A stretch of DNA of 48,307 nt, from NCBI GenBank assembly GCA_015522695.1, contig WALT01000005.1, positions 1 through 48,307 of the forward strand, in the 5' to 3' direction. The notes beneath the pieces are model-generated. The model saw only the letters and a program-made list of their open reading frames with translations. It was not told the origin of the DNA and searched no databases. Positions 1-48,307 of the stretch are shown piece by piece. The DNA comes from Nitrososphaerota archaeon. GTDB taxonomy: Archaea > Thermoproteota > Nitrososphaeria > Conexivisphaerales > Conexivisphaeraceae. Made by a program: the position numbers and the translations under genes. Numbering within the stretch: the first letter of the stretch is position 1; every line of letters starts with the position of its first letter.

Positions 1-222
1 ATCCAGGTCATCCCTCTGCGTCGATGAGGAAACCCTGGCATATCCTACGACCATCCTCTCCTCCTTCAACCCTAAAATCCGCTTTATCTCGCCCTCAGGT
101 ATCCTCCTACGACCACCGATAGTCCTGATGACCTTGATCTTCCCCTCCTCGTCCCACCTCTGAATGGTCCTGGTCGTAACACCTAGGAGCTTCTTGAGCG
201 TGTAGAGCCTCTCCACCAACAC
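1..222 (-). CDS. tnpA: IS607-family serine recombinase (TnpA), N-terminal part, cut by window edge
   Basis: This is the first 74 codons of a protein that continues past base 1. It opens with a MerR-like winged helix ([20 protein letters not shown], then [14 protein letters not shown]) followed directly by [16 protein letters not shown], which contains the catalytic-serine region of small serine recombinases. That order, a MerR-type DNA-binding domain before the resolvase domain, is the known architecture of IS607 TnpA, which cuts and rejoins DNA for transposition. The start is probably the GTG at 222-220; the in-frame TTG (219) and GTG (216) are alternatives. IS607 elements usually carry tnpB downstream, which here would lie left of the window. 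Because it is truncated by the window I cannot say whether the element is intact. Confidence 0.85.
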
Positions 223-232
223 CTAATGTGAC

Positions 233-589
233 TTATATCAATTTAAGTCTATCTATCTTGAAGCTGCTGGCTACGGCATTCGAGAGCTCTTTGACGATCC
301 TCTTCAAGCGGACGATCAGCTCCTCGCTACAGCCCCTCCTCTCGCACTCGCCGATCAGGAACGTCATCGACTCGCGGATCGCCGCGGAGGCTGCCTCTGG
401 GATCCCAGAGGCCATTAGGTATTCAGCCTCCCTGAGCGATCCCACTATTCCGAATATCTCAACGTCGACCGATATACACTCATCCTCCGCTATCGACGCC
501 GCATCGGCGATCCCCAGCCCCTCCTTCAGCTCCTCCATCAGCCGTTCGAGATCGCTATTGGAGGTCCTGATTATGCGGAGCGACCTCAC
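233..589 (-). CDS. small helical protein of unknown function
   Basis: About 118 residues, mostly predicted helix (for example MEELKEGLGIADAASIAE and REAEYLMASGIPEAASAAIR), ending in a basic tail. I do not recognise the family. The open frame extends upstream through the tRNA-Cys gene, which cannot be coding, so I place the start at the in-frame GTG at 589-587, just after the tRNA. It has two cysteines in ECERRGC but no clear metal motif. It ends 10 bp before the IS607 recombinase on the same strand, so the two could share a transcript, though that may only reflect where the element landed. Confidence 0.5.
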   Translation of the reverse strand: MRSLRIIRTSNSDLERLMEELKEGLGIADAASIAEDECISVDVEIFGIVGSLREAEYLMASGIPEAASAAIRESMTFLIGECERRGCSEELIVRLKRIVKELSNAVASSFKIDRLKLI

Positions 590-624
590 GATGATCCTCT
601 TTATACAGGCCGATCTGACATCAT

Positions 625-699
625 TGGAGGAGGGGGTGGGACTCGAACCCACGTATACCCGGTCTGCAGCCGGGCTCGTAACCGCTCCGACACCCCTCC
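625..699 (-). tRNA. tRNA-Cys (GCA anticodon), CCA encoded
   Basis: On the minus strand a full cloverleaf can be drawn. The acceptor arms GGAGGGG and CCCCTCC pair perfectly, the D stem is TCG/CGA, the anticodon stem is CCCGG/CCGGG around the loop CTGCAGA, and the T arm is GTGGG-TTCGAGT-CCCAC. Loop positions 34-36 read GCA, the cysteine anticodon. The discriminator base is T (U73), the identity base for cysteine, and a CCA end is encoded (625-627). No intron is present. An AT-rich box around 729-740 on the minus-strand side could be its promoter. Confidence 0.95.
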
Positions 700-747
700 A
701 TCCTAAGCGTGCCGACGATACCATTCTCCATCTAAAAATCCTTTGCC

Positions 748-1623
748 CTACCCCTTTCTGTTGAGCTTGCGTGCTACCTCAGCTATCGCGGTGTAGTCCT
801 CATCACCTAGGCCTGAGAGAAGTCCCACCGTGTAAAGCTCCTCCATCAGACTCAAGATGGGGGCAACTATGTCCTTCTCCCTGGCCATCGTGTGTGCTAG
901 CCTGATATCCTCCAACATGTCGCTGAGCTTCTGTACTCGTTCATAGTTCCTCTCGGCGATCTCCCTCCTCTTCTTCATTGAGAGGAGCAGGACCTGTTCT
1001 GAGGAGCCCAGTATCTGTAATAGGACGCTGGGATCCACATCCGATTTCTCGACCAGCAATATCGCCTCCGCCAGCGTCTCAGCGTAGGATGCGGCTAGAT
1101 GGGAGAGGGCCAATTTCACCGCCAACGCGGCTCCATTGCCTCCGATGTAGAACACGCTCCTGGAATAGGACTTGAGGACCCCGAGCATCTCTTGATATGC
1201 CCTCCTGTCCCCTCCCACGAGCGTCACGAGCTCCCCCCTACCTGCCAGCTCTGCCCCTCCTATCACCGGCGTCTCGAGGAAAAAGGCCCTCTTGCGCTGG
1301 AACCTCCTCGCGATATTCCTCGACGTGACCGGCTCGATCGTGGTGACGCTGGCGACGATCTTGCTCGGCCTTAAACCGTCGTATACTCCCTGGGCTGAGA
1401 AACAGGCATCTGCCACTGAGCTGGGGTCGGGTAGCGCCATCAACATGTAGTCAGATCTTTGGACGAGGTCCCTGAGGTTGCTGGCTATCGCCACCCTTCC
1501 CTTGAAAACATCCCTCGCCTTTCTATCCCTATCCCATACGCCGAGATCATAGCCGGCATTGAGGAGCCTCTCGGTTATCGCAGAGCCGAGAGGACCTAGA
1601 CCTAGGAGCCCTATCGTCTTCAA
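748..1623 (-). CDS. beta-hydroxyacid dehydrogenase (3-hydroxyisobutyrate / 6-phosphogluconate dehydrogenase superfamily)
   Basis: A 291-residue protein of the usual family length. The N-terminal Rossmann motif is GLLGLGPLG, a variant of the family GxGxMG. It is followed by a PVIGGAELAG segment that matches the substrate-binding DAPVSGG motif, and GNGAALAVKLALSH, which holds the expected catalytic lysine but has Ser where the family normally has Asn. The C-terminal all-helical domain ends with DEDYTAIAEV. These enzymes oxidise beta-hydroxy acids with NAD(P) in the cytosol. The exact substrate (3-hydroxyisobutyrate, tartronate semialdehyde, succinic semialdehyde) cannot be told from sequence. 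The start is a TTG at 1623. It stands alone, with TIP49 upstream on the same strand after a 39-bp gap. Confidence 0.85.
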   Translation of the reverse strand: MKTIGLLGLGPLGSAITERLLNAGYDLGVWDRDRKARDVFKGRVAIASNLRDLVQRSDYMLMALPDPSSVADACFSAQGVYDGLRPSKIVASVTTIEPVTSRNIARRFQRKRAFFLETPVIGGAELAGRGELVTLVGGDRRAYQEMLGVLKSYSRSVFYIGGNGAALAVKLALSHLAASYAETLAEAILLVEKSDVDPSVLLQILGSSEQVLLLSMKKRREIAERNYERVQKLSDMLEDIRLAHTMAREKDIVAPILSLMEELYTVGLLSGLGDEDYTAIAEVARKLNRKG

Positions 1624-1662
1624 GCTACCATTCGATGGATGAAAATCGTATATGAGTGTTTG

Positions 1663-3045
1663 CTATTGCTTCATCATCTTAGCCTCATAGCGTCTCAGGT
1701 GTTCTTCAGCCTGGTTGATATCCATGAACAGGCCGTCCGCCCTATCGACGTCCTCCTCAGTTATCTCATCGCGTCCTCCGTTCTTGGAGTTCTGCCATGC
1801 TAAGCTCAGCAGCTGCGACGCATACCTGAGACTCGTCCTAGTCCCTATCTCGGCCAACCTATCCAACGCCTCCTCCCTTATATCGACCTTCTCGGTTTCC
1901 GCCCTGATCCTCAATATATCCAAGATCTCATCCTTCGAGTATTCATCCGTCCCTATGATCACAGCCCTATCTAAGAGGTCGAGAGGTATCCCCAGCGGGG
2001 ATTCTATCTCCGTCCCCCTTATCCTCGTCCTCCCCCTGTTCGTCGCCAATATCACTATCGGCACGAGCTCTCCCTCGACTGCCCTGCTGAGGAAACTGAA
2101 CGCCTCTATGTCCAGAAGATGTGCATCATCTATGAAGAGCACGCCCGGATGTATTATGGCCTTTCCTCCATCGACCATCTTCTTCACCTGCTCGTCCACG
2201 TTAGCCCTGATCTCCGGGCTTATCTCCTTCTCCGGTAAAGCCCCGAACAACAGGGAGGCCAGGCCTCCACCTCCCCTCGATGCGGCCATCTCATCGAGAT
2301 CGGCCAGCGTGAGGTTATATACGAATTCCTTCTCCTTCTTGACCTTGCCGGATGGTCTGGGGACAATCAGCCTGCGGTGGACCTCATAGGTCTTCCCCCT
2401 TTCGCTCTCCTCGCTTATCCCGATGAGCGATACCCTCCCCGTCTCAGAATCTATCTGTATCACACTTCCCTCCATGATGCCCTGTTGAAGTATTTGCGTT
2501 GCAACCTCAGGTCCAGCCTCGATCCTCCTCTCTTCATCCTTGGTCTTCAACGTCAACCTGACACCGTCTGGGACCTTTTGATACGGATTATAGGGATGTG
2601 GTGCGGTTATTATCTCGGACCTCATGACCTCCCCCTCATAGACCTCCCTCATCTCGTGGATCTCGATACCTATACACTTCCTCATGGTCTCGATGAGCAC
2701 CTCAGTCTTCTTGCGCCCTGTGCTGTAGATCTCGCTTCCGCTCATCTGTATGAACGGTACGTTGACTCCCAGTTCCTTCGTGATCGATACGGCGATCGCC
2801 GTTTTACCCGTCCCGGGCGGGCCAGCCAGCACTATCAACCTGCCGCTGAGCTTCCCCTCCTTTATCATCTGGACGACTATACCTGCAGCCTCCCTGGCCT
2901 TTATCTGGCCTACAAGTCCATCCTTTATCCTTACAGCCCTTCCCCTTTCATCGAGGCCGAGCCCTTGTATATGTGTGTGCGCCCCTATCCTCTCGAACTT
3001 CGCCGATGTGGGGACCTCCCTAACCTTAACTGGAATCCCGCTCAA
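1663..3045 (-). CDS. TIP49/RuvB-like AAA+ ATPase
   Basis: A 460-residue archaeal relative of eukaryotic RuvBL1/RuvBL2. It begins with the family signature around GAHTHIQGLGLDERG, followed by Walker A GPPGTGKT (residues 75-82), a long insertion domain II (about 125-290, OB-like), Walker B LFIDDAHLLD, and a sensor/arginine-finger region ATNRGRTRIRGTE. Eukaryotic homologues form hexameric rings that assemble snoRNPs, PIKKs and chromatin remodellers; the archaeal role is unsettled. Walker B reads DDAH where many homologues have DEVH, so the catalytic Glu position is Asp. The start is a TTG at 3045. An AT box, CAAAATTTTTG, lies just upstream on the minus strand. Confidence 0.93.
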   Translation of the reverse strand: MSGIPVKVREVPTSAKFERIGAHTHIQGLGLDERGRAVRIKDGLVGQIKAREAAGIVVQMIKEGKLSGRLIVLAGPPGTGKTAIAVSITKELGVNVPFIQMSGSEIYSTGRKKTEVLIETMRKCIGIEIHEMREVYEGEVMRSEIITAPHPYNPYQKVPDGVRLTLKTKDEERRIEAGPEVATQILQQGIMEGSVIQIDSETGRVSLIGISEESERGKTYEVHRRLIVPRPSGKVKKEKEFVYNLTLADLDEMAASRGGGGLASLLFGALPEKEISPEIRANVDEQVKKMVDGGKAIIHPGVLFIDDAHLLDIEAFSFLSRAVEGELVPIVILATNRGRTRIRGTEIESPLGIPLDLLDRAVIIGTDEYSKDEILDILRIRAETEKVDIREEALDRLAEIGTRTSLRYASQLLSLAWQNSKNGGRDEITEEDVDRADGLFMDINQAEEHLRRYEAKMMKQ

Positions 3046-3093
3046 CGCCGGTCTTCAGCTGGATCAGCTGGATCAAAAATTTTGCTGTCGAGT

Positions 3094-3522
3094 TTAGAGA
3101 GGCCTGGTGTAATAGACCTTCCTGAGTGAGGGCTCCATCTTCGCGAGCATCAGCCTCAGCTTCTCGGGATCGGCCTTGCTCGCATGTCCAGCCTTCAGAT
3201 ATGCTTCATCTATCACCTTATCGACAGCCTCCCTCAGATACTCCACCTTCTTGGTTTGTTCCCTGGTCACCGGCCTCTCGGTGTACCCGACGGCGACGAG
3301 CCTCAGCATCAGCGGGTTCTTGTCAGGCTCATGCTCCACCCTGATGTCCTTGAAGTCGATCCTCTTGGCATATCTCTTGATGACATGTCTCATGCGACTG
3401 GCCACGATACCGTTGACTTGGATGTCCAACAGCTTTATCCATCCGACCATTTCCTCCCGTACATCCGGTGCGCTGTTCAGAGGCTTAGGAGGCCTCCCCC
3501 TTTCTTGTTCTAGGGCATACAT
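3094..3522 (-). CDS. conserved-looking basic protein of unknown function
   Basis: A 142-residue protein that I do not recognise. It is charged, with no membrane segment or signal peptide. Stretches such as IKLLDIQVNGIVASRMRHVI and YTERPVTREQTKKVEYLREA suggest an alpha/beta fold with a long C-terminal helix. The start is the ATG at 3522-3520, chosen because a TATA-like TTATAAG (minus strand, about 3560) lies at the right distance; the frame stays open nine codons further upstream. It ends 48 bp before the TIP49 start on the same strand, so the two may be co-transcribed. Its promoter region is shared divergently with ilvE. Confidence 0.75.
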   Translation of the reverse strand: MYALEQERGRPPKPLNSAPDVREEMVGWIKLLDIQVNGIVASRMRHVIKRYAKRIDFKDIRVEHEPDKNPLMLRLVAVGYTERPVTREQTKKVEYLREAVDKVIDEAYLKAGHASKADPEKLRLMLAKMEPSLRKVYYTRPL

Positions 3523-3549
3523 TGTTATTACCCCGTTATAGCATGTCAA

Positions 3550-3620
3550 CAGTCCATCTTATAACTTTTGTGGTCCGGAATAACCTATTAAGCGACCTTC
3601 GCGATACTACTGCGTCAGCG
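3550..3620. promoter_or_regulatory. divergent promoter region (unknown basic protein / ilvE)
   Basis: This 70-bp gap holds TATA-like CTTATAACTT near 3557-3566 and CCTATTAAGC near 3586-3595. On the minus strand the first reads AAGTTATAAG, about 40 bp before the ATG at 3522. On the plus strand the second lies about 30 bp before the ATG at 3621. Both are consistent with archaeal promoters giving very short leaders. Confidence 0.5.
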
Positions 3621-4547
3621 ATGCTCAAAGAGGCGATTTATATATGGCTCGACGGCAACATCGTTCCCTGGCATGAGGCGAAGGTGCATGTGATGACACA
3701 CTCCCTGCACTACGGCACAGCGGTGTTCGAGGGCATCAGGGCGTACAGCGATCGGCGTGACCTCTGCGTGTTCAGGTTACACGACCACGTCAGGAGGATG
3801 TACAGGTCGGCCAAGATATACGGGTTTCCCCTCCGTTACCCCGAGGACGAGGTGAAGAAGGCCGTCGTGGAGATCCTGAGGGCCAATGGGATCAGGGAGG
3901 ATGCATACATAAGGCCGATAAGCTTTCTGGGTCATGGCACGATAGGCTTGGTTTATACTGGTATAGAGCCCCATCTAGCTGTGATAGCGTTTCAATACGG
4001 TAAATATTTCAATAAGGAAGGGGTGAGCGTCACAATATCCTCCTGGAGGAGGTTATGTGATGAATCCGCTCCGCCGATGGCGAAGGCATCTGGGCACTAT
4101 ATCAACTCGGTGGCTGCTAAGATGGATGCGTTGAGAGGTGGTTACGATGAGGCGATAATGCTCGATCACAGGGGAATGGTCAGTGAAGGCAGCGGCGAGA
4201 ACGTATTCATGGTCAGAGAGGGAGCGATAGTGACGCCCCCCCTTTCCTCATGTATACTGGAGGGGGTGACCAGGGATACCGTGATGATCCTCGCGAGGGA
4301 GGAGGGGTTCATGGTGGAGGTGAGGGATATAGCAAGGGCTGAGCTCTATACGGCGGATGAGGTTTTCTTCGCCGGGACTGCAGCTGAGATAACTCCAGTC
4401 CTATCGGTCGATGGGAGGATCGTGGGAGATGGTAAACCAGGACCCGTCACCGGACACATAAAGGGCATCTATGAGAAGATAGTCAGGGGCGAGGACGAAA
4501 GGCATCCTGAATGGAGAACCTCCGTCTATGAGGAGGGCGGCTGTTGA
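3621..4547 (+). CDS. ilvE: branched-chain amino acid aminotransferase (class IV PLP enzyme)
   Basis: A 308-residue fold-type IV aminotransferase, full family length. The N-terminus IWLDGNIVPWHEAKVHVMTH is characteristic, followed by HYGTAVFEGIRAY and the small-molecule-binding loop RLHDHVRRMYRSAKIYG. GHYINSVAAKMDAL supplies the PLP lysine region; DEAIMLDHRGMVSEGSGENVF and FFAGTAAEITPV are late family motifs. It transfers amino groups in the last step of Leu/Ile/Val synthesis. I start at the ATG at 3621, giving the normal N-terminus; the frame remains open for 33 codons upstream, but those residues match nothing in the family. The stop overlaps the pheA start by 4 bp, indicating an operon. Confidence 0.95.
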   Translation: MLKEAIYIWLDGNIVPWHEAKVHVMTHSLHYGTAVFEGIRAYSDRRDLCVFRLHDHVRRMYRSAKIYGFPLRYPEDEVKKAVVEILRANGIREDAYIRPISFLGHGTIGLVYTGIEPHLAVIAFQYGKYFNKEGVSVTISSWRRLCDESAPPMAKASGHYINSVAAKMDALRGGYDEAIMLDHRGMVSEGSGENVFMVREGAIVTPPLSSCILEGVTRDTVMILAREEGFMVEVRDIARAELYTADEVFFAGTAAEITPVLSVDGRIVGDGKPGPVTGHIKGIYEKIVRGEDERHPEWRTSVYEEGGC

Positions 4548-5389
4548 CCGAAAGGTTGCGGATAGCCTTCCAGGGTGAGCGCGGCTCGTTCACGGAGGAG
4601 GCTGCGACGGATCGCTTCGGCGAGGACGTGGAGTTCATGGGCTTCGAGAGCTTGAACAGTGTTTTCAACGCGGTGGAGGTCGGTGCGGCCGATTATGCCG
4701 TGGTACCGGCCGAGAACAGCTTGGTCGGCACGGTCGGCGAAACATATGATATGTTGCTGGTCCATAGCCTTTCGATAGTCGGAGAGACAATACTCAGGAT
4801 AGAGCACAACCTCCTCAGCGTGAAGGACGCCAGCCTGGACGACGTTACCACCGTCTGGTCACATCCACAAGCGTTGGGGCAATGTTCGAGGTTCATCGAG
4901 AAGGAAGGGCTCGCCGTCGTCCCCAAACCGAACACCGCCATGGCGGCCAAGGAGCTGGGCGAGAACCCGGATCCAACTGTCGGGGTTATAGCGAGTCGCA
5001 GGGCGGCGGAGATATACGGGCTCGATGTGCTCATATCCAATATAGAGGATAACCCGAACAATTATACACGGTTCTTCGTTTTAGGAAGGGAGATTCCTAA
5101 ACCCACTGGCAAAGACAAGACATCGATAATATTCTCGACCAGCCACGAACCCGGCTCCTTATATAGATGCCTGGAGGTATTCGCCTCCAAGGGGATAAAC
5201 CTGACGAAGATAGAGTCCAGGCCGACGAAGTTGAGGCCATGGGAATATTATTTCTACCTGGACTTCGAGGGCCACGTGGAGGATGAAATCCCCCGAGAGG
5301 CCCTGAGGGAGCTGGCTGGCAGGGCGATAATCCTCAAGGTACTTGGATCGTATCCGAGGGCGAGTGAGCCTTCATGCTCGAGGAAGTGA
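4544..5389 (+). CDS. pheA: prephenate dehydratase with C-terminal ACT domain
   Basis: A 281-residue monofunctional prephenate dehydratase converting prephenate to phenylpyruvate in phenylalanine synthesis. The catalytic domain opens with RIAFQGERGSFTEEAA; VVPAENSLVGTVGETYDML is a substrate-binding segment, and NNYTRFFVLG is the catalytic TRF motif. The ACT domain (about 185-275) contains ESRPTKLRPWEYYFYLDFEG, the phenylalanine-sensing ESRP motif, so feedback inhibition by Phe is expected. The TTG start overlaps the ilvE stop by 4 bp, placing two aminotransferase-linked amino-acid pathways in one transcript. There is no fused chorismate mutase. Confidence 0.96.
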   Translation: MTERLRIAFQGERGSFTEEAATDRFGEDVEFMGFESLNSVFNAVEVGAADYAVVPAENSLVGTVGETYDMLLVHSLSIVGETILRIEHNLLSVKDASLDDVTTVWSHPQALGQCSRFIEKEGLAVVPKPNTAMAAKELGENPDPTVGVIASRRAAEIYGLDVLISNIEDNPNNYTRFFVLGREIPKPTGKDKTSIIFSTSHEPGSLYRCLEVFASKGINLTKIESRPTKLRPWEYYFYLDFEGHVEDEIPREALRELAGRAIILKVLGSYPRASEPSCSRK

Positions 5390-5988
5390 AGAGGAGCCTG
5401 GCGAGGGAAGCCCGTTACCTGGCCCTTCAAGGGCTGGTGGCCGGTCGCGAGGGGAACATAAGCCATCGCGTCGATGACAAGGTGGTGATAAAGGGGACAG
5501 GAGTGAGGATGCTCAGCGCTAGATCGAGCGATTTCGCGGTCATGACAGCCGATGGAAGCTATCTGGAGGGCCCTCCTCCAAGCAGCGAGTACCGGATGCA
5601 CTTGATGGCTTATAGGGCCGATCCGGGGATACGTGCCGTCGTCCACGTACATCCTCCATATACGCTAGTGCTGCTGAGGATCGGGGTGGAGCCGAAACCC
5701 CATACGCTGGAGGCCGAATCATATTATTCGCGGGTGTGCATCACAGGGAGACTTTCACCTGGGAGCATGGAACTGGCGAGTGGTGTATCCGGGTTGATCT
5801 CGACCGGTTGTAACGTCATCGCGTTGATGGACCATGGAATAGTGACCGTGGGCTCGAGCGTCGGCGAAGCTGTGGATAGGGCTGCTGCAGAGGAGCGTTC
5901 CTCTCAGGTACAGCTACTCGTCATGCTGGGACAGAAAAACTTATTTTCTTCGCGAAAAGGTGCAAAAAAAGCAGGCTGGAGGCGGTGA
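5374..5988 (+). CDS. class II aldolase/adducin family protein (fuculose-phosphate aldolase-like)
   Basis: A 204-residue zinc aldolase-fold protein. Recognisable motifs are GREGNISHR, KGTGVRM, SSEYRMHLMAYR and VVHVHPPY, whose two His belong to the zinc site. The third ligand is probably His in LMDHGIVTVG. Family members cleave fuculose-1-phosphate or related phosphosugars, or act in methylthioribose salvage and aromatic pathways; the substrate is not evident here. The C-terminal tail is basic (SSRKGAKKAGWRR). It overlaps pheA by 16 bp, and its stop overlaps the rpoK start, so it sits inside one operon. Confidence 0.88.
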   Translation: MLEEVKRSLAREARYLALQGLVAGREGNISHRVDDKVVIKGTGVRMLSARSSDFAVMTADGSYLEGPPPSSEYRMHLMAYRADPGIRAVVHVHPPYTLVLLRIGVEPKPHTLEAESYYSRVCITGRLSPGSMELASGVSGLISTGCNVIALMDHGIVTVGSSVGEAVDRAAAEERSSQVQLLVMLGQKNLFSSRKGAKKAGWRR

Positions 5989-6281
5989 TTTTGGCGGGCT
6001 CCAAGGTAGCAAGCGAGGAGGATACAGCATCGGATAACGAGGAGGTCAAGATCGGCCCGCCGCAGCTCACCAAGTTCGAGAGGGCCAGGATCGCGGGAGC
6101 TCGCTCCCTACAGCTCTCCCTCGGAGCTCCTCCGTTGATACCCGTCGAGGGCCCGATCAGATCGACGATAGAGCTGGCGATCAGGGAACTCGATAGCTGT
6201 GCCCTCCCGATCTCGGTGAGGAGGAGCCTTCCCGACGGCGACCATCAGGATATCCCGATATCCGAGCTCCTGCACGGCTAA
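5985..6281 (+). CDS. rpoK: DNA-directed RNA polymerase subunit K (Rpb6/omega homologue)
   Basis: A 98-residue protein. Residues 28-95 match archaeal RpoK: LTKFERARIAGARSLQLSLG is the family core, followed by APPLIPVEGP, IELAIRELDSCALPISVRR and LPDG. The subunit clamps the largest polymerase subunit and helps assemble the enzyme. An acidic 25-residue N-terminal extension (ASEEDTASDNEEV) precedes the core and resembles the acidic N-terminus of eukaryotic Rpb6. The start is a GTG overlapping the aldolase stop by 4 bp. Confidence 0.95.
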   Translation: MILAGSKVASEEDTASDNEEVKIGPPQLTKFERARIAGARSLQLSLGAPPLIPVEGPIRSTIELAIRELDSCALPISVRRSLPDGDHQDIPISELLHG

Positions 6282-6321
6282 ACTTAATTACCCGGGGATC
6301 CCACGATTAACTCTCCGGAGC

Positions 6322-6639
6322 GTGAGGGATGGTTTGTCGGAATCGGAAGACGAGGGTGAGATGGCGCATAGACTTCCGCCACATTACCTGGTCGTGGACG
6401 ACCAAAAACCCACCAGGGCCTATATATTATCGGGATCAGTCCAACTGTCGGTGTCCAACAAGCTCGTCCTGCTCGCGCGCGGCAGGAGCATCAGTAAAGC
6501 GGTGGACGTGGCATTGGGGATATCGTCCAAGCTCGGGGGCAGGGCTTCGGTAAGGGAAATCAAGCTCGGTTCCGACCAGCTCTCCTCCGGGAGATATATC
6601 TCGACGATCGAGATATCGATGGAGGCAGAGGATGGTTAG
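6322..6639 (+). CDS. Alba-like DNA/RNA-binding protein
   Basis: A 105-residue protein whose central part aligns with Alba. YILSGSVQLSVSNKLVLLAR corresponds to the first strand and helix, and GRSISKAVDVAL is the diagnostic Alba segment; the Lys in ISKAV is often the acetylated/nucleic-acid-contacting residue. It ends with the strand YISTIEISM. Alba dimers coat DNA and bind RNA. The N-terminus is acidic and unusual (SESEDEGE); an alternative ATG at 6361 would remove it. A TATA-like AACTTAATTA lies at 6281-6290, about 35 bp before the GTG start at 6322. It follows rpoK by 40 bp and precedes metK. Confidence 0.8.
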   Translation: MRDGLSESEDEGEMAHRLPPHYLVVDDQKPTRAYILSGSVQLSVSNKLVLLARGRSISKAVDVALGISSKLGGRASVREIKLGSDQLSSGRYISTIEISMEAEDG

Positions 6640-6705
6640 GGCATGTGACCGAGCAAGATAAATTCAGGTTTTTCTCGTACTACGTGCACAAGAAAGGGAA
6701 ATAAT

Positions 6706-7917
6706 ATGAAGTCGCATGCGATATCGGTCAGCACATCAGGAGGGCTCCCGGTAGGTAGGAGGCCTGTGGAGCTCGTCGAGAGGAAGGGGAAGGGACACCC
6801 TGATACCGTCTGTGACAAGGCAGCCGAGGAGGCTAGCATAGCCCTCTCGAAGTACTACCTGTTGAAATATGGTAGAATACTTCACCATAACTTGGATAAA
6901 TGCGTGTTGATAGGGGGCCAAGCTAAGGCCTGGTTCGGCGGCGGCTATATAATCGAACCCATGTACCTCTTGATGGTCGGGAGGGCCACGACGAGGGTGT
7001 TCAAGGGGGGGATCTTGGAGGAACTCCCCGTCGGTAGCATAATATTGAAGGCCATAATGGAGTGGTTGAGGGAAGATTTCAGGTTCCTCGACCTCGACTC
7101 ACATATCGTCGTCGACTACAGGGTGAAGCCGGGCAGCACGGATCTCGTGGACGTGTTCGAGTCGAGCGATGGAACGCCCTTGGCCAATGATACGAGCTCA
7201 GGGGTCGCATTCGCCCCATATACCGAGACGGAGAAACTCGTGATGGAGACGGAGAGGATGCTCAACTCGAGGGAGTTCAAGCGAAGGCTTCCCGGGGTCG
7301 GGGAGGATGTCAAGGTGATGGGAGTCCGCCAGGGCGATAAGGTGTCGTTGACAGTGGCGGCTGCCATAGTCTCGAAGCTGGTGCCGGATAAAGATCACTA
7401 CATCTCAGTGGTGGAGGAGGCCAAGGAGAGGATCCTCGATCTCGCATCTAGGATGACCGGGATGGACGTCTCGGTCTCCGTCAACGCAGCCGACGATTAT
7501 GAGAAGGAGAGGTTTTACTTGACGGTCACGGGCCTCAGCGCTGAGAACGGCGACGACGGACAGGTGGGGAGGGGAAATAGGGTGAGTGGCCTCATAACCC
7601 CGCTGAGGCCGATGTCGCTGGAGGCTGCAGCCGGTAAGAACCCCGTCAATCACGTGGGCAAGATATACAACGTCGCAGCACATGAGATCGTGAACAGGCT
7701 AGTTTCAGAGGTTAAAGGGATCGATGAGTCCTATTGCTATATATTGAGCAAGATAGGGCATCCGATAGATGAACCACAAGTACTACATGTGGAATATTCC
7801 GGCAGCCCGAGCTTGGATTCCGTCAGGAGGTACGTCGAGTCGCTCGCCGATGATGTCATGGAAGGGCTCCCCCGGATCTGGGAGGGCATAATGGAGCGCC
7901 GCTACACGTTATTCTGA
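6706..7917 (+). CDS. metK: archaeal-type S-adenosylmethionine synthetase
   Basis: A 403-residue enzyme of the archaeal methionine adenosyltransferase family, distinct in sequence from bacterial MetK. The N-terminal part has [20 protein letters not shown], the catalytic signature containing the conserved His and Asp; [20 protein letters not shown] and the nucleotide-binding region [20 protein letters not shown] follow. It makes AdoMet from methionine and ATP in the cytosol. Length is normal for the family. It is followed after 2 bp by an MTHFR-like gene and then a Trm112-like gene, a grouping that joins methyl-group supply with methyltransferase activation. Confidence 0.96.
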
Positions 7918-7919
7918 AG

Positions 7920-8732
7920 ATGTACGGGACGCCACCGCGTGTAGCCCTGGAATCGACACATTATCCATCGGACGAAGGGATCCTGAAGGTCCTGGCCTCG
8001 AATGGGCTCATAGACGCCGTGATCGTGCCCGATCTACCCATGGGTAAGGTCAACATGGACTCAGTGGTCGCGGCCCACATGATCACATCCCACATGGGCA
8101 TTCCAGCATATGCGACCATCTCGTTGGGCCACAGGAGCCCACAGGCCTCGCTATCCAAGATACTGTCGGCGTGCCTCTTAGGCTTGGACGGTGTCCTGCT
8201 CGTGGCCGGCGACGTCAGGGTTTGTTCCCCCAGGTTGAGCGTCTACGATGCGATAAGGTATGCGAGCGATCTCCCGAACGCTGAGCTGCAGGGCTACGAA
8301 CATCTGTCATCCGTCAAGGGCACGCTCAAATCCTGTAATGGTTTTCTGGTGGGAGCGGTGGTCGACCTCAGATGTCCCAGATCGCTGAGGACCATCGATA
8401 GAAAGATATCGAAGGGGGCGCGGTTCCTGGTCACACAATTGATGGCCCACCCGAAACGACACCTGGATATCATACGTCAAGTCTCCTCCAGGATATATTT
8501 GATGATAGGCGTTCCATATATCGGACAGGGCTCCCCTAGGTCGCTGGAGAACATCATGGGGGAACCCGTGCCCGATCCAGGTGATCTATCGACGGAACTG
8601 GAGGGGGTGCTGGAGGAGCTCGGGGGAGGGAACGCCGGCGTCGGATTCTACGTGTCGGCTGTCGGGGCGAGGGCGAGGGAGATGGAAGGACTTGCGGGTT
8701 TCCTGGAGGGCTTGAAGCGGGCATCGGCCTAG
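7920..8732 (+). CDS. methylenetetrahydrofolate reductase-like TIM-barrel protein
   Basis: A 270-residue protein resembling the MetF/MTHFR flavoprotein family. Matching stretches are the N-terminal RVALESTHYPSDEG (family E near the start), AYATISLGHRSPQASLSKIL, GLDGVLLVAGDVRV (the family GD after a strand), GARFLVTQLMAHP, equivalent to GADFFITQ, and YLMIGVPYIGQ. MTHFR reduces methylene-tetrahydrofolate or a pterin analogue to the methyl form for methionine synthesis. Position 2 bp after metK supports a role in C1/methionine metabolism. It is diverged, and whether it uses folate or methanopterin is not visible. A related TIM-barrel oxidoreductase is the alternative. Confidence 0.65.
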   Translation: MYGTPPRVALESTHYPSDEGILKVLASNGLIDAVIVPDLPMGKVNMDSVVAAHMITSHMGIPAYATISLGHRSPQASLSKILSACLLGLDGVLLVAGDVRVCSPRLSVYDAIRYASDLPNAELQGYEHLSSVKGTLKSCNGFLVGAVVDLRCPRSLRTIDRKISKGARFLVTQLMAHPKRHLDIIRQVSSRIYLMIGVPYIGQGSPRSLENIMGEPVPDPGDLSTELEGVLEELGGGNAGVGFYVSAVGARAREMEGLAGFLEGLKRASA

Positions 8733-8735
8733 GCA

Positions 8736-8750
8736 TGCTTATTAAGGGGA
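8736..8750 (+). promoter_or_regulatory. TATA-like box before the Trm112-like gene
   Basis: The sequence GCTTATTAAGG lies about 30 bp upstream of the ATG at 8773. That is the distance expected for an archaeal TATA box driving a nearly leaderless transcript, so this gene can be transcribed apart from metK. Confidence 0.5.
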
Positions 8751-8772
8751 ATGACCACGAAATGGGCGAATC

Positions 8773-9162
8773 ATGAGGTATTGGCTCCTCGATATACTGG
8801 CATGTCCCATGTGCAAACACTTCCCGCTGGATCTCTACGTGTTCGATGAGCGGCTGGAGGACTCGAAGACGGATGTGAAGGAAGTTCCATGTGAACTCTA
8901 TTGCGGTTACAGGAGGATGCGGCTGGAGGGCGTGGATAGGGAGGGACACAGGAGGACGTGTGAGGAGTGCATGAGGCATATCGTGGTCAACGGCCTCCTC
9001 GTCTGTCCCAAGTGTGGAAGATGGTACCCGATAATGGATGAGATACCTCACATGTTACCGGACAAGCTCAGGGATAAGAGCAGGGAGCTCGGATTCCTCA
9101 CGAGGTTCAAGGATAACATCCCCAGCGATGTCCTCGAGAGAGGAAAACCGTTTCACCTCTAG
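8773..9162 (+). CDS. Trm112-like zinc-binding methyltransferase activator
   Basis: A 129-residue protein. It begins MRYWLLDILACPMCKHFPL, as Trm112 does, and ends its core with VNGLLVCPKCGRWYPIMDEI. Metal-ligand pairs visible are CPMC, CEEC and CPKC, with a further Cys in LYCGY. Trm112 proteins are obligate small partners that stabilise several AdoMet-dependent methyltransferases acting on rRNA, tRNA and release factor. The middle insertion (about 25-75) is longer than in minimal archaeal homologues. It follows metK and the MTHFR-like gene, consistent with a methylation role. The gene ends 4 bp into the convergent inositol monophosphatase gene. Confidence 0.85.
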   Translation: MRYWLLDILACPMCKHFPLDLYVFDERLEDSKTDVKEVPCELYCGYRRMRLEGVDREGHRRTCEECMRHIVVNGLLVCPKCGRWYPIMDEIPHMLPDKLRDKSRELGFLTRFKDNIPSDVLERGKPFHL

Positions 9163-9992
9163 CCCGTAAACCTACATCCCTTCGTCAATCCAAGCCCCTC
9201 CAACACCTCATCCATTATGCGCTTGTTTGCCGCCACCACGAACTTCAGTCGATTCATCGTGTCGAGCGGGTAATCGTACAGCTCCTCATCGATGGTCGCC
9301 ACCAGCCCCCCGGAGGACTCGACGAGGAATATCGACGGTAGACAGTCGAAGCTCCTGAGCCCTCTATATGAGGCTACGTGTGCCTCCGTCCTGCCGATGG
9401 CAACATACACCGTCTCCAGGGCGGCCGATCCGAACATCCTGGGATACTTCACCCTCCCGGTAAGCTTCGCGATCCTCGTCAGCTCATCATCCCTTAATCC
9501 CTGAGGTTGTGTGTGAAAGCTGATGGCGCTCTCCTCGAGGATCATGATCCTCGAGGGCCTCGCAGGCCTCCAATCCACATAGACAGCCCCTCGATGTCCC
9601 CAGTATACCTCACCCCTCAGATGGTCCATCACACCGGCTGCGACTATGTCCTTATATCGTCTACCGCCTTCCCTTGTGATCGCTATGGTCGTAGCGTATG
9701 GCAAGAGCCCCTTCTTGGCGTTCGTGGATCCATCCAACGGGTCGACCAGGATGAGAGGACCACTCCCGCTCTTTATCCCCCTCTCCTCCGTGACTATATA
9801 TGCGTCCGGGATCCTCTCCCTCACGATGTTCAACACCGCCTCCTCCGCCTCCAGATCTGCCCTTATCGTCGCGTCGCCGAAGAACCCCCTCCCGACGTAT
9901 TCACCTCCCCTCCCGCTCCGCAACGACGTCAGCACGGCCTCCCTCGCAGCCCTGAGAGCGTCCCTCACCAGCTCCAAGTACTTATATCTCAT
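9159..9992 (-). CDS. inositol monophosphatase / fructose-1,6-bisphosphatase family protein
   Basis: A 277-residue Mg-dependent sugar phosphatase. Motifs seen are ADLEAEEAV near the N-terminus, VTEERG carrying the metal-binding Glu, ILVDPLDGSTNAKKGL, the family signature with its metal-ligand Asp residues, and a diverged C-terminal motif in LRSFDCLPSIFLVESSGGLV where the usual WDxAAG reads FDCLPS. Archaeal members often hydrolyse both fructose-1,6-bisphosphate and inositol-1-phosphate, serving gluconeogenesis or compatible-solute synthesis. The altered second motif may change substrate choice. It ends 14 bp downstream of ileS on the same strand, so co-transcription is likely. Confidence 0.88.
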   Translation of the reverse strand: MRYKYLELVRDALRAAREAVLTSLRSGRGGEYVGRGFFGDATIRADLEAEEAVLNIVRERIPDAYIVTEERGIKSGSGPLILVDPLDGSTNAKKGLLPYATTIAITREGGRRYKDIVAAGVMDHLRGEVYWGHRGAVYVDWRPARPSRIMILEESAISFHTQPQGLRDDELTRIAKLTGRVKYPRMFGSAALETVYVAIGRTEAHVASYRGLRSFDCLPSIFLVESSGGLVATIDEELYDYPLDTMNRLKFVVAANKRIMDEVLEGLGLTKGCRFTG

Positions 9993-10006
9993 GGATTGCG
10001 GATGGG

Positions 10007-13000
10007 TTAAACGTCGACAAATATCTTCTGTCCCTCTATCTCGAATTCACTCCATCTTCCAGGCCCCTCAGGCCCATCCAGGACCTCTATCCTCTTGACC
10101 CTGACTAGATGCAATAGGATATCCATCCTATCCTTCACGGCCTCGGCCATCTCCCTCGATAGGCCTGTCAGCCTCACGACCTCCAGGATATCCGTCGGTT
10201 TATAGCCCCTCTCCTTTCTGAGCACCTGTATCCTACGGGCTATATCCCTTATCATCCCCTCGTCGAGCAGCTCCCTATCCCTCATCACATTGAGGACAAC
10301 GGCATAACGATCCCTATAAGCACCTGAGAAGCCGCTGGGGACCTCCAATCGGAACTCGACGTCGTCCTCAGTTATCTCGAACGATCTCCCTTCTGCTCTG
10401 ACCTCGGCCTTGCCCTTCTCCTCGATCTCCATCGCCAACCGCCAGGGATCGATCTTTGTGAGGGTCCCCAGCACCTTCCTTGTATCCCCCCTGTAGCGTT
10501 CCCCTAAACTCGATATTATAGGCTTAACCTCGAGTCTGGCCGGCACCCTTCCAGGATCCTCATGGAGGTACAATTCCTTCACGTTCAACATCTGCCTCAA
10601 GAGCTCCTTGATATCGTCGGGAAGCCCTGTCGGCGAATATACATGTGCCTCCCTGAGGGCCCATCTCCGTTTTATGCTGGCCCTCATCCTCGCCGAGTTG
10701 GCGACCGACACGATGTTCCAGAACGCCTCGAATGCCATCTCCAATCCCTCGTCCAGAAGCTCCGACCTGCTGATCGGCGCCCTCTCGACGACCAAGCTCG
10801 AAGCCCCTTCCACATAGAATGCGTTATAGATGTAGTCCGTTGTGTAGGGAGCTATCGGGTGTAGCAACTTCAGAACTATGAGGAGGACGTGGGCGAGCGT
10901 ATCGTAGATCGCCAATCTCCTCGGGAGGGTTTCAGGGGAATCTTCCCATAGCTCGCTGCGCACCAGTGGAACGTACCTCTGGCTCACGACGTCTATTATG
11001 AACCTCTCGAGCTCCCTTGCAGCTTCATGGAACCGTCTCCTCTCGTATGAGATCAAGACCGATTCGATCAACCTTTGTGATAGCGACAGAAGCCACCTGT
11101 CCTGTGGCCTCAAGTTCCTGTTCCCGACGAGCTCGTGCAGCCTTTCCCCTCTCCATCTATAACCATCGTATTCTCCGTTCTCACTCAAGAAGACGAACAG
11201 GTTATAGATTGTGTTCAGGACCTGGAACGGTCTTCCCCTCATCTCCTTCCTCGAGAAGTTCATCGGGTCCACAGGGTTCGTCTTCCAAACGAGGTAGTAC
11301 CGCGCGACGTCCACAGGGCTCTCGCGGAAGAGATCCATGGCGTATATCACATTGCCCTTGGACTTGCTCATCTTCTCCCCCTTCTCGTCGAGGACATGCC
11401 CCACGAAGAGGAACGATCTATATGGGGCCTCATCCCTTCCGGTGAGCACGACATTTTCCATGAGGAGGGAGTAGGCCCAACCCCTCGTCTGATCTATGCC
11501 CTCGGTCAGGAAGGGCACAGGTATGAGCTCCTCGAACTCCTCATCGGTGAGCGATGAATACGGCGCTGCCCCACTATTGTGCCAAGTATCGAGCACGAAG
11601 GGCTCGCGGTATGCCGGCCCTCCACATCTAGGACATTTCAACACGATCCTGTCCATCCATGGTCTGTGTAGCTCGAAATCAGGGCCGTCAGGTAGCTCGA
11701 TGGCCCTTTCCAATATCTCCTTCCTCGATGGGACGATGAACTTGTGTCCACATCTGCTACACACCCATACCGGTAACGGCGTCCCCCATACACGCTCTCT
11801 GCTGATACACCAAGGTTTAGCCTCACCGATTATCCCCATGAACCTGTTCCTCGGCTGTTGATAGTAATACTCCACCTTCTCGGATGCCCTGATGGCCCTG
11901 TCCACGATCCTGTCAACCCAGTAGAAGTACTCCCTTCTGGCTACGAATATCAATCTATGGCCGCTCCTCCAGCAGACAGGGTACTCGTGCACAATCCTAT
12001 CGGCCTTGATCAGAAGCCCCTTCCTCCTCAGATCCTCTACTATCTCATCGTCCGAATCCCTGACGAACTTGCCAGAATATTTGCCGGCCTCCTCCGTGAA
12101 CCTCACCCGATCATCTATGGGGTTGAATATCGGTAGACCTCGTCTCCTCGCAACCTCGAAGTCCTCCTCTCCGTTGGCTGGCGATAGATGTACGAGGCCG
12201 GTCCCGGTGCTGGTGTCGACGAAGTCCTCGGCCACGATCCTGTGTACCACACCCTGCTCCAGTAACGTCCTCTGACCGGGAACCTCATCCAGGAGCGGTG
12301 GCATGTACCTCTTGCCCTCCAGCTCCTTCCCCTTGACCCTCTTGAACACCCGATATCCCTCGATGTCCAGCTCCTTCGATAGGTCCTCGAGCCTGCCCTC
12401 GGCCACGATCCACGTCTCGTCGCCGACTCGTATGTACACGTAATCTGCGTCCGGGTTCACGCCTACAAGTTCATCCGTGACTATCGTGAACGGCATCGTC
12501 GTCCACAGGATGAGATGTACATCCTCGTCCACGAGCCTTGTCTTATAATATATGGATGGATCCTCGAGCATCTCATAGCTGGACGCGACCTCGCTATGGC
12601 TGAGCGATGTTTGACAGCTGGGACAATATGCTACAACCCTATATCCCTCACCTAAAATGCCGTCATCCCAAGCCCTCTTGAGGTACTTCCATTCCCTCTC
12701 GATATATCGATCCTCATATGTCCAGTAGGCCCTTCCGTAATCGAGGAGGATGCCGAGCAGATCGTCGGCCTCCATCCAGATCTCGTTGTACTTGTGCACT
12801 ATGTCCTTGCAGGCCTCGACCAGCTTCTCGGCGGAGATCCTCTCCAGGACCTCAGCCTTGCTGCCCGCCATCCCCAACTCCCTCTCAGCCTGTAGTTCGA
12901 CCGGCAACCCCTGTGTATCCCAACCGGCCCTGAAGATCACCCTGAAGCCCTTCATCGTCTCCAGGCGGAACCAGAGATCCTTCAACATCCTCCCCCGGAT

Positions 13001-13189
13001 GTGGCCGAGATGTGGTTCGCCGTTCATCGTCGGCGGTCCTTCGATGAAACCTATCGTCGGCGCCCCCTTCCTCCTTTCAGCGATCAACCCCCTGACATCA
13101 ATCTCCATCCAGAGCCTCCTCATCTCCTCCTCGATCTCCTTGAGGGAGGCTCCAGGCTTCAGTCTAGGCCGGCTGAATTTTATGGTCAC
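10007..13189 (-). CDS. ileS: isoleucyl-tRNA synthetase
   Basis: A 1060-residue class Ia synthetase. The HIGH motif is in GPPTMNGEPHLGHIRGR, the KMSKS motif is EKMSKSKGN, and the editing domain contains the LILWTTMPFTIVTDE and GTGLVHLSPANGEEDF stretches. Zinc-type cysteine pairs occur in CPSC and CSRCG. The C-terminal anticodon-binding region is of the archaeal/eukaryotic long form. The start is a GTG at 13189 giving the expected N-terminus (TIKFSRPRL). The gene shares a short divergent promoter with ubiX. Confidence 0.97.
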   Translation of the reverse strand: MTIKFSRPRLKPGASLKEIEEEMRRLWMEIDVRGLIAERRKGAPTIGFIEGPPTMNGEPHLGHIRGRMLKDLWFRLETMKGFRVIFRAGWDTQGLPVELQAERELGMAGSKAEVLERISAEKLVEACKDIVHKYNEIWMEADDLLGILLDYGRAYWTYEDRYIEREWKYLKRAWDDGILGEGYRVVAYCPSCQTSLSHSEVASSYEMLEDPSIYYKTRLVDEDVHLILWTTMPFTIVTDELVGVNPDADYVYIRVGDETWIVAEGRLEDLSKELDIEGYRVFKRVKGKELEGKRYMPPLLDEVPGQRTLLEQGVVHRIVAEDFVDTSTGTGLVHLSPANGEEDFEVARRRGLPIFNPIDDRVRFTEEAGKYSGKFVRDSDDEIVEDLRRKGLLIKADRIVHEYPVCWRSGHRLIFVARREYFYWVDRIVDRAIRASEKVEYYYQQPRNRFMGIIGEAKPWCISRERVWGTPLPVWVCSRCGHKFIVPSRKEILERAIELPDGPDFELHRPWMDRIVLKCPRCGGPAYREPFVLDTWHNSGAAPYSSLTDEEFEELIPVPFLTEGIDQTRGWAYSLLMENVVLTGRDEAPYRSFLFVGHVLDEKGEKMSKSKGNVIYAMDLFRESPVDVARYYLVWKTNPVDPMNFSRKEMRGRPFQVLNTIYNLFVFLSENGEYDGYRWRGERLHELVGNRNLRPQDRWLLSLSQRLIESVLISYERRRFHEAARELERFIIDVVSQRYVPLVRSELWEDSPETLPRRLAIYDTLAHVLLIVLKLLHPIAPYTTDYIYNAFYVEGASSLVVERAPISRSELLDEGLEMAFEAFWNIVSVANSARMRASIKRRWALREAHVYSPTGLPDDIKELLRQMLNVKELYLHEDPGRVPARLEVKPIISSLGERYRGDTRKVLGTLTKIDPWRLAMEIEEKGKAEVRAEGRSFEITEDDVEFRLEVPSGFSGAYRDRYAVVLNVMRDRELLDEGMIRDIARRIQVLRKERGYKPTDILEVVRLTGLSREMAEAVKDRMDILLHLVRVKRIEVLDGPEGPGRWSEFEIEGQKIFVDV

Positions 13190-13259
13190 CCATGTTGGCC
13201 CCGGAAGGCTGGTAGGGCTAATAAAGGTTTTTTGCCATGCAGGATGTTACAAGGACCAT
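13190..13259. promoter_or_regulatory. divergent promoter between ileS and ubiX
   Basis: A 70-bp spacer with GGCTAATAAAGGTTTTTT near 13215-13232. Read on the minus strand it gives ACCTTTATTAGCC. The AT box is about 30 bp from both start codons, so a single TATA-like element may serve both directions. Confidence 0.45.
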
Positions 13260-13838
13260 ATGGAACGAAGAAGGAGGATCGTGATCGGCATCAGCGGCGC
13301 CAGTGGAGCGATATATGGCATCAGGTTGGTGGAATATCTTTCAAGATCTGGCTTCGAGACGCACGTGATCATGACGAAGGCTGCGCAGAAGACGGCGAAA
13401 TATGAGCTCGATACCCGCATCGAGGATGACCTTCAGGGTGCATATAGGATCTACGGTGAGGACGAGCTCGAGGCCCCCCTGTCCAGCGGCAGCTTCCAGA
13501 CGATGGGGATGGCCATAGCCCCATGTAGCATGAAGACGTTATCGGCGATATCCCATGGATTCGAGATCAATCTGCTGGCGAGGGCTGCCCTGGTACACTT
13601 GAAGGAGAGAAGGCCGCTGGTCCTGCTCATAAGGGAATCCCCGCTCAGCACGTTACACATCGAGAACATGCTCAGGGCATCGTCGGCCGGTGCCATCATC
13701 ATGCCAGCCTCACCGGGCTTTTACGGTAGACCGAGGAGCATATCTGAGCTCATCGACGGCGTCGTGGGGAGGGTGCTCGATCTCCTGGGCATCGAGAACG
13801 AGCTAACCAGGAGATGGATGGGCCCGAGCGTTGAGTAA
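13260..13838 (+). CDS. ubiX: UbiX-type flavin prenyltransferase
   Basis: A 192-residue flavoprotein of the UbiX/Pad1 family. It begins IVIGISGASGAIYGIRLVEY, the family FMN-binding start. The central segment FQTMGMAIAPCSMKTLSAIS carries the conserved Cys-Ser, and RPLVLLIRESPLSTLHIENM is the prenyl-phosphate-binding region; MPASPGFYGRP closes the core. UbiX prenylates FMN to the cofactor used by UbiD decarboxylases; no UbiD is in this window. The start is the ATG at 13260; the open frame continues far upstream as antisense of ileS and is not used. The 3' end overlaps the convergent Cgi121 gene by 36 bp. Confidence 0.93.
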   Translation: MERRRRIVIGISGASGAIYGIRLVEYLSRSGFETHVIMTKAAQKTAKYELDTRIEDDLQGAYRIYGEDELEAPLSSGSFQTMGMAIAPCSMKTLSAISHGFEINLLARAALVHLKERRPLVLLIRESPLSTLHIENMLRASSAGAIIMPASPGFYGRPRSISELIDGVVGRVLDLLGIENELTRRWMGPSVE

Positions 13839-14327
13839 TGCAGCCTCCTCCACAAGCACCATGAGCGCTGCCATGCGCTCGTCCTTGAACCCGACAACAC
13901 AATCCGTCCCCGCAACCCCCTCGACGCTGGCCCATCTGACATTCTCCATCGAGATCGAGGCGGCATCCTCGACCACCCGTAGACATCCCTCCCCGCCATA
14001 GCCGGCCACGACACAACAGTCGCCCTCCGTCGATGTGGAGATATCGATGGCACGTTCTATCTGGCTCGTCCTAGTCAACCTGAGGAGGAGGTCCATCTCC
14101 CTCTTTCTGGCGAGCGACAACCCCCTCCTATGTGACTCATATGCTTGCGCGGTGACGATCAGGGCGTACTCCAGCCCTGGGAACATCCCACAGCCCGCAT
14201 ATTGAAGGACATCACATTGAGGAATGGAGACGAGCTCGCGTGCGACGTCGCACGCCACCACATATGCGATTATCCTCTTCTCATCGTCCGAACAACACGA
14301 GCCTCCCCTCATAGACCCTCCCTCCAT
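13803..14327 (-). CDS. cgi121: KEOPS complex subunit Cgi121-like protein
   Basis: About 174 residues. The diagnostic part is SLARKREMDLLLRLTRTSQIERAID, shown here as LARKREMDLLLRL plus TRTSQIERAI, which matches the Cgi121 helix where bound tRNA and Bud32 are contacted; a strand CCVVAG follows. Cgi121 recruits tRNA to the KEOPS complex that makes t6A37. The ATG at 14312 (MRGGSCC) is an alternative start. The gene overlaps the upstream ParB/SerK-like gene by 47 bp and so is translated from the same mRNA. It is unusually rich in cysteine (SCCSDDE, GDCCVV, GCLRVV). Confidence 0.75.
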   Translation of the reverse strand: MEGGSMRGGSCCSDDEKRIIAYVVACDVARELVSIPQCDVLQYAGCGMFPGLEYALIVTAQAYESHRRGLSLARKREMDLLLRLTRTSQIERAIDISTSTEGDCCVVAGYGGEGCLRVVEDAASISMENVRWASVEGVAGTDCVVGFKDERMAALMVLVEEAALLNARAHPSPG

Positions 14328-15123
14328 AGCCGGAACCTGGTGGAAGAACCCTGAATCCCCTGGTCCTCGTCCTGAGCTCTTCGGCAGCCCCCTCTGCGCC
14401 TTCGCCCAGCAGATATTTGAGCGGCAATCTGACGTTGACAGGTCTCACAGGGAGTATGTGTCTCGTGCTCTTCGGCGGATAGAGTTCACCTCGAAGGCCG
14501 CTGTCGACTATCTCACCCTTCGTGGGAGGGGCTGGATAGATGATGACGTTGCCCGCCTCCACGTCCCTCCTGGCTTCAACATCTCTGATGAGCTCCACGT
14601 CGGCCCCGATCCTCCTCGCTTCCTGCTCGACCTGCCACGAATACCGAAATCCATCCAAACTGTTCGAGAAGCCCTTGGAGATGAGGGGACCTCCCGTGAT
14701 CAATAGAGCGAGTTCCCTCAGCCTGCTATCCACCAGCTCGAATGCTCTATCCAAGGTGTCGACTGGAACGAGCGACATCCCCTCCACGATCTCCATCAAG
14801 AACGTGGATGGAACTTTCTTTATGCTCCTGATCCATCTCCTGAGCTCCACATCCGGATCTCCATAATCCACCGGACATGTGAGCGCTCTATAAGCCCCGA
14901 TTGCCCTCAAAGCTTCGAGCCTGTGAGCGCCGTCGAGCACGACCCCCGTACCCTCGTCGACTATTATCGGGTCGATCTGCACGTCGTCCTCGAGCATCGA
15001 TCTGATCAGCTTGAGCTTAAGATGTTCGAGAACACCCTCATGTGGTCTGAGGGAGGATATCTCGGTGAGCTCGAGTTTGATCTTGAAGCTCTCGGTGATG
15101 AGCTCTATCGCAACCTCCCTCAA
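14281..15123 (-). CDS. ParB-fold protein resembling archaeal free-serine kinase SerK
   Basis: A 280-residue protein with a ParB/sulfiredoxin-like N-terminal domain: LRPHEGVLEHLKLKLIRSML, then IDPIIVDEGTGVVLDGAHRL, where ParB has GxHRR. In Thermococcus SerK the same fold phosphorylates free serine with ADP, using a Glu near this position. The DGAHR and CPVDYG segments resemble that subfamily more than DNA-segregation ParB. The C-terminal half has YPPKSTRHILPVRPVNVRLP, which I recall as a conserved piece of archaeal SerK-like proteins. It lies between S17e and Cgi121 on one strand with gaps of 12 bp and an overlap. The enzymatic call is an inference; a regulatory ParB-like protein is the alternative. 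Confidence 0.6.
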   Translation of the reverse strand: MREVAIELITESFKIKLELTEISSLRPHEGVLEHLKLKLIRSMLEDDVQIDPIIVDEGTGVVLDGAHRLEALRAIGAYRALTCPVDYGDPDVELRRWIRSIKKVPSTFLMEIVEGMSLVPVDTLDRAFELVDSRLRELALLITGGPLISKGFSNSLDGFRYSWQVEQEARRIGADVELIRDVEARRDVEAGNVIIYPAPPTKGEIVDSGLRGELYPPKSTRHILPVRPVNVRLPLKYLLGEGAEGAAEELRTRTRGFRVLPPGSGYGGRVYEGRLVLFGR

Positions 15124-15135
15124 CGTCGAACACGC

Positions 15136-15333
15136 TTAGTATGCTTGACCCTCCTTCGATAGCTCCTCCTTCTTCAGGTACCTCACGATATATCCAGCGA
15201 CCCTGTTTCTTGCCTCCTTCGAGCTTATCACGGCTACCTTCTCAAGCTCCCTCTTGTTATGTTCGAAGTCCATGGTGAACCTTTCGGGATACCTCTGTAA
15301 TATCTCCTCCACTATCTTCTGGAGCTTTGCCAT
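15136..15333 (-). CDS. rps17e: ribosomal protein S17e
   Basis: A 65-residue archaeal/eukaryotic small-subunit protein. The core ILQRYPERFTMDFEHNKREL followed by KEARNRVAGYIVRYLKK is the S17e signature (FT-DFEHNK and RN-IAGY). I use the ATG at 15333, which gives the normal length; the frame stays open 22 codons upstream, but a TATA-like TTTAAGTT about 25 bp before the ATG makes that ATG the natural start. It is the first gene of a S17e/SerK-like/Cgi121 operon and diverges from the histone gene. Confidence 0.9.
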   Translation of the reverse strand: MAKLQKIVEEILQRYPERFTMDFEHNKRELEKVAVISSKEARNRVAGYIVRYLKKEELSKEGQAY

Positions 15334-15389
15334 ATCGAGGACTGACCTACAGGAACTTAAATCCGTTTCCTCCTCAATATCCGTCCGTT

Positions 15390-15439
15390 GCGGGAACATT
15401 TATAACACTCCAGCTCTACTCTAAGGAAAAGGTGATTGT
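15390..15439 (+). promoter_or_regulatory. promoter and ribosome-binding site of the histone gene
   Basis: CATTTATAACAC at 15398-15409 is a good TATA box. It is followed by AAGGAAAAGGTGATT (about 15422-15436), whose GGTGATT matches the archaeal anti-Shine-Dalgarno sequence and ends a few bases before the ATG at 15440. Confidence 0.7.
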
Positions 15440-15661
15440 ATGCCTGCATCTGAATTTGGCGCCGCAGCTATATATAGGATCTTCAAGAAGGCTGGTGCCC
15501 AAAGGGTTGGCGAAGACGCGATCGGAGAGTTCAGAGGTGCACTCGAGGAGATAGGTCTGGACATAGCCAAGAGGGCCGTCGAGTTCGCATCCCATGCCGG
15601 TAGGAAGACCGTTAAGTCATCCGATGTTAAGCTCGCCATAAAGACATATTTATCGTCATAA
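15440..15661 (+). CDS. archaeal histone
   Basis: A 73-residue histone-fold protein of normal archaeal length. AAIYRIFKKAGAQRVGEDAI forms helix 1 and loop 1, the long helix 2 is EFRGALEEIGLDIAKRAVEF, and SHAGRKTVKSSDVKLAIKTY is loop 2 plus helix 3, including the RKTVK-x-DV segment that contacts DNA. Dimers wrap DNA into hypernucleosome-like filaments. A strong TATA box and Shine-Dalgarno precede it, consistent with high expression. It is divergent from S17e. With the Alba-like protein at 6.3 kb, two chromatin-protein types are present. Confidence 0.96.
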   Translation: MPASEFGAAAIYRIFKKAGAQRVGEDAIGEFRGALEEIGLDIAKRAVEFASHAGRKTVKSSDVKLAIKTYLSS

Positions 15662-15674
15662 ACAACGGTAGTTA

Positions 15675-15690
15675 CGCTTAAATTTATGTC
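15675..15690 (+). promoter_or_regulatory. TATA box of tRNA-Glu
   Basis: CTTAAATTTATG, at about 15677-15688, lies 24 bp before the mature 5' end of tRNA-Glu at 15712. This is the expected spacing for an archaeal tRNA promoter. Confidence 0.65.
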
Positions 15691-15711
15691 GAGATCGTCC
15701 ATAGTCCAGTT

Positions 15712-15803
15712 GCTCCGGTAGTATAGCCCGGCCAAGTATGCCGGCCTCTCGACGCCGGTGGAGAAAGCCGGAGACCCGGGTTCAAATCCCGGCCGGAGCA
15801 CCA
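15712..15803 (+). tRNA. tRNA-Glu (CTC) with a 14-nt intron, CCA encoded
   Basis: The acceptor arms GCTCCGG and CCGGAGC pair perfectly, followed by discriminator A and an encoded CCA. The T arm is CCGGG-TTCAAAT-CCCGG. The anticodon stem CCGGC (15741-15745) pairs with GCCGG (15767-15771). The loop reads CTCTCG, then an insert, then A, giving anticodon CTC (15748-15750). The insert ACGCCGGTGGAGAA (15752-15765) sits exactly at the canonical position after base 37. Its GAGA can pair with the anticodon TCTC, leaving 3-nt bulges on either side, as in the bulge-helix-bulge recognised by the archaeal splicing endonuclease. Confidence 0.93.
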
Positions 15804-15920
15804 TCCTCAGAGGAGGGAGGAACGCCCACAGATGAGGGTCGTGGTCGACACAAACGCCCCCGTAGAGGCCTGGGCTGGGGGAGCTCCAGCCTCAGATCGT
15901 CACTTCATCGAGGTTATGGA

Positions 15921-16955
15921 CTATTCCTTTTCCTTGATCTCGCAGACCTCATTCTGGCTCCCCACGGATTCATCGATGATGTTCTCAGCTATCTCGGCCC
16001 CCAGTTCCCCTATCCTCCTTATCGCAAACCTGATATGTTCCAATGAGCACTCCACCTCGTTCCTCGGAAGGATCATCTCGCTTTTTTCGAGCTTCTTTTT
16101 GTAATCATCTATAACGGAATTGGCCAATTTTAAGTCCCTCTTATAAAGCGATTGGATCGCCAGATAACATATGTTATAGGCGATGTCGCTCAGTTCCGAT
16201 ATTTTCTCGAGTTCCCCTTTATCTATGGATTTACTATGGGGTTCGAGCGTGAGGACGAGTTCTGCCATGTCTTGTATCCAATCCCCCATCCTCTCCAGAT
16301 AATGTGATATTGTCCACAAGCCCAATATCTGAAATGGATTCTCGATGTTCATATTCAACATCGACCTCCTCTCCCTTTGCATCCACGCGAGTAGGCGAAG
16401 GATGAGCCAATAAACCATGTTCGCCTCGTTCTCCCGGTCGATCACCTCCTTAGCGAGATCGACGTTGAAGTTCAGCAGTGCATGGATCGCATCCCTATGC
16501 ATCGTGGAAACTATGACGTATAGTCTTCTGATCAAGATGTCTATCGGAAATTTCGTTGGATCTATGGAGCATTGGAGGACCATCTCATTCGCAGTTTCCT
16601 GGACGATGCCCATACCCATCAATCTGTGTGCGATCCTTCGGGTAGTCTCGATGCAACTTCCTCCAATCCTCCTCGACGATACTATCCTTATCGTGTCGGT
16701 GCCGAAGATATAGCTCCCTATTATGACCCTCTCAAGCAGATTTGGCCTATCGCAGAGGTCGCTGTAGATGACCTCGCTCAGCTCGGTCTCCTTCCTCTGG
16801 GCCATGTCGCTGGGCCTCAGAACGAGCGAGTTGTCGGGTCGTATATCGAACATTATGAGGTCCCCATGTTTTATCCCCACCATCCTGACCCACCGTTTCG
16901 GCAACGAGACGGCCAGGGTCTTGAGACCAACCTTCTGGACCTTCCTTCCCTCCAT
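15921..16955 (-). CDS. phosphate-uptake-regulator-like protein: AbrB/MazE-type N-terminus plus PhoU domains
   Basis: A 344-residue protein. Residues 1-50 form a SpoVT/AbrB-type DNA-binding motif (VGLKTLAVSLPKRWVRMVGI, then KHGDLIMFDI). The rest consists of long helices with PhoU-like repeats, for example HALLNFNVDLAKEVIDRENE and the later SHYLERMGDWIQDMAELV, where ER-GD/ENxxD-like pieces are metal-binding signatures. This fused form is common in archaea, where it is presumed to sense phosphate or act as a transcription regulator. It diverges from the Hdr/Qmo-like cluster across an AT-rich spacer with an inverted repeat, so it is a candidate regulator of that cluster as well as of itself; that link is inference from position. 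Confidence 0.87.
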   Translation of the reverse strand: MEGRKVQKVGLKTLAVSLPKRWVRMVGIKHGDLIMFDIRPDNSLVLRPSDMAQRKETELSEVIYSDLCDRPNLLERVIIGSYIFGTDTIRIVSSRRIGGSCIETTRRIAHRLMGMGIVQETANEMVLQCSIDPTKFPIDILIRRLYVIVSTMHRDAIHALLNFNVDLAKEVIDRENEANMVYWLILRLLAWMQRERRSMLNMNIENPFQILGLWTISHYLERMGDWIQDMAELVLTLEPHSKSIDKGELEKISELSDIAYNICYLAIQSLYKRDLKLANSVIDDYKKKLEKSEMILPRNEVECSLEHIRFAIRRIGELGAEIAENIIDESVGSQNEVCEIKEKE

Positions 16956-17149
16956 GGTTGTTATTTAAAGAATATAGTAATATATTTACCTTATATTTAT
17001 ATTGTTTATACCATTTATATTTTCTATATTTTTCAAGTATAAACAATATTGATTGAAAAGAAGGAAAATGTATAAGTATATAAGAATATTTTTAAAGTAA
17101 ACATATAAAGTATATATCTTCAAGGATACCTACTTACCGGCGTGAGAGG
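16956..17149. promoter_or_regulatory. AT-rich divergent promoter region with a 13-bp inverted repeat
   Basis: The spacer is about 85% A+T against a GC-rich background, with several overlapping TATA-like stretches. It contains a perfect inverted repeat: ATATTGTTTATAC at 16999-17011 and GTATAAACAATAT at 17037-17049, separated by 25 nt. The two arms lie about 50-95 bp from the PhoU-like start codon and 100-150 bp from the DUF2096-like start codon. TATAAAGTATATAT near 17104-17117 is a plausible TATA box for the redox cluster. Confidence 0.6.
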
Positions 17150-17500
17150 ATGGGGAAGAAGAGCGAATCCCTGAGATTGTGGAAGATGTTGAACAGGCAG
17201 TGGAACACGTTAGCCGAGTTGACCACCGATATGAAGAGACAGGGCGTGGACGTCCCTGAGGATGCCATGGCGAGCCTCAGATGTTGTAAATCGTTCATCA
17301 CACATTTCAAGTCCCATTTGGGAAATCCGATGGAGTGTGACACTCCTGAATGTCAGAAGCTCCTATCCCGCATAGTGACCGATATGACGAACCTCGAAAG
17401 CTATCTGATATTGATCTGTGTAAATAAGATAGGCGAAGGATATGCGGAGGAGTGGAGTAAAAGGCTCATGGCCAGTAGGCTTGGAGAGGGTGCATACTGA
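17150..17500 (+). CDS. DUF2096-like helical protein heading the Hdr/Qmo-like cluster
   Basis: A 116-residue all-helical protein. LWKMLNRQWNTLAELTTDMK followed by RQGVDVPEDAMASLRCCKSF and a C-terminal GEGYAEEWSKRL resembles DUF2096, a family of unknown function best known from methanogens. It has four cysteines (RCC, ECDTPEC), which could bind a metal. It is the first gene of the redox cluster, 15 bp before the MvhD-like gene, and resembles in size and helix content that protein's N-terminal 70 residues. No function is established. A scaffold or electron-transfer accessory is conceivable. The family match is from memory and should be tested. Confidence 0.7.
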   Translation: MGKKSESLRLWKMLNRQWNTLAELTTDMKRQGVDVPEDAMASLRCCKSFITHFKSHLGNPMECDTPECQKLLSRIVTDMTNLESYLILICVNKIGEGYAEEWSKRLMASRLGEGAY

Positions 17501-17515
17501 GGTGGTGTTCAGGAG

Positions 17516-18163
17516 ATGTCTGAAGGTAAAACGGCGGACATCCCTAGAGGATTTGAAGAACTCGAACGGATGGCATCCGATCTATCCAGGACGGTAACTA
17601 AGCTGATCGAGAGCGAATGCAATGGCAATGTAAATCATTACATTAGAAGTCTAAATGTTGCTAAAAATTTATATAAAAAATGCCCAGAGGTCGAGCGATC
17701 ATTAAATAATATCAACGAGTTGCTCATGCGCAATTTCAGGCCGAAGATATTGGTCTTCTCAACGAACACGATATCCGACGTCGCCATAGACCTCGCCGGC
17801 CTATCACATCAACACTATCGCGCTACGACCCGTATCATCAGGGTGCCATGTTCGAGCATGATAGGCGCCGATATCATCCTCTATGCATTTAAGTGCGGGT
17901 TCGATGCCGTTTTCATAGCGGCCGACGGAACGGATTGCCCATACCTCGACGATTGTATGGAAAGGACGGCGAAGAACGTTCAAAGGGCCTATGAGCTGCT
18001 CAAAAGGGAGGGAATAGAGCCAGAAAGACTGAAGATATCCGGTATATGTTCAGTATGTACTGAAGCTTTCGTAAAAAATATCAATGAGCTCTATGAAAGG
18101 GTGGAGAAGTTAGGGCCCATAGGGGCCAAGGTCGCTCCTCTGGTGGAGGCGAGCCCGGCTTGA
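17516..18163 (+). CDS. MvhD/FlpD-like iron-sulfur subunit with altered cysteines
   Basis: A 215-residue protein. Residues 1-72 are a helical extension. Residues 75-200 match the MvhD/FlpD fold: PKILVFSTNTISDVAIDLAG, HYRATTRIIRVPCSSMIGAD, GFDAVFIAADGTDCPYLDDC, then GIEPERLKISGICSVCTEAF. MvhD carries a [2Fe-2S] cluster that hands electrons to HdrA. Here the usual leading CxxC is absent (STNT) and the GCHPGDCHY motif reads ADGTDCPYLDDC; the cysteines left are at about 112, 127, 141, 147, 178 and 181. The pattern is closer to the C-terminal MvhD-like part of QmoB than to hydrogenase-linked MvhD. It overlaps the next gene by 4 bp. Confidence 0.82.
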   Translation: MSEGKTADIPRGFEELERMASDLSRTVTKLIESECNGNVNHYIRSLNVAKNLYKKCPEVERSLNNINELLMRNFRPKILVFSTNTISDVAIDLAGLSHQHYRATTRIIRVPCSSMIGADIILYAFKCGFDAVFIAADGTDCPYLDDCMERTAKNVQRAYELLKREGIEPERLKISGICSVCTEAFVKNINELYERVEKLGPIGAKVAPLVEASPA

Positions 18164-19491
18164 CCGAGACGCTGAATTACGACGTGGTGGTGATCGGTGG
18201 AGGCATAGCCGGGATGCAGGCATCGTTGGACCTGGCCGACATGGGCTTCACGGTCCTGCTCGTGGAGAAGGAACCGAGCATCGGCGGCAAGATGTTCCTC
18301 TTAAGCAAGACGTTCCCGACTCTCGACTGCGCAAGCTGCATATCCACACCTAAGATGGCGGCTGTGAGCCACAACCCGCTCATAACGGTATGGACATATT
18401 CTGAGGTCGATGGCATATTCAGGGAGGAAGATGGCGAGTTCAGGGTTAAGATAATAAAAAAGCCCAGGTTCGTCGATGAGGCTAAGTGTACCGGATGTGA
18501 GCAATGTGAGGATGCATGCCCCATAATCGTGTCCAGTGAGAATAACTTCAACCTCATAGGGAGGAAGGCGGCATATATACCGTTTGAGACGGCCGTCCCG
18601 AAGATAGCCCTCATAGACATGGATCATTGTATATTGTGTGGAGCTTGTGAAAGGGTATGTCCAGCCGATGCTATAGATTTCCTCCAGAAACCGAAAACGG
18701 TGGACGTGAGGGCTGGAGCCATAATCCTGGCCACGGGCTTCAGGCTCTTCCCAGCTGAGCGGAAGAAGGAATACCATTTTGGAGAATATAAAAACGTGAT
18801 AACCGCCATGCAAGCTGAGAGGCTCCTCTCCCCTACCAACCCGTATAACCACGTCCTGAGGCCCCTCGATGGAAAGGAGCCCATGAACGTGGCCTACATA
18901 TTGTGTGTCGGTTCGAGGGATAGGACGATAGGCAATCCGTTATGTTCCAGGATCTGTTGCATGTACTCGATCAAACAGGCAGAACTTCTGATGGGCGCCC
19001 TACCCCTCGTCGATGTGACGATATATTACATGGATATCAGGGCCTTCGGGAAGGGGTTCGAGGAGTTCTATCAGCAGGCCAAGGAGATGGGGGTCAGGTT
19101 CGTCAGGGGAAGGGTTGCGAGCATAGATCAGTTGGATAACGGCGATCTAGTGGTGAATTATACGGACGTCGAAAACGGTGGGGTATTCAAGAAGGAGACC
19201 CACGACCTCGTGGTGCTGTCGGTCGGCATATGGCCAAATCCGGACGTCGCAAAGCTGTTCAAGGATGAAAGGTTGGAATTGGATGAACACGGGTGGATAA
19301 AACAGACGGAGGAGAACATCAGGCCCAACGCCACGAACATCCCCGGCGTGTTCACGGCCGGCTGTGCGACGGGTCCGAAGGACATCCCAGATTCCATCGT
19401 CGATGCGACATCGGCGGCTGCTGAGTGCGCAGATTACCTGAGGAGGATCAGGAACAAGGCCGTCGGGGTAATACCGGTGGAGGTGAGGTGA
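18160..19491 (+). CDS. short HdrA/QmoA-like flavoprotein
   Basis: A 443-residue FAD protein lacking the N-terminal domain of full HdrA. It has the dinucleotide motif VVVIGGGIAGM (residues 11-19), then the HdrA-specific TFPTLDCASCISTPKM with Cys57 and Cys60, and two inserted ferredoxin motifs: CTGCEQCEDACP (110-121) and CILCGACERVCP (157-168). The second FAD half has ILCVGSRDR and TAGCATGPKDIPDSIVDATS. HdrA is the electron-bifurcating core of heterodisulfide reductase; short forms such as QmoA act in menaquinone-linked complexes. The TTG start overlaps the preceding stop by 4 bp, and the next hdrA starts immediately after its stop, so a tight stoichiometric complex is likely. Confidence 0.93.
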   Translation: MTETLNYDVVVIGGGIAGMQASLDLADMGFTVLLVEKEPSIGGKMFLLSKTFPTLDCASCISTPKMAAVSHNPLITVWTYSEVDGIFREEDGEFRVKIIKKPRFVDEAKCTGCEQCEDACPIIVSSENNFNLIGRKAAYIPFETAVPKIALIDMDHCILCGACERVCPADAIDFLQKPKTVDVRAGAIILATGFRLFPAERKKEYHFGEYKNVITAMQAERLLSPTNPYNHVLRPLDGKEPMNVAYILCVGSRDRTIGNPLCSRICCMYSIKQAELLMGALPLVDVTIYYMDIRAFGKGFEEFYQQAKEMGVRFVRGRVASIDQLDNGDLVVNYTDVENGGVFKKETHDLVVLSVGIWPNPDVAKLFKDERLELDEHGWIKQTEENIRPNATNIPGVFTAGCATGPKDIPDSIVDATSAAAECADYLRRIRNKAVGVIPVEVR

Positions 19492-21438
19492 ATGACCGAC
19501 AGAAGGATAGGGGTATACGTGTGCCATTGTGGAGGAAACATATCTGATGTCGTGGACGTCAAGAAGGTCGTAGAGGCTGTGAAGGACGAACCGGGCGTCG
19601 TAGTCGCCAAGGATTTCATGTTCATGTGTTCAGACGCTGGACAGCAGATGGTCCAGGATGACATAAAGGCGCTGAACCTCAACGGCGTGGTCGTCGCCGC
19701 ATGTTCCCCCAAACTACACGAGATGACGTTTCGTAATTGCGTTTCGAGGGCTGGATTAAATCCATATCTATTCTATCATGCCAATATAAGAGAAGATAGT
19801 TCATGGGCGCATTCCGATGATCCACAGCTGGCTACCTTAAAGGCGATCGACCATGTGAAGGCTGCAATAGCATATGTGAGGAATGCCCATCCCCTGGAGA
19901 AGATCAGGGTAAGATCCACCCCGAGCGTGCTGATAGTGGGGGCCGGGATAGCTGGGATGAAGGCTGCACTGACGCTCGCCGACATGGGGGTGAGCGTCTT
20001 TCTAGTGGAAAGGGAACCGTTCGTGGGCGGTAGGGTCGCCCAGATAGGGAGGATATATCCGGACGGAAAAAGGGGTATAGAGATAGTTAGATGGTTCATA
20101 AAGGAGATCGAACGCAGGGATAACATCGCCGTATATACTAATGCTGAACTGAAGTCGGTCGAAGGATACGTCGGCAATTTCCGCGTTAAGTTGACGCTAC
20201 ATCCTCGATATGTGAAGTTCTCCTCACCTAAACTGGAGATGGCCATCAAGGAATGTCCGATCGAGGTGCCCGATGAATTCAATTATGGGCTCGTCAAAAG
20301 GAAGGCCATCTACCGTCCATATGCTGGATCCTTTCCTAACACCCCCGTCATAGATATGAAACATTGCAATCTCTGTGGAAAATGTAAGGATATATGTCCA
20401 GATTGTATAGATTTCAATCAAAAACCGGAGACAGTAACCCTGAAGGTGGGGGCCATAATCGTCGCGACGGGCTTCGATCCATATGAACCCAAGGAAGGGG
20501 AGTTCGGGTACAAAACGTACAGCGAAGTCGTCACGCTTCCGCGGTTCATCAGGGCTGTCGAGCTCAACAGGACGAAGGAGCTCATCTACGATGGGAAGAA
20601 GGTGAGGGATATAGCGTTCATATATTGTGTCGGGAGCAGACAGAAGAGGAAGAGCGAGGATGAACACGTGAACGAATATTGTTCAAGATATTGCTGCAAT
20701 GCAGCCGTCTATAATTCGCTCACCCTGTTGGAGAGGTTCCCCTATCTAAGGCTTTACCATATATTTAAGGATATGAGGACATACGGTAAGAACGAGGCAT
20801 ACTACGAAGAGCTAGGGAGGAAGGGGGCGATCTTCTTCAGGTTCGATGACGATAGGCCGCCCATGGTCTCGAGGAAGAGGGGGAAGTTGACCGTCACCGT
20901 GTATGACCGTATGATAGATGAACAGGTGGATATCCCCGTGGACCTCGTGGTGCTGGTCGTGGGGATGGTTCCGAGGAAGAACGACGGTTTAAACAAGGTC
21001 TTGAAGTTATCTGCCAGTAGGGACGGCTTCTACCAGGAGGTTCATCCCAAGCTCAGGCCTGTGGAGACGATCATGAATGGAATATTGATCGCCGGTTCGT
21101 GTCAAGGTCCTAAGGACGTGACTGAGACCATCGCATCGGCTTCAGCAGCCGCCGGAAAGGCCGCAGCGCTCGTGGTCAAGGAGTATCTCACGTTGGAGCC
21201 GTTCGTGGCCTATGTGAATCCAGATATTTGCGATCTCAATGGGAAATGTATCGATGAATGTAAGTACAATGCGATCGAGATAAGGGAATATGAAGGTAAG
21301 GGTAGGAAGGCCTGGGTGAATGAAGCGTTGTGTAAGGGCTGTGGAGCATGCGTTCCAGCATGTCCTAAAGGTGCGATACAGTTGAGGGGCTTCGAGACCG
21401 AGAAGATAAAGGAAATGATAAGGGTCATGGCGAGGTGA
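19492..21438 (+). CDS. hdrA: full-length HdrA-like flavoprotein lacking the FPTLDC cysteine motif
   Basis: A 648-residue protein with complete HdrA architecture. The N-terminal domain has VYVCHCGGNISD (Cys11, Cys13) plus Cys46, Cys71 and Cys83; the FAD motif is VLIVGAGIAGMKAAL (about 146-160); an internal ferredoxin motif reads CNLCGKCKDICPDC; two C-terminal clusters read CDLNGKCIDEC and CKGCGACVPACPKG. The region that normally carries the TFPTxDCxxC motif reads GRIYPDGKRGIEIVRW, so those cysteines are missing here while the shorter neighbour keeps them. This suggests an asymmetric HdrA-HdrA' dimer in which the two flavins do different jobs. There is no fused MvhD domain, unlike QmoB. Confidence 0.94.
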   Translation: MTDRRIGVYVCHCGGNISDVVDVKKVVEAVKDEPGVVVAKDFMFMCSDAGQQMVQDDIKALNLNGVVVAACSPKLHEMTFRNCVSRAGLNPYLFYHANIREDSSWAHSDDPQLATLKAIDHVKAAIAYVRNAHPLEKIRVRSTPSVLIVGAGIAGMKAALTLADMGVSVFLVEREPFVGGRVAQIGRIYPDGKRGIEIVRWFIKEIERRDNIAVYTNAELKSVEGYVGNFRVKLTLHPRYVKFSSPKLEMAIKECPIEVPDEFNYGLVKRKAIYRPYAGSFPNTPVIDMKHCNLCGKCKDICPDCIDFNQKPETVTLKVGAIIVATGFDPYEPKEGEFGYKTYSEVVTLPRFIRAVELNRTKELIYDGKKVRDIAFIYCVGSRQKRKSEDEHVNEYCSRYCCNAAVYNSLTLLERFPYLRLYHIFKDMRTYGKNEAYYEELGRKGAIFFRFDDDRPPMVSRKRGKLTVTVYDRMIDEQVDIPVDLVVLVVGMVPRKNDGLNKVLKLSASRDGFYQEVHPKLRPVETIMNGILIAGSCQGPKDVTETIASASAAAGKAAALVVKEYLTLEPFVAYVNPDICDLNGKCIDECKYNAIEIREYEGKGRKAWVNEALCKGCGACVPACPKGAIQLRGFETEKIKEMIRVMAR

Positions 21439-21725
21439 GGAAGTTGAGTAAAAAGAACTTCACATTTATGAAATTGAAGAAGGAAGGATTCACGGTCGAC
21501 AAGGAGCTCATCGAAATGGCCAAGGATCAGAGGAAGATCTGGACGAAGATATCTTCGACGTTGAAGTCCGGCCCCAAGACGATCCCGGAGATAGCTGCCC
21601 AGACAGGGCTAGAACTCCATATCGTCACATGGTATCTCATGACCTACCTGAGATATAGGCTCGTTAAACCGTGTGAGAAAGATGAAGAGGGTTTTTGGAG
21701 ATATGAGTTGATGGAGGGGGGATAG
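21435..21725 (+). CDS. winged-helix-like small protein within the Hdr/Qmo cluster
   Basis: A 96-residue protein. Residues 35-90 have a helix-turn-helix look: KTIPEIAAQTGLELHIVTWY is the HTH, and LRYRLVKPCEKDEEGFWRYE is the wing. It starts at a GTG overlapping the hdrA stop by 4 bp and ends 3 bp before the HdrC-like gene, so it is made together with the complex subunits. It could be a transcription regulator or a small structural subunit using the same fold. I believe similar small HTH proteins occur in other archaeal hdrA clusters, but cannot check. It has one Cys and no metal motif. Confidence 0.8.
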   Translation: MRKLSKKNFTFMKLKKEGFTVDKELIEMAKDQRKIWTKISSTLKSGPKTIPEIAAQTGLELHIVTWYLMTYLRYRLVKPCEKDEEGFWRYELMEGG

Positions 21726-21728
21726 AAC

Positions 21729-22829
21729 ATGGTAAAGGTAGATCCAGAGTTCAAGGAGGAGCTGAAGAAATATGGGAGATCCGATTTCTTAAGTGCATGT
21801 TTCAACTGTGGGGTGTGCACGGCCGTGTGTCCTTATGCCGGCGAATCATCGAACCTGCCGATGAAGATAATCAGATATGCCCAGCTAGGGTTGAAGGATA
21901 AGATCCTTCAAAGCACAGAACCTTGGCTCTGTTACTACTGTGGAGAGTGTTCGGCTTCTTGTCCGAGGGGTGTGGAACCAGGCGAGGTGGTGATGACCAT
22001 ACGTAGATATCTTACGTCTAAGTATGATTGGACCGGGTTTTCACGGAGGATCTACACGTCTAAGATAGCCGAGATAATTTCAGCATCCCTCCTCGCGTTC
22101 GTGACCGCGATAGTGATATGGTTGCTCCATGGACCGATAGTCACGGGAAGGGTCCAGCTCGAGACGTTCGCCCCTGCCCATATCGTGGACATGGGCGACA
22201 TGGTCATCGGGATATTCCTGGCCGTGTTGTTATTGAGCAACCTCTACAGGATGTACCGCTTCACGGTCATAAGTCGTTTAGGAGGGAAGGGCATACCGCT
22301 TCAGCGGTATATCATCGAGCTAAAACACGTCATCGTGCAGTTCCTGACCCAAATAAGGTACTCTCAGTGTAAGATAAAGAGAAACTGGATAAATCACCTG
22401 GTACTCATGTGGGGATATACGACGGTCTTCATACTCACGGTCGTCTTCCTGAGGCTATACTTGACCAATGAATGGTACCCGATCACGAACCCCATCAGGA
22501 TAGCTGGTTACTTCAGCTTCATAGCGTTGGCGTATGGAACTGTCTATGCCATGATCGGGAGGATCAAGAAGGACGAGCCCTTCAGGAGATATAGCCACCC
22601 GACGGATTGGATGTTCCTGTGGCTCCTGTTTTTGACGGCGATAACGGGGATAATGGTCCATGCGTTCAAGTACCTCAACATGCCGCTCGCCACCTATGTG
22701 ACGTTCAGCATACATCTGTGCATAGTCGTTCCCCTGCTCGCGCTGGAGGTGCCCTTCGCCAAGTGGGCACATCTCGCATACAGGCCCTTCGCCATATACT
22801 TCGATAAGTTAGCGTCTTCATCTATATGA
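21729..22829 (+). CDS. HdrC-heme b membrane fusion (QmoC-like)
   Basis: A 366-residue protein. Residues 20-80 hold two [4Fe-4S] motifs of HdrC type: CFNCGVCTAVCP (24-35) and CYYCGECSASCP (68-79). From about 105 onward there are five or six hydrophobic helices, with histidines in LKHVIVQF, NWINHLVLMW, YSHPTDWMF, MVHAFKYL and TFSIHLCI suitable for b-type heme, as in HdrE/NarI/QmoC. It would connect the soluble HdrA pair to the quinone or methanophenazine pool. No HdrB (CCG-domain) gene is present, so the complex is not a heterodisulfide reductase in the usual sense. A terminator-like hairpin follows. Confidence 0.92.
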   Translation: MVKVDPEFKEELKKYGRSDFLSACFNCGVCTAVCPYAGESSNLPMKIIRYAQLGLKDKILQSTEPWLCYYCGECSASCPRGVEPGEVVMTIRRYLTSKYDWTGFSRRIYTSKIAEIISASLLAFVTAIVIWLLHGPIVTGRVQLETFAPAHIVDMGDMVIGIFLAVLLLSNLYRMYRFTVISRLGGKGIPLQRYIIELKHVIVQFLTQIRYSQCKIKRNWINHLVLMWGYTTVFILTVVFLRLYLTNEWYPITNPIRIAGYFSFIALAYGTVYAMIGRIKKDEPFRRYSHPTDWMFLWLLFLTAITGIMVHAFKYLNMPLATYVTFSIHLCIVVPLLALEVPFAKWAHLAYRPFAIYFDKLASSSI

Positions 22830-22830
22830 A

Positions 22831-22869
22831 GGACGTCGACCGTCCTCCATCCCCCTCATGGAGACGTCC
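22831..22869 (+). terminator. hairpin after the Hdr/Qmo-like cluster
   Basis: GGACGTC at 22831-22837 pairs with GACGTCC at 22863-22869, and an inner CTCCA/TGGAG stem can form between them. It begins 2 bp after the stop codon and is followed by CCCTATTTTATC. It may end the transcript or protect its 3' end; archaeal termination mainly needs T-rich tracts, so the role is uncertain. Confidence 0.4.
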
Positions 22870-23053
22870 CCTATTTTATCTCGACGATCGATGGAGGACT
22901 TGGACATAGCTCCCTGATACTTCATCCAGATCACGATGGATGCCGTCGGGATGGCCCTCTACAGGTGTCGCGCTGAGTTAAAACATCTCCAAGATAGAGC
23001 TTTGATCACCGAATTATGTAAAAACTGATTAATGTGACCAAACTCAGTGCATC

Positions 23054-24127
23054 ATGATGGACGAGGAGGAGGTCGGTGAGGACTTCAACAATCCACGGCT
23101 GAGGGAGCTAGGCGTAGATCGTGCGACGATGCCAACCGCCGTCGAGGCTCGAGAGCTGAGCAGGAGGTTCGGCGATCTGACCGCCGTGGATCACGTGAGC
23201 TTTGAGGTCGGAGAAGGGGAGATATTCGGATTCTTAGGCCCGAACGGCGCCGGCAAGACGACCACGATAAACATGTTGATAACCCTCCTTAAACCCAACG
23301 ACGGCACAGCCCGTGTAGCCGGTTACGACGTCGTCAGGGAACCGGACCAGGTGAGGAAGAGGATCGGTGTCGTGTTCCAGGACCCCAGCAGCGATCGTGA
23401 GTTGACCGGTTATGAGAACCTGTGGATCCATGGGATGATCTATGGTGTTCCCAGATCAGAACTTGCGGCCAGGATAAGGAAGCTCCTGGAGTTCGTCGAG
23501 CTGTGGGATTGGAGGAACGTGTTGATGAAGAGGTATAGCGGTGGGATGATCCGCAGGTTGGAGATAGCGAGGGGCCTGTTGCACGATCCGAGCATCCTCT
23601 TCATGGATGAGCCTACCATAGGTCTCGATCCACAGACGAGGACCAAGCTCTGGGAGTACACGATCGACGTCCGTAGGGAGAGGGGGACGACGATCTTCCT
23701 GACGACGCATTACATGGAGGAGGCGGAGAGGCTTTGTGACAGGGTTGCGATAATAGACCATGGAAGGATCTTGGCGCTCGATAAACCGTCGAACTTGGTC
23801 AAGAGCATGGGCGGGGATGTCATATACGTCAAGCTGCTCAACGGAAGTTCTGAGCTCCTCGTATCAAAGCTCATGGAGAGGGGAGTGTTATTGGATCATC
23901 GCCCAGCGGGGTCCACGCTCATGTTGAGGGTCTTCGATGCCCCCACGGTCATGCCGATAATATTCGACATCGCAAACTTCCTAGGGATAAAGATCTCTGA
24001 GGTGAGCTACAGGAGGCCGACTTTGGAGGACGTGTTCCTCTATTATACCGGGAGAAGCCTCAGGGATTCAGAGGCGGACTGGAGGGAGACCGCACGGGTA
24101 CGCGCTAGACGAGGTATGAGGAGATGA
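23054..24127 (+). CDS. ABC transporter ATP-binding protein (DrrA type)
   Basis: A 357-residue ATPase. Walker A is GPNGAGKTT, the Q-loop lies in GVVFQDPSS, the ABC signature is KRYSGGMIRRLEIA, Walker B is ILFMDEPTIGLD, and the H-loop is TTHYMEEAE. A C-terminal domain (about 250-357) of the DrrA type follows, with RRPTLEDVFLYYTGR near its end. Such ATPases pair with an ABC-2 permease to export lipids, drugs or polysaccharides. The 30-residue acidic N-terminal extension (MMDEEEVGEDF) is unusual. The stop overlaps the permease start by 4 bp. AATTATGTAAAAACTGATTAATG upstream includes a TATA-like box. Confidence 0.93.
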   Translation: MMDEEEVGEDFNNPRLRELGVDRATMPTAVEARELSRRFGDLTAVDHVSFEVGEGEIFGFLGPNGAGKTTTINMLITLLKPNDGTARVAGYDVVREPDQVRKRIGVVFQDPSSDRELTGYENLWIHGMIYGVPRSELAARIRKLLEFVELWDWRNVLMKRYSGGMIRRLEIARGLLHDPSILFMDEPTIGLDPQTRTKLWEYTIDVRRERGTTIFLTTHYMEEAERLCDRVAIIDHGRILALDKPSNLVKSMGGDVIYVKLLNGSSELLVSKLMERGVLLDHRPAGSTLMLRVFDAPTVMPIIFDIANFLGIKISEVSYRRPTLEDVFLYYTGRSLRDSEADWRETARVRARRGMRR

Positions 24128-24900
24128 CGCTCTGGTCAGGCACGCTCATGGTCATGGTCTATAGACAGCTCAAGAGGTTTATAAGGGCTAGATCGAGGGT
24201 CGTGGGCAGCATAGTGAACCCCTTGATATGGTTGGGGCTCTTCGGCATCGGTTGGAGCAGCTTCTTCCGAGGTCGTCTTCTCCCCGGGCTCCCCAATGGG
24301 GCCAGCTACCTGGGGTTCTTGGCCCCCGGGGTTGTGATAATGTCGACGTTCATCGGCGGCTTCATAGCGGGTATCACCGTGATCTGGGACAAGGAGTTCG
24401 GCTTCCTGAAGGAGCTCCTGGTGGCGCCGGCCAGCCGTGCAGCTGGAATCGTCGGGAGGGCCATCGGCGATGCCCTTTCAGCAACCCTGCAAGGAGCGAT
24501 CGTGCTCGTTGGGGCGATATTCCTGGTCAGCGGGCTGAATCCGCTCGGAGCGCCATTGGCGTTGCTCGCCGCCTTCCTCACGAGCCTCGTCTTCACAGGG
24601 CTGGGGATACTCGTGGCACTCAAGATATCGAGCATGGAGGGCTTCCATCTACTCGTCAGCCTGATAATGATGCCGGTGATGTTCCTCAGCGACATCTTCT
24701 ACCCACTGGGTCCGCTACCTTCATGGATGAAGGCGATCGCCATGATGAACCCGCTGACATATGCAGTCGACCTAGCTAGGGCAGGCCTCGCCGGAGCCGG
24801 TGAGATAAGCCCGGAGATAAGCTTGGTCGCCCTCATCATGATATCGATAGTCCTGCTGGCGGCCGACGCGAAGGTGTTCGAGAAAACGACGATAAGTTAG
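24124..24900 (+). CDS. ABC-2 type permease (DrrB type)
   Basis: A 258-residue membrane protein with six hydrophobic segments, no signal peptide and the ABC-2 family pattern. After RFIRARSRVVGSIVNPLIWL come helices, then an amphipathic loop WDKEFGFLKELLVAPASRAA, the characteristic ABC-2 segment. LFLSDIFYPLGPLPSWMKAI, read here as MFLSDIFYPLGPLPSWM, matches the conserved FPxxxLPxWL region before the last helices. It is the membrane partner of the preceding ATPase, which it overlaps by 4 bp. Substrate unknown. Confidence 0.92.
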   Translation: MTLWSGTLMVMVYRQLKRFIRARSRVVGSIVNPLIWLGLFGIGWSSFFRGRLLPGLPNGASYLGFLAPGVVIMSTFIGGFIAGITVIWDKEFGFLKELLVAPASRAAGIVGRAIGDALSATLQGAIVLVGAIFLVSGLNPLGAPLALLAAFLTSLVFTGLGILVALKISSMEGFHLLVSLIMMPVMFLSDIFYPLGPLPSWMKAIAMMNPLTYAVDLARAGLAGAGEISPEISLVALIMISIVLLAADAKVFEKTTIS

Positions 24901-25102
24901 CATCAGCGAAGCTATATCCGTATTTGGTACGTTTTTCGTACACAGAACGCGATAATTCGTCCATATCCCTCCCTAAATTATGATTTAATAAAATTAATTG
25001 GTATATATTTTAGATTATTTCAGATTAATTTAATATCTTTCTTTAAATCGACATCAAAGCTTAAAGTTTTTATCCTATAAGATTTAGGGTTAATGCGCGG
25101 AA
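24901..25102. promoter_or_regulatory. AT-rich promoter region of the NCS1/hydantoin operon
   Basis: A 200-bp AT-rich spacer. It opens with a small hairpin, GTACG-TTTTT-CGTAC (24927-24941), possibly the end of the ABC operon. It then holds several TATA-like stretches, including TGATTTAATAAAATTAATTGG and TATATATTTTAG around 24980-25015. The region just before the NCS1 ATG (25103) has TTTTTATCCTATAAG near 25066-25080, about 25-30 bp from the start. Confidence 0.5.
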
Positions 25103-26479
25103 ATGGTTAATCAAGAAAAGAAAACCGAGGATTATTATGGTGATTTTGCCGTCGTCAGGGTCCCTGAACATGAAAGACGGACGATGATGAATCAACTGAT
25201 GGTCTTCTTGGGGGTGCTGGCTGTATGGGCGGCCGTGTTCGGCGGCGCTAGCATGGCCGGTATAATGGATGCTTGGGAGATAGTCTGGGCCTCAGTTCTC
25301 GGGAGCGTTGTCCTGGGGGTGATAGCCTTCCTCATAGGGCTCATCGGCGGCTACGCATCCGTCCCTACCTACGTGATATTGAGACATTCGATGGGCAGGT
25401 TCGGCAGCATATTGACGGGGTTGGTGTTATCGGGCATCAGCGCAGCCCTGTGGTTCTCCTTCGAGACATGGCTCTTCGGTGTGATAATGCAGGAGACATT
25501 CCCCAACTTCGTGTTGACAAAGGTGGAGATAGCGGCCATTTGGGGTGGCCTGTTGATGATGAGCACAGCCCTCATAGGATATAGAGGACTCTCCGCCCTC
25601 AGCTATTTCGTGGTCCCCGCATGGTTCGCGATAATACCGATGGCGCTGGTCGCTGCCATCTCCGTGCACGGCGGTTGGGGGGCGTTGTTGGCCGCTCAAC
25701 CTGCACACCACGTCAGCCTAGCCACGGGGATAACGTTCGTCATCGGTCTATATATAGTCGGCGCGACGATAGCTCCAGACGTCACCAGGTATTCCAGGCG
25801 TCCATTCGATGGTTCGATAGCATGGTTCATACACGTGGTCGTCTTCATGCCCATAATATTGATGGCCGGCGGCTGGCTACAGCTTCTCGTACCGGCAGGC
25901 AGGACCCTCGTAGCGGAGATGATCGGAATGGGCATGATATGGGCCGTCCTGTTGACGGGGATAGTCGGCCAATGGACGACGAACGATAACAACCTCTACA
26001 GCGCATCGCTCGCCTGGGTCAACGCCGTGCCGAGGATCAAGCGATCGATATGGGTCTTGATATTGGGCATAATCGGCACGGCGGTGGCCGCGATGATAGG
26101 GATGGGCTATGGGATATCGCTCTCGGCCCTGCTGCAGTTCGGCACCCTCCTGGGCACGTTCATACCGCCGATAACCGGGGTCATGATCGCGGACTTCTAC
26201 CTAGTACAGCCGTTCCTGCTGAACAGGAGGAACCCCAGGGGAAGATATGAATTCGGCCCCGGAACGATCTATGGCAGCCTGCGATGGCCTGGATTCCTGG
26301 GTTGGATCCTTGGGAGCATAATAGCCTATTATACGCCGATGGTGGCACCACAGATGCCCGCGGCCATCTCCGGCCTCCTGGCCGGGTTCTTCATACATCT
26401 GATCTTGATGGCGATCTGCGTGGCTGGCAGGATACCGTACGATGCCGGCAAATGGAGGGAGACCGAGACGGGGTGGTAG
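25103..26479 (+). CDS. NCS1-family nucleobase/hydantoin permease
   Basis: A 458-residue transporter with about 12 hydrophobic helices. The N-terminus DYYGDFAVVRVPEHERRTMM and the following AVFGGASMAGIM, GLIGGYASVPTYVILRHSMG and VGATIAPDVTRYSRRP fit the CodB/NCS1 family, which moves cytosine, purines, allantoin or hydantoins with H+ or Na+. Its place at the head of an operon with a DUF917 protein, a hydantoinase and a hydantoin racemase suggests a hydantoin-like substrate, as with bacterial Mhp1; this is inferred from context. Confidence 0.9.
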   Translation: MVNQEKKTEDYYGDFAVVRVPEHERRTMMNQLMVFLGVLAVWAAVFGGASMAGIMDAWEIVWASVLGSVVLGVIAFLIGLIGGYASVPTYVILRHSMGRFGSILTGLVLSGISAALWFSFETWLFGVIMQETFPNFVLTKVEIAAIWGGLLMMSTALIGYRGLSALSYFVVPAWFAIIPMALVAAISVHGGWGALLAAQPAHHVSLATGITFVIGLYIVGATIAPDVTRYSRRPFDGSIAWFIHVVVFMPIILMAGGWLQLLVPAGRTLVAEMIGMGMIWAVLLTGIVGQWTTNDNNLYSASLAWVNAVPRIKRSIWVLILGIIGTAVAAMIGMGYGISLSALLQFGTLLGTFIPPITGVMIADFYLVQPFLLNRRNPRGRYEFGPGTIYGSLRWPGFLGWILGSIIAYYTPMVAPQMPAAISGLLAGFFIHLILMAICVAGRIPYDAGKWRETETGW

Positions 26480-26480
26480 A

Positions 26481-26876
26481 ATGGGGAGCTTGAAGAGGTT
26501 CGTGATGGTCGTGTTCTCGATCACGTCGCTGCTCTTCATAATAGGGGCCATCGTTGGATATGTCGGGGCGACGAACTACACGATCCACCTCGTGGCGTTC
26601 AGCGTGGCTGGCCTCCTGCTGACGCTGGCCAGCCTAGCCAGGGTGACGATCACCCCGGAGGGCGCGACCGAGAGGTTGGGGGAGGTGAGCGTACAGGGCA
26701 CGTGGATATGGACGTCGTTATCGCTCGTCTACATAACGATGTCCCCGGCCAGCATATACGGCACACATCCGTGGGCCCTGGCGATCCTGGAGGTCGTCGG
26801 ATTCGTGATGTTGGCGTTCGGCGCCTATACGCTGTTCAGGATAAAGAGGGATACTGGAGTGTACCTCTCGATATAA
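26481..26876 (+). CDS. small four-helix membrane protein of the NCS1 operon
   Basis: A 131-residue protein with four hydrophobic segments (about 6-28, 33-52, 73-90 and 98-118) and no recognisable family. The start is the ATG at 26481, one base after the NCS1 stop; the upstream in-frame codons belong to the NCS1 reading region and are not needed. Its tight coupling to the permease suggests an accessory membrane subunit. Confidence 0.75.
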   Translation: MGSLKRFVMVVFSITSLLFIIGAIVGYVGATNYTIHLVAFSVAGLLLTLASLARVTITPEGATERLGEVSVQGTWIWTSLSLVYITMSPASIYGTHPWALAILEVVGFVMLAFGAYTLFRIKRDTGVYLSI

Positions 26877-26909
26877 GATAAAAGCCCCCATTTTCTTGGA
26901 GGTCGAGGG

Positions 26910-27998
26910 ATGTTCAACATCACGCCACAGGACGTCGAGGACCTGGCCATCGGGGCCGCCATCCTCGGGACGGGTGGTGGGGGAGACCCCTACATGGGTA
27001 AGCTCATGGTCCTGCAGGCGCTTGAAAGGGGCAGGACCGTGACGCTCGTCGACCCCAGGGATGTGGATGAAGACTCGTTCGTCGTCTCCTCGGCCTTCAT
27101 GGGTACCCCGATAACGATGATAGAGAAGCTCCCGAGCGGGCTCGAGGGGGTAAAGGCCCTCGAGTCCCTCGAGGGGTATTTCGGCAGGAGGGCCGACTAC
27201 TTGACCCCTGCCGAGTCGGGCGGCCTCAACTCGACGATCCCCCTCTACGTGGCCGGCATAGCTGGAAGGCCCGTCATCGATGGCGATGGTATGGGCAGGG
27301 CCTTCCCCGAGCTCCAGATGGTGACCTTCCACCTATATGGGGTCAAGGCGACCCCGATGTCGTTAGCGGACGAGAAGGGAAACGGGGTGATACTGGACAC
27401 GATAGATAACTTCTGGGCTGAGAAGATAGCCAGGTCCGTCACGATACGCATGGGTGGCTGGGCCTCCATAGCCCTATATCCCATGAGTGGTTCCCAGCTC
27501 AAGCGTTCGATCGTGGGGAACACGATAACGAAGGCCATGGGGATAGGCAGGAGCATCAGGGAGGCCAAGGCCGTCGGTAAAAACCCCATAGATGCAGTCC
27601 TAGACTTCACAGGCGGATTCGAGCTCTTCGAGGGCAAGATAACGGACGTCAGCAGGTGGATAGTCTCGGGCTTCGCCAAGGGCGAGGTGACGATCGATGG
27701 TTTAAACGATTACCGTGGGAGGAAGTTGAACATACAGTTCCAGAACGAGAACCTGGTCGCCATGATCGATGGAAGCCCGGCCGCCTCCGTGCCGGATCTG
27801 ATAACGGTGCTCGACATGGAGACGGCTGAGCCGATAACGACTGAGCGGTTGAAATACGGATTCAGGGTCGTGGTCATAGGGATACCGTGCGATGTGAAGT
27901 GGAGGAACGAGGAGGCGTTGAGACTGGTCGGCCCGAGGTACTTCGGCTACGACATCGATTATTCGCCGATCGAGACTTTGATGGAGGGACGGGGTTGA
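26910..27998 (+). CDS. DUF917 protein (S-methyl-thiohydantoin desulfurase family)
   Basis: A 362-residue protein with the DUF917 hallmarks: DVEDLAIGAAILGTGGGGDP at the N-terminus, PAESGGLNSTIPLYVAG, and VIDGDGMGRAFPELQM. Family members occur beside or fused to hydantoinases; one branch is annotated as S-methyl-thiohydantoin desulfurase. A Shine-Dalgarno GGAGGTCGAGGG precedes the ATG. The stop overlaps the hydantoinase start by 4 bp. Here it probably acts on a hydantoin or thiohydantoin before ring opening; the exact reaction is inferred. Confidence 0.88.
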   Translation: MFNITPQDVEDLAIGAAILGTGGGGDPYMGKLMVLQALERGRTVTLVDPRDVDEDSFVVSSAFMGTPITMIEKLPSGLEGVKALESLEGYFGRRADYLTPAESGGLNSTIPLYVAGIAGRPVIDGDGMGRAFPELQMVTFHLYGVKATPMSLADEKGNGVILDTIDNFWAEKIARSVTIRMGGWASIALYPMSGSQLKRSIVGNTITKAMGIGRSIREAKAVGKNPIDAVLDFTGGFELFEGKITDVSRWIVSGFAKGEVTIDGLNDYRGRKLNIQFQNENLVAMIDGSPAASVPDLITVLDMETAEPITTERLKYGFRVVVIGIPCDVKWRNEEALRLVGPRYFGYDIDYSPIETLMEGRG

Positions 27999-29569
27999 CG
28001 AAGTACCGCGTCGGCATCGATGTGGGCAGCACTAACACGGATGCCGTAGTGATAGATGAGAAGGGCGGGCTCATACACGCAGTGAAGACGCCGACGACTG
28101 CAGACGTGACGACGGGCGTGACGAGGGCCTTGACGTCCGTGGTCGAGGGATCAGGGGTGTCGAGGGATGAAATAACGGCGGTCATGTATGGGACTACACA
28201 TGGGCTGAACTCGATAGTCGAGAGGAAGGGCTTGATGAAGGTCGGCGTGCTCAGGATAGGGCTTCCGGCCTCCTCCTCGATAGAGCCGATGATGGACTGG
28301 TCAAGCGATTTGAGGGAGGGTATCGGGGACGTCAAGGTCATGGTCAGAGGGGGACACGAGTACAATGGGGATGAGATCTCCCAGCTGGATGAGGAGGCCA
28401 TAGGGAGGGCTGCCGAGCTCTTCCTCGATTCGGGGGTCGAGTCGGTGGCGATAGCGTCGGTGTTCTCGCCTGTGAGGGATGACCATGAGAGGAGGGCTGC
28501 CGAGATCATAGGGGACGTCATGGGAGATATCCCGATATCGCTCTCATCCACGATAGGCAGCATAGGGTTCCTGGAGAGGGAGAACGCCACCATATTGAAT
28601 GCGGCCATAGTCGGGGTGATGAGGAGGAGCATATCGGCGGTCAGGAGGACCATGGAGGATCTGGACCTGGCATCGGCCAGGTTATTCCTGGCGCAGAACG
28701 ATGGGACGGTGATGTCGGCCGAGCAGGCCGAGAGATATCCCATCTTCACGGTCGCGGCCGCCGTATCCAACAGCGTCAGGGGTGCCCACGTCCTCACGGG
28801 GCTCTCGGATGCCATAGTCGTCGACATGGGAGGCACGACGACGAACATAGGGGTCCTGGAGAGGGGTTTCCCACGCGAGAGCTCGTCGGCCGTGTACATA
28901 GGTGATGTCCGCACGAGCTTCATGATGCCCGACTTCATCTCCATAGGCGTCGCCGGGGGGAGCATGGTGAGGAAGGTCGACGGTTCCATCACGGTCGGGC
29001 CGGAGAGCGTGGGCTACAGGCTCACGAGCTTGGGTATAGCGTGGGGCGGCGACGTCGTGACGGCGACCGATGTTGCCCTTGCGCTGGGGATCATGGTCGT
29101 GGATGACCCGGATTGCGATCCAGATCTCGCCAGGTCCAGGGTTTCTGGAGAGGTTGCTGAAGGGGCATATGGATATATAGTGTCGAGGATAGAGGAGGGT
29201 ATAGATAAGGTTAAGACGAGACCGGATCCCATGTCGGTCGTGCTCGTGGGCGGAGGCAGTGCGATGTTGCCCGAGGAACTGAAGGGAGCGTCCGAGGTCA
29301 TGAGGCCTGAGGGTGCGCAATCCGCAAACGCCATCGGGGCGGCTACGGCGCTCGTGGGCGCGACGGTGGAGAGGGCTTATAGCTATGAGCAGGTGTCGCG
29401 GGGGAGGGCGCTGGAGGACGCCAAGAAGGTCGCCAAGGGGAGGGCGATCGCCGCCGGCGCTGAGCCGAGCAGCGTGGAGGTTGTGATGGTGGAGGAGGTT
29501 TCGATGCCATATCTCCCCGGGAACACCGTGAAGGTGAGGGTTAAGGCGGCCGGGAGGGCCTTCATGTAG
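27995..29569 (+). CDS. hydantoinase/oxoprolinase family ATPase (HyuA-like)
   Basis: A 524-residue protein. The N-terminal KYRVGIDVGSTNTDAVVIDE is the actin-like ATPase phosphate-1 loop, VMYGTTHGLNSIVERKG is a family motif, and AIVVDMGGTTTNIGVLERG is the second phosphate loop of HyuA. It is shorter than the 700-residue HyuA and lacks a HyuB partner, fitting the DUF917-associated subfamily. Members hydrolyse hydantoins or 5-oxoproline with ATP. I start at the TTG at 27995, which overlaps the DUF917 stop and gives the normal N-terminus; the frame runs 36 codons upstream into DUF917. Confidence 0.92.
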   Translation: MTKYRVGIDVGSTNTDAVVIDEKGGLIHAVKTPTTADVTTGVTRALTSVVEGSGVSRDEITAVMYGTTHGLNSIVERKGLMKVGVLRIGLPASSSIEPMMDWSSDLREGIGDVKVMVRGGHEYNGDEISQLDEEAIGRAAELFLDSGVESVAIASVFSPVRDDHERRAAEIIGDVMGDIPISLSSTIGSIGFLERENATILNAAIVGVMRRSISAVRRTMEDLDLASARLFLAQNDGTVMSAEQAERYPIFTVAAAVSNSVRGAHVLTGLSDAIVVDMGGTTTNIGVLERGFPRESSSAVYIGDVRTSFMMPDFISIGVAGGSMVRKVDGSITVGPESVGYRLTSLGIAWGGDVVTATDVALALGIMVVDDPDCDPDLARSRVSGEVAEGAYGYIVSRIEEGIDKVKTRPDPMSVVLVGGGSAMLPEELKGASEVMRPEGAQSANAIGAATALVGATVERAYSYEQVSRGRALEDAKKVAKGRAIAAGAEPSSVEVVMVEEVSMPYLPGNTVKVRVKAAGRAFM

Positions 29570-29570
29570 G

Positions 29571-30353
29571 ATGGGGATGGGGATGGGAAGGATCAAAGTC
29601 CTGGATCTGATCCCTGTCTTCATGACGAAGGAGATAGGCTCGGCGGTGAAGGACAGGAAGGACTATGCCGACCTCCTCTCACGGGATACCAATGGCCTCG
29701 TGGAGCTCGGGGTCAAGGCATTGGAGAAGGGTACGGCATCGATAGAGGGAGTATACGACGAGATCGTGGATGCGCCATATATACTCTCGGAGACCGTGCG
29801 AGCTGAGATGGAAGGTTACGATGCGGTCGTCATCGATTGTTTCGGGGATCCTGCTCTGGATGCGGCACGAGAGCTGGTCAGCATACCGGTCGTCGGGGCC
29901 AACATCGCTGCATCCCACCTGGCAGCACAGATAGCTGGAAGATATTCCGTGATCAACATACTCCCGGAGACGGAGCCCATAATACGTGCCCTCACTCGCA
30001 AATACGGCCTCGAGGGCTCCCTCGCCAGCGTCAGGACGATAAACGTCCCGGTGTTGGATCTCGAGGGGAAGATGGACGTGGTCGTCGAGTCGGCCGTCCG
30101 CGAGGCCGAGGCCGCTTACACGAGGGATGGGGCATATGCGATAGTGTTGGGGTGTACCGGGATGTCTGCGCTGGCCGATAGGATAGGCGCAGGCCTCGAG
30201 GGATTGGGGATACACATGCCGGTGATAGAGCCGCTCAGGGCCGCTATCGCCACGGCAGTGTCCATGGTCATACAGGGGATATCACACAGCAAGCTCGCAT
30301 ACCCGAGGCCCAGAGCCAAGCCCAGGAGGGCCGACTTCGAACTTCCGTTCTGA
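29571..30353 (+). CDS. Asp/Glu/hydantoin racemase family protein
   Basis: A 260-residue protein. The two catalytic cysteines of the family are seen in VVIDCFGDPAL and IVLGCTGMSAL, and ASHLAAQIAGRYSVI is the conserved helix after the first half. Such enzymes invert hydantoin or amino-acid stereocentres with a two-base Cys mechanism. It starts directly after the hydantoinase (29571, stop at 29569), so it likely feeds the correct enantiomer to it. The N-terminal repeat MGMGMG comes from a GGGGAT repeat; the ATG at 29577 or 29583 could be used instead. Confidence 0.92.
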   Translation: MGMGMGRIKVLDLIPVFMTKEIGSAVKDRKDYADLLSRDTNGLVELGVKALEKGTASIEGVYDEIVDAPYILSETVRAEMEGYDAVVIDCFGDPALDAARELVSIPVVGANIAASHLAAQIAGRYSVINILPETEPIIRALTRKYGLEGSLASVRTINVPVLDLEGKMDVVVESAVREAEAAYTRDGAYAIVLGCTGMSALADRIGAGLEGLGIHMPVIEPLRAAIATAVSMVIQGISHSKLAYPRPRAKPRRADFELPF

Positions 30354-30372
30354 TCCTGATCATGATCTGGAC

Positions 30373-31479
30373 TTGATCATAAGATCCGTAGAGGCCTTCA
30401 CGGCCGACTTGAGGCTGACCGACCCCATCAGGATAGCCTATGCCGAGATCAGGGACGTGCGGACGGTGTACGTCAAAGTCCAGCTCGAGGGTGGGATCGC
30501 CGGTTGGGGTGAGGCCGCAGCTTCACCGGCGATAACTGGGGAGACCGAGGAAAGCATGATATCGGCGATCTCGACGATCGCCAAGGGCATAATTGGGAGG
30601 GATGCGACCGCATATAGGGACGTCGACGAGAGGATATCTTCGTCGATGGAGCGGAACCCGTCAGCCAAGGGCGCGGTATCGACCGCCGTGCTCGACGCCG
30701 TGGCAAAGGGCTATGGGCTCCCGGTCTATAAGCTGCTGGGCGGTGAGGGTGGCTCTATCGTCACAGATGTCACAATAGGGCTCGATAGCCCTGAGGGGAT
30801 GGCTGAGGGTGCCAGGAGATGGGTGGACGAGGGCTTCAGGACGCTCAAGCTCAAGCTCGGCGGCCCAGTATCCCTCGATTTGAGGAGGGTAGAGGCCGTC
30901 AGGGACGCGGTCGGGGATGGCGTGAAGTTGAGGGTGGACGTCAATCAAGCCTGGTCGCTCGAGGACTCCATCTCGGCCGTCGATGTGCTCGAGGGGCTCG
31001 GGGTGGAGCTCGTCGAACAGCCGCTATCGGCGTCCTCGTTGATGGAGCTCTCCGAGCTCAGGTCCAGGTCCACGATCCCGATAATATTGGACGAGAGCGT
31101 GTTCGGCCCCAACGACCTCATGTCCGTGCACGAGAAAGGGGCAGCGGATGGCATCAACGTAAAGCTGGCGAAGTCGGGCGGCCCGATTCGATCCCTGGAC
31201 TTGGCCAATTCGGCGCGCTCGCTCGGCCTGGAGTTGATGATGGGGTGCATGGCCGAGTCGAACCTTGCATTAACCGCGGCCGTATCGGTCGCGATCGCCC
31301 ATGGAGGGTTCAGGTTCATAGATCTCGACTCAGATCTCTACCTCTCCGGACAGCCGGTGGGAGGTGGCTTCACCAGGCATGGAGATGAGTTGACGCCTCT
31401 GGATTCGCCAGGGCTATCTGTCGACGTCGACGAGATGAACATGGAGAGGAGGCTGTCCCTCGGCCACTGGATGCGATGA
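30373..31479 (+). CDS. enolase-superfamily dipeptide epimerase-like protein
   Basis: A 368-residue member of the muconate-lactonizing/dipeptide epimerase subgroup. The capping domain begins SVEAFTADLRLTDPIRIAYA. The barrel has FRTLKLKLGG with the KxK catalytic lysines, then LRVDVNQAW, ELVEQPL and IILDESVFGPNDL carrying the three metal ligands, and INVKLAKSGG with the opposing lysine. MGCMAESNL is typical of Ala-Glu epimerases. It may convert a carbamoyl or dipeptide intermediate or act on N-acyl amino acids. The start is a TTG at 30373, 20 bp after the racemase. Substrate is inferred only by operon context. Confidence 0.88.
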   Translation: MIIRSVEAFTADLRLTDPIRIAYAEIRDVRTVYVKVQLEGGIAGWGEAAASPAITGETEESMISAISTIAKGIIGRDATAYRDVDERISSSMERNPSAKGAVSTAVLDAVAKGYGLPVYKLLGGEGGSIVTDVTIGLDSPEGMAEGARRWVDEGFRTLKLKLGGPVSLDLRRVEAVRDAVGDGVKLRVDVNQAWSLEDSISAVDVLEGLGVELVEQPLSASSLMELSELRSRSTIPIILDESVFGPNDLMSVHEKGAADGINVKLAKSGGPIRSLDLANSARSLGLELMMGCMAESNLALTAAVSVAIAHGGFRFIDLDSDLYLSGQPVGGGFTRHGDELTPLDSPGLSVDVDEMNMERRLSLGHWMR

Positions 31480-32060
31480 TGAAGGTCATCTGCATCACAG
31501 GGTCGCCGGCGACGGGGAAGAAGGGGATAGGGATGAAGGTGGCCCATCTCCTCGGATGTGAACACATGAGCCTCCTGGATCTGGCCGGACGGCTGGACGC
31601 CATACTGACCTATGATGAACAGAGCCACGAATACGTGCTCGACGTCGACAAGTTGTCCCTATCCCTCCGATCCCACGCGCTGCCTCCAGATCTCTGTGTG
31701 ATCTCCGGGACCCTGATACCCTACGCAGTGCCTCCCGACCTCACCGATCTCGTGGTGGTCCTACGGGCTTCCCCGAAGGTCCTATACGAGAGGTATATCG
31801 CCCGGGGCTATGACAGGAGGAAGATATCCGAGAACCTAATCGCCGAGGCCCTGGGCGTCGTCTTGGATGAGGCGATGAGGAGATATGGCGAGGATCATGT
31901 GCATGAGATCGACGTCACCGATCTATCCCCGGACGATGTGGCGGCCGAGATTTCAGGCGTGCTCGAGCAGGGGGTCACGAGGGTGTATAGGATCGATTGG
32001 CTTGAGGAATGCTCATCGGACGACTTGTTGAGGGACGTCTGTTTCGATACCTCCACGTAG
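31476..32060 (+). CDS. AK6/Fap7-like adenylate kinase family protein with altered P-loop
   Basis: A 194-residue P-loop protein of the archaeal AK6 type. The P-loop reads GSPATGKKGIG, where the usual Thr/Ser after the lysine is a second Lys. DPPDLTDLVVVLRASPKVLYER, of which VVVLRASPKVLYERYIARGY is clear, followed by DRRKISENLIAEALG, is the diagnostic LID and C-terminal part (R-Y-x-x-K--EN--AE). AK6 proteins act in nucleotide balance and in small-subunit ribosome maturation. The loss of the magnesium-binding Ser/Thr may weaken ATP hydrolysis. It overlaps the epimerase stop by 4 bp, though its role looks unrelated to hydantoin use. Confidence 0.85.
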   Translation: MMKVICITGSPATGKKGIGMKVAHLLGCEHMSLLDLAGRLDAILTYDEQSHEYVLDVDKLSLSLRSHALPPDLCVISGTLIPYAVPPDLTDLVVVLRASPKVLYERYIARGYDRRKISENLIAEALGVVLDEAMRRYGEDHVHEIDVTDLSPDDVAAEISGVLEQGVTRVYRIDWLEECSSDDLLRDVCFDTST

Positions 32061-32097
32061 TCCATGTGCACGTGTTCGTTCAACGAATTATATTGGT

Positions 32098-32134
32098 TAA
32101 ACTTATATATCCAGTTAATATAGATCTCACGTCC
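32098..32134 (+). promoter_or_regulatory. TATA box before the DUF5678-type gene
   Basis: GGTTAAACTTATATATCC (32096-32113) contains CTTATATA about 30 bp before the ATG at 32135, a good archaeal TATA element. It sets the pair of genes that follow apart from the hydantoin operon. Confidence 0.6.
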
Positions 32135-32539
32135 ATGACTGGTCGAGCGAGGAGGACGAGGCTCGTGGCGATCAAGAACTTCGACGAGGATCTCTATCGA
32201 ATGGTTAAAACTTATGCTGCGCTCACGGATGGAACTATCGCCTCCGTGATCGAGGAAGCCCTCCGCTCCTGGATGCGGGGCAGGGAGGATTATGATGAGG
32301 TCCGAGCCTGGGTCGCCTTGGAACGCGAGTATGAGGGGAACATCGGGGCGCTCGAGGAGGGGTCGATCGGAGAAAGTGATTCAGGTTACGTCCTCATATG
32401 TGATGGAAGGATCGTCGACCTCTTTAGAGGGTATGGGGATGCGGCGAGGGCATCAAGGGAATCCTGCGAGGTGCAGGCGTTGATAGTCGAGCTCCCGTAT
32501 AGCGAGGGTAGGGTGGTCGAATTGGGGCTCCCCTGGTGA
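32135..32539 (+). CDS. ribbon-helix-helix-like / DUF5678-like protein
   Basis: A 134-residue protein in two parts. Residues 8-50 (TRLVAIKNFDEDLYRMVKTY, then AALTDGTIASVIEEALRSWM) look like a ribbon-helix-helix DNA-binding domain. Residues 85-125 (GYVLICDGRIVDLFRGYGDA and the following strand VQALIVELPY) resemble DUF5678, a small domain often found next to archaeal aspartic-protease-like proteins. The start is the ATG at 32135, placed by the TATA box; the longer frame lies in promoter DNA. It ends 7 bp before the retropepsin-like gene. It could be a regulator or antitoxin-like partner of that protein. Confidence 0.72.
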   Translation: MTGRARRTRLVAIKNFDEDLYRMVKTYAALTDGTIASVIEEALRSWMRGREDYDEVRAWVALEREYEGNIGALEEGSIGESDSGYVLICDGRIVDLFRGYGDAARASRESCEVQALIVELPYSEGRVVELGLPW

Positions 32540-32546
32540 CCAAGCC

Positions 32547-32927
32547 TTGAAGGCCTACCTCGAGGACTCCGGGCTGAACTACGTCCCCATGGTCGAGGCC
32601 ACATTATGGGATCCCCTGGGCGATAAGCAGACGAAGCTCGTATTCGTGGTCGATACTGGATTCCAAGGAGGAGTCCTAGTACCCCTTCACGAGTACCTGG
32701 AGCTGGACCTCAACCTGTTCGAGGAGCCCAAGGTTATCGTTAGGACGGCCGTGGGTGGGGAGATGGAGATGAGGGTCTCGAGGGCTCTGACCGAGGTGGA
32801 CGGAGCGAGGGTCGCCTGTCACGCCTACACGACGCTGGGCGTGGTGAGGCCCCTATTGGGGAGGGAGGTCCTCGAGGATCTGGGCCTGCTCTATAGGCCC
32901 CCCGACGAGCTGAGGGTGGGCCTGTAG
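32547..32927 (+). CDS. retropepsin-like (clan AA) aspartic protease-fold protein
   Basis: A 126-residue single-domain protein. KLVFVVDTGFQGGVLVPLHE contains the DTGFxG active-site form of clan AA. A hydrophobic-hydrophobic-Gly pair near the end, VRPLLGREVLEDLG, matches the conserved LLG segment after the flap. Single-domain members dimerise to form one active site. The start is a TTG at 32547 preceded by GGTGACC, a Shine-Dalgarno overlapping the previous stop. Retropepsin-like genes in archaea are often next to small regulatory proteins, and the target is unknown. Confidence 0.82.
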   Translation: MKAYLEDSGLNYVPMVEATLWDPLGDKQTKLVFVVDTGFQGGVLVPLHEYLELDLNLFEEPKVIVRTAVGGEMEMRVSRALTEVDGARVACHAYTTLGVVRPLLGREVLEDLGLLYRPPDELRVGL

Positions 32928-33565
32928 CCGCCCACATCGAACCTGGCCATCGTCTCCACTGCCTCGAGGGGCCTCAACGAATACCTCCTATCTACGATCT
33001 TGGACGCCATCCTCGGTGCATAGTCCCTCGCACACATCATGAGGCTTCATCGAAGTCCAGCGGGTCCCTTGGAAGGGTGAGATCCGAAGTCAAGGATATC
33101 ACGTATGAGAACCTCACCCCAGGATAACCGATGTCGTCGAGGGCCTTCGTTATCGATGCCAGCTGATCCTCGATATCCCATGAATCCTACATGCGATCAG
33201 CAGGGAATATGCCGCGAGCGCGGTCAACTTCCTCCTGACCTCCTTGGCTGAACTCTTGAGGGCCTTATGGCTAGGATCTCGGCCGTCCTCCTCACGACGT
33301 GTGGGAGCATGAGCCTCTCCTCCAGGGGATAGAGCCCCCGTTCCCGGCCGCCAGCACAATGGCGTCTATCCTAGCCTTCCTCTTCCTCATCCGTCCATGT
33401 CGAATCGCGATATCCACATGGGAAAGGCCGCTCGACATCGTGTACCCGGTGACGTAATCACAATTTGGAACACACGAGCTCTCCCCTCCTTCTCCACTAT
33501 TGAGTTCGTGCTCCCACAATACGGACACTCCATCACGCCTCCATGGAACGGTTCCCAGTTCATCT
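32928..33565 (-). pseudogene. decayed gene with TFB-like zinc ribbon
   Basis: No intact gene lies between 32928 and 33743. On the minus strand, from about 33532, MECPYCGSTNSIVEKEG is followed, after removal of one extra T near 33461, by ELVCSKCDYVTGYTMSSG: a TFIIB-type zinc ribbon broken by a frameshift. Further downstream pieces in shifting frames are coding-like: GRERGLYPLEERLMLPHVV, KEVRRKLTALAAYSLLIACR (resembling the TFB cyclin-fold ACR helix), WDIEDQLASITKALDDIGYP, and SKIVDRRYSLRPLEAVE up to about 32930. Several frame changes and stops occur, so it is a pseudogene. The TFB assignment rests on the ribbon and one helix; another zinc-ribbon protein is possible. Confidence 0.55.
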
Positions 33566-33716
33566 GATGTCGGGGTCTACATCGATGGACGAAATCCGAC
33601 ACGAGTGTACGTGATTACAATCGAGGCCTTCCCCCGGGGCCTAGCCATCATCTTTAACAGTATTATGTATGGCGATACGGACGAACCCGGGCTGGGCGGC
33701 CAACTCCCGACCGGAG

Positions 33717-33743
33717 AACCTTTAAAGCCAGGCCTCCTGTGTG
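33717..33743 (+). promoter_or_regulatory. TATA box of the LSm gene
   Basis: ACCTTTAAAGCC (33717-33728) lies about 25 bp before the ATG at 33744, so the transcript is probably leaderless. This favours the ATG over the GTG at 33741 as start. Confidence 0.55.
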
Positions 33744-34190
33744 ATGTTGGGGTTGTCGAGTCTGGCTAGCAGGAGATATTTCGAGGAATTAACGACCTTG
33801 ATAGGTAAAAAGGTCGAGGTTGAATGCTCGGATGGAAAAGTCTACAAGGGAAATTTGCTCGCGATATCGGAGACCCTCAACGTCGTGCTTGGGGACATGA
33901 TCGACCAGGCGGAGGCTTACAAGGTCGTGATAAGCGGATCAAGGATCAGGGAGATAAGGCTCGTCCAGAGGCTATTCGACCTGAAGGAGCTCTCCGAGAG
34001 GATAGCCAGGGTTTTCCCAGGTAACGTCGTGTTGAGGGAGGATATAGGGGCGATACTCGTCATGAACAGGATCAAGGTCACGGAGGCCGGGGTCGTGGAG
34101 GGATCTGGGCCTGCTGCTGACAAGGTCAGGAGGATGTACGAGGAATACGTGAGGGAGATGCGCGAGGCCAGGGAGAAGCCGATTCCCTAG
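33744..34190 (+). CDS. LSm/Sm-like archaeal protein with C-terminal extension (SmAP3-like)
   Basis: A 148-residue protein. Sm1 is KKVEVECSDGKVYKGNLLAI and Sm2 is YKVVISGSRIREIRL, flanking GDMIDQAEA. A C-terminal domain of about 75 residues (LKELSERIARVFPGNVVLRE and VMNRIKVTEAGVVEGSGPAA) follows, as in the two-domain SmAP3 group. Sm-like proteins form RNA-binding rings. It ends 2 bp before tgtA, and the joint operon of an RNA-binding ring protein with a tRNA-modifying enzyme is sensible. Confidence 0.9.
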   Translation: MLGLSSLASRRYFEELTTLIGKKVEVECSDGKVYKGNLLAISETLNVVLGDMIDQAEAYKVVISGSRIREIRLVQRLFDLKELSERIARVFPGNVVLREDIGAILVMNRIKVTEAGVVEGSGPAADKVRRMYEEYVREMREAREKPIP

Positions 34191-34192
34191 AT

Positions 34193-35716
34193 ATGGCGTT
34201 CAGGATACGTAGGACAGATCTGTACGGTAGGCTGGGTACGATAGAGATCGGGGGGAAGCGCGTGGAGACGCCGGCCTACCTCCCGGTGATACATCCGGTC
34301 CATCAGATGATACCGCCCGAGGAGATAAGGGGGATGGGCTTCGACATCGCGATAACGAACAGCTACATAGCGTACAAACATTATGGGGACAGGATAGAGG
34401 AGCTGGGGGATATACATGATGTTCTTGGCTTTGACGGCGTCCTCATGACGGATTCCGGGGGCTATCAGGTCCTCGAATACGGGGGGATAGATGTGGATCC
34501 ACGCACGATAGCCGAGTATCAGATAGCGATGGGGACTGATATAGCGGTGGTCCTGGATGAGCCGACCGGTGTGAAGGCCTCCCGTTCTAGGGCGAAGGAG
34601 ACCGTCGAGAGGACCCTGCGCGCTGCGAGGGAGACGTTGGAATACGTCGAGGAAACCCGCGGCAGGATCATGTGGGCCATACCCATCCAGGGAGGGATGC
34701 ACAAGGACCTCGTCGAATACTCGGCCAGGGAATCGTCCAAGCTCCCATACGACATCTTCTGCATCGGGAGTCCGGTCGAGCTGATGAACTACTACGGCTA
34801 CAGGTCCCTGGCTGTCCTTCTATCGACTGCGAAGGGCGCACTCCCTCCAGAGAAGCCAGTGCAGCTCTTCGGCGCTGGTCATCCTCTCACCATGGGCTTG
34901 GCCGTGGCCCTCGGCGCCGACATCTTCGATTCTGCATCGTATATGCTCTTCGCAAGGGAGGGGCGTTACATGACGCCCTGTGGCGTGAAACATCTGAAGG
35001 AGCTGGATGAACTACCGTGCAGGTGTCCAGTTTGTAGCAAGATGACGGCGAGGGAGCTCCAGGAGCTCCCGAGGGAGGAGTTGACAATGATGCTGGCCCG
35101 CCACAACCTCCACGTGTTGAGGGAGGAGCTCCTCGTCGTCAGGACTGCCGTCAGGGAGGGCCGCCTATGGGAATACCTCATGCAGAAGACGATGTGTCAC
35201 CCAGCTCTCCATCCCATCAGACATCTGTTGCGCGATGAGGCGGATTCCATGAGGGGGAACATGGAGCTGTTCAAGAGGAAGGCCCTCCTCCTGTTCTCGA
35301 AGGATGATGTCTACAGACCTGAGCTCAGGGAATCGAGGGCCCGTATAAGGGATGGATTCAAGCCCAGGTCGTCATCTGTGACGCTGGTCCTCGTCCACGA
35401 CGTCGGCGATCCGTCGAAGATCAGGAGGCTCGCTGGAAAGCTCGAAGGGGACTTCTATATCGTCCAACCGTTCATCGGGCTCACACCGCTGGGCCTCTCG
35501 GATACCTATCCGTTCTCACAGAACGTGAAGCCCAGCCTCGACGTCTTGGATGTCGTACTGGAGAGCACCGCCGAGGAGGTCGCGAGGACGCTCGAGGGAT
35601 GGCACGTCGATGACGTCACGATACTGTATCCAAATAACATGAAGGGATTCGCCAAGGTCATCGTCGAAAAGGTCAAGGGATTCGCCAAGGTCATCGTCGG
35701 CTCCCTACAGGACTAG
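34193..35716 (+). CDS. tgtA: archaeosine tRNA-guanine transglycosylase
   Basis: A 507-residue enzyme that inserts preQ0 at G15 of archaeal tRNA. The N-terminus has ETPAYLPVIHP; MTDSGGYQVLEYG carries the general-base Asp; VQLFGAGHPLTMGLAVALGA and DIFDSASYMLFA hold the nucleophile Asp region; zinc ligands lie in LPCRCPVCSKM and ARHNLHV. After the catalytic half there is a shorter C-terminal domain (about 350-507) without an evident PUA domain, so this is the shorter TgtA form. The last 21 residues come from a tandem 33-bp duplication (KGFAKVIVEKV then KGFAKVIVGSL). Confidence 0.95.
   Translation: MAFRIRRTDLYGRLGTIEIGGKRVETPAYLPVIHPVHQMIPPEEIRGMGFDIAITNSYIAYKHYGDRIEELGDIHDVLGFDGVLMTDSGGYQVLEYGGIDVDPRTIAEYQIAMGTDIAVVLDEPTGVKASRSRAKETVERTLRAARETLEYVEETRGRIMWAIPIQGGMHKDLVEYSARESSKLPYDIFCIGSPVELMNYYGYRSLAVLLSTAKGALPPEKPVQLFGAGHPLTMGLAVALGADIFDSASYMLFAREGRYMTPCGVKHLKELDELPCRCPVCSKMTARELQELPREELTMMLARHNLHVLREELLVVRTAVREGRLWEYLMQKTMCHPALHPIRHLLRDEADSMRGNMELFKRKALLLFSKDDVYRPELRESRARIRDGFKPRSSSVTLVLVHDVGDPSKIRRLAGKLEGDFYIVQPFIGLTPLGLSDTYPFSQNVKPSLDVLDVVLESTAEEVARTLEGWHVDDVTILYPNNMKGFAKVIVEKVKGFAKVIVGSLQD
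35642..35699 (+). repeat. 33-bp in-frame tandem duplication at the tgtA 3' end
   Basis: The 25-base block AAGGGATTCGCCAAGG-TCATCGTCG begins at 35642 and again at 35675. The unit is 33 bp, exactly 11 codons, so TgtA carries two adjacent copies of KGFAKVIV. The two copies are identical over 25 bases, which suggests a recent duplication. Confidence 0.9.
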
Positions 35717-36414
35717 GTGTACATGGACTCCCCACCCGGCTTCACCTCCTTCTTCACCTCCTTCTTCAGCTCCTCCTCTATCCTCTCAGCCCCTTCTATG
35801 ATGGGCTTGGTATCGACGTCGAGGTCGTATATTTTGTTGAGGGCTCCTATCGCGGCAGCTGCCGCCCTCGGATCGACCCTATCTGCGTTCGCGTATGCGA
35901 GTATAGCATATGATGGGAAGTCGGCCATCTCGAAGTAGTTCAACAATATGGCCACCGGGCCGACTATTATCAACTCGTCCTCCAATTCCTTGGCTGCCTC
36001 CAGCTCCCCGCGCGGCTTGAACGCGGATGTGAAGACGACCCTATATTCGCTCTCATCGTTCCTGAGCGTCGAATCCAGGCCCCCGATGAGGGCCGCCTCG
36101 ACGAACCCAGAGTCGACGACCCATCTGGCGAAATCCCTGTAGAACACTATCTCGCTCTCCCTTTGCACAGGAACCTCCACCTTGAGGAACACCATGTTTC
36201 CATGTCTATAGAACTCATGAGGAGTCACGACCCTCCCCCTCCTGCTGGTCGAGACGGGCGCTATGAACTCCGAGTCGACATAGGCTATACGTTCGGCGTT
36301 CAAATAGTCGACCATGTACCTTATGGCATAGTACCCAGTCGCCCCTATCCCGTGAAATCCGGCGACCAGTACATTCCCATCGAACCTCATCCCCTTGGGC
36401 ATTATCTCGATCAT
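35713..36414 (-). CDS. PAC2 family protein (proteasome assembly chaperone-like)
   Basis: A 233-residue protein. LVAGFHGIGATGYYAIRYMV is the PAC2 N-terminal motif, with the conserved Gly-rich turn; YVDSEFIAPVSTSRRG follows, and ALIGGLDSTLR plus LIIVGPVAILLNYFEMADFP are later family segments. Archaeal homologues (PbaA/PbaB) relate to proteasome assembly or form ATP-independent chaperone-like complexes. The C-terminus is highly charged (EELKKEVKKEVK). It is convergent with tgtA, overlapping by 4 bp. CTTTATAACATGG about 36432-36444 on the plus strand is part of the divergent promoter region with the nuclease gene. Confidence 0.87.
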   Translation of the reverse strand: MIEIMPKGMRFDGNVLVAGFHGIGATGYYAIRYMVDYLNAERIAYVDSEFIAPVSTSRRGRVVTPHEFYRHGNMVFLKVEVPVQRESEIVFYRDFARWVVDSGFVEAALIGGLDSTLRNDESEYRVVFTSAFKPRGELEAAKELEDELIIVGPVAILLNYFEMADFPSYAILAYANADRVDPRAAAAAIGALNKIYDLDVDTKPIIEGAERIEEELKKEVKKEVKPGGESMYT

Positions 36415-36486
36415 AACGGATCTACCTAAAACCTTTATAACATGGGCCGTGGCAGACCCAGCTAAAAAGTTTACGAGGAAAGGATC

Positions 36487-37752
36487 ATGAGGATAACCGT
36501 ACTTGGATCAGCAAGGGAGATAGGGAGATCCGCGATACTCGTGGAGGATCGCGGGGCGCACATCCTGTTAGATTACGGTGTGCTGGTCTCCAACGGAAGG
36601 AAGAAGGACCCGGAGTTCCCTCTCCACGTCAGGCCCAGGGATGTCGATGCGGTCATCGTGACCCACGCACATCTGGATCACAGCGGTGCAACCCCCCTGT
36701 TCGAGGTCGCTGGACCGGAAACGTCGATATACGCCACCAGGCCGACCATACAGCTATCCGAACTTCTACTCCACGATCTCGTGAAGATCTCGGGCGAGAG
36801 GCTGCCGTTCACGGATTATGAGGTCGACATGTTCGCCAGGAACGCAGTCGAGGTTGGGTACCGCGATCCCAAGAGGATAGATGACCTGACGTTCAGCCTC
36901 GTCGACGCAGGTCACATACCTGGCAGTGCCATGATATATCTGGACGGCTCACGAAGCATATTGTATACGGGCGACATGAATAGGAGGGAGACGGGGCTCC
37001 TCAAAGGCTACGACACCGATCTGCCGGAGACAGATGTCGTGATAATGGAATCCACGTATTCACAGACTGACCACCCGGCCAGGGAGGCCGAGGAGAGGGC
37101 ATTCGTCGAGTTCGTCGAGGAGGTCGTCGAGCGTGAGGGGACGTTGCTGGTGCCGGCCTTCGCAGTCGGTCGAGCTCAGGAAGCTGCATTGGCGCTTTGG
37201 AGACATCGTTTCCCCTATCCCATCTACATGGATGGGATGGCCTTGACCGCTAACTCGATATTGCTGTCGAACCCCGAGTACCTCAAGGACCATCAAGGGT
37301 TGGAGAAGGCGCTGGACAGCGTGGAGTACGTCAGATCGTGGAGGGTCAGGAAGAGGATAGTGAACGAGCCATGCGTCATAATATCGCCGGCCGGCATGCT
37401 CGTCGGGGGCGCCTCCGTCTTCTACAGCAAGGCCGTCGGCGGTGATGAGAACAATGGGATAGCTATAGTAGCATATCAGGCACCGGAGACCCCTGGAAGG
37501 AAGCTCCTCGATGAGGGGGTCCTGGACGAGAGATCCAAGAGGAGGGCACGTGCTGAGGTCAGGCGGTTCGATCTGTCCTCCCATTCAGGAAGGACAGAGC
37601 TGTTGGACTTCGTGACCGAGGATGTCAAGGGCGATCCTCTGGTCGTCCTCGTTCACGGGGAGGAAGAGCCTATGCTGAAGTTCGCCGATGAACTTGGTGA
37701 GAAGGGGTTGAGTGTTGTCGCGCCATCTCTCGGGGAGACCATCGAGGTATAG
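36487..37752 (+). CDS. metallo-beta-lactamase/beta-CASP nuclease (aCPSF2-like)
   Basis: A 421-residue RNA nuclease without N-terminal KH domains, the size of archaeal aCPSF2. Motifs: THAHLDHSG (motif 2), DAGHIPGSAM (motif 3), LYTGDMNRRETGLL (motif 4), VIMESTYSQTDHP with the beta-CASP Glu, and the C-terminal histidines in FDLSSHSGRTELLDFV and VVLVHGEEEPM. These enzymes mature or degrade RNA 5'-3' or as endonucleases in the cytosol, and the aCPSF branch is linked to archaeal transcription termination. It overlaps the presenilin-like gene by 41 bp. Confidence 0.93.
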   Translation: MRITVLGSAREIGRSAILVEDRGAHILLDYGVLVSNGRKKDPEFPLHVRPRDVDAVIVTHAHLDHSGATPLFEVAGPETSIYATRPTIQLSELLLHDLVKISGERLPFTDYEVDMFARNAVEVGYRDPKRIDDLTFSLVDAGHIPGSAMIYLDGSRSILYTGDMNRRETGLLKGYDTDLPETDVVIMESTYSQTDHPAREAEERAFVEFVEEVVEREGTLLVPAFAVGRAQEAALALWRHRFPYPIYMDGMALTANSILLSNPEYLKDHQGLEKALDSVEYVRSWRVRKRIVNEPCVIISPAGMLVGGASVFYSKAVGGDENNGIAIVAYQAPETPGRKLLDEGVLDERSKRRARAEVRRFDLSSHSGRTELLDFVTEDVKGDPLVVLVHGEEEPMLKFADELGEKGLSVVAPSLGETIEV

Positions 37753-38515
37753 CAACTATCCGCTGACGCTCCTCTATTTCGCCTCAGTGCTCTCGATCGG
37801 GATACTGATCTCGAGCGCGATAAACAGAGGCGAGTACATGGGACTTCAGGAGAGCGTATCGGGCGAGATGGGCTCATCCCTATTGTACGTGCTCGTGCTG
37901 CTCGTCGTGGTGGCCCTCACGGCGTACTTCGTCGTCAGGTACTTTAAGAGCAGGTTATTGCACAGGTTCTTGATACTGGATATAGCGTTCGCCTTCTTCA
38001 TCTCCATTTTTTACATACTCCAGGAGTCCGTCTTATGGTTGAGCTGGCAGCTCTCCCTGTCGATGGGATTGGCCCTGACATCGGCCGTCGTCATTGGATT
38101 GACGTCGACCAGAAGGGATGTGAGGTCCATCTCCTATACGGCTGTCGGAATAGCTGTTGGCGTCCTCCTGTCGCTGATCCTGGATCATAACATCGTGCCG
38201 GCGTTGCTTTTGGCATTCGCATTATACGATGTGTTTGCCGTCTTCAAAGGCCCATTGAGATCTATCCCCCACGACTTCTCGCTGATGCTCGTGGACCTGG
38301 GCAAGGTGAAGATAGGTCTGGGGGACGTGACCTTCTACGTCTTGGCCGTATCCAGCTTGAACTTGAACAGGGGATTGATCATCTCCCTGGTCGGCGGGGT
38401 CCTGATACTCATAGGGATCGCGATCACGATATCGTTGCTGATGAGGACGCGCAGACCCCTACCTGGCCTGACGATACCGTTGATCCTGTGTTCCCCACTG
38501 TTCTTCATCTATTAG
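37712..38515 (+). CDS. presenilin/signal-peptide-peptidase family intramembrane aspartyl protease
   Basis: A 267-residue protein with about nine hydrophobic segments. The paired catalytic motifs are visible: LYDVFAV (Tyr172-Asp173) in one helix and GLGDVTFY (Gly202-Asp205, GxGD) in the next; RPLPGLTIPL near the C-terminus corresponds to the PAL motif, here PGL. These are the defining features of archaeal presenilin homologues, which cut membrane helices. The start is a GTG (37712) inside the aCPSF2-like gene, with TTG 37715 as an alternative, so translation is coupled. Substrates in archaea are not known. Confidence 0.87.
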   Translation: MLSRHLSGRPSRYSNYPLTLLYFASVLSIGILISSAINRGEYMGLQESVSGEMGSSLLYVLVLLVVVALTAYFVVRYFKSRLLHRFLILDIAFAFFISIFYILQESVLWLSWQLSLSMGLALTSAVVIGLTSTRRDVRSISYTAVGIAVGVLLSLILDHNIVPALLLAFALYDVFAVFKGPLRSIPHDFSLMLVDLGKVKIGLGDVTFYVLAVSSLNLNRGLIISLVGGVLILIGIAITISLLMRTRRPLPGLTIPLILCSPLFFIY

Positions 38516-38794
38516 ATCGATATCGGGTCGGTCGGAAGGAGCCGATCCGATACCGGGCCGGCGATCTTATTTATCGATCGAATGCCCTTTCCATCGACAT
38601 CGACCATATCCATATCAATATCGAAATTCCTTCGAGTAGGTCAGGTGAAGGCCGCTTCGGGAATCCTAGGGATGGTGGCCAAGTGCATCACGATCGATTA
38701 TGCAGGATGTCGATCGCGATCGCCGATCTACACCTGATGAAGACCCACGATGTACATCGTGCTGGATCAGGTCTGGCGATGCAAAAGGACATCG
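38516..38794. other. gene-free spacer
   Basis: About 280 bp between the protease and the LigD-like gene, which converge. No coding pattern is seen. It is rich in GATCG/CGAT words, including a perfect 12-bp palindrome CGATCGCGATCG at 38711-38722, and has a TATA-like CTTATTTATCG near 38566 with no obvious gene after it. Confidence 0.5.
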
Positions 38795-39169
38795 CTACGG
38801 CTTGAACAGGAGCCATCCGTCCTTGAACGTCACCATCACATATTCTCCCTTCATCCTCTCGCCGTCGAACCATAGCCTGAAGCCATCACTGGTCCTCGAG
38901 AGCACGATATATCTCCCCTTATCCCATATCCTCATCACACCAGCACCATATCCCTCCTCTATCTCCCCCTCGAACTCCAGCCAAATCCGATCGTGGTCGG
39001 GCTGCTGGACTCCGAACCTCTTCACACCAGGTTTCAGGGGGAGGGACTTCCTGAACGCCCAGTCCTTCAACGAGTCCCCGCATTCCAACCTCAGGTCGTA
39101 GTGCAGACCAGCCCTCTTCGCGTGATGCTCATGGACGACGAACCTGCCACCCTCCATCCCACTGCACAT
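38795..39169 (-). CDS. stand-alone LigD-type 3'-phosphoesterase domain protein
   Basis: About 124 residues. FVVHEHHAKRAGLHYDLRLE is the unmistakable motif of the DNA ligase D phosphoesterase domain, with the metal-binding His, Asp and Arg; DWAFRKSLPLKPGVKR, FEGEIEEGYGAGVMRIWDKG and VTFKDGWLLFKP match the remainder. In bacterial LigD this domain trims 3' ends during end joining; here it is a separate polypeptide as in several archaea, with no ligase or polymerase neighbour. I start at the ATG at 39169 (MCSGMEGG), with 39157 also possible; the longer frame has no family match. Confidence 0.9.
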   Translation of the reverse strand: MCSGMEGGRFVVHEHHAKRAGLHYDLRLECGDSLKDWAFRKSLPLKPGVKRFGVQQPDHDRIWLEFEGEIEEGYGAGVMRIWDKGRYIVLSRTSDGFRLWFDGERMKGEYVMVTFKDGWLLFKP

Positions 39170-39269
39170 GATCCATCGAGTCACAAACCCAAAACTCTTT
39201 CGATATACCCGGTGAGACGGATCCCGAGATCTTGACCTTAAACTTAAACTCAAAGTCGTAGAGCGAGAT

Positions 39270-39306
39270 CGAATTCCATATAACTAAATTCTAATTCACT
39301 GATAAT
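39270..39306 (+). promoter_or_regulatory. TATA box of the membrane-anchored hydrolase gene
   Basis: CCATATAACTAAATTC (39276-39291) lies about 25 bp before the ATG at 39307, so the mRNA probably has almost no leader. Confidence 0.55.
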
Positions 39307-40422
39307 ATGGAAAGAAAAGTTTTATATTATGTTAGGGGTGATCAAGAACTCAAGGTGACTTCTGTCCCTAGGCCCAGATATTGGACCACCAGTGGACTAC
39401 TCGTGCTCACGGTAGCTGTGATCGTGGCCTTGGTCGTGGGATATCTAGTGGGCTACGCCGCCTATAGCCCAGAGGTCGGGTCCCTCCAAGCCAGGGTTGC
39501 AGGGCATCTCCCCATAGAAGCCCACGAGCACGTGGTGAAGACCCCTGAGGGGATATCCATCTACGTGAAGGAGAAGAGACCAGCTGGCATCCAACCAGAT
39601 GGCGTCGTGGTGCTGATACATTGGGTCAAGACGAGCCACATCCTATGGGATTTCGGGACGAAGGACTACAACGTGATGGATTATCTGGCCGGCAGGGGGC
39701 TCGCGGTCTACGCCGTGGACCTCAGAGGTTATGGGAAGAGCGATAAACCGAAGGGGACCACCGTGAGGGGGGAGACCTGTGCCAAGGATCTGAAGGCGGT
39801 CGTCGATTTCATGAAGAAGAGGGAAGGGGTCGACAAGGTCAGCATAGTCAGCCTTTCCTTCGGAACGGTCGTGGCTGTCTCCTACGCCGGAATGTATCCG
39901 GAGGACGTGGAGAGACTCGTGCTCCTCAGCTTCGTGTACAAGGCAGTCAACCCGAAGTCCAGGCCCATCGTCGATAAATTGATAGGGATGGCGCTCTCGG
40001 GGGTCGACTACATCCCATGGACGCCGGTCAAGCCGCTGCTCTACACATCGGACCCGAAGGTGGTGGATGAATTCTCCAAGGCCAGCAAGGCGGACACGCC
40101 GAAGATACCCACGGGCCCGTTCTTGGACCTCATGGACTACCCGGCCAGCAAGTACGTGCCCAGAATAAAGGCTTCAACCCTGCTCGTATACGGCGAATAC
40201 GATACGTTCTGCGATCCTGGAGATGAGTTGAAGGCATTCAAGGACCTTGGTGCTGGGAACAAGGCCATGGTCATAGTGGGCAATGCGTCCCATGGGATGA
40301 TACTCGAGGACCTCGTGCACAGGCAGGTGTACTCGCTGATATATCACTGGATCAGGTTCGGAAAAACTCCCAGAACCCAAGCCCTGACGTCGACCCTGCT
40401 ACCGATGATCATGAACCCGTAG
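39307..40422 (+). CDS. membrane-anchored alpha/beta hydrolase
   Basis: A 371-residue protein. A hydrophobic segment at about 28-52 (GLLVLTVAVIVALVVGYLVG) follows a short basic N-terminus, suggesting an anchor with the catalytic domain outside. The alpha/beta hydrolase core has VVVLIHWVKTS (oxyanion region), YAVDLRGYGKSDKP, VSLSFGTV with the nucleophile Ser in a GxSxG variant (SLSFG), LVYGEYDTFCD with the acid, and NASHGMIL with the His. Substrate unknown; lysophospholipase- or esterase-like proteins are closest in look. Confidence 0.88.
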   Translation: MERKVLYYVRGDQELKVTSVPRPRYWTTSGLLVLTVAVIVALVVGYLVGYAAYSPEVGSLQARVAGHLPIEAHEHVVKTPEGISIYVKEKRPAGIQPDGVVVLIHWVKTSHILWDFGTKDYNVMDYLAGRGLAVYAVDLRGYGKSDKPKGTTVRGETCAKDLKAVVDFMKKREGVDKVSIVSLSFGTVVAVSYAGMYPEDVERLVLLSFVYKAVNPKSRPIVDKLIGMALSGVDYIPWTPVKPLLYTSDPKVVDEFSKASKADTPKIPTGPFLDLMDYPASKYVPRIKASTLLVYGEYDTFCDPGDELKAFKDLGAGNKAMVIVGNASHGMILEDLVHRQVYSLIYHWIRFGKTPRTQALTSTLLPMIMNP

Positions 40423-40516
40423 TTTAGACGGGAACAACCCTTTTTCTTCCCATCGGATCTTCACCTGTCTTTATCGTCGATAATCCAAGCCAATTACAAG
40501 ATTACGGCGAGAAAGT

Positions 40517-40534
40517 TCATGGTTTAAACCATGA
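40517..40534. repeat. perfect 18-bp palindrome
   Basis: TCATGGTTTAAACCATGA (40517-40534) is fully self-complementary. It sits in the 268-bp gene-free gap between the hydrolase and the RibD-like gene. It could be a dimeric-regulator operator or form a cruciform/hairpin. Confidence 0.9.
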
Positions 40535-40569
40535 GAAGGATCGCCGCTGATAAAGAGTTTAAATGGAGT

Positions 40570-40650
40570 TCCCTTATAATATTTTTCGAGTGAGTCGCTC
40601 ATGAAGGCTAAGAAAGAAAACGATTAAAGCTAAAGAGAACGACTCAATGA
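40570..40650 (+). ncRNA. possible small RNA with closing stem
   Basis: TATA-like CCCTTATAATATTTTT (40571-40586) is followed by TGAGTCG (40591-40597), which can pair with CGACTCA (40640-40646), enclosing about 42 nt. No coding frame longer than seven codons lies inside. The promoter and closing stem suggest a short transcript, but the stem is too close to the TATA box for a standard start site, so this is weak. Confidence 0.25.
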
Positions 40651-40690
40651 TAGTTCTTGGTAATGTGGCTTCTAAATTCACCGCATGACC

Positions 40691-41353
40691 TCAACCCGTC
40701 ACCTCGTACTCTAGATGTACCTCCTGTCCACACTCGCATACTTTAACGCTCACCAGCTTTAACTTCCTAGCATCCTCTATCGTGGAAAAGCCCTCCCCCA
40801 TCACCAAGCTCACGGAATCCCTACCTCCGAAGATGTAAGGCGATAACGTCACCCTGAGTTCGTCCACCACCCCATCCTTGAATAGATGCCAGAGGAGCTC
40901 GCCCCCTCCCTCGACCATCACCCTCCTCAATCCCATGTCGTAGAGGACCTCCGTGGCCCTCCTCATATCTATGGGAGGCCTTCCAGGAAACTCTATGACA
41001 TCTACGTCGAGCCCCTTCAGGGCTTCAACCTTATCCCTGGGCGCCACAGTCGTAGTTAAAACGATGGTCCTAGCAGTCTTAAGGGTGTAAACCCTAGCTT
41101 CAAGGGGGGTCCTCAGCAGGCCGTCCACCACGATCCTCGTTGGGTTCTTCCCCTCAACGTACTTGACCCTGAGGGATGGATCATCCACGATGACGGTATT
41201 GGCTCCCACCATTATCCCGTCGCTTTTAGCCCTGAGCTCGTGCAACCTTTTCAGATCGTAAGGACAGCTGAGCTTACTGTAATGCGTCCTGCTGGCGATC
41301 CTTCCATCTACGGTCATCGTCGAGTAGACCGATATGTAACATCTGGAGCTCAT
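40691..41353 (-). CDS. RibD-C-type reductase, likely diaminohydroxyphosphoribosylaminopyrimidine reductase for riboflavin
   Basis: A 220-residue protein without the deaminase domain of bacterial RibD, as in the archaeal pathway. ISVYSTMTVDGRIASRTHYS and DLKRLHELRAKSDGIMVGAN are the N-terminal dihydrofolate-reductase-like motifs; NTVIVDDPSLRV, RIVVDG and RRVMVEGGGELLWHLFKDG are typical. It reduces the ribosylamino-pyrimidine intermediate with NADPH in F420/flavin synthesis. The C-terminus has CECG, and the gene stands alone. Confidence 0.9.
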   Translation of the reverse strand: MSSRCYISVYSTMTVDGRIASRTHYSKLSCPYDLKRLHELRAKSDGIMVGANTVIVDDPSLRVKYVEGKNPTRIVVDGLLRTPLEARVYTLKTARTIVLTTTVAPRDKVEALKGLDVDVIEFPGRPPIDMRRATEVLYDMGLRRVMVEGGGELLWHLFKDGVVDELRVTLSPYIFGGRDSVSLVMGEGFSTIEDARKLKLVSVKVCECGQEVHLEYEVTG

Positions 41354-41465
41354 AATCCATCACGACATGGGGACGCTGAAGGTAGAAGCCATTTTAACTT
41401 ATAGGAACTCCTGGTGTGTTGAATAACTGATTACTATAATAGCTATCCAATACGGCCTCTCCCCT

Positions 41466-41745
41466 TCATGAGTTCATACCGATGAACATGTTGTATATGA
41501 ATGCCTTCAGGATAAGCTCCTTCACGAAGTTCTTCCAATCGATCGATATTATGTGCTCACCGAACATGCACTTTATGTATGAGAAAGCTGACTCGGCAAT
41601 CCACCTCATGCCTTTTCTTCCATCCTTCATCGAGCCATGACGGCTAGCTTTCTCGGCATACATCCCCTTTCCTTCATGGACGAGCCCCTCCTGACCTCCA
41701 TTCCCCTTTCAACTAGATACCTGCATGAAGTCATCCTAAGGGACG
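41466..41745 (-). pseudogene. IS5-like DDE transposase remnant
   Basis: Only a C-terminal fragment remains. MRWIAESAFSYIKCMFGEHI followed by VKELILKAFIYNMFIGM matches the end of IS5-group transposases, where the E of the DDE triad is in the AESAFS helix. Upstream on the minus strand CRYLVERGMEVRRGSSMKER continues the protein in another frame before stops, so it is frameshifted and truncated. The remaining 400-bp gap (41354-41761) has no other gene. It lies at the border of the GC-rich UbiB/Hsp20 segment. Confidence 0.65.
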
Positions 41746-41761
41746 TCTACTCGATCCAGCG

Positions 41762-43333
41762 CTAGCTGGGAACTCCGCCTCGACGACGCTGCGCAGCGCA
41801 GTAGGCCAACCCCGCCGCGAGCGCCGCCGCGGACGCAGCGAGCGCCATGGGGACAGCGCTCGGGATCAGGAACCACGCCGCGATCCCGGCGGCCCCGGCG
41901 CCCGCGACGAGCCCCGGCGCGAGGCAGTTCCAGCCGCCCGCACTGGCGGGAGCGTCCTCGTTCAAGCGCTCCCTGATCAGCGTGGGGAGCTCCAGCGCAT
42001 CTTCGATCGACCTGGCGAGCTTCCTGATCCTCCTCATTATCTCCTCCCTATAGGCCTCGGACTCCAGGCCCTCCTTCCTGAGCACGGATGAGAGGACGGG
42101 GAGGAACTTGAACTCCGGATCGAGCGCCTTGCACACGCCCTCGAGCACCATGACCATCCTCACGTAGAGCACGAGGTTCTTCGAGAGCCTGAAGGGGAAC
42201 CCGTGGATGGCCCTCCCGGCGATCCTGAGGAGCTCCTCGACCTCGGACTGCGACGCTATTCCCTCCCCCCTGGCCTCCTCGAGCATGAGCTCGATTGCCC
42301 TCCTCAGTAGCCTCCTGTCCGCCCCCGGCTGCACAGCGCCCAGCTCCGATAGCGCCTCCAGGGTCCAGTCGGGGTCCCCCTCCACTATCGCCCTGTATAA
42401 CCTGACCATGGATAGCCTGGTCCTCCGATCGAGCCTCCCGACCATGCCGAAGTCGTAGAGCACGATCCTCCCATCGGCGGTCACTGATATGTTTCCGGGA
42501 TGGGGGTCGGCGTGGAACGCCTCACCGCTCAGGACCATGCCCATGAAGAGCCTCGCTAACCTGTTGGCCAGCTTCCTCCTGTCAACGCCGGCCGCGTCGA
42601 TCCTCTCGACGTCCGTCACCTTGATCCCGGGAACGTACTCCATGACCAGCACCCGACTGGTGGAGAGCTCGCGCACGACCCTGGGCACCACTATATTCCT
42701 CCCGGGACTGCCCCTCAGCTCCATGTTCGATGCCTCCCTCCTGAAGTCCAGCTCCTCGTACACCGTGGACTCCACTTGGTCCAGCGCCGAGGACAGCGAG
42801 AACCGTATCGATGGGTCCAATACCCATCCGAAGTACCTTATCAGGGTCCTGAGGACGGCGATGTCCTCCTCGACGCGCTCCCTGACGCGGGGCCTCTGCA
42901 CCTTGACGACGACATCCCTCCCCGCATACCTGGCCCTGTAGACCTGGCTGAGGCTGGCGCCCGAGATAGGGTTGCGGTCGAACTCCTCGAACACCTCCCC
43001 TATGGACCTCCCCAACTCGGCCTCGATGAGGGGCTTGACCTCGTCGAAGTCGTCGGGGGGAACCTCATCTTGGAGCCTGGAGAACTCGGCTATATATGGA
43101 TCCGGCAGCACGTCGGGGCGGGCCGAGAGCACCTGGCCGAGCTTTATGAAGAGCGGGCCGAGCTCGATGAACGTGCCGACGGCACGCGCGGCGTGAGACC
43201 TCATCCTCTTCGCGTCGGCGCCCTGCGGATGTCCCCTACTCCTGCGGTACTTGGAGTCGTCCCTGAAGAACCTCAACGCTACGGGAGCGAGCCTGAGGGC
43301 AAGCTCCACGGTCCGCAGGCGAGCGCCCGGCAT
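41762..43333 (-). CDS. ABC1/UbiB-family atypical kinase-like protein
   Basis: A 523-residue protein. The KxGQ motif is in LFIKLGQVLSARPDVLP, the Ala-rich loop is ASLSQVYRARYAGRDVVVKV (with the ATP-binding Lys), the ExD region is YEELDFRREASN, and the catalytic HADPHPGN and YDFGM follow. The last 60 residues form a two-helix hydrophobic hairpin, so it is probably tethered to the membrane. Homologues act in quinone or lipid biosynthesis or transport. The coding region is visibly GC-rich (many GCG/GCC/GGC codons) compared with flanking genes, and lies next to a transposase remnant, suggesting transfer. Confidence 0.9.
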   Translation of the reverse strand: MPGARLRTVELALRLAPVALRFFRDDSKYRRSRGHPQGADAKRMRSHAARAVGTFIELGPLFIKLGQVLSARPDVLPDPYIAEFSRLQDEVPPDDFDEVKPLIEAELGRSIGEVFEEFDRNPISGASLSQVYRARYAGRDVVVKVQRPRVRERVEEDIAVLRTLIRYFGWVLDPSIRFSLSSALDQVESTVYEELDFRREASNMELRGSPGRNIVVPRVVRELSTSRVLVMEYVPGIKVTDVERIDAAGVDRRKLANRLARLFMGMVLSGEAFHADPHPGNISVTADGRIVLYDFGMVGRLDRRTRLSMVRLYRAIVEGDPDWTLEALSELGAVQPGADRRLLRRAIELMLEEARGEGIASQSEVEELLRIAGRAIHGFPFRLSKNLVLYVRMVMVLEGVCKALDPEFKFLPVLSSVLRKEGLESEAYREEIMRRIRKLARSIEDALELPTLIRERLNEDAPASAGGWNCLAPGLVAGAGAAGIAAWFLIPSAVPMALAASAAALAAGLAYCAAQRRRGGVPS

Positions 43334-43588
43334 TCAGCGCCCCTTCCGGGACGCGCTCGGAGCGAACTCCAGCAGCAGGTGCAGCAGTGGATGCTCCCTG
43401 GGATCGAAGATGTCGAAGTGGACCTCGTAGAAGTCCTCGTACTCGCGCACGTGGAGCCCCATGGGCCCCCTGTACTGGGCTCTGGCGCCCCAGGGAAGCC
43501 CGAACACTGTTTCCTCGAACCAGGGTGGAAGTCCTGCCATGATCTCCTTGCTTATCCTGATCCTCCACAACTCACTCCACTTTGACAC
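43334..43588 (-). CDS. 84-residue protein of unknown function between UbiB and Hsp20
   Basis: A small protein I do not recognise. It has many aromatic residues (LPPWFEETVFGLPWGARAQY, then YEDFYEVHFDIFDP) and no membrane helix. It overlaps the Hsp20 gene by 17 bp upstream and touches the UbiB stop-to-start junction downstream (start of UbiB at 43333), so the three are clearly one operon. It has the same high GC as its neighbours. Confidence 0.7.
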   Translation of the reverse strand: MSKWSELWRIRISKEIMAGLPPWFEETVFGLPWGARAQYRGPMGLHVREYEDFYEVHFDIFDPREHPLLHLLLEFAPSASRKGR

Positions 43589-43952
43589 TCCTGGTGCCCT
43601 TCACGGGTATCCTCACGGTGAGGACTCCGTTCTCATACTTCGCGGTGATCTCGCCCTCGGGATCCGGGGGAAGAGGTAGCGGGATCACCCGGTGGATCTT
43701 CATGGGCCTCTGCTCCCAGTGGAATACGATGCCCTCCGGCGCCTCCCTCTTGGCAGCAATCGTGAGGACCGATCCGCTGAGCGTCGTCTTTATCGATTGC
43801 TTGTCGAAACCGGCCATATCAGCGACGACCGCTAGCTCGGAGCCCTCCTCGTATATATCGATCGGCGGCATGACAAGCTCGAAGAACGCCTTGGAGCGGG
43901 AGCTCAGCTCCCTCGAGAGCTCCCTCGAAATGTACTTGGCCAGATCGCTCAT
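43572..43952 (-). CDS. small heat-shock protein (Hsp20/alpha-crystallin family)
   Basis: A 126-residue chaperone. The alpha-crystallin domain starts at MPPIDIYEEGSELAVVADMA, includes LSGSVLTIAAKREAP and MKIHRVIPLPLPPDPE, and ends ITAKYENGVLTVRIPV, where NGVLTVRIP is the family A-x-x-x-N-GVL motif. It lacks an IxI tail after the domain (ends RSVKVE). It would hold unfolded proteins in solution. It is first in the operon with the 84-residue protein and UbiB; a TATA-like CATAATAATAAGG precedes it on the minus strand (about 43970-43982). Confidence 0.92.
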   Translation of the reverse strand: MSDLAKYISRELSRELSSRSKAFFELVMPPIDIYEEGSELAVVADMAGFDKQSIKTTLSGSVLTIAAKREAPEGIVFHWEQRPMKIHRVIPLPLPPDPEGEITAKYENGVLTVRIPVKGTRSVKVE

Positions 43953-44276
43953 TGGGATCGTTGAAGCAGACCTTATTATTATGAGTTTCGCAGTTCTAGG
44001 GTGAGCTGCAGAGGATTATCTACCTAAAGCTGGTGGTCAAGGGCGTAGAAGAGGTTCGGGAGGGCTGCCGCCCCATCGCCTAACCCGCTACCGAGAAAAG
44101 CCCGTTTAAACACGGAAAAACGCTAGAACCATAAAATGGAATTGAAAGAGAACTAACAAATTACGGTGTAAGACACGCGTACGTAGCATCGGCTGATATT
44201 GTTCATTGAGAGTGGTGTTCATTATTGGTGGGAAATATTTATCTGAGTGGGATGGAATTATTTTGTTGGTGGGATT
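43953..44276. other. gene-free spacer between Hsp20 and VapBC-like pair
   Basis: About 320 bp holding the divergent promoters. TATA-like CATAATAATAAG (minus strand, near 43975) serves Hsp20, and GAAATATTTATCTG (44232-44245) serves the VapBC-like pair. A stretch at 44009-44080 can be read as a short open frame (LKLVVKGVEEVREGCRPIA) ending in a stop; it may be a gene remnant but matches nothing I know. Confidence 0.45.
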
Positions 44277-44531
44277 TTGATCACTAGGGTTAGGGTTGAC
44301 AGGAAGGGTAGGGTGGTTCTGCCCAAAGATGTTAGGGAGGCGCTTGGTATACGTGAGGGGGATGAGGTTGTTCTGGTGCTTAGGGGTGGCAGGGTTTGTA
44401 TAGAGAGGGTGGAGGATCCCTATAGGGTTCTGGAGGATGTTCTCGGTGATCTGGTCTTTAGCCGTGGGCTTAGGGCCATGGCTGAGAGGGAGGCTTTGAA
44501 GAGCGCTGGTGATAGGCTGAGGGGTCATTAG
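44277..44531 (+). CDS. vapB: AbrB/VapB-type antitoxin
   Basis: An 84-residue protein. TRVRVDRKGRVVLPKDVREA, LGIREGDEVVLVLRGGRVCI is a complete SpoVT-AbrB swapped-hairpin domain; the acidic C-terminal half (VEDPYRVLEDVLGDLVFSRG) would bind and block the toxin. The TTG at 44277, preceded by GGTGGG, gives the usual N-terminus; a longer frame from 44247 lies in the promoter. It is followed after 3 bp by the PIN-like gene, the standard antitoxin-first order. Confidence 0.88.
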   Translation: MITRVRVDRKGRVVLPKDVREALGIREGDEVVLVLRGGRVCIERVEDPYRVLEDVLGDLVFSRGLRAMAEREALKSAGDRLRGH

Positions 44532-44534
44532 GGG

Positions 44535-44954
44535 TTGGTCGTAGAGGTTCTTGTTGAGACGGGTTTTCTCCTGGCGCTTAACCCCCGGGACAAGAATCAT
44601 GGATGGGCGCTGGAGGTGCTCGAGGACGGTAGGAGAAGGAGGGTTCTCCTGTACCTCTCACCGGCTGCCCCTCTCGAGCTATCGCTTATCATGAAGTCCA
44701 GGGGTATCGGTGATGAAGGTGTCTCGAGGGCGTTAAGGGCTATTGATGCTGCTATCAGGGGGTACACGGTGCCTAGATATGCCCCGCTAGAGATCATGCA
44801 CATGGCATACGCCGCTGAGCTCAGAGCGAGGTACCCCGAGCTAACGTTCTTCGACTCCCTCCACACATCGATGGCAATACTGAATAACCTAGTCTACTAC
44901 GACTTGGACGATAAGGTCAGGGAAGTAGTAGAGATGGAGCTGAGAAGTTCCTGA
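44535..44954 (+). CDS. vapC: PIN-domain toxin of VapC type, with Glu at the first catalytic position
   Basis: A 139-residue PIN-domain protein. VEVLVETGFLLALNPRDKNH corresponds to the first acidic site, but the usual DT(S/N) is ET; LELSLIMKSRG carries the second acid, and LTFFDSLHTSMAI the third (D). PIN toxins cut tRNA or rRNA. A Glu in place of the first Asp may preserve metal binding or weaken activity. Start TTG at 44535, 3 bp after vapB. The next reading frame, a tnpB remnant, begins 2 bp after its stop. Confidence 0.82.
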   Translation: MVVEVLVETGFLLALNPRDKNHGWALEVLEDGRRRRVLLYLSPAAPLELSLIMKSRGIGDEGVSRALRAIDAAIRGYTVPRYAPLEIMHMAYAAELRARYPELTFFDSLHTSMAILNNLVYYDLDDKVREVVEMELRSS

Positions 44955-44956
44955 CG

Positions 44957-45719
44957 GTGACATTCAGATATGAGGAAGAGGAAGGCGAGCCCGTTGAGAA
45001 GATCGCTTGGGACAGTAACGAGAGGAGCCTAGACGGCTTCAACCCTAAACTAGGCTGGATCAGGATAGACCTGACCAAGCTATTCCACATCCACAGGGTT
45101 TACGAGTTGAAGAGGAAAAGGCTCCAAAGCCTAGCATCAAAGAAGCCATCGTTAAGGAAGACCCTGGCAAAATACTCTAGAAGAGAGAGGAATATGGCTA
45201 AAGATCTCCTGCACAAGTCGACGACCATCCTAGCAAGGGAGTTTAAGGGATACGTCCACGGCTTCGAGGATCTAGAGAAGAGGAGGATGTTCACATACTC
45301 GAAGATCCATAATAGAAGAATTGCGAAAAGCGATTGGAAGACGATGATCGCCTTCATGAGTTATAAATCGAAAGTTAAAATCCTCAACCCGTACAATTCG
45401 ACTAAAGGGTGCTCCAGGTGTGGGATGATCAATCATGCCCCGAAGGGAGCAATATATGAGTGCAGAAGTTGTGGGTTGAGGATAAACAGGCAGCTAAACG
45501 CATTCGATAAACCTCTACCTTCAGATGGAGGGCCTTACTCCAAGCCCAAGGCTCTTCAAAGAGCTGATGAGGGCCTGGAGAGGGTTCACCCTGACAGGGG
45601 AGGAGGCCGATGAGGGGCTCGATGAACTCGTGAGAGCCCCTAGGCCGATGAATCCCAAGACCTACGTATGTCCATTAAAGACTACGCAGGTCAGAACCCT
45701 GTGTAGATATAGCCCATAG
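44957..45719 (+). pseudogene. tnpB: truncated, frameshifted TnpB (IS200/IS605- or IS607-type)
   Basis: The N-terminal half is missing; what remains starts near the first RuvC motif, KIAWDSNERSLDGF, and continues through KRLQSLASKKPSLRKTLAKY and the second motif GYVHGFEDLEKRR. The zinc finger CSRCGMINHAPKGAIYECRS-C is intact. The third RuvC motif reads INRQLNA, where the usual DRQLNA supplies an Asp. One extra T at about 45503 shifts the frame; reading past it gives NLYLQMEGLTPSPRLFKELM and GFTLTGEEADEGLDELVRAP, the normal tail, ending at 45719. So the nuclease is inactive by truncation, Asp loss and frameshift. Confidence 0.85.
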
Positions 45720-45835
45720 TGTGATGAGCTCATGGGATGGGGGAGCCGTGAGCCCCCGAACCGGCAGATGAGGGGATGGGCGTAAAGCCCACCCTGAACG
45801 CTGGAAGCTCCCCACTTCAGTAGGGAGTAGCTCAC
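45720..45835 (+). ncRNA. structured 3' end of the tnpB element (possible omega-RNA/right end)
   Basis: Right after tnpB come clustered hairpins: GGGGG (45739-45743) with CCCCC (45753-45757); TGGGC-GTAAA-GCCCA (45777-45791) extended by AGGG/CCCT; and CTCCC (45808-45812) with GGGAG (45823-45827), followed by TAGCTCAC. In IS200/IS605-like elements this position holds the right end and the 3' part of the guide RNA that TnpB uses. Expression is not shown. Confidence 0.5.
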
Positions 45836-46345
45836 CTGATGGACAGCCCTCTCCTAGATCTCATACTACGTGTAAGCGGTTTGCATTGGAGGCCCATGAC
45901 ATGATGCGATATTATTCCATGGATTTGTCGATGAGGACGTACTCCCTGAGAAATACCTCGATTCATCTGTCCATGGACATGACATTCAGATGGCATATCG
46001 TTCAGTTCTGCTGGCTAAATGAGCTCGAGGGCGATCGCAGTCAGGTACAGATCACAACGTACAAAATCTGAAACTCTACCCGTGGCTATACATTAATAAT
46101 AGTATAATCTAGTGATACCCAGTTCGATCAGAAGATAGCAATGACTTCACAATCGAGACCGACTATTAGGTGATCACTATCACTGAACATTTAGTGAGAT
46201 ATTTATATTCCAACAAATATATACATATGATGAATAAAATACTGGATTCAATTCAATAATTCAGGTCAGTTATCCTTCCTCCCTTACGGAAGGGAGGGTA
46301 ATTCGCAATTTCCTAGCCCACCTTGGTAAGAGATCTTTTATCGTA
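45836..46345. other. gene-free AT-rich accessory spacer
   Basis: About 500 bp with no convincing gene. A 61-codon open frame at 45886-46071 has no family resemblance and odd composition. The AT content rises toward 46200-46260. A perfect stem-loop at 46278-46297 (CCTCCCTT-ACGG-AAGGGAGG) resembles the hairpin ends of IS200/IS605 elements or a terminator. Confidence 0.5.
46278..46297. repeat. perfect 8-bp stem, 4-nt loop hairpin
   Basis: CCTCCCTT at 46278-46285 and AAGGGAGG at 46290-46297 flank ACGG. It is followed by GTAATTCGC, not a T run, so an element-end hairpin or transcript 3' end are both possible. Confidence 0.85.
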
Positions 46346-46377
46346 GACTAAGGTTATATTTAAATATAACCTTAGTC
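46346..46377. promoter_or_regulatory. perfect 32-bp palindrome over the TATA box of the AbiE-like module
   Basis: The left arm GACTAAGGTTATATTT (46346-46361) is the exact reverse complement of the right arm AAATATAACCTTAGTC (46362-46377), with no spacer. The centre, TATATTTAAATATA, is a TATA box about 25 bp upstream of the ATG at 46389. A dimeric repressor bound here would block TBP, which fits autoregulation by a toxin-antitoxin protein. Confidence 0.85.
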
Positions 46378-46388
46378 AACAAATATAC

Positions 46389-47027
46389 ATGCCAAGGATA
46401 TCACTGGCCAAGATCCTCAAGGGAAGGCTTCTGAAGATAGCGGAGCTTCAGGATCTGTTGATGGTCGAGCTTTCCAAGAGGTTCGACTTCATCCTTCACG
46501 GCGGTACGGCCGTGTGGAGGGTCTATGGAGGAAAGAGATTCTCCTATGATGTGGACGTCTATTTCGTGAAGCCGGAGGATATCAGGAGGTTCCTTTCAGG
46601 TGTAGGGTGGGCCAGACTGACGAAGAGTAGGATGACGAGGACGGACAGGGCATACTTCAGGATCGAGGATCGAGTTCCCGTAGAGCTCGAGGTCTCCCCC
46701 CCTCCTGAGGGGCTCAAGCCGATGGAGGGCGATTTCTGGCTTGCAGACGGAACTAGCATGGTGGTCAAAACCCTAGCCCCGGAGGACCTTCTAAGGGAGA
46801 AGGTAGAGGCCTTCATGGATAGAGGGAAGACCAGAGATCTCTATGACGTCTACTACCTTCTGGACTTCTGCGGGCGGGAAAGGATCGGAGGCCTCCTCAG
46901 GAAGCTCCTCCCTCTACTGGGATCGCCGCCCAGCGACTTCTCTGGACTCGAGGAGCTCGTGCTCGTGGGCAGGGCCCCGGACTTCGATACGATCAAGTTC
47001 AAGGTGATGGCGTATGCCGAGGGTTAA
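46389..47027 (+). CDS. abiEii: AbiEii-like nucleotidyltransferase toxin
   Basis: A 212-residue DNA polymerase beta-like nucleotidyltransferase. Motif I is FILHGGTAVWRVYGGKRFSY with GG-T and DVDVYF supplying the two Asp; motif III/IV pieces are VKTLAPEDLLREKVEAF and the diagnostic KTRDLYDVYYLL. AbiEii/MenT proteins modify tRNA or bind GTP to stop growth, giving phage abortive infection. The gene is first here, although bacterial abiE has the antitoxin first. It overlaps the next gene by 14 bp, and the palindrome lies directly upstream. Confidence 0.88.
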   Translation: MPRISLAKILKGRLLKIAELQDLLMVELSKRFDFILHGGTAVWRVYGGKRFSYDVDVYFVKPEDIRRFLSGVGWARLTKSRMTRTDRAYFRIEDRVPVELEVSPPPEGLKPMEGDFWLADGTSMVVKTLAPEDLLREKVEAFMDRGKTRDLYDVYYLLDFCGRERIGGLLRKLLPLLGSPPSDFSGLEELVLVGRAPDFDTIKFKVMAYAEG

Positions 47028-47610
47028 ATATGCTGAGCTGATGGAGAGGCTCAGAAGGTCAGATCTGTTCACCTTCAGGTTATTGGAGGGCGAGGTAGGG
47101 CAGGGCTATGCGAAGCTCCTCATATATAACTTGAGGCGACGGGGGGAGATAATCGAGCTGGTCAAGGGCGTTTACAGCTTTAAAAAATCACCCTATATGA
47201 TCGTCAAGGCCATGCCCAGGTCCTACGTCGGCCTAGGCACGGCGGCCTTTCTCCATAAGATGTGGGAACAGGTACCGAATATAATGATACTTTCGCCCCT
47301 CGTCTCGAGGACCGTCAAGGGAGGAGAAAGGACTGTGGCCGGGATGAAGGTGATTCTGAAGAAGATCTCCAACGACATGTTCTTCGGCTACGAGCCCCTC
47401 TACCTGGAGGAGATAGATGGATGGATCAAGATCTCCGATCCCGAGAAGACCCTCATAGACATGGCCTACTTCAACGATCCCCTCCTCTGGGAGGTGCTCG
47501 AAGATGCCGAGGTGAATAGAATTAGGCTGAACAAATACTTGAGGCTGATGGAGCGGAGGAGGGTGAGGGGGTGGAGGAATGTCCGTAGGGTTCTACAAGG
47601 GTTGACGTGA
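47014..47610 (+). CDS. abiEi: AbiEi-like antitoxin with N-terminal winged helix
   Basis: A 198-residue protein. Residues 1-55 look like a winged helix (AELMERLRRSDLFTFRLLEG and LLIYNLRRRGEIIELVKGVY), as in AbiEi. The middle has SYVGLGTAAFLHKMWEQVP and the later DGWIKISDPEKTLIDMAYF, which is the typical PEKTLID segment of the AbiEi C-terminal antitoxin domain. It would neutralise the upstream toxin (type IV) and bind the upstream palindrome to repress the operon. The ATG start overlaps the toxin's end by 14 bp. Confidence 0.85.
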   Translation: MPRVKYAELMERLRRSDLFTFRLLEGEVGQGYAKLLIYNLRRRGEIIELVKGVYSFKKSPYMIVKAMPRSYVGLGTAAFLHKMWEQVPNIMILSPLVSRTVKGGERTVAGMKVILKKISNDMFFGYEPLYLEEIDGWIKISDPEKTLIDMAYFNDPLLWEVLEDAEVNRIRLNKYLRLMERRRVRGWRNVRRVLQGLT

Positions 47611-48002
47611 AGACACTGTATTCGGGTTATCATCTACGTCGACGGGTCTCCTTCGCGACTGAGCCCACAACGAGCTCCAAACCAGCTTAGGTTAAGGGCT
47701 CATGTTCATTCCCGCCTTAAAATGTCATGTTATGATGTAGAGCTTTTCGTTCGAATGTTGCGTAAACGGAATAGAATGGTTTTACCGTGTAGATAGCGAC
47801 CATTGATATTGTTATCTATAAGGTCGACTTTTAAGCGATGGCTTGGATATCGTCTATCAGTTTTCACGTTCCCCTATAGTGTTGGACATGATCCATGTAC
47901 GACGTGGAATCGACTCAACATGAACGAAGCTATCCACAGTCTGTGGTCGGGATCGCACAAGTTCATGAAATCCCCCATATCCGTCCATTCGCCCCCTCAA
48001 GA

Positions 48003-48087
48003 GTTACGTTAAATGAAAACCAAGAATAAATCACGATCATGATCGGCTTGGACTATGGGTTCTTCATGTGGTTACGTTAAATGAAAA
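48003..48087. repeat. 17-bp direct repeat, two copies 68 bp apart
   Basis: GTTACGTTAAATGAAAA occurs at 48003-48019 and 48071-48087. A looser third version, TTTACGTCAAATCATT, begins at 48130. Spacing (68 and about 59 bp) and unit length do not give a clean array in what can be seen. Confidence 0.85.
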
Positions 48088-48140
48088 TGGGTCTGAGGAC
48101 GTCCCTCAGTATGGGCCCGTTTCCATTCTTTACGTCAAAT

Positions 48141-48168
48141 CATTCATCATTCATCATTCATCTTTCAT
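48141..48168. repeat. heptamer tandem repeat (CATTCAT, four units)
   Basis: Three exact CATTCAT units and one CTTTCAT unit run head to tail. This simple repeat lies 50-80 bp upstream of the partial gene at the right edge. Confidence 0.85.
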
Positions 48169-48217
48169 CGCCGATCGACCGAAAGATATTCAAACTAGCT
48201 AAATCGATGAAAATGTG

Positions 48218-48307
48218 ATGAAGATGAAAAGGAGAACTTTACCCAAGGATGCAAAGGTGTTCTACAGGGGAAGATGGGTCAATGTCTCAGAGATAGCACC
48301 AAAGGCC
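48218..48307 (+). CDS. start of an unidentified gene, cut by the window edge
   Basis: An open frame with starts at ATG 48218 or ATG 48224 (GTG 48215 also in frame) reads MKMKRRTLPKDAKVFYRGRW, then VNVSEIAPKA, and leaves the window. The basic start and following sequence look coding, but 30 residues are too few to name a family. Confidence 0.45.
   Translation, partial: MKMKRRTLPKDAKVFYRGRWVNVSEIAPKA

Follow-up and report, generated by a model that had tools for sequence, protein, structure and literature searches.

Six genes packed onto one strand of a Nitrososphaerota archaeon contig most probably encode a route by which a cyclic amide is taken up and opened with ATP, with stereochemical clean-up. 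We consider a 2,5-diketopiperazine, i.e. a cyclic dipeptide, the most likely ring and give this reading a probability of roughly 45%. The genes lie at positions 25103-31479 (+ strand) of the window, the whole stretch of 48,307 nucleotides that was analysed. Their identities and motifs support the proposal of an earlier note that a small cyclic amide is imported, opened at the expense of ATP and stereochemically corrected. That note thought of a hydantoin or thiohydantoin; the gene neighbourhoods of relatives suggest that a thiohydantoin is less likely than a cyclic dipeptide. Every reaction step and substrate assigned to the operon is deduced from sequence and worded accordingly.

A compact operon with a recurring core

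All six genes nearly touch each other (Table 1), with successive intergenic distances of 1, 33, -4, 1 and 19 bp, the negative value reflecting a four-nucleotide overlap of the DUF917 stop with the hyuA start. The tight arrangement on one strand described earlier is thus confirmed. The combination of an NCS1 permease, a four-helix membrane protein, DUF917 and a short HyuA recurs widely as an uncharacterised cassette. Its permease-DUF917-HyuA core was found repeatedly across archaea and bacteria, including plasmids of the Bacillota Limosilactobacillus and Parageobacillus, and because of this recurrence a chance grouping of the six genes was rejected. The same three genes have been reported in the majority of the Lactobacillus rhamnosus strains compared (PMC7513527). 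Cassette copies in Methanomethylicales adjoin MtmB methyltransferase genes, which could hint at a methylamine-linked substrate; this is kept as a lead only, since a single genus shows the arrangement, and with a gap of 230 bp. PucR-type regulators account for 3 of 65 cassette neighbours.

Table 1 Genes of the six-gene operon in the window
Gene product	Position	Strand	Characteristics
NCS1-family permease	25103-26479	+	PF02133 E 3e-16
Small membrane protein	26481-26876	+	four helices in AlphaFold model
DUF917/S-Me-THD	26910-27998	+	PF06032 E 5e-57, PF20906 E 2e-74
Short HyuA-type ATPase	27995-29569	+	PF05378 E 1e-42, PF01968 E 7e-27; TTG start
Asp/Glu/hydantoin racemase	29571-30353	+	PF01177 E 5e-35
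MR/MLE enolase, dipeptide-epimerase-like	30373-31479	+	PF13378 E 4e-49; TTG start

HyuA and DUF917, paired genes and proposed partners

The HyuA of the window (524 aa) shares its core domains, PF05378 and PF01968, and both phosphate-binding motifs with the HyuA/HyuB amidohydrolases, such as CapAB (6yra), N-methylhydantoinase (7hk5) and 5-oxoprolinase. Among 93 homologues, 90% or more keep these motifs (D9-x-G-x-T13-x-T15-D16 and D277-x-G-G-T). The best matches in the PDB were 6yra (93 bits), deposited as 5-oxoprolinase and here taken to be caprolactamase CapA, and 7hk5 (92 bits). The pairing of two genes, one for a second subunit, is likewise common to both systems. In contrast to these enzymes, however, the window HyuA lacks the C-terminal domain PF19278, contains a GPxSVGY stretch in place of the adenosine motif GxxPGP and is accompanied by DUF917 instead of HyuB. 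PF19278 is also absent from two other cassette HyuA proteins and present in two long ones, one of which adjoins HyuB. Family-by-family searches through the genome, which is 95.5% complete, detected a single HyuA and no HyuB (PF02538).

Since HyuA is devoid of the C-terminal domain of its HyuB-linked counterparts and the genome is devoid of HyuB, DUF917 probably replaces HyuB as the hydrolytic partner of HyuA. At 80 of 99 loci the genes for HyuA and DUF917 share a strand and lie no more than 200 bp apart; in 67 of these the gap is 5 bp or less. Distance matrices for the two proteins correlate (mirror-tree r=0.83; r=0.57 for DUF917 and the permease). Natural HyuA-DUF917 fusions were not encountered among the 99 loci. 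The AlphaFold model of DUF917 (pLDDT 93) matched a single PDB entry, 2o3i, in Foldseek, so that no fold link to HyuB emerged from that search. On the basis of pairing, co-evolution and motifs, we propose that the short HyuA would phosphorylate a ring carbonyl, and that DUF917 would add water to the activated carbon in the place usually taken by HyuB, whereupon the ring opens. In the literature searched, DUF917 is rarely mentioned, and it yielded neither a paper on a HyuA-DUF917 enzyme nor an assay of these genes, common as they are.

The permease and its probable small membrane partner

In sequence comparisons the permease is CodB-like overall, while some of its pocket positions resemble those of Mhp1. 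It stays below the cut-off of the cytosine permease model PRK11017 (170 versus 326 bits), and its family profile scored 174.8 bits against CodB and 46.8 bits against Mhp1. The kinship with the hydantoin transporter Mhp1 assumed earlier is therefore not supported for the protein as a whole, as judged from profile scores, although some pocket residues align. The earlier note had also named grouping with cytosine or purine carriers as an argument against hydantoins, and the greater closeness to CodB, again by profile score, counts half against them. W117, E121, Y217, N294 and N297 are invariant in 13 cassette permeases. Of these, W117, E121 and N297 align with W117, Q121 and N318 of Mhp1, which contact the cyclic NH-CO face of the ligand, with loop lengths differing near Asn318. 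The tryptophan and an asparagine thus align, whereas Gln121 is replaced by glutamate. The CodB ligand set is not retained: Gln105, Trp108 and Phe204 correspond to Ser/Thr/Pro, Trp and Tyr. Membership in the NCS1 family and the positions of stacking aromatic residues are common to the cassette permeases, CodB (7qoa) and Mhp1 (2jln). Unlike these two, the cassette permease is paired in archaea with a small membrane protein.

This small protein had no match in Pfam or NCBIfam. Its four-helix AlphaFold model is of high confidence (pLDDT 94), and a Foldseek search of the PDB returned only insignificant matches to membrane proteins. In all 19 places examined, the gene for a homologue immediately follows that for an NCS1 permease, and in 19 of 21 cases DUF917 is encoded no more than about 5 kb away. 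It is a probable accessory subunit of the permease and would aid it in uptake of the ring.

Racemase, epimerase and the genes in relatives

The racemase most closely resembles the putative hydantoin racemase 3qvj (117 bits). Both catalytic cysteines, C90 and C195, are present and conserved in 20 of 20 aligned rows; such a two-cysteine enzyme could invert the acidic alpha-carbon of the ring. The best PDB matches of the enolase are the L-Ala-D/L-Glu epimerase of Bacillus subtilis (1jpm, 217 bits) and a dipeptide epimerase (3jva, 212 bits). It carries the full motif set of dipeptide epimerases (K159-x-K161, D189, E215, D240, K264 and D317-x-D319), the DxD presumably playing the same role as in the B. 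subtilis enzyme. The score of 217 bits lies well below the cut-off of 500 for the NCBIfam L-Ala-D/L-Glu epimerase equivalog, and its specificity therefore probably differs. In addition, the host is an archaeon, as its relatives and a tree bear out, and murein is not expected in it. As a cassette neighbour the enolase is rare: apart from the window it occurs in an Archaeoglobus operon and, as a distant truncated copy, at one further locus (L047). Within the phylum, enolase and DUF917 are co-located in two genomes and found nearby in two more (G000 and G170; G313 and G288), which is too sparse for strong evidence alone.

In the Archaeoglobus operon (L066), the gene order is DUF917-HyuA-permease-racemase-CDOA-CDOB-dipeptide epimerase-Lrp regulator, and the epimerase exhibits the same motifs as the window enolase. 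CDOA and CDOB denote the subunits of a cyclodipeptide oxidase (CDO). The best PDB match of this CDOA is the albonoursin synthase AlbA (E 1e-33), and the small CDO partner of a relative matches AlbB. Three more archaeal loci combine permease, small membrane protein, CDOA/CDOB, an M29-like peptidase and DUF917. Among 398 genomes, CDOB, the small subunit, occurs in 27 and DUF917 in 69; 22 of the 27 have both (Fisher p 3e-14), and in 8 genomes CDOB is located within about 7 kb of DUF917. These relatives, with CDOA/CDOB, DUF917, racemase, AroM and peptide transporters, resemble the non-CDPS cyclodipeptide-oxidase clusters described in PMC11055893; the window itself is without the oxidase. The authors of that study favoured hydantoin or allantoin as substrates. 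The dipeptide epimerase and the M29-like peptidase point to cyclic dipeptides instead.

It is because of the complete epimerase motifs, the Archaeoglobus operon and the co-occurrence of CDOB with DUF917 that we favour a cyclic dipeptide. Opening of a 2,5-diketopiperazine would yield a linear dipeptide, which the enolase could epimerise and ordinary peptidases could degrade. The latter would explain why a carbamoylase is not needed. The two CN-hydrolases and three M20 enzymes of the genome belong to other families and match no carbamoylase model. The lack of an N-carbamoyl amino acid hydrolase pointed out earlier thus extends to the entire genome at the sensitivity used. Of the 99 loci, 21 have OppB-type transporter genes and 16 have SBP5, whereas none has an M20 gene, three have a weak CN-hydrolase and one has a gene of the dihydroorotase/hydantoinase type. 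Several observations speak against a cyclic dipeptide. The cassette in its minimal form has no peptide gene beside it, CDOB is absent from the window genome, the enolase is a rare neighbour, and MtmB and PucR genes are found at some loci. Furthermore, the nearest characterised relative of the permease carries cytosine, an NCS1 pocket may be too narrow for any but small rings, and the DUF917 activities named in NCBIfam are on thiohydantoins. That HyuA-DUF917 is a widespread ATP-dependent cyclic dipeptidase serving a general salvage route, fed in archaea by the NCS1 permease and its small subunit, is a tentative extension that we hold with less assurance than the reading of the operon itself.

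Other rings

An unlikely, yet the best surviving, alternative is that HyuA-DUF917 converts 5-substituted hydantoins into N-carbamoyl amino acids by opening the ring, with the racemase acting on the hydantoin and the product being exported or cleaved by an unrecognised carbamoylase. The relationship of HyuA to 7hk5, the racemase with both cysteines, the Mhp1-like pocket positions and DUF917 kin named for thiohydantoins all fit. However, the permease is CodB-like overall, the candidate carbamoylases of the genome fall into other families, such genes are nearly absent near the 99 loci, and the dipeptide epimerase, usable with a cyclic dipeptide, would have no role.

Hydrolysis of a lactam, above all 5-oxoproline, by HyuA-DUF917 as a replacement 5-oxoprolinase is improbable. 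5-Oxoproline forms from glutamate under hot acid conditions, the deposited annotation of 6yra agrees with such an activity, and the genome is free of HyuB. In Sulfolobus acidocaldarius, saci_0368/0369 are given as the 5-oxoprolinase for pyroglutamate (PMC11486757). On the other hand, the invariant glutamate in the permease pocket would be expected to repel an anion, some relatives possess a long HyuA and HyuB in addition to the cassette, and here, too, the epimerase would be superfluous.

Slightly less probable still is salvage of a nucleobase-like or N-methylated ring, of the dihydropyrimidine or creatinine type. It would agree with the CodB-like permease, the MtmC/MtmB genes adjoining the cassette in Methanomethylicales and the PucR-type regulators. 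Against it stand the Ser/Thr/Pro at the position of CodB Gln105, the racemase, which implies a stereocentre beside a carbonyl, and the near absence of neighbours of the dihydropyrimidinase, allantoinase and carbamoylase types.

Breakdown of thiohydantoin or thiohistidine (ergothioneine-type), with DUF917 removing the sulfur and HyuA opening the ring, is very improbable: although DUF917 shares Pfam family and overall architecture with the thiohydantoin and S-methyl-thiohydantoin desulfurases (NF058529 and NF058532), it reaches only 81.4 and 79.2 bits where the equivalog models demand 440 and 450, and its near-constant, co-evolving HyuA partner is not needed for desulfuration alone. Nor were ergothioneine-pathway genes found. 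Urocanase (PF01175) is absent from the genome by family search, which counts against the suggested origin in thiohistidine, and the best amidohydrolases, at 242 and 213 bits, fall short of the ErtD cut-offs (650 and 600). The literature searched contained no paper on a "thiohydantoin desulfurase".

Significance

The permease-DUF917-HyuA set is common, down to lactobacilli and plasmids of the Bacillus group, yet DUF917 is rarely mentioned in the literature searched. If DUF917 is a substitute for HyuB, many genes currently called hydantoinase or oxoprolinase would need new names. With the small membrane protein, NCS1 transporters would gain a further subunit. Little is known about the degradation of cyclic dipeptides (PMC3852281). 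If the ring is indeed a cyclic dipeptide, the cassette would provide the missing breakdown side of this class of metabolites.

Organization of the operon

The six genes that the earlier note had assigned to a hydantoin or thiohydantoin operon (25103-31479) lie where it had placed them, all on the plus strand; the gaps between them measure 1, 33, -4, 1 and 19 bp in order (mechanical ORF calling). Pfam and NCBIfam confirmed the families of five, i.e., the NCS1 permease, DUF917, HyuA, the racemase and the enolase, and found none for the small membrane protein. HyuA starts with TTG at 27995, overlapping the DUF917 stop codon. Upstream, an AT-rich stretch separates the operon from an ABC-2 exporter. 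The AAA_18 kinase-like gene behind the enolase may be co-translated with it and is probably unrelated to the operon. Further along, a small ORF without family neighbours a gene whose product resembles clan AA aspartic proteases of the DTGF family (46.7 bits, cut-off 57.4).

Coordinates of features in the window and in mapped loci around DUF917 relatives in other genomes (L numbers)
Feature	Location	Remark
AT-rich stretch	window 24901-25102	
AAA_18 kinase-like gene	window 31476-32060	start overlaps enolase stop by 4 nt
Small ORF	window 32009-32539	
DTGF-like protein	window 32547-32927	
NCS1 permease/small membrane protein/CDOA/CDOB/M29-like peptidase/DUF917	L187 about 6924-10750	
Same gene set	L188 about 6780-11700	
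Same gene set	L189 about 5000-10050	
Cassette, corrinoid protein, two MtmB genes	L060 5416-8826	Methanomethylicales; contig shared with L043

Permease and small membrane protein

By family profile the permease resembles CodB (174.8 bits) far more than the hydantoin importer Mhp1 (46.8 bits), whose kinship the earlier note had considered. Gln105 of CodB is not conserved in the cassette permeases. Trp117 and a TM8 Asn, invariant in 13 of them, align with the hydantoin contacts of Mhp1, with loops of differing length near Mhp1 Asn318; the position of Mhp1 Gln121 is an invariant Glu121. Judged from sequence, these pocket positions would suit a cyclic ligand that presents its NH and CO groups in cis, whether a hydantoin or a diketopiperazine.

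The small membrane protein is predicted with high confidence to form four helices (structure model), and W75, S79 and Y84 are invariant in 17 aligned homologues. Of 21 credible homologues from the phylum search, 19 are no more than about 5 kb away from DUF917; the gene directly follows the NCS1 permease in 19 of 19 mapped cases and was not found in mapped bacterial cassettes. Some sodium-solute symporters possess small subunits, and by analogy we propose that this protein is an accessory subunit of the permease.

HyuA and DUF917 as a pair

The window HyuA retains both phosphate motifs and lacks PF19278, which is present in two long HyuA proteins, one adjoining HyuB. It is the single HyuA of the organism's genome, where HyuB was not found. 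Cassette HyuA proteins are conserved as a subfamily (H69, RENA, NDGT, SVGY, YLPGN). Among 99 loci (20 neighbourhoods from the phylum search, 79 from named genomes), which were picked for similarity in DUF917, with close relatives and a few duplicate genomes among them, a short HyuA is on the same strand as the best DUF917 and no more than 200 bp away from it in 80 (within 5 bp in 67 of these); several of the remaining loci are contig ends. The distance correlation is 0.83 for DUF917-HyuA vs 0.57 for DUF917-permease, of which only the contrast is informative, as both values include shared ancestry.

The DUF917 structure model (pLDDT 93) has 2o3i as its sole match. Caprolactamase illustrates the logic proposed for the family: the lactam is first activated with ATP by CapA, which is of the HyuA type, and is then opened at a metal site in CapB (PMC8453981, PMC6061476). 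From this logic we infer that DUF917 stands in for CapB as the partner of HyuA: HyuA would activate the ring with ATP and DUF917 would open it in the second step. The family name of DUF917 relatives implies addition of water to the sulfur-bearing carbon of S-methyl-thiohydantoin, an attack on an activated carbon of the ring that may be of the same type as the proposed second step.

Chloroflexota loci (L095, L116, L123 and others) contain as many as four or five paralogues of DUF917 around a single HyuA and a peptide-type ABC transporter, which suggests heteromeric or multi-substrate sets.

Substrate of the cassette

We favour a cyclic dipeptide as the substrate, at a probability of roughly 0.45. 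For the window enolase, the best alignments are those to dipeptide epimerases, and K159, K161, D189, E215, D240, K264 and D317-x-D319 are all present; the DxD pair of these epimerases holds the ammonium group of the dipeptide. An Archaeoglobus operon (L066) combines DUF917, HyuA, permease, racemase, the cyclodipeptide oxidase subunit CDOA and its small partner CDOB, a dipeptide-epimerase-like enolase that shares these motifs and an Lrp-type regulator. The best PDB match of its CDOA is albonoursin synthase AlbA, and the small partner from a relative matches AlbB. Of the 398 genomes of the phylum that were searched, 69 have a DUF917 relative. CDOB (PF19585) is present in 27 of the 398, and DUF917 accompanies it in 22 of these 27 (Fisher p 3e-14, a statistic that ignores genome relatedness); eight CDOB genes are no more than about 7 kb away from DUF917. 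In three archaeal loci, CDOA/CDOB and an M29-like peptidase accompany permease, small membrane protein and DUF917, with no HyuA nearby. In bacterial loci, the place of the permease is often taken by oligopeptide-type ABC transporters.

A 2024 paper described the association of cyclodipeptide oxidase with DUF917 and racemases and interpreted it in terms of hydantoin/allantoin (PMC11055893); we prefer the cyclic dipeptide because of the epimerase and peptidase links. The earlier note had seen no N-carbamoylase, and the genome has no recognisable one: its CN-hydrolases and M20 enzymes match no carbamoylase model, and the best cyclic amidohydrolase candidate is dihydroorotase-like. Within 8 kb of DUF917, the 99 loci contain a dihydroorotase/hydantoinase-type gene once, CN-hydrolases in three weak cases and no M20 gene (queries were three archaeal M20 proteins, which may miss remote ones). 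A thiohydantoin pathway is not supported, since DUF917 scores about 80 bits against desulfurase equivalog cut-offs of 440 and 450 and no urocanase was found in the genome.

Distribution and origin

The mapped set includes cassette-family permeases in 53 loci and racemases in 24. Permease, DUF917 and HyuA occur together on plasmids of Limosilactobacillus oris and Parageobacillus, on the former with no other annotated metabolic gene adjoining; Lactobacillus rhamnosus strains have the same three gene names under consecutive accession numbers (PMC7513527). AroM and/or DUF1177 genes recur beside cassettes (L035-L038, L040/L065 from Caldivirga, L094, L117, L122). In L060 the corrinoid protein and MtmB genes come after the cassette, and both MtmB genes are full-length and free of in-frame TAG, i.e., non-pyrrolysine MtmB relatives.

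In the tree, the window copy clusters with those of Acidilobaceae and Desulfurococcales (99% SH-aLRT). Because a DUF917 relative is present in only 4 of 250 genomes of the organism's class and in none of three sampled from its own family, its lineage likely gained the cassette laterally.
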